Position numbers and translations under genes: made by a program. The notes beneath the pieces were generated by a model. That model was not told the origin of the DNA. It worked only from the letters and a program-made list of their open reading frames with translations, and ran no database searches. 64,000 bases of DNA from Oasisia sp. SBJ-2009. Its lineage: Eukaryota; Annelida; Polychaeta; Sabellida; Siboglinidae. Of this stretch, positions 1-64,000 are shown one piece after another. The stretch's first letter is position 1, and each line of letters opens with the position of its first letter. Location of the stretch: the NCBI GenBank assembly GCA_964017155.1, contig OZ024856.1, positions 44,328,878 through 44,392,877 on the forward strand. Direction: 5' to 3'.

Positions 1-424
1 TAACATGAACTATTCGGGAAGTACCCGTGGAAGGGGCAACGTAGAGCACTCGTAGGTGGGGCAACATAAAGCAGACGCTGACACAATAATACTAACGACA
101 TGACAAAAGTATAGCAATTCAAATATTACTCAACAATTATAGCTATCAGGACTACGGAAATGAACTTCACCTTATCTCCGCTCTGTGTGATTTTGAAAGT
201 TCATCTTGAACGTATTATGGTGTTACTTAACGACGCCGTGTGATCTCTAGCGCATGGTCAATATTCCTATTACGAATGTCAACTATCACTGCACTCGATT
301 CTCGACTGGTGACGTACATTTGTGCTAGAGACCTCAACGCATATTGTGCTCTAGTCAGTTAAATGCTAAAGATAAGTACACATTTCAGCATTGTCTGCTT
401 AAAGTCCGCATAGGCTACACTGAC
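1..424 (-). other. Intron 2 of the left P450 gene (partial)
   Basis: Non-coding sequence downstream of the donor at 423-424 (minus strand). It is collinear with 13310-13620 in intron 2 of the right P450 gene, including a degenerate repeat of about 30 bp around GTGGAAGGGGCAACGTAGAG at 1-75, which supports a segmental duplication rather than independent exon copies. Confidence 0.7.
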
Positions 425-1171
425 CTTTGACCAAATATTATTGAACAGATAATGTTGGAGATAGCTTTGTCGAACAGTTGTTTGGGATCAAAGGGCACGT
501 CTTGTTGAGCGTCGAATTCCGCAAGAACAATCTGCACTTCCTCTTTTATTTTCTCCTCCAGAGACGATTTACCCACGCCAAAGTCTCTCAAAGCCCTCAG
601 CGTGAACCGTCTCAGTGACTTGTGGTGGGGCCCGTGTTGCATAACGATTCCTGTGAATACGAGCAGTGGATTAGGTGGGGCATAGCGCCTAGGGAATGAA
701 TATCATCATACCAACTGGCTCTGTTTAACACTGTAATATGTCATGAATTATATTGAGTTCTGCAAATCTGACTTGTTTCGAATATGTTTTTGTTGTGTGA
801 TTAATTGTGTGCATATGCATCTGATTTGGGCGTTGTGCCTTGTAGGTGGGGAAAAGCGCCCATGGCGTAAGTACTATGCCCCATATGGAATTGCATAACA
901 AGAATACACAACTGTATTTACTGCAAATACATAATGCAGCCTACACACGAAATGAAACATGAACAATGAAATATTTTGCAACAGGAAACTGAAAGCAATT
1001 CGCTGTTGGTTACAGTGTTACGGCATGTATGATGGCGATGTGCTGTTGTATATATTCATCCAAATGAGTCGGCGTCTGTTTATATAATCACAGTCACACG
1101 CACCACACACTCACTCATTCACGCATGCATGCATTCACGCACTCACTTATTCATTCATTCATTCACGCACA

Positions 1172-1212
<41 letters not shown>

Positions 1213-1215
1213 ACA

Positions 1216-1258
<43 letters not shown>

Positions 1259-1702
1259 GCACGCACGCACGCACGCACGCACGGGCGCTATTAAAATTAT
1301 ACTTATTACAGAAACCGATTAAGATATCTAACCTTTGCCATTAGTTGTGTACTTCACTAGCGGTATAAAAGTCGGTCTGTTTGAGAAGTATTCTCCCTTT
1401 TCAACAAACGCCTCCCTGATCACTTCTTGTCCCGTCAACACAACCAAATGTCCCCGCGGGCCGAGGCGCATGTGACAGATCTCGCCATACTTCTTCGCCA
1501 GTTCCACGAAGCTCAGGTATATCTGGTCGTTGTTCCAAAACAGGTCAGCGTTGCCGATGAGCGGCCACGCCTTCGGACCTGGCGGCCAGTTGGTCGGACC
1601 GTTGGAAGAACTCAACAGCCAGAGTGCGCAGAGAAACACAACCAGGAATATCAGGACAGTCGACGTGTCGACGTACTCAACCCAGGCTGTGAACGCAGCC
1701 AT
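425..1702 (-). CDS. Cytochrome P450, CYP2-like, 5' part (exons 1-2; rest lies beyond the left edge)
   Basis: Two exons: exon 1 is 1333-1702 (ATG at 1702-1700) and exon 2 is 425-650, joined in phase 1. Exon 1 encodes a membrane anchor (residues about 11-31) followed by the hinge WPPGPK, as in microsomal family 2 P450 mono-oxygenases of the endoplasmic reticulum. Exon 2 carries the C-helix region (RRFTLRALRDFG) and the DPKQLFDKA...SIIFGQR stretch. Acceptor and donor sequences are canonical. Both exons have the same lengths (370 and 226 nt) as the complete gene at 4633-16436 and are very similar, so this is its tandem duplicate. The C-helix Trp of the usual WxxxR motif is His in both copies. I start at MAAFTAW rather than the upstream in-frame ATG because it aligns with MTTFTAW of the second copy. 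Heme-binding exons are not in the window, so functionality cannot be judged. Confidence 0.9.
651..1332 (-). other. Intron 1 of the left P450 gene, with (CA)n/(CGCA)n tract
   Basis: 682 bp. Holds a (CA)n run grading into CGCA repeats at about 1166-1282, and two copies of a short GC-rich motif (GTGGGGCATAGCGCC at 676, GTGGGGAAAAGCGCCC at 845) that belongs to a family recurring at 14.3, 14.5, 30.9 and 31.2-31.8 kb. Confidence 0.7.
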
Positions 1703-2778
1703 CTTGAAGGCTACTGCTGTCAGCGTACAATCACTTGATGTGTTTACGAGAACGATTCTGCGACTCACTTGGGGGCCGTACGATCCAAAAATAGACGTGT
1801 ATTGTCATCCACTGACCGATGCGGACTGGCTGACCTGGCCTGACGTAAGGTCTACAGAAAGCTCACCATGTGGCGCCACTGTTGTTGTTATAGTTGAGCT
1901 TCGATTATCCCGTCGCCGTGAGATGGCAGCACATTGCCTCTCCTCGTCGTCGTAGCGAGTTGAACTCGTTAGGTGAGCGAGGGTCGAACAACGAGATATA
2001 TCAGTGCAATCTAATGCCATTACCATCTTCGTATGGAATGATATTAGGGGCATAATTCCACATTGCAACATGATTGATATCTGAATCACTATTTGTTTTA
2101 AAATATAATAAAAGTAATGTAAATGTAGATATATATACGCACCAGCGTTAATTATACAATTACCATATTATTTTCATTTTCGTCGCGAATAAATATTTAT
2201 TTTGATTGATTTAAATGATTCGATTTAGCAATATTGTTCAGTTAAAACATGCACAAGTGTAAATTAAATTGTTTTGTCAAGTTCGAACCGGTGTCGTTCC
2301 GATTATAAAAGCGAGCGCAACTAACGAACACGTTTACCAACTGATTCGGGTCCCGGATTTAAAATGTTACATTAAATCTGTAACTCCTCCTTCAAGCAGC
2401 AGCATACTAGTGATATTAATGTACTACATAACATTTCCGTCTTATGTTAAATGTTTGTGGTGTATGCGTGGATTTTCGTCAGTGGGCTGCAAACGATATA
2501 ATTACTCATAAAAAGAGCTGAATGCGGCAGCGAACCCGACACTCAAGCATCCACGAAACTTCTGGCTTGAACTTTGTAACACAATTTGATTTTTGTGGAA
2601 CCGTAAGATATATAATATGTTCCCTGTGATGACTAGTGTTTGCATTAAATCGGAATATGGCACAATAATTTACATGACGCTCGTTCCGACCCAAAAACTA
2701 TCCTTGTAAACATACTCTGAAAACGTAGAAACTGACTTCACGATACCACGTGATCGCCTTCCTAGTGGGCTTCCACAG

Positions 2779-2857
2779 ATCCACGTTAGTCGCTAGAGGC
2801 GCTAATACGCAATTAGACCCTAGTTGCGTATCAGCGCCTCCAGCGACTAACGTGGAT
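2779..2857. repeat. Foldback element, 38-nt arms
   Basis: The arms 2779-2816 and 2820-2857 are reverse complements with three mismatches (core GTCGCT.GAGGCGCT), separated by three bases. A second copy, with its right arm cut short, is at 30283-30340. Confidence 0.85.
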
Positions 2858-3916
2858 TTGTTTGCATGTTTTGCTGAACGCTTGTTTAAATCATCCTTAA
2901 CTAACTATCCAGCGATAGTTTGTAAGTGTGCATGCCGTACGTGTGGTCAATAGACAGTACAGCATGCCGTAGTGTGGTCAATAGATAGAACAGCCAAAAC
3001 AACGCCATCTTCGCACTGAATTTAATCGAACGTCCCGCGACGTTTCATCCACTGTAAAGTACATTATTGTAGACATTATGCTTTCATATTGACGGACATG
3101 TTATACGATATCAATATTTAACTATGTGTGTGAAGACGTAGCAGTCTCGTATGATCCATACGGTGAGCTGTAGATGATTTTAAACATCCTTTCCGTAGAT
3201 GATTTTAAACATCCTTTCTGTCGTCGGGCCACCATCTACGTTCCATCGGTTGTAAATGTTCATTCATGTACATATTATACCTTCACATTGACGGACATGT
3301 CAGACTTTCTCCATAGTTAGCTATGTGTGGGGCTTCGGACTCATCCGAGATGAACAGGTAATTGTAGGATGATTTAATTAAACAAGCGTTCCGCAAAACG
3401 GTGCCGCATTTTACATACGTCAAGAATACGTAAAAGACGGCATAAAGACCCTATTTGTGTCAGAGCGCCCTCTGTCGGATTAGTTATTGTGGTACCTCAT
3501 TAACTTTCAGCTTTCTGCAGGAATCGCTGTGCTGACGGGTTTAAACCCAAATTTATATTACAAATGTATTTTTATTTATTTTTGAATGTTGTCAAATGCT
3601 ACATACATACTTAATCTTTATGTATATATGAAAAACGAATTTTAGGTAAAGCCTTGTTTCTATTACCTTTAATAATTACCTTTAAATGGTGCATTGTGAA
3701 GGGTATCTTAACGTATACCCTGTGAAATAGAGAGGAAACAAATGCACAGCTACAAGGTAGCAACATTTAAATATGTTCATTGCAAGAAATGCATATGAGG
3801 TGACCATACTGGCATATTTTGAGTGAGGTGGCTTAGAAAAACAGCGAGGTGGATATCATATAGCAAGGAAACACTGCAGCAATGATTCAACAAAGTGTTG
3901 AAGAAGGAAGACTAGA

Positions 3917-3919
<3 letters not shown>

Positions 3920-3995
<76 letters not shown>

Positions 3996-4115
3996 CACGT
4001 GAGTGTGAATATATGTGTGTTTGCATAAATGTGTGTGTATATATATATATATGTATGTGTATATGTGTATATATGTGTGTATGTGCGTGCGTCCGTGCGT
4101 GCGTGTGTGTATAGT
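3920..4115. repeat. (GT)n microsatellite with TATG/GTGC extensions
   Basis: About 70 bp of pure GT followed by impure TATG- and GTGC-rich repeats. The His/Thr- or Val/Cys-rich open frames across it are repeat artefacts. Confidence 0.95.
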
Positions 4116-4632
4116 TATAGCTATACAACACTATTACATTAAAACTACCATTGATCATATCACATTTAATGTGATAATATAAACCAACAACACAAATATG
4201 ATAGTTATTAGACATACTGTTGTTTTAATAACTACCTAAATATCACCTACCATAACGCAATTGAAGTTGCGTTCATTAGACTATTATGCAAACTACAGCA
4301 TATATATTGAAACACAGGCCTCAAATATGTTTTATACAATTCATGCAACTATATAACTATTATTACTTTGTATTGTTCTACAATGCAGATTATTCATATT
4401 AGATTAGTCATATTCGATACAATTTATAAACATAATTGCCATAGCTGAAACATTGAACACTGCCTGCTTCTTAACATAGAGCGTATTGTTTGTGCAAGTT
4501 GTAATCGTATTGTGCGCGTTAATTGCAGAATGCGAAATACGAATTACAAATAAAGACCCTCGTATTATTTTACCTGTCACTTGATTATTACTGCAGTCAT
4601 CTGCGAACCGAAACTGATATTGCAGCGTGTCT

Positions 4633-16436
<11,804 letters not shown>

Positions 16437-16806
16437 CTTGAACGATGGTACTGCTGATAGCGTACAATCACTTCTGATGTCGTGTGTACGAGAATGATTC
16501 CCCGCCTCGAATGCTGTCTGATCCACAAATAGACTCTTGCATAATAGACATTCACCTTCACCCACTGACCGAGCCGCGCTAAGTCAACCGGAGAGGCCCA
16601 CCATCTGAGTGCATATAAGTCCGTGTCCACATAATATTATAAGACCGTTGTAGAGGTAGTAGAGATTCGATTATCCCGTCGCCGTGAGATGGCAGCACAT
16701 TGGCGCTCCTCATCGTCGAGGCGAGTTGAACACGTTAGGTGAGCGAATGCCGGATAACGAAATATATCAGTGCAATCTAATGTCATTACCATCTTCGTGC
16801 TTTTTC

Positions 16807-16810
<4 letters not shown>

Positions 16811-16876
<66 letters not shown>
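16811..16876. repeat. (TA)n microsatellite
   Basis: About 66 bp of TA. It separates the duplicated P450 5' flank from the inverted LINE fragments. Confidence 0.97.
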
Positions 16877-16877
<1 letters not shown>

Positions 16878-16879
<2 letters not shown>

Positions 16880-17225
16880 GAAAACTGTAGGTCCTAGAAC
16901 AGAGCCTTGCGGGAGACCGTACTTTAGCTGCGATATATCCGATGTCACGTTGTCAATGCGCACACAGTATGTTCTGCCACTCAGGTATGACTGGAACCAG
17001 TCAAGTGCAACACCGCCGATACCAAATTAGCTGTTCATACGGGATAACAGAATGGAGTGATCGACAGTGTCAAAAGCTGCGGATAGATCTAATAACACGA
17101 GTTATCTTGCCGCAGTTCATGGCGTGCATCAGATCGTTATGGACGTTTAGCAGTGCGGTTTCTACGTTGTGGTATGCACGATAGGCCGACTGGAATACAT
17201 CGATGATATTATTGTTGGCGAGGAA
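16878..17225 (-). pseudogene. LINE reverse-transcriptase fragment, inverted arm
   Basis: On the minus strand it reads, with breaks, as the RT segment FLANN...FQSAYRAYHN.ETALLNVH and LLDLSAAFDTVDHS followed by a stop after RMNS. It is the reverse complement of 17351-17696 at roughly 95% identity by eye and belongs to the CR1/L2-like group. Confidence 0.8.
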
Positions 17226-17271
17226 TGTAGAGAGTTGTTTGGCTACCACCCGTTCCAGTGTCTTAATTACT

Positions 17272-17272
<1 letters not shown>

Positions 17273-17350
<78 letters not shown>
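17273..17350. repeat. (TA)n spacer of the RT palindrome
   Basis: About 78 bp of TA lying exactly between the two inverted RT arms. Confidence 0.95.
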
Positions 17351-17353
<3 letters not shown>

Positions 17354-18822
17354 CTCGCCAACAATAATGTCACCGATGTATTCCAGTCGGCCTATCGTGC
17401 ATACCACAACATAGAAACCGCACTGCTAAACGTTCATAACGATCTGATGCAGGCCACGAACTGCGGCAAGATAACTCGTGTTATTAGATCTATCCGCAGC
17501 TTTTGACACTGTCGATCAATCCATTCTGTTATCCCGTATGAACAGCTAATTTGGTATCGGCGGTGTTGCCCTTGACTGGTTCCAGTCATACCTGAGTGGC
17601 AGAACATACTGTGTGCGCTTTGACAACGTGACATCGGTTACATCGCAGCTAAATACGGTCTCCCGCAAGGCTCTGTTCTAGGACCTATAGTTTTCCATGT
17701 ACACCTCACCCACGGCTGATGTCATCCGGAAGCATGGCCTGAAATATCATTGTTACGCAGACGATGCTCAAAATACATTTCAGTCGATCCTACACAGTCA
17801 AGCGTTAATGACGCAATACAGCAAATTGAAGCCTGTCTTGACGAACTACGTCAATGGATGTCGCAGAGTTGCCTGAAGCTGAACAAAGCAAAAACATAAT
17901 ATATTGTGGTTTGATCCAAACAACAGCGATCAAAAGTCAACATCATACAAATCAGAGTGGGCGACACCATAGTCATTCCTACCGACAGTGTCACGAACCT
18001 CGGCGTTATCGTTGACAAGAACCTGTCGATGGGAAAACACATCGCGAAAGTGTCCAGAGCTGTGTGTGTATCGAATAGAAATATTGGAATGATTCGAAAG
18101 CATATTATTCAGCCGGTTGCGGCACTGCTCACTCACGTGCTCATTACATCTAGACTGGACACGTGCAACTCACTGCTTCACGGCCTCAACAAAACGCAGC
18201 TAAAACGACTACAAAAGCGATTACAAAACACTGCTGCCAGACTTGTCACGCTCTCCAGGAAATGTGCTCACATCACACCCATCCTCAAACAACTACACTG
18301 GCTACCAATCGAACAAAGAATCATCTTCAAAATCTCCATGTTTGTGTTCAAGACGATCCACGGTGTCTCGCCTACTTACTTGTGCAGCTTGTTAAACCGT
18401 ACGAACCATTCCGTGGAAATATGCGCTCTGCAAACAAGCTATTACTAACAGAACACAACTCCCAAAACTCGTGGGGAGCGCGATCGTTCACCGTGTCCGC
18501 AGCAAAGGCCTGGAATACACTTCCAAACAACATCAGAGCCAGCGCAACAGTCTGTGTCTTCAAGACAGCCTTGAAGACACATCTTTTTAAAGCTTACTAT
18601 GAGTGATACATGTGAACTTTCCATTGGACATGTTTCCGGACTGTATACATTTTATGACACTTACTCATTTTTTTTATTATTATTATTGTATATACATTTT
18701 TAGAAACTTGCTTTATTGGCATTAATAGTATTGTTTTAACATGATGTTTTATATGTAAAAGCGCCATGAGCGCCACTACGTGGCGGATACCGGCGCTATG
18801 CAAATTGCCATTATTATTATAT
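17351..18822 (+). pseudogene. CR1/L2-like LINE, degenerate 3' half
   Basis: RT palm motifs are visible (LLDLSAAFDTVDQSILL, then DWFQSYLSGR, then GLPQGSVLGP-like sequence out of frame). A longer clean frame, 17957-18448, encodes the thumb and C-terminal region (NLGVIVDKNLSM..., ITSRLDTCNSLL, LHWLPIEQRI). The typical end, ARSFTVSAAKAWNTLP...FKTALKTHLFKAYYE, follows in another frame after a shift near 18390. The 3' tail ends in ATT repeats at about 18810. Many stops and shifts make it non-functional. Confidence 0.85.
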
Positions 18823-18823
18823 A

Positions 18824-18889
<66 letters not shown>

Positions 18890-18899
18890 GCGTGCGCGC

Positions 18900-18930
<31 letters not shown>
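18823..18930. repeat. (GT)n/(GTGC)n microsatellite
   Basis: GT repeats interrupted by a GTGC block, starting right at the ATT tail of the LINE. Confidence 0.95.
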
Positions 18931-18933
<3 letters not shown>

Positions 18934-20676
18934 ACATTTATGCATGCCTGTATACATACATATGTAACAAACATACGTGCCTAATACGTGCGCAACGTAC
19001 GTACATAACACACGTATGTAACACATATGCATAAACGTATATTCGTAGACACATACACATGTCCCTATACACAACATTTGTGTAGATTTGCAATGGCTCT
19101 TAAATATTCGGTTTTTAGTGTTTGGACTACCTTAGTTCAGGAAAACTTTCCAGAATATGGTGTGGAGAATACGGCATGTATTTATTTTTAATTTGCTAGT
19201 TGTAATCTCCCTACCTATGCGATGCATGGCTTCGGCTTTTAGTCAATTAACTTTGAATTATTTGTTGCCAACAGCATGATATGTAGACATTATACAACAC
19301 AACATAGTTCGTTTTAAAAACAGTATCATGGTACATACGGATGAGCAAGTCGTTGTCTGCTGACGACACACATCGCCTGCCGGATTGTTTGTGTGATAGA
19401 AAATATGCCTGCCTTTATCATTGAAAAAACGTCCACTACTATTTAAATTATTACTAAATCAGTATGTCTATGTCATTCGCTCGATATCGCTCAAAACTAC
19501 CCCACCTCAAAATATGAGTCTAATAAATGTTATAACCATGATGAATAGGTTATTAGAGGAGCACGGCATTGTGCCAGTGGAAAACATCTTTATGATGAGA
19601 AGCACCTCATGTCACCATGGAGGGGGCGGAGTATGTTATCCACACTACGACGGGTGGAGACTTGTCCTTGTCGCTGTCACCAGGGATCAGTTGGAGGAAG
19701 ACTCATGTGAAACCAAACTCCAGAAATGGCCGTTATTAACTATTTGAGACAATCGTTTAAAATGATCAGGTGTAAACTATCGAAGAGTAAAAATATGTAT
19801 GCTGTGTTACATTGCTGAACAAAGGACGTGTTCAGTTCATATCAAGCTGCAGTAGAATATGAAAATAGTAGATAAGTTTAATTTATCGAAGAGGTCACTG
19901 CTATGGTTAATTGCTTAGGTCTACCAAAGTAACATATGATTATAACAGTAAGGACATTAGTAGAAAACGTTGTATATTCTTCTAATTAACAGATTGTATA
20001 AACTTGTTACATGCTCAAAAACAAAACACACACACAGCGGATAAACGAAATACTATAACGTGTATATTAATTACACAATGTGCATGCATACGCGCTCGGT
20101 ATCCAGCCACACGTACGGACACACAACTTCAAAGCGATCCCAAAGAGGGCTACTTGACGTTTTGAATCAACACCTTTGAAAGCAAGATTTGACTTTTAAG
20201 TAAGAAAGGTAATGCTATTCTATAATTTGCATAGTTACCTTTTGACATAACAATACATATCGAATATATGTGTATAATCTTGAATGTCTTTATTATCAAC
20301 TAGTTGAGCATTTGCGACACTTTCGTTGAGGAAACATTATTTTCACGTTGTGCACGTGACGTTTCGTTGTATACGTGTCCACTCTGTAATAAATACTGCT
20401 AAAAACAGTTGTCATGCTGTTCGCTGTGGTCCTTGCTGTATATGTATAAGCGTAATACGTTTATTTGACAGTTCAATACTAAAACACTTATAATTTACAA
20501 TGCTTACCGATTGTTTTGTTAATGTTTGTGGAATATAGAGCTCTGTAAATATGTATCGATATTAATGCGCAGGATTGATTTCAGATGGCAGGGCTTGTTA
20601 TCTGCTGGGTATGTTTCTATTTCCATGTAGTATTCACCACGTAACATAAAAAGCCAATAACTGGGGCGGTGCGCTC
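18931..20676. other. Intergenic, nothing recognised
   Basis: AT-rich sequence with short TACGTA/ATAC runs near 18940-19060. I see no supported gene; the short open frame at 19421-19747 has no family resemblance I know. Confidence 0.5.
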
Positions 20677-21290
20677 ATGGAAGTTGCACGAAGCACACCG
20701 TACGCCAGAGGACATGCGCTAGATGGTGGACCTCGTGGTCGCAGTATTTCAACTACAGCCGACTACGCCGGTTACGGGAACTCCTCCGGTAGAGTCCAGT
20801 TCCTGGGTTGTCACGAAAAGGGAATTATGACATATCATGCAGTGGTGTGTCCCCAGCTGGGTGTACTGGTGGTCGTAAGACGTGCTGCTACGGATCATGC
20901 TGCTTCTATCATGACCAGTTTGTTCTTGGATGCCAAGACTGGACGAAACAGGTACAACATACGGCAGTTCCGGTTCCTTAGCTAAGCCATCAGACATCAC
21001 GGGGAGTAGCAGGCGTAGACCCTCATTTCCAGAAGTTCCAGGGCGCATCAGGGCTTTGATGCAATGTACTATTATGAGAAGAATAACGTGGCATACATGA
21101 TGGCACAGTTCCAGTTAACTCCTTTCACCCAGTGGTAGGGAAAATGACTGCACTGGTGGACATCTTCATGCCTTATGTCCATGTATTGTATACCACCGGA
21201 GGAAGGAAGCGGGCTCAGTACATCCTGGCCGATGGTCTTTGCGATGATATCGTTTTTACTCACCGCCGTTTCATGAAAAGTTAGATTTGA
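20677..21290 (+). other. Possible degenerate coding remnant, unidentified
   Basis: An open frame at 20677-20985 is followed by protein-like stretches in shifted frames on the same strand (FDAMYYYEKNNVAYMMAQFQ near 21055-21115; MTALVDIFMPYVHVLYTTGG near 21145-21205). Base composition is more GC-rich than the surroundings. I do not recognise the family; the overlapping minus-strand frames look less protein-like. Confidence 0.25.
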
Positions 21291-21474
21291 CTAGTGGTGA
21301 TATAAACTCATAAACCATACATGCTTGTAGTAGATAGAATCTATTCTCACACGGATTAAATATATGTTTGGGTTATGAAACCAGTCACATACAGAGCGAA
21401 TACGTCTCGTACAGAACGATCGATATGTCGGAACTATGTTAAAAACTAAATGAACAATAGAAATGTGCATCTAG

Positions 21475-21801
21475 TCAATTAATTACCGGGTTCATCCTGC
21501 AAATGACGGCGACGTTAGCGCCGCGCTCCCCACTTGTCATCCTCACCAACTGACGCACTCCTTTCGTGGCAACAATCTTGCCGGGCGTTTGCACATTTGT
21601 AATCCCGGATTCGTCCATGTCCCATATCCGTGCTGACGTGTACGTAGACATCTCCAATTGTGATCTGTACAGATCGAAGAATTGGCGAAACTTCGGTCGA
21701 TTGAAGCCGACAGCTCGCGCAATGTTGGTGCCTTCTGGGCGCCGGATTGCGAAATCTTCGTGTCGTTTAAAGAATCCGCGTAACCAGTCGCATCCCAGCA
21801 A
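21475..21801 (-). pseudogene. Pogo/Tigger-like (CENP-B type) transposase fragment
   Basis: The 108-codon frame reads DWLRGFFKRHEDFAIRRPEG, then ARAVGFNRPKF..FF, then RIWDMDESGITNVQTPGKIV and SGERGANVAVI. This matches the junction of the CENP-B-type DNA-binding domain and the start of the DDE domain (first catalytic Asp in WDMDE). Nothing downstream of the CRMN motif follows in frame, so it is a fragment. Confidence 0.8.
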
Positions 21802-21955
21802 ACAAAATGACGTTGTACTGACGTTGCCGCGAAGTCACGTTTTTGTCACGATGACGTTGCGAAATGACGTCGCTACGACGTCATGGTATGGACTCCCAAT
21901 GACGTCGCGACGACGTTGCGAAATGACGTTGTGAAATGACGTTCCCACGACCAAA
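21800..21955. repeat. TGACGT-rich repeat cluster
   Basis: About ten copies of TGACGT/GACGTC/GACGTTGCGA within 150 bp (for example TGACGTCGCGACGACG), directly beside the pogo fragment; it starts CCCAGCAAACAAAATGACG. Confidence 0.75.
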
Positions 21956-23649
21956 ACGGAACCTATTGGTGATCTTTCAGCAACCATTACGCAGCCTATA
22001 AATGACCCTCCCACAACCTATTTGGAACCTTCCTGCAACCATTACATAACCTTCTATGCATCTTCCAACACCTTTTGCATGATCGCCCACCCTCTATTTC
22101 CCTCATCTATAATCTTTTTAGGATTTTTATATGAGAATGTGAATTACATGAAACAATCATTGCCATTTGAAAAGAAATTTTATTTTTACTGAAATTATAC
22201 ATAAATCGATTGATGTCTTCTTCGTCTCCTGTGGGCAAGTCTCTGATTCACTGATCTTCATCTGCTTCGTCTAACGACAGTGATAATCGTGACGCTGCTG
22301 GCACTGCCCTTATTGAAGTACAATTCTGCAAATAAGGCACTACGATTAGTTTATTACACTAACAAGTAATTACCATTTAAAACGAGTTGGTAAGCCAGAA
22401 ATCTGAGGAATATCTCAATATGTCCAAACTACATTTTTACGTTTCAGATGACGTCGAGAAAAAATACTGGCATAAGCTAGTCAATAGTGTCGCGCCATAT
22501 CTTCTATGAATGTGTACTCATAGAGACATCTCATAATTTCCAAACTCTGAGAATACATTTAAAAAGATAAACACAAATCAAGATATAATGTTTAATGTTG
22601 TCTGCATATTATTATTATATATCAATTTATTGCTAGACAGGTTGAACATCACACAACAAGGAATTGATATGTCATTTTGATGATTGCCAACTGGTTCAGT
22701 AATTTTATACTTCTAAGGTACGATTTCCATTTTATAATCATACCGTTTTGTTAAGTAGAAGAAGGCTCCATTATTTGATATTATTTTGGATGGATGTTTT
22801 AAAGATTATTTAGTTTTACATAGGGTTTCTTTTTACATGGAGAATTGCTTTCAGCAAGCACTTCATGATGCTACATTTGACCCCAGTACTTACTTACTTA
22901 TTCTGAGTTATTCATGCCTGTTTGCTCGCAGGGAGCATAGGCATCGACAACAGAACGCCACTGTTGTCTGTCAGTGGGCATCCTCTCCATCTAACTCCTC
23001 CCTTTTGTTCCTCTTTCTGTGTTTCTTTGTCAGGTGTTCCTTAGCCTTCCTCTGTGCTTCTTCCCTGGGGACTTGACAGGGGAGTTGACCTCACTGTTTA
23101 GTGCCTTAGTGGCCTAGATTGTTTGCACTCTAGCTGCTGGTCATGGAACTTGCATAGCATACAGTGTTAGTGAATGTCAGACAACTCGGCCCACCGACAA
23201 CTCGGCCTACCGACGTCTCGGCCCACCAGTGTTAGTCATGTTTATTCAGATACTGTGTTCTGTTTATGATGCTTAATCTACGCTATTAGGTTACTATGCC
23301 ATATTAAGTATTTAGAAACATAATGTATTCTATTAATGAAGTTAGCTGGTCAGTACAATACACTGCCCAGTGGCTACTTATGCCACAATGATTAATAACC
23401 CTACGGGATTAAACTGGGTAGGATGTGGGGCATATTACCTAGAGATTGACACTTGAAAAGTTGGTGGAAGCCAGACTTGATAGTGCAGTAATAGAGTATA
23501 AACACTGGCCAAATGTTGGCTTAACTTGTCATGGAATATGTATCCTGCATATTTATTAGATTGGAATTGAATGTGATATAATAGGAAGTATTATAGTCTA
23601 GGTGTAGCAAGACTATGTGTTCTGGTCAATACTCAAATTGTTGTTAAGA
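21956..23649. other. Intergenic with a short LINE 3' fragment
   Basis: On the minus strand at about 22925-23060 the sequence reads MERMPTDRQQWRSVVDAYAP, which resembles the C-terminal end of some RTE/L1-like LINE proteins. A 16-bp unit (CCGACAACTCGGCCCA) is repeated three times at 23175-23225. Nothing else was recognised. Confidence 0.4.
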
Positions 23650-23779
<130 letters not shown>

Positions 23780-23921
23780 GAAGCAAGTTGAACAAAATTA
23801 AGTAAAATGATGCACTGATTAGTAATTAAGTAGCTAGAATGCTGAATGATGGGGATAGAATAATGGCGGCACTCAGTGCCATCCAATCATACATATGCAA
23901 GTTTGTAAAATCATTAATACC

Positions 23922-24059
<138 letters not shown>

Positions 24060-24222
24060 ATGGCATCATCCTCTCTCATATCAGGGTCATACATCATTTA
24101 AATGGTATGTTTTAATATTTGGGCAATGGTTGTTCAAGCGTTTCAAATCCCCAATAATGTTAAACATTACTGCCTATATGCATGCCTTAAAACTTGTCTG
24201 GGACGCACTGCTTATCTGGACG

Positions 24223-24309
24223 AGTCCACTATTATAAAACAGGGGTCTAGTAATGCGGGTTACACAGACCATAGCCCACTACTAAACCCGTATTTTATAA
24301 TAGTGGACT
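24223..24309. repeat. Inverted repeat, 17-nt perfect terminal arms
   Basis: AGTCCACTATTATAAAA at 24223 is reverse-complemented at 24293-24309, and the homology extends inward with mismatches (GGTCTAGTAATGCGGG versus CCCGTATT region). A miniature foldback. Confidence 0.75.
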
Positions 24310-24432
24310 GGTCTAAATAAGCTGTGCCCCCGAAAGATGCCCAGATCCCTTGTCTATTACGTAGTGTATGTATAGTACGTTAAGGGCACTCGTTTCCTCA
24401 AAGTTTCCATACATTTCACAACAACGTAATTA

Positions 24433-27400
24433 AGAACAAGAACAAGAACAAAAAAAGATGTTTATTTTTAACCCCAAAATAAGTACATAAATACACTAGT
24501 CATAAGGTGAAACATAAACAAAACGTCATACATCAGTAATTTAAGACAGTGAAGTGTGGGTCAGTGACTCCTGTTAAGACTGAAAAGTCGCTATCACAGG
24601 AGCCACTCATAGCAATTATACATTTAGTTAACCTCTCAATATACGTATGTATAGTACATTTTTACTTCAATACGATTTTATTATCTCTTAATAGTATATG
24701 TTATCTCTGATGCATGTGTACATGCTTCTCTGTAGTACACGTAAGTAGAAATAATTAAGTAACAATAAAAAAATACATATAACATATCATTGCGTCTATC
24801 CATATTTCTAATGACTTTGTGTATTTAACTGACATATATAACAATCAGATATTGTACATACAGTTTGCTATTTTTGTAAGAGATACATTTTAAAGTAATA
24901 CGCAAACCCACGTAAACTGTGAGTAACAATTTTACCCAAAACTCCTTCTGGAGTATCATTTATAATATGAGGCAAATTGTATTTAAGGCACTTTTTGGCA
25001 AATTCATGTCTTGTCATAGATGTGTGTATATTTGTAGCTTTGCGGGTATCATGACTGTGTAGGTTATATTATAATTGGGGATAATATTCCAATTTAATAA
25101 GTAAACTGGCTCATTACCATGCCTAGATTTATAGAAAAATTTAAGTTCTTGCAGTTTTAATCGATCATCTATTTTCAATATTTGAAGTGTTTTAAATAGG
25201 GGTTCAGTGTGTGAATTGTACCTGTTCAGTGTTATTATTCGAACTGCTTTTTTTTTAATTCTCACTATTCGACTTCCTTTGTATCCCCAAACCGTAATAC
25301 AATAATTAATATGTGATAGGATTAGAGAATTGTATAGAAGTGTTTTTATGTCTAGCGGCAGTATATGCTTTAGTTTGTTTAAAACGCCTGTAGTTTTGGA
25401 ACACTTATTCGCAATTTTATTTACGTGTTTTTTCCATGTAAGATTGGGGTCCAGAGTTAATCCTAGAAAATTAAATTCATCCACTTGTTCGATATTTGTG
25501 TTATCGATTTTAAGAGTAAGAGTTTGCGTCTCTTTTCTAGGTACATGAAAAATCATATATTTAGATTTTTCTTTGTTTAAGGACAATTTATTAATATTTA
25601 GCCATTCTATAACTTTCCCGAGTTCGTAATTTATTACGGATTCTACGCTCTTGTTTTTAAGTTGTGTGCTGTCAGTAAATTGGTTTAATGTACTGGAGAG
25701 TGTTGTATCATCTGCATACATAATGAAGTTAAATATATTACTGAATTGTGAGAAATCATTAATATAAATAGTAAACAATAAAGGTCCTAAAATTGATTTT
25801 TACTGGAAGGGTTTCTGATTGCACTTCATCAATTTCAACATACTGTCGTCGATTGCTTAAATAACTTTCAAATAAAAGTAGAGACGCACCATCCAGTCCG
25901 TAAAACCTTAATTTATGTAGTAAAATGTTATGGTCAATGGTATCAAAGACCTTTGATAAGTCAAGAAATATATTAATTGGCACCTCATTTTTGTCCATGT
26001 GATTTATAATTCTATCTACTAATTCTAGCGCAGCATACTCAGTGCAGTGGTTTAGTCAAAAACCATATTGGTTATCGAAAAATAGTTTAGCTTCATTAAA
26101 ATATGAAGATAACTGGGTAAAGATGATTTTCTCTAGTACCTTTGATATTGTTGGTAATAGAGAGATTGGTCTGTAATTTTTAAATAATGTGGGATCACCC
26201 TTTTTTTAAATTGGAGTTACTTTGGCAATTTTGAGTTTATCTGGGAAAATTCCCGTATTTAGCACTTGATTTATTACCATAGTCAATGATTTTATGATTG
26301 CAGGTTCAATTATTTTTAAGAATTTTGAAGAGATACCATCGAATCCACAACTATGTTTTGTGGGTAAATTGTATATTATTTTCTTTACTGCCTCTTCATC
26401 TACATTATTTATTTGAAAAGATGAGTGTATTTGTCTAGTTAGATAATAACTAAAATATTTGGTTCCTTCATACTTGATATCATTTACAATAGTCTGAGCT
26501 ATATTTGTAAAATAGTTATTAAATGTATCAGCAATTGTTTGTTTATCTGACATTTGATTGCCATTGTCTTCAAAATGAACTGGGAAACTATTTTTAGTAC
26601 GTTTTTTTGACAGACATTCATTTATTGTTTTCCAGGTATTTCGTATATCATTCTTAAAAAGTGAAAAACGGGATCCAAAATAAATTTGCTTAGCCTCCCG
26701 AATGTTTTTCTTTAATATTGTGTTATATGTTTTTAAATTAATTTTAATAGTTTTGTAATTATATGAACTGGGATTTGTTAATTTTAATTGTTTGTACATT
26801 TTGTCTCGATATCTGATTGATGTTAACAGACCATGGGTGATCCAAGTTGATTTATTATGTTTATATCTATTCAATTTTACTAATTTGTTTGGCATATGTA
26901 TAGTTTTAGCACGTGTAATTTCTTTGTATAGTATATCATAATTATAATTTGGGTCAGCAGTTGGATTTTTATTTAGTTTATCATAAATGTTACCTGATTT
27001 TATTTCATTCATAACTCTTATCATTGCGTCCGCGTGTACGGTATTTATTTTTACATATTTAGGAGGGGGATATAATTTTTTAGTATTGTGCATAATCATA
27101 AAATACGGTTGGTGATCAGAAAATCGTTTAGTTAATATCCCTGCGGTATTTTCTAATATTGACTACAAAATAAATTATCTATCAGGGTTCCATTTGTTCT
27201 AGTAAATCTAGTTGGTAGGGTTATTTGAGGATACAGACTATGTGATATTACCGTGTCAAAGAAGCTACTAAACATGTCATTTTCATTTAGTTTAAGTAAG
27301 TTAATATTAAAGTCCCCGGCAATAATGATATCATTATTACAGTTATCCAATCTCGATATAATTGTTGTAAATTCATCTATAAAAACGTTTAAGTCTTCAT

Positions 27401-27925
27401 TTCGCGTTCTCGGAGATCGATATATATTTCCAATAGTAAACGTCTTAGATAGAGAATTACCCTGTACTTTAATTATCAACCCTTCCCAATGTTCGTAGGT
27501 ATTAAGGTTAAATGTTACTTTTGATTTATATTGGTCATCTACATATATCATCAGCCCTCCTTTACTGGTACATGTTTTACCCTGTGATATACAGTCATAG
27601 CCTTGTAAATGAAATACCGATATATCCTCATTTTCATCTATCCATGTTTCTTGAAGACATATTATACTAAACTTAAAGTTTACAGTATTTAGTTCTTCTA
27701 TGAATGCCTCAAGTTCAGAAAACTTGGCATTTACAGACTGAATATTTGTACTTAAAATACTAAAAGAGTTTTTGTTTTCCTTAGCTAACTTACTAAACTG
27801 GTCGAAATCATAGTATGACGAACGACGAATTATTTGTTGTTCGTTTATGTCAGTATCATTTTCATTTATATGTAATATATTTGTTAAGCAGTTGTTTAGA
27901 ATACCTCCTGAATAGGAGAGGAACG
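24433..27925 (-). pseudogene. Jockey/CR1-group non-LTR retrotransposon ORF2, degenerate
   Basis: Reading from 27925 down on the minus strand: apurinic endonuclease motifs (NIQSVNAKF, CLQETW, GDFNINL, SDHQPYF), then reverse transcriptase (LPTKHSCGFDGIS, NYRPISLLPTISKVLEKII, FLDLSKVFDTIDHNILLHKL, MYADDTTL) and the C-terminal region (FLGLTLDPNLTWKKH). Defects: a frameshift near 27165, TAA near 26204 (in VTPI.KKGD), TGA at 26056-26058, and a small deletion near 25797 that removes the xPQG part of GxPQGSILGP. The 3' end has a short TTCTTG-type repeat tail at 24430-24452, as in CR1-like elements. The 5' end is not clear. Confidence 0.88.
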
Positions 27926-28889
27926 CTTCATCCGAAGTAATTTTCGATTAGTTTAAATGATTTCATTATACTGTATTTCAAAACTAGTCTTTGTATATAG
28001 ATATTGTGATAAATATACGAAATACAATTCATTGAGTTGTACATTTCCAAGCACACTGCAGTTCTTACTAAGGTGTTAATATATATGAAAGCTTGCAATT
28101 GAGTAGAGATAACCATCGCATTGATTTCAATAAAAAAAACATAACAAAAAAAGAAAGGAAAAGCTAATTAGGCTCCGAGTTAATGACATCACGAGATGTT
28201 CATAGGGAGGAAGTAATTAAATTGAAATATATGTATAGACGAATTACAAATAAACCTGCATAAAACGATAGCACAGTCCTCAAAAATTGTGTCTGAACAT
28301 AGTGATACAGCCAAAAACATGTGCATCTAGACATAGTAGTAGCACTGTAAACAAAACTGAGTCCACATAAAGTGTTAGCTTAGTCAACATAATTTCACAA
28401 ATGTATTACGTATAACTAAACATAACAATGGCGTAGTCAAACAAGTCTGTCTGTCTGCACTTAATTATGGCAGCGAACACAACCATAAGTTTGTATGTCT
28501 ACATAATAAAACATAATAATTATGATGACGGCACTGTCAACAAAACTTAATCAGCTTAACAAGTTCATTAATCAGCTTAACAAGTTAGCACAGCCAACAG
28601 AACCATACCTAAACAATTATTACGAATAACGGAAAATATTAATTGCTCAGTTTACAAAACTGTTTCAGCAGATAATGCTAGCTAGCACACTTTTGTGGAT
28701 CAAAAAATTAAATAAGAAATGATTGATATCACCAGATTGATGTTGTAGGTTATCAATCACCATTGCCGGTTCAATACCCAATTAAGTCAACGTCAGACCG
28801 GATTTCTTTTACAACGCCGTCTAGAGTCTTTAGTACAACTTTGCCGTTGAAGGTCCAGCAGTCGTTGATTTTTCTTGACCTCTTCAGTT

Positions 28890-28950
28890 GTCTCGTCTCT
28901 TTTGCCAACGCCGCCCGCCGGGCAGGCGGCGTTGGCAAAAGAGACGAGAC
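28890..28950. repeat. Perfect GC-rich hairpin, 26-nt arms
   Basis: GTCTCGTCTCTTTTGCC...GCCGCC followed, after 9 nt, by its exact reverse complement. Confidence 0.95.
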
Positions 28951-29799
28951 ATTTATAACAAACTATAATAACATGCATCATCCTATATGACAGTAGCAAT
29001 GCGTACGCTATGGCTATAAGTGAATCTGTGACAGCACGGACTTGTTTGCATATAAGTCCTGAGTGCATAATCCAGTGCATATAAGTCCGTGGTGACAGCG
29101 AATGTAGGCCGAACCTGTCGTGAGCCCCACACGTGATGAGTCGTTCTTCTGGCACCGACATGTTAACCTACGTGCACCGGGAGTTGCCACCCGGCCGGGC
29201 CGAGTCGCGTCCGTCCGACCGTAACTGTTAAAGTATCTCCGTGGCCTAGTTGTATAGCCTTCTACACCGTAACGCCTCACCTTGGCAAGACAATATATCA
29301 CCTCACGTGCGAATTGATTTATTGTTTGCACCCGGGTTTTGCCCGACCTTTCTTTGAAATCTACTACGCGGGGCGTTAGGCAAACATTCATTGCAGACCT
29401 CTATCAACACTGCGAACAAATGTCATACTATACTTACCACTGAAGAATTACATCAAGTATGTATTTAAAAGGAGATCCAATGTGAGACAGAAACCTAGTA
29501 TGGCGATATTTATGGCGCCAAATGTTGAATCTTGCATTCAAAACATTGTCATCAAACTCCTTTCCTATAGTAACTTTTTTGTATTTATTTTCTGCAATCA
29601 ATATGATATATAGGCCTCTACATTCATCTACCTCATAAATATTATACATGATACCTTGACATAGGACCAGAATTTGTGTTGGCGGTAAAACTTCCGACAA
29701 TGTAGTCTCGCTTAAACGACTGTCGGACTGCTGCGGAACTACGCCGAGAAGACAGTCTGGTGAGTCTGTCGGCATTTGAATATTTATCCGCGTGATTTA

Positions 29800-30270
29800 T
29801 ACAATGCTGCCACCTCGCGGACACTGGTTAATCCTGCCGTAAATTTGAATTGTATTTCTATTTATTTGGTGTTAATATAAGTTTAATTTTGAATAGTTTT
29901 TATAATACAGCATTATTTGATAAAAAAAAGAGGTATCCTTATTTAATGTATGTGTTAATCGTGTGGGGCTAAAAATGCTGCCACCTCACGGATACTGGTT
30001 AATCCTGCCGTAATTCTTATTTTATGAACAACTGTACATTTAAAATTTCACTTATTTTGTGTTAATATAAGTTCAATTTTAAATACTTTTCACATGATAT
30101 CATTGTCTTGTAAAAGTATGTCGTTATTTTAATTTTTATTTCATAGTCGGCCTGGGAGCCAATCAGCGTCTCTACCCTAATCTGGGGAAAGGCAGCCCAG
30201 ACGGGGAAGAAATGCAGAACATCTCTTTCCCCAGGCAGAGTTGACGGGCTTAAAAGTGCTGCCACCTCAC
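29800..30270. repeat. Tandem repeat, unit about 185-270 bp, 2.3 copies
   Basis: Each unit starts TGCTGCCACCTC.CGGA, then CTGGTTAATCCTGCCGTAA and GTGTTAATATAAGTT.AATTTT; starts are at about 29807, 29976 and 30249 (the last cut short by the foldback copy). Confidence 0.75.
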
Positions 30271-30282
30271 GGAGCCTGGGTA

Positions 30283-30340
30283 ATCCACATCAGTCGCTAG
30301 AGGCGCTGATATGCAACTAGACCCTAGTTGCGTGTCAGCT
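30283..30340. repeat. Truncated second copy of the 2.8-kb foldback element
   Basis: ATCCACATCAGTCGCTAGAG...GCAACTAGACCCTAGTTGCG matches 2779-2835 but the right arm stops after about 17 nt. Confidence 0.8.
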
Positions 30341-30923
30341 AATTCATCTTCAATTATAATCCTCCCATCTCCGTTTCGACAGAAAACATATTTTTCACAC
30401 CCAGCTTCTCAAGTCAGTAGTCGTCAATCCGTACATACATTTCTCCATGTACGCAACGTGGTCGCACAGAATGCTCTCTGCGGCAGCAGGTAGCGCTGTT
30501 TTCATTGGCCCAAGCGCAAGGGTACCTCGTGTTGCAATCCTGTTATCACGGTGTATTCGCAACGTACGTACGGGCACGTGATACAGTCAACTGACGGTCT
30601 TCAATGGCTGCTCCTCCAAAGCTAACAGTGCAGCTTTCAATATGTCGTCACCATACGCACCCCGTTTCGTCTTCCGCTTGTATGTGTGGAACATATCTAA
30701 ACAAACATGTTGCTCACTAAGCAAGTACTCATGCACATAACATACAGGTTTGATTGTTCAATTCAATGATTGTTTGCAATGACAGTTTGAGCAGAACTGT
30801 CACATATAGTATCAATTGTAACATAATAATAGAGCTTTACTGCGTCCTATGAAATAATCTTACCAACTTTATATAAAGTATAATATTTTGTGACCTATTC
30901 ACGATTGTAGGTTACTCAATTTA

Positions 30924-30963
30924 TGTGGGGCAAGACGCCTCTCGGGAGGCGTCTTGCCCCACA
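30924..30963. repeat. Perfect hairpin with TCGG loop, 18-nt arms
   Basis: TGTGGGGCAAGACGCCTC, TCGG, then the exact reverse complement. Its core (GTGGGGCAAG.CGCC) is the terminal motif of the miniature elements nearby. Confidence 0.95.
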
Positions 30964-31166
30964 AGGTCTGGGGCTTCTTGCCCCCAGCATGCATTATCTA
31001 AATAAATGTCACTTCCTGCGCCCATTTTCACAAAACGTGACTGAAGCTCTATATACTACCAATAAATATAACAACAATTACAAGAGGCTTTGTTTAATAT
31101 TGAATATGTAGTAAAACATTACAAACACACAACTTTTACATCAAATATGTAGCAAAGCATTAAGGA

Positions 31167-31758
31167 AGGGTGGGGTAAGGCGCCTATACGAGGCGATACG
31201 CCCACCCGTCCTGTCTACATAACAACGGCTCAGATCGCCACTAAGGTTTTTGTATATACGTGCTACCACATAGCGGATGAAAAGAAACATAAAAAGAAGC
31301 AAGATTTTACAATCATGAGTATAAAATATAACTTAGTTGATTTGTAAGTAAAAATAGTAAGACATGTCATTTGCTATATCATTGCATGCCTTCGTCAGAA
31401 ATAAACAAGGGAATACACTGCACGCAACATTCCCACCCACCCACATAAGCACATCCCACCCACCACGTACCATTCACACGAACTCGCATACTTGTAAGTA
31501 TTCAACGAGTTTTGGAAAGGCATCTTTCCCCACCCAGATCTGCGTCTTGTCCCACCCATAGGGTAAGTCGCCCTTTTCATAGCTATTTTTAAAAAGTAGA
31601 ATTTTAAATTATGTTATGTATCTTTGTGTAAAATACTTTTACACAAAGTAGGATATATATATATTTGAGATTGCCTGCAACTTAAAATATATTCGATTAG
31701 ATCATTATTAAAACAAATGCAGCGGTTCCTGCTTATGATGGGCGCCTTGCCCCACCCT
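31167..31758. mobile_element. Miniature inverted-repeat element
   Basis: Left end AGGGTGGGGTAAGGCGCC, right end the reverse complement of AGGGTGGGGCAAGGCGCC, 592 bp apart, with no coding capacity. The flanking TSD is unclear (possibly TA). A further internal copy of the motif lies at 31530-31575. Confidence 0.7.
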
Positions 31759-32291
31759 ACCTTATATGCAAATATTTATTTACCGTGATGTTTGCCAGCG
31801 TCTGTCTTTCCGTCAGAGTAGTCAGTAGGTGGCAGCATTGTATTCGTCCACCAGACACGTCATACATATTATCTCAAACACATGTAACTGACGCAATACA
31901 AAGGGGGCTAGTTACCCCACGGGGGCACCATGCCCCTCCCTATCGGTTACACTTGAGGTATGTGGTCGCGTTGTCGGATCATTATTATATAATAAATTAT
32001 TTGCTTTTAAGGAAATATTATTAATGTGAACATTCGATCCACCCTAGCCCTAGGTCTGTAGTTATGGTTATCCCAAAATATTTTGCCTGTGAGACAGTTT
32101 CAAGCATTTGTACATGTATTGGGTTTTATTGACAGTTTTGTTTCTTGTTACAGGATAGAAAATGTGGAAATTACCATGTGTTAGTCTATATTATCATTAG
32201 GAGGACCTGCGTTTCTAAATGCTAATCTGGTCATGTGCCTGGGACATGTCCGGATTTTAAATCGCCGGCAGTGATTTCCGGTTCCGGTTAT

Positions 32292-32311
32292 AGAAATTTC
32301 AAGAATTTTCT
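32292..32311 (+). promoter_or_regulatory. Perfect four-unit heat-shock element
   Basis: AGAAATTTCAAGAATTTTCT: GAA at 32293, TTC at 32298, GAA at 32303, TTC at 32308, in exact nGAAnnTTCn alternation, 60 bp upstream of the AHSA start codon. HSF1 is the expected binder. Confidence 0.85.
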
Positions 32312-32330
32312 CCGGGTGGTGGGCTTTTAC

Positions 32331-32337
32331 TATATAG
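32331..32337 (+). promoter_or_regulatory. TATA-like box (TATATAG)
   Basis: 34-40 bp upstream of the AHSA ATG. If used, the transcript start would be at about 32360 and the 5' UTR only about 10 nt, so its use is uncertain. Confidence 0.45.
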
Positions 32338-32370
32338 TCTACGTTCAGTTGTTTAGTGTAAGTTCACACG

Positions 32371-35300
32371 ATGGCTAAGTGGGGAAAGGGAGATCCGCGC
32401 TGGATTGTCGAAGAACGTGCAGACGCTACAAATGTAAATAACTGGCACTGGTGAGTTTGTCATGAAGGACACGTGTGACAACAATAACACACTGCACCGT
32501 GACATGCTGCCCACACACCTAGCGACCATAGCGTCACAAAATTCACGCGCATTATTTGACCTTTTAGTGTTCGTGTACTTGTTGTAGCTTTCAGATACAA
32601 CAGATACAACACATTTCAGTAATTTTGTTATAACTGATATATTCTTGGAGTTGGACAGGCCCTGGTTACTGGTATTTGCGGTTTACCCATTTGCCGTTAG
32701 TCTGACCGAGTCTGTTTCTCTGAGCCTATATTATCCATGACTGATCAACGATGTATCTAACCTCACAGTGGAAATAAAATTTGCTCAACTTGCCCCCATC
32801 TAGTCATAGAAATAGCCACAGCATTAGGCAACATAATATATAGTAAGAGAGGTAAATGTCCCACATAACAAGAAGTCATGATGTTAGAACATTATCTGTT
32901 AGTGTTATTGAGACAGCTCATCACACTATGGCCGTAAAGCCATTTATATGGAATGAACCAAGGAGCAACCTTTGTTAAGGAATTATCTGTGATGTTCTAA
33001 AACATTTCCACTGTGAGAATTGTTCTGTGCCATTTATGAAAAATCAGCCAAACTACCCGGGTATTTAAATTGACAAGGATTCTTCATATCTAGGCATACA
33101 TGTTCATTAGCCAAAGATGCTCCTATGTGTATTTAGTACATGGACGGACTTTGTCCATAGTTGGGAGAAGTCTCCTAGTTGGGAGAAATCTCCCGATCCT
33201 ATAATGTTCTACATGTAGCATTAACCCTAGGCTAGCAGCCATTTAATGTTTACCAATGATGTGTTTAAACATATGTGACGAAATGAGTCGTATGTCAAAA
33301 AATTGAATTAGTCACACCATTGGAAAGAATATATACAGGGGTAGAAATAACTCCAAAATATCTGGCAGTCAGCAGGACTGCCTAGTTGAGAAATCTGGCA
33401 GTCCTGAGAGATATCTGGCTGTCCTAAAAATGGCCCCAATTTTTTTAAGCAAAATAACACGACAAACAATATTTTTAAATCGAACAAATTTAATACAAAA
33501 GGCGAACATCAAACACATTCATACCCCTGCACCAACAAAATATATACACCAACACCAGAAACATAATTATATACACCTACACCAGAAGCATAATTATATA
33601 CACATAAACACCAAAAACATATGTACATCAACAAGCTCGTTGATCTCACTTTCCCAATCTGCCAAGAGCTGTCGCCAGATAACTGTCACCGCTGTCATTC
33701 TCGCTATCACTGCCGTTTTCCTTTCTTTCATCCTCCGAAATTTATTATCACTAGTCATAATACCACAAATATAATATAATAAATTCCCTGCTCATCTCAT
33801 AAAAACATATGTGTTGCTGTTTGGCCCTCATGAATTAAAAAGAAGGCTTGGTTATAGAACAATAAATATTATAATTTTCAGTAATATATTTATTGTGTTC
33901 TAGGTATAGGCCTAACATAGGCCTATTTGTTCACCTTCTGATATGTATCATAGTTTGCAAAGAATCCCTTTCATGAAAGGCATCAGCATCTACATGATAT
34001 TTTATTACACAACTAATATAATCTTTACATGTAAAACTTGAACATGGAATTCATTATTTTATGAGCTGAACTGAGCCTTGGTAACATAGGCACGAATGGA
34101 GATATTTAAATATGGAGTCCATTTAAATAACCATGCTTTCGTCTCTTTCGTCTGTTAATGATGTTTTTCCATTTACATGTCAAACGTACTCAAATAATAA
34201 AGTGCTTAGCAAAAGTACATACTTTTACAAACATGCACATGTAGTGTAGATGTATGGATGGACATTATTTGTAAAGATGTAAACGGATTTCACTTTGTTC
34301 TACAAGACTGGAACGTACACAGTGGGCGATAATACGGTATCGAAGCGGCTTGCGGCGATTCTATAAAGCTGATAAACAATGTCAGCCTTGCCCATGCAAT
34401 GTGTAGGCCTTGTACTTAGATATTTATTAAACTGTTTTTAATGTCCAGTCATCACAGTAAGACGTGATTTAAATAATTCCAATTCAGATCATTGTTCAAA
34501 TCGTTGACCGCCCCGGCGAGCGCCCAGCGGTGTCTGAGCATTAGCTCAGTCTCAGACTCGATTGCAATTAGTTAACTGGCATTGCTATTCATTGTGGTGA
34601 CTCTGAAAAACATTTGAGACAATGCCCAGCCAGAAATAAAACAATTATCCGCACCCAGTAAGCTAAATTTGTTTGTTTTGGGTGGACTGAAAACTGGAAA
34701 AAGCCGGACGCTCCCGCAAATTTGTTCACTTACGTTACGATGAAAGAGATTGGTTCTCCCGCGCGGGAGATCGGGGAAATTTTCTGTAATTGCGCGAGTC
34801 TCCCGCCGAATGCGGGAGACTTAACATGTATGCCATTAGGAGTCATTGCCTTTGTCGAAGATCGATATTGTTAATAATTTAAAAAAAATAATATTCCCGA
34901 ATTTGGCTGGTGTCCGTCGGACTGCCGCTGACGCCATCTTCGACAGTCCGACCGAATTTCTGGCAGTCCTCAGACTGCCGGACACCCGCTATTTCGACCC
35001 CTGATATATATTAAGCTTTCCAGCAGTGTAAACATTATGGACCTATCACGCACAATTATTGGATGCTGAACATGCCTGGGATAGCCAGTCTCAAACGGAG
35101 AAAAACACACTTTTAAGTTCGCGGTCACATAAGCACACAATCAAGGACACCAGTGTTCCAAAATCGGCCATTTTGCTTTTGTTACTCCATGTGATGCTTT
35201 TAAAATAAACTCCCAAGTCATGTTCATCGGCAAAGATGTATCATGCTAACTGTTTACTGAAATGTTTACAGCATAATCCGAGTATTTAGCGATGTTTTCT

Positions 35301-38300
35301 AGCAGTGACCCGATCAATCACGCTTGTTTACAGTTAGCGAGTGCGCACTGCGCTGACAGCTCTAAGCCAATCAGGGACCCGCTATCAGCCCCTCCCATAT
35401 CCAATGACATTTGTTTACAGATAGGCCTCATTAGTACCAAATATGTCTGCCATGCATTGAGGAAGAATGTGACTTGAACAAGTGTGATTAATCGGTTTTA
35501 TTTATACGAATCAGCTGTAAAATGTTACATAGTGTTTCTAAAAAGGCTATAAAATGTACTAAATAATAATATATATGAGAAATAAGCATAGCTAATTGAC
35601 AAACAATATCATCAAAGTATACTTTGGTGACAAATAAAAAAACAAAATCATTGGAAATCATTGTTGCATGTTTTTACGGTGTTTTCTCGAAATCAACCTC
35701 ACTAAAATGACTCACTTCGTTAGAACATTACATATATAGATTTGGCACATTTCAATTTGAGCTACATTCATTACAATTTACAATTGTTATAGTATATATA
35801 TATATATATATTACAATTATAGCTTAAAATTTTGATATATATATAAATTGTTTCAACCAGCAACTGTGTCTAATTATAGGACAGAAAAGAATGCCACACC
35901 ATGGTCCAATGACAAGCTCAAGGAACTACTCGAGGGACTGAAACTTGAAGATGACAAATGTGAGTGTTGTTATGAACTTATAATATTACATCTCTACTCT
36001 ACCGTCTAGTAGTTGGCCAAAAACCTGTTGATGTAGCTCCATAATCTTTATAATATTATTATTGGTCTCTTCAGCAGAAATCCTTGAACAGTGTAGCACT
36101 TTACTGTTTCAAAATCAAAGCATAGCTTTATACAGGGATCCGTCCACCCGTCATGGATGGGTAAAACCTGTTGTGGATGCAGGGTCGGAAATTAAGGACC
36201 GTCCGCTAGTCCGAGACTACCAGATTGTGCCACGGACTAGTAAATATTACAACTTGGTAGTCCGGTGGACTACTGAATTCATCAGAAGTTTTAGTGGCAC
36301 CACCTGGTGTTACAAACGTTGATAATTTTATAATTGAGATACGCCGCCATTTTGCACCAATTTCGCGTAATGTTTCGTAAAAACAGCAACGTGTATTATC
36401 GGCCGGGATCGAAATTGGCACTGACGCGATGACCCGAAGCGTGTTTTAAAGCTGTCGGGCCAGTTCGGGCCACCAGTTTTAAAATTTAATATCAAATGGT
36501 TTCAATCTCCTACTGACCACCGTCGATGTTTCCGTAACCCGATCCATCACAGAAAAATGGAACGACTTTAATAACATGAGTCTATTTATTAACATTCGTT
36601 TTGTTACATTTTATATATAACTTATTACGCAATATGTCTAAAAATGTTGTCGTGTGAACACAACTAATTCCATGTACTGTGGAAATCATATTTTATAAAT
36701 GCTTGCGTGATTGGCAAATTGCGGGAGTCACTCATTATTCACCCAATCAGCAATCTTGTTACACATTGCCGTTGGCTATGGGTGGTAGGCGATGTCGTTG
36801 TTGTCTGCATGATAAAATGCTAGTTCACATTCCATAGTGGAAAGACATCTACGTAATTATACTATGAAACATTTGATAGTGTTGCAAATAGTGCTGGTTC
36901 GATACCAGGTTTTGTTCGATACTGATCGATACCTGAATTTTGTTCGATACTCGATACTTACGTTGTAAGTTTAATATTCACATAGAACACAGTTCCCAGT
37001 AGAAACAGTATGCAACAAAAGTAGTGCTGGTTCGATACCAGAATTCTTCGATACCAATCGATATATTGCTGGTTCGATACCAGAATTCTTCGATATCAAT
37101 CGATACCAGATTTTTATTCGATACTCAAAATTTACCTTGTAAGTGTAATTCAGTACAGTAGAGATCTCCAAAGAAACACACTATTATCCACTTAGACTAA
37201 TGCCACAGAAACACACACAATTTTTCACTTACAAGTAGGGAAATATGTGATAATTTTATAGTCATGCAAACAATGATTAAAATGCAATTTTCATTTTATG
37301 TAAGTAAACAAACAACTGTTTCAATATAATTGATTACTGTTGTAAAACTAAAAGGTAAATGTAATATAAAATTAAAACAATAAAGACAACTGCAATAAAA
37401 TACCTAGTGACAAATAAATTCATCAATTGCACTGAATTATTTTAAATTAATAACAGTACTTCACTCCAGCTGTTTGTAAATACACTATAATATAGCAGCT
37501 TAATTTCAATTCAATGTGTCTCATAAAGTGACCATCAACAAATACAGCTGAAACATAACATACAAATAATATGTTATTATTATATTAAATATAAATACAC
37601 CTATCACTTATAATAGTGCCACTGCCAGCACAGCTGCACACTCACTGTTATAACTGTTTTATAATTAATTGTATCGTAAAGATAATTGTGATTTAACATC
37701 AAAACTGTATAGACGATTACAATAAAATAACACTAATTAATAATAGAAAAAATATTAATAAAAATTACAATTGCACTTCCCAGTTCACACCAATTATTTT
37801 TTACATAAAACTTAAATTACCACGTTATCAAGTACACATAACAAGCCCCATAATGTTTCTGCAACTGTTTTCAAGAACCGGTCAGTTTCTTCCTCTACCT
37901 CTGGCTCTGCCAGTGGTGAATCTGTTTGGCCAGTGCCAGTGACTGGCAGTGTCACAGTGAGAGTGACAGTAGATGCAGTAATCACATCGTCATCGTTAAT
38001 CAGTCACGTCGTGTATGTCACTTCTTGGCGATGTTTGCCGCAGTTTCTTAGCAGATTCGGCAACAGATGGCGATTCGCTTCGACTATAACTAGATGTCCA
38101 TTGCTCGGTCACTGTCGAATATTTCGATAGAATACGTTCTCGAGTCAATGACAATGCCAATGCCAATGGCAAAGCCAAAGCCAAAGGCAAAGGCAAAGGC
38201 AATGCGACGTTGTCCACGACGTCGACGACGCCATACGATGAAAGTTGATCATCACGTTTTGATAGCTTCTTGAATGGTGACATGTTTCGTCAAATTCGAT

Positions 38301-41300
38301 GTATTTCCCCCGCTATCTTTGAGATGCCTCTAGCACAGCGGACACTCTTTGTTGGAAAACTGCCAAATTATTAGCGATGAACGTTGCGACTTGTTGTCGT
38401 TCACCTTGGTTGTGGGCATCGTGTACGGCAAATGGTGGCGCCACCAAACGGAACCCGGATAAACATAACCTCCGCATCGCGCTCGAATAAATATTTATAT
38501 TAATAATATTATTATTAAACTAGTTTCATAAATACTAGTGCGTGCAATAAACACTCTATGCAAATACAGTAGGATGTGTCGTTTTGTACGCGTAACCGTA
38601 AATAAAGTAGGGAGAAAGATGGCATGGTACTGCCACCAAACGAGAGCGTCACGTACGAACCTTGGTTTGGGTAACGAGGCTAAGCGAAGTCTGACCTACG
38701 CTAAGATAGCACACAGAAAACAGTTATTATAGAGACTAATTCTACAATAAAGTTTTAGAAAACAATTCACATTTTATGTTATATTATTTTTTAAACAACC
38801 ACGCCTAAGTCAATTTAGGCTGCGAAGCGCTGTAGTGATAGCTCCCGTAAACAACGTCGTCATCAACAACGACGTTGCGCCTTCGCATTGACTTCGTCGA
38901 ATGGACTCGATGTCGAGTATCGAAATATCGAAGGTATCGAAGGTATCGAAGGTATCGAAGGTATCGAAGGTATCGAAGGTATCGTAGGTATCGAAGGTAT
39001 CGAAGGTATCGATGGTATCGAATAGTGGGCGTTCGATACCAAAAATATCGAAGTATCGCGATACCACTAAATATCGGTATCGAACTTTCGCAAGTATCGC
39101 GATACTTCGATATTTTTGGTATCGAACCAGCACTAGTTGCAAACAACCATTCCTGCAGCGGTAGATTTTGTAAAACAATCTTGGAAGAAAGAGGACTAGT
39201 GTTTTGGACAGCGTTCACACTGTCACCGGCGCACGTGAGCTCTCGGCCTCACACACAGACGCGATGTTTACGTAGACATAGCTAGACATAGGCTAGCTTG
39301 TCATTAGATGGGGCACGGGTTATATGCGTTCTAGTGCTAATTTATCATGGTGTCATGTATGCCTGATTCTGCAGTAATAGTTTTCAGGCACAACCAAAAC
39401 TAAGAAATGTTTTTCATGACAGACAGCTATAGCTTCAAGCCTCAAGCATGTCAAAACAGTCAGTCATGAATTCGACTTCGCCGACTTTGGCTTTGCTTTA
39501 GACTAGTCTCAATGCAGTTATGCAAAACCAACTATTAATTAATATATATTGCCAACGAGCAAATCAATTGTTAATATTAAATATGAAAACACGTTTTTGT
39601 TTTATATTATTTATCAAATTTAAACTGATTTCATTATTTAATATTTCGAAGACACACAACACTGACAGAAGACGTTGACTGTTGTCATTGAGGTTAATAT
39701 TAAATTTCTCATAATATGTACTAATTTTAATCCATGTAAAGTTTATAAATGAATGTGCTAAACTTGTATAGTGTGAACGTTGCCTCAGATTTTATATTAC
39801 CAGACTTACACCACAATTAAAACATTTAATTTAACATCGAGTTCTCTCTTTTTTTTGCAATCTTAATAATGTACATTAAAAATAAACGCATGCAACATAA
39901 GAGCTTCAGAAAGTCTTCATGATGTCACTCCTGTCGAAACTTGGTCTTATAAAGTGATGGGCACCTCGGTAGAAGCATATTTTGTTTACAATATTTGTGC
40001 CAGTAACTTTTTTGGGGGCAGTAACTTTTGAAATATACTGGCCCCCCGGGCCAGTGGATGCAAAAGCTTAATGTCAAGGCCAGTATTGTGTAGACTGGGA
40101 CAACGATGCCAGTTGTGACAAGTACTTGGATGGTGCAGATTGAGAGGTGTATTATCGTTACTACCTGGTATGTTTTTCATAAATAAATTTTGCGTATAAT
40201 TTGGTCATGTTGACTCCGTGTTGATGAATTTGATGGGACTAGTGGATTTGGCTGCGGACTAGTGAACTTTCCTGGCCACTAGTCCGGTGGACTAGTGGCC
40301 AAAAAAGTTAATTTCTGCCCCTGTGGATGGGTAGAAAAAAAACTAGAAATATGTGAGGACGGATACAAAATGGAACAAATAAGTCTTCCCAAACCATAGA
40401 TATTGTCAGTTTTGCCTTAAGAGTGAGTGTAAACAGTGTCAGTAACTTAGTAGTCCATTTCCGGTCATCAGACACATTTAAAAAAAAAATTAACTGGCTT
40501 AACTGTTGACATCCATGTTTTCACCAAAACATGTATGACTGGCAAAAATGTGGTCCCGCATAACGCCCTGAAACAAGGACATGCTGAAGGTTTTTTTAGT
40601 TCATACCCCAGTTTTTTAATATTCTGTTCTCCACCTGTCCCCTAAGTGTTAACCATTATAATTATGAAGTAGTTTAATGTAAGGCAGTCAGAAACATAAA
40701 TGGCAGACAATATCCACTGTGTTACTAATTCCGACAGACAACACATTTTAATAGGAGTGTGTTAATAAGTTTATATTTGTCGGCTACTTCCCAGAGAAAG
40801 TGAGATTGTGTTTGATTGAACAGGTCTGCCAGGGCATAAAGAGCTTTGAGCAGTCCCGAAGTGGGTGCACTAGTGGGTGACGACCCCGGGTATATAAGAA
40901 CTTACCTTTACTTTTTAACTTTGTAATGTGTTGTTAAGATGATGATAAGCATGGTGAAGGCTTACTGCCTATCCGGTTTAGTTACTTTGTCTGTCTAATT
41001 GTGATTTGTTCCTTTTCAGATAAATGTCAGATCAACGAAGTGACGAAAATCGAAGGCGAGGCTAGTGCCAGTAATCGTAAAGCCAAACTAATATTCTTCT
41101 ACGAGTGGGTGATTGCAGCAAAATGGAAAGGTAAAGTTTAACTTCGTGATGGCCCATTTAGCGGGGGTCTATTTTTATGTTTCTGTTAATGTTTGTGTTT
41201 CATGGTTACAACTGTAATTATACAACCGTGATGCTAATGTGTAGGTTCTGTGTTGTTTAAGACTTAGCAAATGCAGCTGTATTTTGAAATAAGAATTTCA

Positions 41301-44300
41301 TGTACTTGCTTTAATGGTGCATTCTATTTGGACGCAGGCAACCTTGCTGGCAGTAGTGAGATGTATGATGGACAATTAGAAATACCGAACCTGAGCGAGG
41401 AAAATGACCCAGAAGACATTGATGTGAGTAGAACATTGTTTTCATTCCTCGTTTATCGAACTAGCTAATTTGTAAATATTTTGCTCCATCTTGGGCACAT
41501 CTAAGACCCATCACAAGAAAACAATACATTTTTTTAATGTCTCATTAGACTATATAGGTTTTACTGGTTTTAGCAGTACTTAGCGTAGATGTGTAGTCAC
41601 CATAGCTTTGGATTCTTGACTAAAAAACCTGGTTCGAATCCTGTGCTGCTGTGTCAAGCCATAGCCAAGTTGTTTCACTCTGCATTGCTCCAATTCACTC
41701 AATATATGGATGAGTACCTGCCTATAGACAATGGTGTATATTGCTGTATGAGTAGTCTTCAGGGATTAATTGCAGCAGGGCTGGATGCTGCTCAAAGACG
41801 TCAAGATGGTGCTACGTTGAACAGATCTGCCGGGGAGTGAGTGTAAAAGACTCCTGGTGATTGTAGTGCACCAATTAAAAACTCATCTTTAGTGTTTTCG
41901 TGTGTGGGTGGGTGGGTGGGTGGGAGTGTCACTGTTATCTTTAGTGTCTGTGTAGATGAATGTCACTCTTATCTTTAGTGTCTGTGAAGGTGAATGTGTT
42001 TGTGTCTCTGTGTAGGTGAATGTCACTGTTATCTTTAGTATTTGTGTGTCTGTGTAGGTGAATGTCACTGTTATCTTTAGTGTTTGTGTGTCTGTGTAGG
42101 TGAATGTCACTGTTATCTATAGTGTGTCTGTGTAGGTGAATGTCACTGTTATCTTTAGTGTATGTGTGTCTGTAGATGAATGCCACTCTTATCTTTAGTG
42201 TCTGTGTAGGTGAATGTCCCTGTTATCTTTAGTGTTTGTGTGTCTGTAGGTGAATGTCACTGTTATCTTTAGTGTATGTGTCTGTGTAGGTGAATGTCAC
42301 TCTTACCTTTAGTGTCTTTGTAGGTGAATGTCACTCTTATCTTTAGTGTTTGTGTGTCTGTAGGCGAATGTCACTTATCTTTAGTGTTTGTGTGTCTGTA
42401 GGTGAATGTCACTTATCTTTAGTGTTTGTGTCTGTAGGTGAATGTCGCTTATCTTCAGTGTTTGTATCTGTAGGTGAATGTCACTTATCTTTAGTGTTTG
42501 TGTCTGTAGGTGAATGTCACTTATCTTTAGTGTTTGTGTGTGTAGGTGAATGTCACTTATCTTTAGTGTTTATGTCTGTAGGTGAATGTCACTTATCTTC
42601 AGTGTTTGTGTCTGTAGGTGAATGTCACTTATCTTTAGTGTTTGTGTCTGTAGGTGAATGTCACTTATCTTCAGTGTTTGTGTCTGTAGGTGAATGTCAC
42701 TTATCTTCAGTGTTTGTGTCTGTAGGTGCATGTCACTTATCTTTAGTGTTTGTGTCTGTAGGTGAATGTCACTTATCTTTAGTGTTCGTGTCTGTAGGTA
42801 AATGTCACTTATCTTTAGTGTTCGTGTCTGTAGGTAAATGTCACTTATCTTCAGTGTTTGTGTCTGTAGGTGAATGTCACTTATCTTCAGTGTTTGTGTC
42901 TGTAGGTGAATGTCACTTATCTTCAGTGTTTGTGTCTGTAGGTGAATGTCACTTATCTTTAGTGTTCGTGTCTGTAGGTGAATGTCACTTATCTTTAGTG
43001 TTCGTGTCTGTAGGTGAATGTCAATTATCTTTAGTGTTTGTGTCTGTAGGTGAATGTCACTTATCTTTAGTGTTCGTGTCTGTAGGTGAATGTCAATTAT
43101 CTTTAGTGTTCGTGTCTGTAGGTGAATGTCAATTATCTTTAGTGTTTGTGTCTGTAGGTGAATGTCAATTATCTTTAGTGTTTGTGTCTGTAGGTGAATG
43201 TCAATTATCTTTAGTGTTCGTGTCTGTAGGTGAATGTCAATTATCTTTAGTGTTTGTGTCTGTAGGTGAATGTCAATTATCTTCAGTGTTCGTGTCTGTA
43301 GGTGAATGTCAATTATCTTCAGTGTTCGTGTCTGTAGGTGAATGTCAATTATCTTTAGTGTTTGTGTCTGTAGGTGAATGTCAATTATCTTTAGTGTTTG
43401 TGTCTGTAGGTGAATGTCAATTATCTTTAGTGTTTGTGTATGTAGGTGAATGTCAATTATCTTTAGTGTTTGTGTCTGTAGGTGAATGTCAATTATCTTT
43501 AGTGTTTGTGTCTGTAGGTGAATGTCAATTATCTTTAGTGTTCGTGTCTGTAGGTGAATGTCAATTATCTTTAGTGTTTGTGTCTGTAGGTGAATGTCAA
43601 TTATCTTCAGTGTTCGTGTCTGTAGGTGAATGTCAATTATCTTCAGTGTTCGTGTCTGTAGGTGAATGTCAATTATCTTTAGTGTTTGTGTCTGTAGGTG
43701 AATGTCAATTATCTTTAGTGTTTGTGTCTGTAGGTGAATGTCAATTATCTTTAGTGTTTGTGTATGTAGGTGAATGTCAATTATCTTTAGTGTTTGTGTC
43801 TGTAGGTGAATGTCAATTATCTTCAGTGTTTGTGTCTGTAGGTGAATGTCAATTATCTTCAGTGTTTGTGTCTGTAGGTGAATGTCAATTATCTTCAGTG
43901 TTTGTGTCTGTAGGTGAATGTCAATTATCTTCAGTGTTTGTGTCTGTAGGTGAATGTCACTTATCTTCAGTGTTTGTGTCTGTAGGTGAATGTCACTTAT
44001 CTTCAGTGTTTGTGTCTGTAGGTGAATGTCACTTATCTTCAGTGTTTGTGTCTGTAGGTGAATGTCACTTATCTTCAGTGTTTGTGTCTGTAGGTGAATG
44101 TCACTTATCTTTAGTGTTCGTGTCTGTAGGTGAATGTCACTTATCTTTAGTGTTCGTGTCTGTAGGTGAATGTCAATTATCTTTAGTGTTTGTGTCTGTA
44201 GGTGAATGTCACTTATCTTTAGTGTTCGTGTCTGTAGGTGAATGTCAATTATCTTTAGTGTTCGTGTCTGTAGGTGAATGTCAATTATCTTTAGTGTTTG

Positions 44301-47300
44301 TGTCTGTAGGTGAATGTCAATTATCTTTAGTGTTTGTGTCTGTAGGTGAATGTCAATTATCTTTAGTGTTCGTGTCTGTAGGTGAATGTCAATTATCTTT
44401 AGTGTTTGTGTCTGTAGGTGAATGTCAATTATCTTCAGTGTTCGTGTCTGTAGGTGAATGTCAATTATCTTCAGTGTTCGTGTCTGTAGGTGAATGTCAA
44501 TTATCTTTAGTGTTTGTGTCTGTAGGTGAATGTCAATTATCTTTAGTGTTTGTGTCTGTAGGTGAATGTCAATTATCTTTAGTGTTTGTGTATGTAGGTG
44601 AATGTCAATTATCTTTAGTGTTTGTGTCTGTAGGTGAATGTCAATTATCTTTAGTGTTTGTGTCTGTAGGTGAATGTCAATTATCTTTAGTGTTCGTGTC
44701 TGTAGGTGAATGTCAATTATCTTTAGTGTTTGTGTCTGTAGGTGAATGTCAATTATCTTCAGTGTTCGTGTCTGTAGGTGAATGTCAATTATCTTCAGTG
44801 TTCGTGTCTGTAGGTGAATGTCAATTATCTTTAGTGTTTGTGTCTGTAGGTGAATGTCAATTATCTTTAGTGTTTGTGTCTGTAGGTGAATGTCAATTAT
44901 CTTTAGTGTTTGTGTATGTAGGTGAATGTCAATTATCTTTAGTGTTTGTGTCTGTAGGTGAATGTCAATTATCTTCAGTGTTTGTGTCTGTAGGTGAATG
45001 TCAATTATCTTCAGTGTTTGTGTCTGTAGGTGAATGTCAATTATCTTCAGTGTTTGTGTCTGTAGGTGAATGTCAATTATCTTCAGTGTTTGTGTCTGTA
45101 GGTGAATGTCACTTATCTTCAGTGTTTGTGTCTGTAGGTGAATGTCACTTATCTTCAGTGTTTGTGTCTGTAGGTGAATGTCACTTATCTTCAGTGTTTG
45201 TGTCTGTAGGTGAATGTCACTTATCTTCAGTGTTTGTGTTTGTAGGTGAATGTCACTTATCTTCAGTGTTTGTGTCTGTAGGTGAATGTCACTTATCTTC
45301 AGTGTTTGTGTCTGTAGGTGCATGTCACTTATCTTTAGTGTTTGTGTCTGTAGGTGAATGTCACTTATCTTTAGTGTTCGTGTCTGTAGGTGAATGTCAC
45401 TTATCTTTAGTGTTCGTGTCTGTAGGTGAATGTCACTTATCTTCAGTGTTTGTGTCTGTAGGTGAATGTCACTTATCTTCAGTGTTTGTGTCTGTAGGTG
45501 AATGTCACTTATCTTCAGTGTTCGTGTCTGTAGGTGAATGTCACTTATCTTTAGAGTTCGTGTCTGTAGGTGAATGTCACTTATCTTTAGTGTTCGTGTC
45601 TGTAGGTGAATGTCACTTATCTTTAGTGTTTGTGTCTGTAGGTGAATGTCAATTATCTTTAGTGTTCGTGTCTGTAGGTGAATGTCAATTATCTTTAGTG
45701 TTCGTGTCTGTAGGTGAATGTCAATTATCTTTAGTGTTTGTGTCTGTAGGTGAATGTCAATTATCTTTAGTGTTTGTGTCTGTAGGTGAATGTCAATTAT
45801 CTTTAGTGTTTGTGTATGTAGGTGAATGTCAATTATCTTCAGTGTTTGTGTCTGTAGGTGAATGTCAATTATCTTCAGTGTTTGTGTCTGTAGGTGAATG
45901 TCAATTATCTTCAGTGTGTGTGTCTGTAGGTGAATGTCACTTATCTTCAGTGTTTGTGTCTGTAGGTGAATGTCAATTATCTTCAGTGTTTGTGTCTGTA
46001 GGTGAATGTCACTTATCTTCAGTGTTTGTGTCTGTAGGTGAATGTCACTTATCTTCAGTGTTTGTGTCTGTAGGTGAATGTCACTGTGACAACAGATGAC
46101 GATGAGGGTCACGCAATAAAGGACTTCCTCCGTTCAACCGGCACAAGGGTCATACGACAGCAGATACAGAAGTATATCGACGATCTCAAAAAAGGTGGGC
46201 CATCGTATTCACTCTACTAAACATAATATCCTGACTGACATATGCCCCCATCTCAGTAAAAAAAAGGGACAGGCAAGTTCTTATATAGCGCAGTATCCAG
46301 TCCTCAGGACCGCTCAAAGCGCTTTACACTTTACTTCCCTGACAGACCTGTTCACTCAGACACCATCTCGGCTTCTCTGGGAAGCATCCAGCCATGTGCT
46401 ACAATTAATGCGCGAAGGCTGCTCGTACACATATCCACCACTGTCTCAGCACTGGCCAACATTGATCTACAACAAGAACTTGTCATTATAGTCATCATTT
46501 GTTGTAATTAATTCCCTGCCAGCCAGTGACTAACAACATCAGAAAGTTGTACTTACATCTGCAGCATTTGCATTAAAAATCCACCATCCTGTAATCATGT
46601 AGCATTCTATGCAGGGTTCGCACAGGGCGTCGAATGTTCTTGAATTTGATTTTTTCATTCGAGTACCCTCGAATGTTCTTGAATTTGATTTCAGTAGATG
46701 GCGCCATCTGATATAGGCTAATGCTACACCGTTTTCTATTGGTTCGTTCAAGAGCGAATGACCAATTAGGGCCGTGTTTGCTTTTTATTAACTACACGAC
46801 GCCATTTGCATTTTACAAATAGATTCTAGATTTTTAATTCGCGCGTGTTGGAAGTTACTTGGAAGTTGGAACGTTTTAAATCATGCCTCGCCAACATGGA
46901 AATTGCAAGTTTCGGGATTTGTGGCTGGTTGATACCAAAGGTAAAGATTTGATAGTTAAAGATCGCGCTGATGACAAGGTTGCAGTATGCAATGTTTGCA
47001 AGAAACGAACAAGACGAACATCAACATGGGCACTTATGCAGAATTCGGACCCACCTCAGTTTTGCCATTATAACTGTATGTTTGCCAACATTTGATCTTG
47101 TTAATTCATTCATTTAACATCATCTTGCGCATATTTATGTTTTTAAACAGCGCGTCTTAGCAGACTTTTGCGGTCGAAAAGACAGCGCGGTCGGCATAAA
47201 CAAACTGTTTATCGCTCAGTCTATGACTATGTGCATGGCGTCGTGACGCATGCACCGCTGCACTTGCGACTGGCACAAATCGGAGCGCTATTTGGGTCTC

Positions 47301-50300
47301 AAAATGCAATATTTATGAAACATAAATATGCCTGGGAATCCTGATTGATCATGTTTAGGATGAGAGTTATCTAACATAGGCAAATAAACAGTTATAATGA
47401 CAAGTGGTGCAGAAGGAACTGAACACTGAAGGGAGTGTGAAGTGTCTGTTGGGACTTGGAAGTCACACAGTGCGACCAGTAATTATGTGGACAGCACCCG
47501 TTATTTTTCTGTTTTCTTTAAAAAAACTGCTGTTTGTACCTGACATGTTTGAATTTTTTATTGTATTGAGAATGTTCTTGAAAATGTTCTTGAAAAAGTC
47601 CTATTTTCCCCCGCAAATGTTCTTGAATGTTCTTGAATTTGATTACACACTTTCTGTATGAACCCTGATTCTATGTCAAATCAATCAAGAATTTATTAAT
47701 TTGACACGGAATACCCAAATGTGAATATGTCATTTCCACATGTATGTCACTCCAACGGAAGTAAACTGAAATATTGCACAATGCCATTGGCATCATGCTT
47801 GTACATAAGTGTGCAACATAAGTGTACGATGTAAATGTACGATGTAAGTTTATGACATAAATGTATGACATAAGTGTACGATATAAGTAGCAAAGTTGGT
47901 GTGTCTCCACCTGGTGAGTGACACTTAATTAAACCAGTAAAGGGTAAGTACACCAGTGCTACGATGAGGTGCCACTATTTAGTCGTTAAAGAAACGGATA
48001 TTCAAGAATTTTTCTTTTGCCATAACTCTTACACATACATACTGTGTGCTTAGTAGAAGAAATATAGTAATTTGGTCCAGCAAAAATCCCAGAAAACATT
48101 TGTTTGGTTAGTAAAGTATTAATTCTTACCTTCTCACCCAGTGTTGTGTTAACAATAATAATAACACTTTCTTTGACATCAATTTACCTCCTCATGTATC
48201 GTTTGCTACAGAATTCAGTCAAGGCATGATTCTACCAACGCAGAAATCAAACACTCACAATGTAGTTACACCACCAAAGAATATAGATGGCTTTAAGGTA
48301 AGGCAATAATGTTTTAACTGTTTCTAGTTTAAAAAAATGTATATTCCAATAGTTGTGCCCTTAGCATACATTACTGTTTTTATTACGTGCCTACCATCAT
48401 CTTTGGGTGGAATAACAATTAAAAAACAGTCATGCAGATAATGGGATATATTAACTATCAATTTTCAGTAAAATTGTATCATGTCTGATTTGGATTCCAA
48501 TGATACTGGATTATTGAGGTCAGGATTATTAATGCTGTTTATATCATTGATGATGTACGTTACAAAAATGTGCTTTTTTAATACAAAACTGACATTGCCC
48601 TGAAATAACGTGCATGTTTATTGCTGTGTTATAAGCAAAATGAGAATGGACTGGAGTACTAGATAGCAGTCAGTGTCTGTTCGAAATGTGTTCATTTGAC
48701 AGTTGTTTATCTTTTCAGACAACAGTTATTTCAAACCCAGCAGCAAACAACAGCGCACAAGTGGGACAGAAAATCAAGTGCAAGAAGTTATCAAAGACAG
48801 AAGTGTTCAAATGTCAGGGCGTTGACTTATATCGGGCCCTGACAAACAAAGACGTAAGTCTAGTGGTGTTCAAGCGTGTATTACGTCCATGTGACACTTT
48901 TGATATATCTTCATTTATGTACACTGTAGTATAAGTGGTGTATTTTTATGAGGTGTTTGCACTGGGGAAAATTGAGGGTAAGGTGGTATAGGCAAGTGGT
49001 GAAGGTGCAAAGCGGATCTAGGGGGGTCTGGGGGCATGCTCCCCCAGAAACCGAGAATTCTTAAGTATATTTTAACCTTTCCCTTTGAATATTACCTGTT
49101 GGATGGCACATAGGCCACATGTGATGGCACATGAGGCCACGTGTGATGGCACATGAGGCCGCCTGTGATGGCACATGAGGCCACGTGTGATGGCACATGA
49201 GGCCGCCTGTGATGGCACATAGGCCACGTGTGATGGCACATGAGGCCGCCTGTGATGGCACATGAGGCCACGTGTGATGGCACATAAGGCCACGTGTGAT
49301 GGCACATGAGGCCACGTGTGATGGCACATAAGGCCACGTGTGACAGCACAAGAGGCCACATGTGATGGCACATGAGGCTGCCTGTGATGGCACATGAGGC
49401 CACGTTTGATGACACATGAGGCCACGTGTGATGGCACATGAGGCCACATGTGATGGCACATGAGGCCACGTGTGATGGCACATGAGGCCACGTGTGATGG
49501 CACATGAGGCCACGTGTGATGGCACACGAGGCCACGTGTGACGGCACAAGAGGCCACGTGTGACGGCACATGAGGCCACGTGTGAAGGCACACGAGGCCA
49601 CGTGTGACGGCACACGAGGCCACGTGTGGCGGCACACGAGGCCACGTGTGACGGCACACGAGGCCACGTGTGACGGCACACGAGGCCACGTGTGACGGCA
49701 CATGAGGCCACGTGTGAAGGTCTCAACTGTCTTCTGTCTCCAGATGTTGCAAGCGTTCACAAGGAGTGCTGTGTCAGCGGACGCGCAGAAAGGAGGGAAG
49801 TTTCAGCTGTTTGACGGCAATATAACTGGCGAATATCTGCAGCTGGTACGTCTCGCGCTCTCCGTCTGTCCATTTTGCATTTTCCGTAGTCATTTTGTCT
49901 GCGTAGCAAAACACTATTTGAAATGTGCATAATAGTTAAATGCATGAACCTTTGGTAAGGTCTGTGTAGTGTGCTAAAGGCAGCGTACTGTCCGAGTAAT
50001 ATAGATTGCCATTGAAATATTACTAATCTCAGCAGATATAAACTGTATCATAAACCAGTTCACAAAGTAGTGTTAAAAACTTGAGGACTGTCATTTAGCA
50101 GTGTTACTGAATGTCTCAAATAATTTAATTGTTGGAATTTTTTAAATGGCATGAAAAAGCCCGGAATTCTAAGTTTTCGAAAATGTCAGACCATACACTG
50201 AAATACTTCTAACCTGTGAAAACCTTGAATAGTGACCCTCTCAGTTTCCACACAATGCCCCTATAGGGACAGATTTTTTAAATACAACACTAATGTAATG

Positions 50301-53300
50301 GTGATCAATTGTTATTATTAAAAGCATTTGTAGAGCGCCGTATCTCTGGGACCATTCCATTCATAGCCATGCACACACATTACACACAATAAAATGTACA
50401 CAGACTCATAATAGTTTAAAAGAAAAAATTCTAAAATATTTACGTATGGTAAATTTGTTAATTATTTTTTTAATAAAAAGTTAGAAATATATGTATAGCA
50501 AGTAATTAAAAGATAGAATATTGTTTCTAAGATATTAAGGCAAGACACGGCAGCTCAAATGACCTTTTTTGAAAAAAAATATCAAAAACGTGTTTTTGTC
50601 GTTTTCTAATATTTGTGTATGTTTTCTATCAATAAAGTTCACTTTTATAACAATTACATACCTCTAAATGACCTTTTTGCGATAATAAAATGAGCCCCTA
50701 TCAATTATTAAATCCATTTTATTTTTGAAGACGCAGGATCTGTTGGAAAATACGCGATGTTTAGACCTTAGTAACGCCACCGTACATTCACCGTTCGCCA
50801 TGTTGTTTGGTACGAATAGAACCGCCAATCTGTCCTCTAACTGCTTACGTAGGCGGTATCCCCGGCCGTATTTACGGGAAATCCCAGTAAATGCAAGCTC
50901 AGTTCTACCGACGATCTCCTTATTTGGCGTTCGCCGTTGTGACACGTCACGTCACTTTCGGGAAGTTCCGCTGTGCGCGTGGCCGGCGCGTGGCCGGCGG
51001 TGACCTGGATAATTCCATATAAGGAGTTGCGCGTACCCATAGTTCACCATGTTGCCAACCCGTTGCCATTTCCGAATATAAACATCATGGCGCCTAGCTA
51101 AAGCTTCAACGAAATTGTTATGGATTGTGTCGTTGCCAAACGTTATAAATTTACCGCAAGGCGTGAATTTAGTCAGGGAAAGAAATGGAAAGCCCCACAA
51201 CTGCGGGATGCATGTGCAAAATGGGATTTTTAAGCGGCAAAACGGCGTGTTTCGTCGGAAATGTCACTGTGCGTAATCACCGTAGTCGTCGTAGACGACA
51301 GCTTGGCGGTGACGATGCCGAAGGTGGCTGCGGGGAAGACGGACATCGAACGGTGTTAGAAATTATTGCCTGTAGCGTGCAGCCGTGCACAGGAGTATTC
51401 GTTGCCGGCGACAGCTTAGCGCCGACGGCCATAGGTTGAACGGGAACCCGGGGATCGTTGGTGGCGTTTGCAGCATGGCCAAACTTGGGTGTTGTTTTTG
51501 CATATTGGAATGGATCCGAGTATTTGCAGAATTGTCAGTTGCAGTTGTTGATCAATTTGGCTGGTGTGTTTTCAGTCAGTATATATCTTTGGGTTTATCT
51601 TTTGGATTAAATAAGTTAGAAAATTAAGCTACATGATTATGTTTTATGTGAGTTATTACTTAGCTGTTAGACTTCAGCCTCACAGTTATGGTCTACAAAT
51701 TTTTCAATATCAATATGTTAGTAATAAATAATTGTATTTATGGTAAATGGTACCTCATAATCATATGTTAATTATATTGTTTTACAGTGTTTTTTACATA
51801 CAAACACATGCATGCATAGTACAATTTTACATTCCATTAGACAAATTCTTTTTTATTGATACATGATATATTTCACTTCGGCTTCATCTCCTCAATGGTG
51901 CTTGATCCTTCTTCAGACAGTGGATTGTTCCCATTGCCAAGTTGGTAAAGTGCTGCATTTGAGTTCTTGCATGGATGATTGCAGAGGTTTTGCTTTGTTA
52001 CTGCAGTTGGTGTCCTAAAATATCCAGAAATTGGTGACACAAACTCATCACCAACACTTGAGACTGCCATGACTTCTCGCAATCAAGGACACTCTGGAGC
52101 TGTTTTTTAGTCGAAACTTGCTCCTGTCAGCTCAGTGTCTGGTCGTAACAGCCATGTCATTGCCCTCATCATGCAGTTGTTAGTGCTATTGACTGTGTTC
52201 CTGTTTGGTAATGGTTTAGCTGTTCCTGAGACTATAACAAACATAGATAATACATTTTTGAGGCATTGCTGAACAAAGTCAGGTTGCTGAAATACCATAC
52301 GACGTGACTAGGCACAAACTGCATATGACTTGATAGCAAGTTAATTATTGTTAAACAACGTTCTACTTGCTCTATCAATCCTCACTGATGATACCAGATG
52401 TATAACAGAACATTTTAAACTTTACGATATTAATAGTAACAAAATATTTTCTGAAACCATGGCCAAATTGTTACTCAAACTTTGACGGCCATTTGCAGAA
52501 AATGCATTTTTCCGAACTTAGACTCCATGCATCTCTGGAAGTATACAAGCTATGCTAATGATGTTTATATTATTGCATTCTGCATTACTTTCTTCATGCA
52601 ACTACAACGAGATATTTGTAAAAATTTGCTTAGATATTTTGCAAAATGTATACTTATATATAAAAAATCACTTCAAAAAAATATATATTAAAAAAAATCA
52701 AAATAAAATATAAAATTATGTAATATTCAAAATATCTCGTTGTAGTTGTGTAATATAAGGTAGTCTAAATAGGATAGTGAAAGAATTATCATTGTATGTT
52801 CTACAGTAATGGCTGGGTACGGTGCACAAAATTTGCAATATTTAACCATTATGGCGGCCATTTTGTTTGGTTACCATGGCAACGGTGGGTCCGAGTGAAA
52901 AAAGTTCCAAATATTTTTTATTCCCAATGACATACCCGTTCTAACTGGATAGATAAGTTTATCAAAATTGTTAAATTAAAAAAATACCCTATTAAGCTGC
53001 AGTGTCTTGCCTTAAGACAATTGCATAAATATAAATAGATAAGGTAAATTAAAAAAGTAAAATGTTATAATTATTATACAATAAAAATAATAATGCAGAA
53101 ATTAAGTAAAGAAATATTAAGTTATTGAGAAAAAATTATGATTATAATATTAACAATTCATAAAATATGCAGTCTGTGGTTTGATTTAATTAAAAAAATT
53201 GATTAAAATTTCTTGGTTGCATGATTAAGATTTTGAATGTAAATGTTGTGGAAAAGATCATGCTCAAATGTCAGCATAGTGTTTTTAATGGACGCCCGGA

Positions 53301-53892
53301 GAACGTAGAAATGTCTTGGAATTTTGTTGTTACTTGGGTGTTTGAAACACCCGAATAACAAAAGAAATGCAAGATATTTCCACGTTCTCTGGGCATCCAT
53401 TAAAAATGCAAAAACATCCGAGTAAAACAAAATCCAAGACATTTCTACTTTCTCTAGGCGTCCGTTAAAAAACGCAAAAAAAAAAACACCCAAGTAACAA
53501 CATTCCAAGACATTTCCACGTTCTCTCGTCGTCCGTTAAAAGCGCTATGCCAGCGTTTGAATAAAAAAAAATTTCAAGACATTTCCACGTCTCTGGGCGT
53601 CCTTTAAAAAATGCTACACCAACATTTGAGCGTGACAAAACTAAGTGCCGTTGTGTTTGTGTCTCAGGAGCAAAACAAGCGGATAGAGATGAAGTGGCGC
53701 TTCAAGACGTGGCCCGCAGAACACTACTCAAATGTCGTGTTAGAACTGTCCGAGAAAGAGGACAGGACAGAACTGTCTGTGAGGCAAACCGGCATCCCCG
53801 AGTCTGACTACGACCGCACCGTGCAGGGCTGGAACCAGTACTACTGGGAGAGCATCAAGGTGACGTTTGGGTTCGGAGCCCACATCTATTGA
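32371..53892 (+). CDS. AHSA1: Activator of Hsp90 ATPase (Aha1 family), complete 9-exon gene
   Basis: Exons: 32371-32450, 35880-35959, 41020-41130, 41338-41423, 46074-46194, 48212-48297, 48719-48853, 49744-49845, 53668-53892. They sum to 1026 nt, 341 aa plus TGA (human AHSA1: 338), all phases consistent. Aha1 binds the Hsp90 middle domain and stimulates its ATPase in the cytosol. Visible: the N-terminal extension (residues 1-20) typical of animal AHSA1, the NxNNWHW motif at 21-27 (last Trp codon split by intron 1), RKAKLIFFYEW at 73-83 (the RKxK Hsp90 contact), then the C-terminal START-like domain from about 205 (TRSAVSADAQKGGKF, MKWRFKTWP, QGWNQYYWESIKVTFGFG). Start codon context is strong (ACGATGG). 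A heat-shock element lies upstream. Introns are full of transposons and minisatellites. It is convergent with USP34, the position held in human by AHSA2P, so AHSA1 versus AHSA2 naming is arbitrary here. Confidence 0.96.
32451..35879. other. AHSA intron 1
   Basis: 3.4 kb; about half is the hAT-like element at 33336-35003. Short repeated GGGAGAA.TCTCC motifs occur at 33165-33205, outside the element, and a related GC-rich stretch at 34740-34820 lies inside it. No other gene seen. Confidence 0.7.
33336..35003. mobile_element. hAT-like non-autonomous DNA transposon
   Basis: Terminal inverted repeats CAGGGGTAGAAATA (left) and the complement of CAGGGGTCGAAATA (right), followed by related subterminal sequence (CTGGCAGTC... 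at both ends). Flanks are AATATATA and ATATATAT, so a 7-bp ATATATA duplication is possible but unreliable in AT-rich sequence. No transposase reading frame. Confidence 0.75.
38155..38202. repeat. 6-bp imperfect repeat (AATGCC/AAAGCC/AAAGGC)
   Basis: About eight units inside the inner hAT element. Confidence 0.85.
38927..39020. repeat. 9-bp tandem array (ATCGAAGGT)n in the inner hAT
   Basis: About ten copies next to the right terminal repeat; the unit contains GGTATCGAA, the core of the terminal inverted repeat. Confidence 0.95.
40797..40906 (-). repeat. Dispersed short repeat, copy 1
   Basis: In reverse complement it matches 46272-46388: TTCTTATATA..., GGACTGCTCAAAGC.CTTTA, GGCAGACCTGTTCA, CTCTGGGAAG. 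Looks like a short interspersed family; a partial third copy (TTTGTAGAGCGCCGTATCTC) is at 50328-50350. Confidence 0.7.
41926..46085. repeat. 36-bp minisatellite spanning the intron 4/exon 5 splice acceptor of AHSA
   Basis: Unit TTATCTTTAGTGTTTGTGTC + TGTAG|GTGAATGTCAC: 25 bases of intron end plus the first 11 bases of exon 5 (exon 5 starts at 46074). About 104 regular 36-bp copies from about 42343, preceded by longer, more diverged units. Variants (CACTT/CAATT, CTTTAG/CTTCAG, TTTGTG/TTCGTG, TGTCTG/TGTATG) mark sub-families. The array fills about 90% of intron 4. As 36 is divisible by 3 there are open frames of about 1200 codons on both strands; these are artefacts. Confidence 0.97.
46272..46388 (+). 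repeat. Dispersed short repeat, copy 2
   Basis: AAGTTCTTATATAGCGCAGT...CGCTCAAAGCGCTTTACAC...; the reverse-complement relative is at 40797-40906. Confidence 0.7.
46612..47667 (+). mobile_element. hAT element with BED-like zinc-finger exon
   Basis: Inverted ends CAGGGTTCGCACAG and complement of CAGGGTTCATACAG, with an exact 8-bp duplication ATTCTATG at 46604-46611 and 47668-47675. An open frame at 46883-47095 encodes GNCKFRDLWLVDTKGKD...AVCNVCKKRTRR, the pattern of the N-terminal zinc-finger region found before hAT transposases. The catalytic part is missing (1056 bp in all), so it is a deletion derivative. Subterminal GAATGTTCTTGAATTTGATT repeats occur on both sides. Confidence 0.9.
49102..49720. 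repeat. 22-bp minisatellite in AHSA intron 7
   Basis: About 28 copies of GATGGCACATGAGGCCACGT + GT, ending 23 nt before the exon 8 acceptor. Most copies contain the palindrome CACGTG. The unit has no stop in several minus frames, giving spurious open frames of about 220 codons. Confidence 0.96.
50535..53015. mobile_element. DNA transposon with TTAA duplication (piggyBac/Kolobok-like), degenerate
   Basis: TTAA + GGCAAGACACGGCAGCT at the left and the complement of GGCAAGACACTGCAGCT + TTAA at the right, 2.5 kb apart. TTAA target duplication is the mark of piggyBac and Kolobok families. Several minus-strand frames (50664-50945, 50952-51200, 51873-52082, 52107-52298) look like remnants of one broken protein, but I cannot assign a transposase. 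Confidence 0.8.
53280..53625. repeat. About 80-bp tandem repeat with one inverted copy
   Basis: Direct units start CAAGACATTTC.ACGTTCTCT then GGGCGTCCGTTAAAAA; the first unit (53286-53345) is in reverse orientation, so the first two can pair. The array ends about 45 nt before exon 9. Confidence 0.75.
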
Positions 53893-54505
53893 GGCACTCG
53901 TTCGACTAGTGTGTGGACTGTTAAGTTAAATCCGTGAAGGTGATCGGTTGGTGGGGCCTGCGAACTGGAGGTGTATAGTGTTATATCTTAACTTATGGCA
54001 GAGTTGTGCGTGCTTATGGATGTTTATTTCCTGATGTTACTGATGGCATTTTTCTAGATTGGATTATAGCAACACAGACTTATTTCAAAGCTATATGCTT
54101 CAGTAAGGACGTTTTGTTACTAGGATGTACACTGCATTGTATGTGTGGATTGCTGCGATGTAAAGCATGACTAAAAGCCAGTTGTCAACATCATGAGATT
54201 GACAATGTTAATTACAAAACAAATACCACATTTGGATGGTGATATTTGCCACAGTTACCCTTGATGACACTTTCTCATTTGTTGTACCTTAAAGGTGACT
54301 TCAGTGTACATAAACAATATTAGCAATTTTGTCACATCAGTCAACGTGCAACGTTTGTAAGCTGTGTCTTTAGTGGCTGCTGTATCAGTGGTCAGTCCCG
54401 TCTATACACATGCCGTGTGTGTCTGTGTCTACGCATGCCATGTGTCTACACATGCCGTGTGCAGCTGTACGCATGCCATGTGTGTCTACGCATGCCATGT
54501 GTCTG

Positions 54506-54931
54506 TAGCGTGTGGGTACCTTTCATCGACAGGGTCCCTAATGATCGACCGTTTCATAAATGCAACAAATTCAGTGATTTGGTGTTGACTGTTACTGTAC
54601 TAATATAGGCTTAATTGTTTATGTGTAAACAAATACGCGAACTGATGTCATGGGCGAATAAAATCATTGTTGACACATCATTACTCAAGTTTATGTGCTG
54701 AACCGTGAACGGTCGATCATTAGGGACCCTCCTGTGACCTATTGGGTGAGAAGGTAATCAGTGCCGGTATTTTGTCACCAAACTGTATCAAACTATTTTT
54801 TTGTGTTTGTAGAAATCGTCAATGAATATGCTTTGAATAGAGAATAATTTAAATTGCGTAACTTTACATCAAAGGCGAATAAAACGCGGAAAACTACGCA
54901 AAAACGGTCGATCATAGGTACCCCGACGCTA
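54506..54931. mobile_element. Miniature element in the AHSA 3' flank
   Basis: Ends TAGCGTGTGGGTACC and complement of TAGCGTCGGGGTACC (possible TA duplication). Inside, AGGGTCCCTAATGATCGACC (54531-54550) recurs inverted at 54711-54730. Confidence 0.7.
54657..54662 (+). terminator. Candidate AHSA poly(A) signal AATAAA
   Basis: 765 nt after the stop codon and inside the miniature element at 54506-54931; a further plus-strand AATAAA is at 56213-56218. Confidence 0.45.
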
Positions 54932-56249
54932 TGCATGCTTTGTTGTGTCACTAGTTGGGACGCACAATCAAGTGCCACACAGTTGGTTGTGAAGGTGACA
55001 GTCTCCTGTTATAAGGAGCACTTCAGCTGACATTTTATTTGAGTTTACGAAGTGGTGTCTCAAGGCGTGTGTTGACTGAGCTCACGTAAGACAGTTTTTT
55101 ACTGTAATTGTTCGAGATATTTCCCTGGGGAGTCGTATTGTCGGTGTTGTGTGTTTTGAGTACGAAACCACTGGAATCAACATGTTTACCTGAACTATTT
55201 TGTGAGATGTCAAATCATACCCTGCTGGCTTGTACATTCATGCTGGTATCTGGGTGATTGTTAATCACATCACCAGAGTCACTAGACGGAAACCTGCATT
55301 CCTTGTTCTGTTTGCTTTAGAAATCAGGTGAGAAATGACAGGAACAGGAAATGTTGTGAATACTTTGTTTACCCATAATAAAAAGTTATAAATCTGTGAG
55401 ATTCGTTTTAGTTTTTTTCCTGTGGTGAGTGAGATTTGTTTTAGATTATTTGTGTAGCCATCCCCGTAACACAAAAGTTGCTTGTTGGAATGTAGGGCAG
55501 ATTCTGTTTTTTAATAGTTACAACCAAAATCATGTAATTGCAGATACTGCAACCTGACTAGCAGTAATGGAATAGTAATGACTATTCAGTTACAGCCATG
55601 GAATGGACTGACTGTCACTGAGAAAGGTTTAACTACTGTAGGGTGGGGTGGATAAGAGGGGGTTACTGCCTCTACTACGGGGTAGTAGAGGACGTGTTGA
55701 CTTCAAGGGTAAAAGCTCCCATATCACAGGTTTTTGACGTTATCCATAGAACAAGGGCCAGCATTATACAAATATTCCCTTGACAAGGCTATCACTTCCA
55801 AGGAACTCTCCCTTGTACAAAGCAAAGTTTCTATTGCAGCATTCATGGTTACCTATCAAGTGTATATATCAGCAACTACTCCGGAAAAAATGGTGTGGTC
55901 AATTTTGCCACAAGAAGTCAAATCTTCCAACCCAAGAGGACCTCTTAATAACTTACAGCCTGTTTTATGAGATAGACAAGAAACAGGAAATAATGTCACA
56001 AATTTGTCCCGTTTTATGAGATAGACAAGAAACAGGAAATAATGTCACAAATTTGTCCCTATATCAACTTATTATCAAGGGTATACTTTGCTATTTGAAG
56101 TAAGGGTAGTGCCCCCACCCCTGTACCCTCACCGCCCAAGTCATTAAATAAATTACATTTTGTCAAGCAGGCAGCCCTGCCATTGGTTGGCGTGTCTTGA
56201 TGTTAACAATTCAATAAAGACACATCCTATGTTTATCTACATTAACAAC

Positions 56250-56255
56250 TTTATT
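56250..56255 (-). terminator. Candidate USP34 poly(A) signal (AATAAA on minus)
   Basis: TTTATT on the plus strand, about 2 kb downstream of the USP34 stop and 32 nt from the plus-strand AATAAA at 56213, so the two transcripts may end back to back or overlap slightly. Confidence 0.35.
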
Positions 56256-58270
56256 ATGTGTACATGGTACATGATACTTCCTCCATTCACTGCACCGGAT
56301 GTGGAGGCAACACACGAATACTAATCATCAGAACAGTTACCATATCTCACTTACAAAACCACACACAACTATGTACACGTCGACATTATAGGCACGTCTT
56401 TTCTGAATCCTACCAAATCACATTTCGTCACAAACTGGAAAATGCCCATTTAAAATAGCCACTTTCTGACAGTACATAACGCTTGGTAGGGAACAAGCAT
56501 TGGCAAACTTACTTTAGACTTCTCATATCAATACACATTTACGTAGAGCAGAAGACAAACAACAGCCATACAGAAAGGTGAAAGGGCATCCACTGGCTCT
56601 TGTCATGTGATTACCTTTAAATGTGTTATTGTACCCAGTATAAGGACGTGTAACTGAATACTCGCACACACAAATTCACAAGTTTCACTCGTACATGAGA
56701 TCACCAAACCTTTCAGTCTGCGACAACCGATATTCCCATTTTGTGATTCTTAAATACATTCTTCTGTAATTCACATACTCTGGTCATCAAATTGGTCCTA
56801 ATAGCGAGTCAATTTCCGTGAGTGCAGTTGTGGACTACACCTGACGCTAGCAGAAAACAGGATGAAGAATGTGCCGATAAATGACGTGATACTTGAGACT
56901 GTTGCAATCCCAAATTATTACGGCAGGGTCTTTTTACATTAATTACTATCACTTACTAGTTGGTACAGCAATTTCTTCCCGTGTGATATAACATTACAGT
57001 GACGACCAACCACCCCACATAAGGATGTATTTTGTGAACCTGCTACCACCTTTGGTTTCATGTTTTAATCCGATTTCAGATGTTGCACAGAACAGGACCA
57101 CTGGTACTGGCATTGTGCAAGAAACTAGTTGTGGAACCCCCTACGATTGGTTACTTAGGACGCAGGCCATGCATTTGGAATGTGCAGAGTCTTCCAAAAA
57201 TATGCATTTGTGAACAATTAAAACGGCCCCCCTAAACACATTGGCAGAAGCATGGCACATCGACCAGTGTAATAAAAGGTGACCATACTTGTGACATTTG
57301 CCACATGACATGGATCCTTACATGTTCATACTTGTACACGGGTTGTACATATTCCACACAGCCGCATCGTAACTCTTTGGCCAACGCAAGTCGACAGGGA
57401 ATTGTACCAGAACCACCCGAGAGCAATTCCATCACTGAGCTATTGATTTAATAAACATCACCCAGCATATGTGACAATAGATAGCTGTTGAATCAGCCCT
57501 GTTCAATCGTACAGTCAGGTCTATCTCTTTTGCCACTGGCAATGCTTTCGGTCCAGGTTACTTGCCATCAGAAATCTAGCTCTCCTTCGTTCTCTGTGCC
57601 TGTGTTCACGGTCAACCAAGCTGTCACATCTGCTCACGCTTACTGCATCAATTTATATATTTCATAATTTTTCGTTTCTAATTTCTACCTGGGTCATGGT
57701 TGAAGACGTAACAATGATGATCATAATAAAAATAGAACTTTGTAACATGTATGAAAATAACACGGTTCATACAATAAAATTCTACTCTGCAGTAGCAAAA
57801 TTAAAAGCCCGTGACAATTCCAGAAACACGTTTATGTAGAGATCTGTGCAACAAACAATGGCAAAATGTCAGTGGCACGTAGCCATCAGTGTAGCAAGTT
57901 TCACACTGGTTGGGAACTCAAGCAATTAAGGTCTCGAATGAGGATAACCATTACGTGTTTTGAATAAGTTTAACATGACTGCACAGCTGATTTCACTGTT
58001 CACAACATGCACAACTGTGTTTAAATGAAGACGCTCGTACACGTGCTGAGTAATCATCAAGATATACACACGGTGATGTACACACCATGTAGTCACCATT
58101 ACCAGTAACTGACACAGTCACTGTGCATTTCTTCCTAATATCCTTAACCAGTACCTGTCTGGGCCACTGTATATTTGTTTCTAATACCACCACCGATGGT
58201 AGTTCCCGCACAGCTTCTGCCCTCGCTCTTCCCCCAGTGTCCCTGCTCCCCTCGCGTCCCTTTCCCTTCC

Positions 58271-61200
58271 CTATACCCGTTTCTTAAGCATATTAAATAT
58301 CAGCTCCGTGTTCTTAATGACCATATCCAACATGGTCGGCTTCTGCTTGGGCACCGACCGCTCCCTCCGACCGACATCTGACGACTTTGTCGCTGCCGAT
58401 GTCGACGCTGTATCGACATCCTCACTGTCAGAGTCACTACCGTCGGTGTGTCGAGTCTTTGACTCTTCCGCCGATTTCGCCCCGTCCTCCGCCAAACACC
58501 CCGCAAAGGGGCTTGGCGATCGTTCCCGCCACTTCTTATGGGGGGAGGGGGGAAAGTCCCGGCTGGTGGAGGGTTGGGGTGACTCCCCCCGAGTGTCCTG
58601 ACTCGTCGACGCCCGCGGACTACTTTCCGATTCGTCCTGTGTCCGTTTCGGCGAACTAGACGGTGTCGTTTCTCGCAGCACATCGTCCGACATAGGGTTA
58701 TCACCACCAGATGGCGCTGTAGGCAAGCACTGGTCATGTGACGAGTCTGTTGCCGGGGGGCTGTTCGGTGTTTCTGTGGTTGTCGCGTCGTCGGTACTGT
58801 TGCCCGATATCGTCTTTCTCCGTTTCGCCGGAAGCTCGACTGAAAGGGTAAACAAAGTTATACGGCAGGGTCTCTTGTGACATGGTTTCTCATAGATGTG
58901 ATATTTTGTAACTTTAGAACCCGTTCGCTGTACATTTAAATGAAATTACTTTAGTTCCTTTTAAAACTATTTCTGTCAAAAATAGGCAAAACAATTTCAT
59001 GCATGTAAAGTTCTATTTTGTATTCTTTTAATTCTCATGAGCATGTATGCAAATGTCATATGCTTAAGTAATTATTTTATGGAATATCTGCTACATGTAC
59101 ATGTAAAGCACCCTGAATAGTTTTTAACTAAATATGGCACCATATAAGTACATTTATTTATCTTTTATTACATATCCTGTAAATGGTACATTCTCATGTT
59201 CTGACAATGACTTTTCAAACATTTCATCCTTCCTCCTTAAACCAGTCCAACCTCCTCACCAGTGTCAGTGTCCGCTGTCTCCGTCTGTGCGGGGGTGCCT
59301 GCGTCCTCCGTGGCCTCCTGGGAAGGCTCCCTGCTGCGCCCCCTGGCGGCCCGCTCCTGCTGGAAGGGACGGCAGAAATGCTGGATGTAGCGGAGCGAGT
59401 CGAGGAGCAACGGAGGCAGCTGCTGCGGCTGCTGCACGGAGAAGATGAGGAGGAGAGCTCTCAGGTCCTGCAACAGATGGCAAGTGTCAACACGAGTGTC
59501 AGAATGTCAACACACGCCAAGTGTCAACACTTGTGTCAACGTAGACGTGTCAGAGTGTCAACACATTGATGTCGACGTAAACACACAGCAAGTGTCATCA
59601 CTTGTGTCAACATTGATGTCAGAATGTCAACACACAGCAAGTGTCAACACAGACATGTCAGAATGTCAACACTACGTATGAGCCGCGTCGCGCCCTGCGA
59701 TCTGCAGACACCGCTCATTCTCCCGTGCTGGACCAACTCTATGGAGCGCACTACCTCAGGATTTGCGTTCCACAGAGTGCATGAACACATTTAAAGCGCA
59801 CCTTAAGACATTCTAGTTTAAAATTGCTTTTAATGTCTAGTTCCTCTGTACCTTTCAGATCGATATTAATGTTTTAAGTAGCACAGCCAGCATATAATCC
59901 AAATTATTTATTAATTGGTTTTAGATTTAGATATACATATTCAAACTTTTTACTTGTATTATATTATATTTACTTCTTACAATGTGAACACTACTGAACA
60001 GAGTTTGTACTTTGGATTTTAGTGTATAAATAAAGTGCATTATTATTATTACTGTCAACATAGTCATGTCAGAATGTCAACACATAGATGACAGTGTCAA
60101 TGCACAGCAAGTGTCAACACCAGTGTCAACATAGGTGTCAGAATGTCAACACATAGATGGTACACAGCAAGTGTCAACACTAGTGTCAACATAGATGTGT
60201 CAGAATGTCAACATACAGATGTTGGTGTCAACACACAGCAAGTGTCAACACTAGTGTCAACATAGATATGTCAGAATGTCAACATATATATGTCGGTGTC
60301 AACACATGTTTGTGTCAACATAAATGTCAATACACAGATGTTAGTGTCAACATATACGTTAATACAAAGGTAGGTGTCAATGGAGGTTTCAACAGTTGTC
60401 AGGGCACTAGCACAAGTGAAATAATCCCACAGTGTGTCATTTGAGTGTCCACAACGAGACGTCGTCCATGTCAACTCACCCCATTGACCCGGTACATCAG
60501 CTTGTTGACGTCACCGTTGGATGTGACATTCTCCATGGCTGACCGGTCAGCAGCGATGGACGACACAAGACTCTCCATGAGAGACTGGCACTGCTCATTC
60601 AACACCTGCTGGTACACCTGTAACACAACACTCGGTGTCAGAGATTGACACTGTTCATTCAACACCTGTAACACAACACTCGGTGTCAGAGATTGACACT
60701 GTTTATTCAACAACTGTAACACAACACTCGGTGTCAGAGATTGACACTGTTTATTCAACACCTGTAACACAACACTCAGTGTCAGAGATTGACACTGTTC
60801 ATTCAACACCTGTAACACAACACTCGGTGTCAGAGATTGACACTGTTCATTCAACACCTGTAACACAACACTCAGTGTCAGAGATTGACACTGTTCATTC
60901 AACACCTGTAACACAACACTCGGTGTCAGAGATTGACACTGTTCATTCAACACCTGTAACACAACACTCAGTGTCAGAGATTGACACTGCTCGTTCAACA
61001 CCAGTAACACAACTCTCGGTGTCAGAGATTGACACTGCTCGTTTAACACCTGTAACACAACACTCGGTGTCAGAGATTGACACTGCTCGTTCAACACCTG
61101 TAACACAACACTCGGTGTCAGAGACTGACACTGCTCGTTCAACACCAGTAACACAACACTCGGTGTCAGAGATTGACACTGCTCGTTCAACACCTGTAAC

Positions 61201-63879
61201 ACAACACTCGGTGTCAGAGACTGACACTGCTCGTTCAACACCAGTAACACAACACTCGGTGTCAGAGATTGACACTGCTTGTTCAACACCTGCTGGTACA
61301 CATGTAACACAACACTTGGTGTCAGAGATTGACACTGCTCGTTCAATACATGTAACACTTAGTGTTATTCATTCAACACACGTTCATACACATGTAATAT
61401 AACACTTGGTAGCTTTAGTTGTAAGGTTCCGAGAAAGACCTTGAAGTCCTTGGAGTGAACTGTTATTGTTATATAAACTCTTGGAGGGAATGGAGCTTAA
61501 TGAATCAAAATAGAAATAACAAAGAACGGTTGGTGGAAGTCTCTGGAAGCAGTGGCAGTTACAGATAAGACACCAGCATGTAACTGGTATAATAAGCATT
61601 TTAAAGGCGTTCACAAAACAACAGGAATAGTGAGAAAACTACAACGACCAGAGATAAACCAGGGTAGAAATGGTAGCCTGTTGAAGGAATCTTTGGAAGC
61701 CAGCATAACAAGAAGCTAAAATGAAATGGGAATAATTATGAGGACGGCTGGAAGAACTGTACCAACTGGAGACAGACAGGAAGTGAATGGAAGTAAACAG
61801 TAAAGAACTCGTGAAAATGTTCATCAAGTTGGCTGTATATTATTCAAAACAAGTTTCATAATTACACAACTAGCAATGTTCTACTTACTTCTACATGAAC
61901 AGAGACGAGGGGGGCTACAGACTAAGTCACGTGTGGGACAGTCTGCTCGCCACGCCATCTAGTGAGCATTGACCACTGAACATTCAGTTCCTGAAGAAGG
62001 CCGCCGATGGTGGTCAAAACGAAGAAGTAATTCGAACATTGCTAGGTGTGTAATTATAAAATTTGTTTGGAATAATAAAGAACTCCACGGCTACAGCTGC
62101 CGGCACCTACAGCCGCCCCGCCCCGCCCCGCCCCGCCCCGCCCCGCCCCGCCCCGCCAGGCCTACCTTGGGGAAGTAGTTGCAGAAGAACTGGTAGATGT
62201 GTTGGTTGTTGAGTGACTGGCGCTCGTCCAGCAGCACCGCGTCCACGTAGTCGATGAAGGAACTACAGTTGCACAGCATCGTCACGCAGTCCTTGTCGAC
62301 CTGGTCCGACTGGTAGATCTCGTACCACAGCTTGGCGAAGTACGGGGCGTGTAGGGGCACGCCCTCGTACGCGACCATCGCGCTCAGGTTGACCACCTGC
62401 TTCGACACGCTCTGTTGGTTGACGGCGACGCGCACCAGTAGGTCGACGAAGTGATGGTATTGGAAGAAGAAGTCCGACAACGCCTGGTCATAGGCCTCGT
62501 CTACCCCCTGCAGACAGAGGGTGAGGGGTGAACAGTAATACTGGAGTGGGGTATGTGAACTGCATTTATTTACTTGGTCTCAAAACACTCGTGTAAGATG
62601 CTAAATGAAATCAATGCATTTAAATTCAGATTACGGCACTTGGATATTTAGTGGTTTCACTGCTTTGGTAGTTAAAATCTTAACCTATCAGGTCCCAACA
62701 TGTTGTTATGCCTTAAATTTAATGCCTCTAACTTACTGCTATGCCTACCTTGGATGCCTCTAGCTGGTTGCTATGCCCACCTTGGATGCTTCCAACTGGT
62801 TGCTATGCCCACCTTGGATGCCTCTAGCTGGTTGCTATGCCTATCTTGGATGCCTCCAACTGGTTGCTATGCCCACATGGATGCCTCCAACTGGTTGCTA
62901 TGCTTACCTTGGATGCCTCCAACTTGTTGCTATGCTTACCTTGGATGCCTCCAACTGGTTGTTATGCCCACCTTGGATGCCTCTAGCTGGTTGCTATGCT
63001 TACCTTGGATGCCTCCAACTGGTTGCTATGCCCATCTTGGATGCCTCTAGCTGGTTGCTATGCCCACCTTGGATGCCTCTAGCTGGTTGCTATGCCTACC
63101 TTGGATGCCTCTAGCTGGTTGCTATGCCTACCTTGGATGCCTCTAGATGGTTGCTATGCCTACCTTGGATGCCTCTAGCTGGTTGCTATGCCTACCTTGG
63201 ATGCCTCCAACTGGTTGCTATGCCTACCTTGGATGCCTCTAGCTGGTTGCTATGCCTACCTTGGATGCCTCTAGCTGGTTGCTATGCAGGAACATCTGGA
63301 ACTGAGGCCGGGATGGACGGATGTTGGTCTTGTGTGGGAGAACAGTCTGACCCCGTTTGGGGAAGAACGGTCCCATGGAACCTGGGAAAAGAAACGGCTA
63401 CTGCTGAACATCACTGTGAGAGGCACAGGAAGCACTTCTTATCAAGTTGCAACAATTCGTCCAATTCAATTGTTACTGTCAGTTTTACCAGAGTAATAGA
63501 GTCAAACACGTCATCTGACTACGTACAGGAAATATACAAAGACTGCAGATGATGTACACACATATACACTTATGTACACACACACATGCATGCACACACC
63601 CACGCATGAACACACACAACGCACACACACTACACCACACACAGACACACGCACACACCCACTCATACACTTATGTACACACACATGCACCCAGCTTGCT
63701 TTTGTCATATAATAATTCTTTTTACATATAAACATATTACTAAATTAAGCAAACTGAAGGACAAGGTGGCCTACTTGGGAGATTGTTGTCCTGGAAGGTC
63801 CTGTGCGCCTGCACCAGCACTGGCACTATCGTCTGGAGGCACTCGTTCTGGAAGGTCAGCACCATCTCCCGCAACACAT
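58271..63879 (-). CDS. USP34: USP34-like deubiquitinase, C-terminal six exons (5' part beyond right edge)
   Basis: Exons (minus): 63775-63879, 63260-63381, 62166-62507, 60480-60617, 59260-59467, 58271-58839; 1484 nt in one frame with GT-AG introns and matching phases, ending TAG at 58271-58273. USP34 is a very large ubiquitin-specific protease acting in Wnt/axin turnover and DNA-damage signalling. The catalytic domain is not in the window. Similarity to the human C-terminus is clear: FVDLLVRVAVNQ, VAYEGVPLHAPYFAKLW, LLDERQSLNNQHIY, NGDLRALLLIFSVQQPQQL and PAKRRKT. Upstream exons read LTFQNECLQTIVPVLVQAHR and SMGPFFPKRGQ. The last exon is a Ser/Pro/Asp-rich, disordered tail ending MLDMVIKNTELIFNMLKKRV. 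Introns carry minisatellites, two of them overlapping splice sites. It is convergent with the AHSA gene. Confidence 0.92.
59480..60340. repeat. GTGTCAACAC-type minisatellite in USP34 intron, split by a LINE
   Basis: Irregular units of about 40-60 bp built from AGTGTCAACAC, ATAGATGTGTCAGAATGTCA and ACACACAGCA at 59480-59683 and 60050-60340. It begins 12 nt from the exon 59260-59467 acceptor but does not include exon sequence. Confidence 0.9.
59684..60050 (+). mobile_element. 5'-truncated CR1/L2-like LINE end inserted in the minisatellite
   Basis: Reads like the LINE C-terminus (RRALRSAD..., then a WN/FHR...HLKRTL region with stops) and ends in ATT repeats at about 60042-60050. It has the same tail type as the LINE at 17351-18822. 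GTCAACA flanks both ends, compatible with a target duplication within the repeat. Confidence 0.7.
60618..61345. repeat. 48-bp minisatellite spanning a USP34 splice acceptor
   Basis: On the transcript strand the unit is GTGTTGAATGAACAGTGTCA + ATCTCT (first 26 bases shared with the exon 60480-60617) then GACACCGAGTGTTGTGTTAC + AG (acceptor). About 15 copies. The real exon starts GTGTACCAGCAG|GTGTTGAATG; internal units lack the 12-nt GTGTACCAGCAG, but one distal unit (about 61285-61300) keeps it. All units are open in the exon frame. Confidence 0.95.
61346..62110. other. Rest of the USP34 intron between exons 62166-62507 and 60480-60617
   Basis: No gene recognised. Contains a weak repeat around AAGAAGCTAAAATGAAATGG (61440-61810) with GGAAGT/GGAATC motifs. 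Confidence 0.5.
62114..62157 (-). repeat. (GGGGC)n tract next to a USP34 splice donor
   Basis: Eight to nine pentamers, G-rich on the transcript strand, starting at about intron position +9 after the donor at 62165-62164. Confidence 0.95.
62722..63286. repeat. 32-bp minisatellite spanning a USP34 splice donor
   Basis: On the transcript strand the unit is CATAGCAACCAGCTAGAGGC + ATCCAAG|GTAGG: the last 27 bases of exon 63260-63381 plus the first 5 intron bases. About 17-18 copies fill most of the 752-bp intron. Variants: CTAGAGG/TTGGAGG, CCTAC/CCCAC. Confidence 0.95.
63548..63690. repeat. (CA)n-rich tract
   Basis: Impure CACACA/TGCA repeats in the 393-bp USP34 intron. Confidence 0.9.
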
Positions 63880-63889
63880 CTGAAGTGCC

Positions 63890-64000
63890 AACACAACAAT
63901 GACCTCAGCGGATTCATAACAGTTCAATAACAACACATATGATGTGTTAACACAACAATGACCTCAGCGGATTCATAACAGTTCAATAACAACACGTAAG
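63890..64000. repeat. About 59-bp tandem duplication at the right edge
   Basis: CAACAATGACCTCAGCGGAT...CAATAACAACAC occurs twice, starting 12 nt upstream of the acceptor of exon 63775-63879, and may continue outside the window. Confidence 0.85.

Follow-up and report, generated by a model that had tools for sequence, protein, structure and literature searches.

How is a single 3' splice site chosen when it is preceded by a long series of near-identical copies of itself? This question is raised by a gene of the AHSA1 type in the annelid Oasisia sp. SBJ-2009, in which a minisatellite array crosses the predicted intron 4/exon 5 boundary. The choice between acceptors with equal local signals is usually tested on two-copy constructs. 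AHSA offers a natural case, namely, a single-copy gene with 113 decoys, 30 of which match the true site letter for letter from −20 to +3. Distinct, testable predictions follow there from proximity, from exon definition, and from self-trimming of the array. The window analyzed was a stretch of 64,000 nucleotides (contig OZ024856.1, 44,328,878–44,392,877), and the features described below lie on its forward strand. The array was found to be a mirage, a minisatellite lying over an exon–intron edge, with 113 copies upstream of the predicted true acceptor, and the spliceosome probably skips these copies by way of exon definition.

The AHSA gene and its exon 5 junction

The gene (32371–53892) was modeled with nine exons and 341 codons. 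Exons 1–3 (32371–32450, 35880–35959, and 41020–41130) are followed by exon 4 (41338–41423, donor GAT|GTGAGT), the 121-nt exon 5 (46074–46194, donor AAG|GTGGGC), and exons 6–9 (48212–48297, 48719–48853, 49744–49845, and 53668–53892). Intron 4 spans 4650 nt and intron 5 spans 2017 nt. One copy of the gene is present in the genome. The identification as AHSA made in the original prediction was borne out by the Aha1_N domain of the product (Pfam PF09229, E 1e-29) and by its 94% match, across 341 aa, to a protein from Ridgeia piscesae annotated with PF09229 and PF08327; the match to Branchiostoma lanceolatum was 52%. The product is accordingly a predicted Hsp90 helper, that is, a co-chaperone of the AHSA1/Aha1 type. 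Together with the one named P450 hit, to Lamellibrachia satsuma (73%), these values speak for a siboglinid genome and against an origin in amphioxus, the group in which mirages are known.

The start of exon 5 at 46074, likewise claimed beforehand, fits the aligned orthologues. The residues predicted by the 41423/46074 join are present in them, in one case on a transcript-like contig of 1157 bp, and the frame of the nine-exon model is open. An alternative start at the in-frame AG before GGTCACGCA was rejected because VNVTVTTDDDE, present in both closest orthologues, would be lost.

Structure and proposed growth of the array

The minisatellite array at the intron 4/exon 5 edge of AHSA is real. 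TRF reported a single array at 42011–46083 (period 36, 112.4 copies, 95% match), and a diverged 5' start extends the mirage minisatellite to 41925–46083. On direct counting, 114 boundaries were obtained (41956 to 46074), which places 113 decoys (41956–46038) before the boundary predicted to be the true acceptor (46074). The original prediction was thus right about a tandem acceptor array, while its figure of about 104 near-copies was replaced by this count. The unit spacing was exactly 36 in 103 of 113 cases, and the other 10 (34–60) all fell among the first units, the irregular, oldest-looking 5' part of the array (41956–42401, units of 34–60 bp). A 20-base stretch of the unit had no exact match in viral_contigs or genome_contigs.

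The mostly 36-bp unit comprises 24–26 bases of intron 4 and 10–12 bases of exon 5, and the lag-36 match runs over the splice site and stops after 12 exon bases. Among the 113 decoys, the number of exon 5-identical bases was 14 in 5, 12 in 40, 10 in 59, 9 in 2, and 0–3 in 7. Consequently, 10–14 such bases were carried by 104 decoys, with 12 in the last decoy unit, and the 11 exon bases originally assigned to the unit describe only the typical case. A 10-base stretch shared in register by more than 100 copies is not a product of chance (4^-10 for one copy). Moreover, 14 bases in common with exon 5 were found in five 5' units (42016, 42058, 42100, 42136, and 42250), and the residues at this place are identical or similar in orthologues, both of which support the earlier claim of copying from the exon edge.

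A block duplication occupies 42837–45239, where 42837–44087 equals 43989–45239 over 1251 bp with 0 mismatches. The shift is 1152 bp, or 32 units, and its freedom from mismatches hints at a recent change in array length. The exon/intron boundary may have been the seed from which the array grew by tandem and block duplication, with the latest step presumably adding 32 units in one go. A dedicated function is not expected; the array would be a tolerated by-product of minisatellite growth located on a splice site.

Probable selection of the last acceptor

The 3' signal itself cannot determine which acceptor is used, since 30 of the 113 decoys share the whole −20 to +3 sequence of the true site. 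Two other possible discriminators were rejected. Masking of the decoys by RNA structure was not supported, as the last 265 nt gave a z of −0.90 and 32 of 200 shuffles folded at least as well. Loss of the branch site was discarded because too many decoys retain YTNAY and because the loss was spread by block duplication; the motif lies at −23 of the true site and at −30 to −16 in 46 of 113 decoys.

Judged from the DNA, AHSA splicing likely uses only the last acceptor copy, and exon definition is inferred to be the most likely mechanism. Only the last acceptor leads into exon-like sequence and a strong donor, so the copies would be passed over. The T fraction is 0.18 after the true site versus 0.45 in the array, and 11 purine-rich hexamers follow the true site, whereas 107 of the 110 decoys tested had none behind them, by a crude and self-chosen measure. 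U2AF and U2 may load onto many decoys, with the productive pairing set across exon 5. According to the available text of PMC9225289, choice across the exon gains weight with long introns, and the AHSA introns of 4650 and 2017 nt fall within that setting. The same source counts against exon definition in stating that the overall preference for the upstream 3' site persists and is merely reduced under exon definition. As described in PMC5389562, a duplicated globin 3' site whose upstream copy was followed by 14–205 nt of exon was spliced exclusively to the distal site. However, that source also describes splicing as inhibited when two 3' sites are occupied at once and its duplicated-site constructs as spliced very inefficiently; hence, 113 decoys might be costly.

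The outcome of a wrong choice was examined in the exon frame. All 113 decoy boundaries met a stop within 25 codons, in agreement with the original view of the decoys as poison, and exon 4 joined to a decoy would probably yield a degraded transcript. In phase 0, 226 of the 228 AGs in the array, including every unit boundary, reached a stop within 25 codons; the two exceptions, non-boundary AGs at 42347 and 45557, stayed open for 1250 and 180 codons up to a stop at 46097 inside exon 5. Pseudo-exons of 1–8 units contained an in-frame stop in 870 of 876 cases.

The units also proved to be donor-like, with an AG|GT core at 111 of 114 boundaries. This was overlooked in the original prediction. Pairing with U1 was estimated at −6.8 kcal/mol for the unit site, −8.8 for the exon 5 donor, and −5.2 for the exon 4 donor, and the unit sites pair more strongly than the authentic donors of exons 2, 4, 7, and 8. 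Because they rival real donors in this respect, pseudo-exons of at least two units could also be defined, a further point against exon definition.

The same 111 boundaries make splicing within the array a serious rival to exon definition. Here the dual-specific AG|GT would allow blocks of units to be removed as small introns, with the same seam each time, until only a few decoys are left and exon 4 is joined to exon 5. Donor-like sites of this strength are rare elsewhere, as only 71 of 4000 GTs outside the array in the window reached −6.8 kcal/mol with at least six paired positions, and human UBC, as described in PMC10809524, is a tandem array of dual-specific sites spliced in whole units. We nevertheless regard self-trimming as unlikely. 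A chain starting from exon 4 would have to pass a seam (GAT|GTGAAT) estimated at −1.7 kcal/mol, the weakest site scored, and the boundaries of other mirages in this genome argue against a general solution of this kind. In a survey of 100 sampled exon loci, two further acceptor mirages were found (PAK and PASK-like), a myosin VI-like array is a probable third, and locus L082 was dismissed since its array ends before the exon. The PAK, PASK-like, and myosin VI-like arrays are laid out as in AHSA, except that the true boundary is AG|TG in PAK, AG|TT in the PASK-like gene, and AG|TA in the myosin VI-like gene, which also speaks for exon definition.

These loci also bear on whether array length is selected to set the share of poison joins and thereby tune AHSA mRNA. 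The early stops at all 113 decoys and in 870 of 876 pseudo-exons of a single-copy gene are in favor of such control. However, early stops occurred in 10 of 10 PAK decoys, whereas in the myosin VI-like array, the 20 decoys closest to the exon stayed open for 54–224 codons. The early stops originally claimed thus hold for AHSA but are no general feature of mirages. As the recent block growth also fits drift, selected control is highly improbable. The mismatch-free 1251 bp at a shift of 1152 bp could instead reflect an assembly artefact that inflated the copy number of a shorter array. This is very unlikely, as the window is part of a contig of 58 Mb in a genome assembled into 33 contigs (764 Mb), and the remainder of the array differs unit by unit; minus one block, about 81 decoys would still be present. 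A broader proposal is quite unlikely, namely, that acceptor mirages are an architecture found across the genome in this tubeworm lineage, affecting a few percent of its coding exons, with thousands of acceptors behind hypervariable trains of their own copies, that dual AG|GT sites serve to trim the AHSA train, and that length changes in blocks of dozens of units between individuals or cells set the output of productive mRNA of this Hsp90 co-chaperone. The survey sequences suggest that acceptor mirages recur in annelids. Possible consequences of such arrays are new introns, poison isoforms, and errors in gene annotation.

Comparison with known systems

Recursive splice sites follow a consensus of a 3' site and then 5'-site-like sequence, yielding zero-length exons, and the AHSA acceptors likewise directly abut 5'-site-like sequence. 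They differ in the donor rebuilt on the exon 4–decoy join, which by the energy estimate above is probably too weak to be usable. Reed and Maniatis (1986) reportedly worked with duplicated 3' splice site constructs. AHSA resembles those of PMC5389562, as far as they are described there, in having identical acceptors in cis with little exon after the upstream ones; it differs in being natural and in having 113 upstream copies instead of one. The AG|GT dual-specific sites described in PMC10809524 provide another parallel, since human UBC also has evenly spaced AG|GT at every unit edge. Unlike the coding, in-frame units of UBC, those of AHSA carry stops, and their use as donors is putative.

The closest likeness is to the amphioxus mirages described in the available text of PMC3087553 and PMC3902484, which concern Adh3, the globins BflGb6 and BflGb9, troponin C, and PGBD5; normal mRNA is still made according to PMC3087553. 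The structure originally predicted is therefore real and belongs to a kind already named in PMC3087553. As in amphioxus, a tandem minisatellite lies in a gene, its unit holds bases from both sides of the boundary, and a real splice site is copied into the intron (an acceptor here, acceptors or donors there). In the literature searched, from which the founding Adh paper was absent, mirage-type arrays were described only for lancelets, and the available text of the two papers does not list AHSA as a gene with a mirage. In contrast to the 2–7 units described for the globin and PGBD5 mirages, AHSA has 113 copies, and its host is an annelid. The AHSA mirage is an extremely large new member of an established kind, which apparently recurs in a phylum other than that of amphioxus.

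The AHSA gene and the array in intron 4

On the + strand of the window, an AHSA1-type gene was reconstructed from nine exons that gave a single open frame of 341 codons, and Aha1_N was matched by Pfam over a 106-residue part of the protein (E 1e-29). The closest relative was a Ridgeia piscesae protein (94%, full length), followed by a full-length relative (89%) on a 1157-bp contig, which is presumably a transcript, judging from its size. When the protein was searched against the genome of the window (33 contigs, 764,102,534 bases in total), it matched at nine places, all of them its own exons; thus, AHSA appears to be single-copy. A protein of exons 1–3 (P0026, 265-bp contig), 92% like the AHSA of the window and filed as Bacillus thuringiensis, is probably animal contamination.

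Intron 4 measures 4650 nt, or 532 nt minus the array, and its position looks old, since two frames from other contigs (P0020 and P0024) leave the AHSA alignment just past the same residue, where the codons are donor-compatible. The array, located by tandem-repeat detection at 41925–46083 on the + strand, contains 114 acceptor boundaries, the first at 41956 and the last at the predicted start of exon 5 (46074). They are spaced by 36 bases in 103 of 113 intervals and by 34, 38, 40, 42 or 60 in the others, which lie within the first units. A 151-base probe across the boundary gave 105 genome matches, every one inside the array, in a search that scored the best candidates only and skipped very common words. 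Separately, a 22-bp minisatellite of 28 copies lies in intron 7 (49102–49717), stopping approximately 26 nt short of exon 8 without entering it.

The lag-36 match runs through the splice site and stops 12 bases into exon 5. Among the 113 upstream copies of the acceptor (decoys), unbroken identity to exon 5 extended over 14 bases in 5, 12 in 40, 10 in 59, 9 in 2 and 0–3 in 7, the five longest being found at the 5' end of the array (42016–42250). In an alignment with 11 other animals, the VNVTVTT at the exon 5 start recurred in the two closest, while the rest carried VNV, VSV, INV and similar residues; thus, exon 5 is most likely the source of the exon-like part of the units. The array comprises 29 unit types. 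Positions 42837–44087 equal 43989–45239 over 1251 bp with zero mismatches (a shift of 32 units), representing either recent block growth or an assembly repeat, and a 9-unit repeat is also visible.

Decoys compared with the true acceptor

Identity to the true acceptor was complete in 30 of the 113 decoys from -20 to +3, in 28 from -23 to +6 and in 19 from -25 to +11. The array has 228 AGs, of which 212 share the phase of the true site and 226, including all 113 unit boundaries, meet a stop within 25 codons; the remaining two lie away from unit boundaries and give open frames of 1250 and 180 codons that end within exon 5. The T content was 0.18 in exon 5 vs 0.45 in the array. Exon 5 holds 11 purine-rich hexamers, while the 121 nt after the decoys held none in 107 of 110 tested and two in the other three. 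A YTNAY motif occurs at -23 of the true site and at -30 to -16 of 46 of the 113 decoys. No unusual RNA fold was found in the last 265 nt.

Further arrays in the genome

Exon loci were surveyed via Pfam families, covering 30 of 93 P450 matches, 50 of 139 kinase matches (30 + 20) and 20 of 78 myosin matches, and an array was scored when its period was at least 10, its copies were at least 2.5 and it overlapped the domain match by at least 5 bases, a rule blind to exon edges outside that match. Positives numbered 0/30, 2/50 and 2/20, respectively, and one myosin locus (L082) was removed on inspection, leaving 3/100 in a small, domain-chosen set of loci that were taken from the top scores or from further down the ranking rather than at random and whose paralogues are not independent. 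As a positive control, AHSA exon 5 was recovered among 8 AHSA loci. A stricter exact-match scan of the fetched stretches L009–L076 returned AHSA and PAK only. Many of the 93 P450 matches lie on contig C3 near 44.1–44.35 Mb, and the window itself carries exons of a P450 cluster (1328–16583, - strand), as well as a Mutator-like transposase split between two neighbouring frames and a fragment of a reverse transcriptase (6216–7946 and 25014–25799, - strand).

The second such array precedes a PAK exon (L053:973–1514, + strand; exon match G000:C1 67737778–67738257; PDB PAK1, E 1.5e-69) and contains 10 decoys of its own acceptor, spaced by 50, 51 and, once, 58 bases. The boundary reads CAG/TGCGTCGGGCAACGTGTG, with 18 exon bases common to the last five decoys and 2–3 to the first five. 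CTAAT lies 19–20 nt upstream in 9 of 10 decoys, and a stop follows after 9 codons in nine and after 25 in one. The third, at a PASK-like kinase exon (L103:478–789, G000:C2, - strand; PDB PAS kinase, E 4.6e-27), has 53-bp units matching at 98%; five decoys lie within the fetched stretch, whose start falls inside the array, sharing 23–24 bases with the exon and reaching stops after 42–66 codons.

A myosin VI-like array is probably the fourth (L096/L099; L099 reverse complement 540–1385, G000:C8; PDB myosin VI, E 2.2e-41, gapless over two joined exons). It rests on the looser rule, since the exact-match scan of the 20 myosin loci gave none. Tandem Repeats Finder reported 42.2 copies of a 20-bp unit at 80% match, extending 10 bases into the exon, with at most 5 bases of exon identity before the first mismatch in the decoys; the 20 decoys closest to the exon run 54–224 codons before a stop and are not of the early-stop type. 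L077, L078 and L099 were fetched for other reasons and stand outside the survey count. L077 (G000:C12:1090900–1094400) has a 31-bp minisatellite of 24.7 copies ending just short of a myosin exon without entering it, and L078 (G000:C5:17714800–17715700) has two near-identical myosin exons approximately 0.5 kb apart, perhaps mutually exclusive.

Probable choice of the last acceptor and known systems

All four arrays lie at acceptors. Exon definition, in which the last acceptor would be chosen because a real exon comes after it, seems the best common account on sequence grounds, since in all four the last copy is followed by a real exon. Three other traits are not shared: the true boundary reads AG/GT in AHSA alone, unit lengths of 36 and, in the main, 50–51 contrast with 53 and 20 in divisibility by three, and early stops do not occur throughout. 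According to PMC9225289, choice across the exon is favoured between long introns, while an overall preference for the upstream 3' site persists; PMC5389562 reports that the distal of duplicated 3' sites is used and that concurrent occupancy inhibits splicing. A cost of the array to AHSA expression is plausible.

As an extra in AHSA, the units may also be spliced out among themselves through dual sites, AG/GT being present at 111 of 114 boundaries. Donor strength was calculated as the energy of the duplex formed with the 5' end of U1. The unit's donor-like site reached -6.8 kcal/mol, compared with -8.9, -5.2, -6.8, -5.2, -8.8, -10.0, -5.4 and -4.6 kcal/mol for the real donors of exons 1–8. Outside the array, the window has 4000 GTs, of which 71 reached -6.8 with at least 6 paired positions. 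By this model, the units could plausibly splice with each other, and UBC is described as spliced unit-wise in PMC10809524. The seam left by joining exon 4 to a unit gave -1.7 kcal/mol, and a stepwise chain starting at exon 4 is unlikely.

Minisatellites spanning exon–intron boundaries (mirages) are described in amphioxus Adh3, globins, troponin C and PGBD5, where, in PMC3087553 and PMC3902484, they are said to leave splicing undisturbed and to be unstable in length. Among annelids, PMC12783039 describes earthworm metallothionein genes with intronic minisatellites and with fourth-exon duplications missing from the transcript, a case near to the AHSA array but not the same. The AHSA array is assigned to the mirage kind, is unusually long and, judging from protein identity, would place this kind in a phylum other than that of amphioxus.
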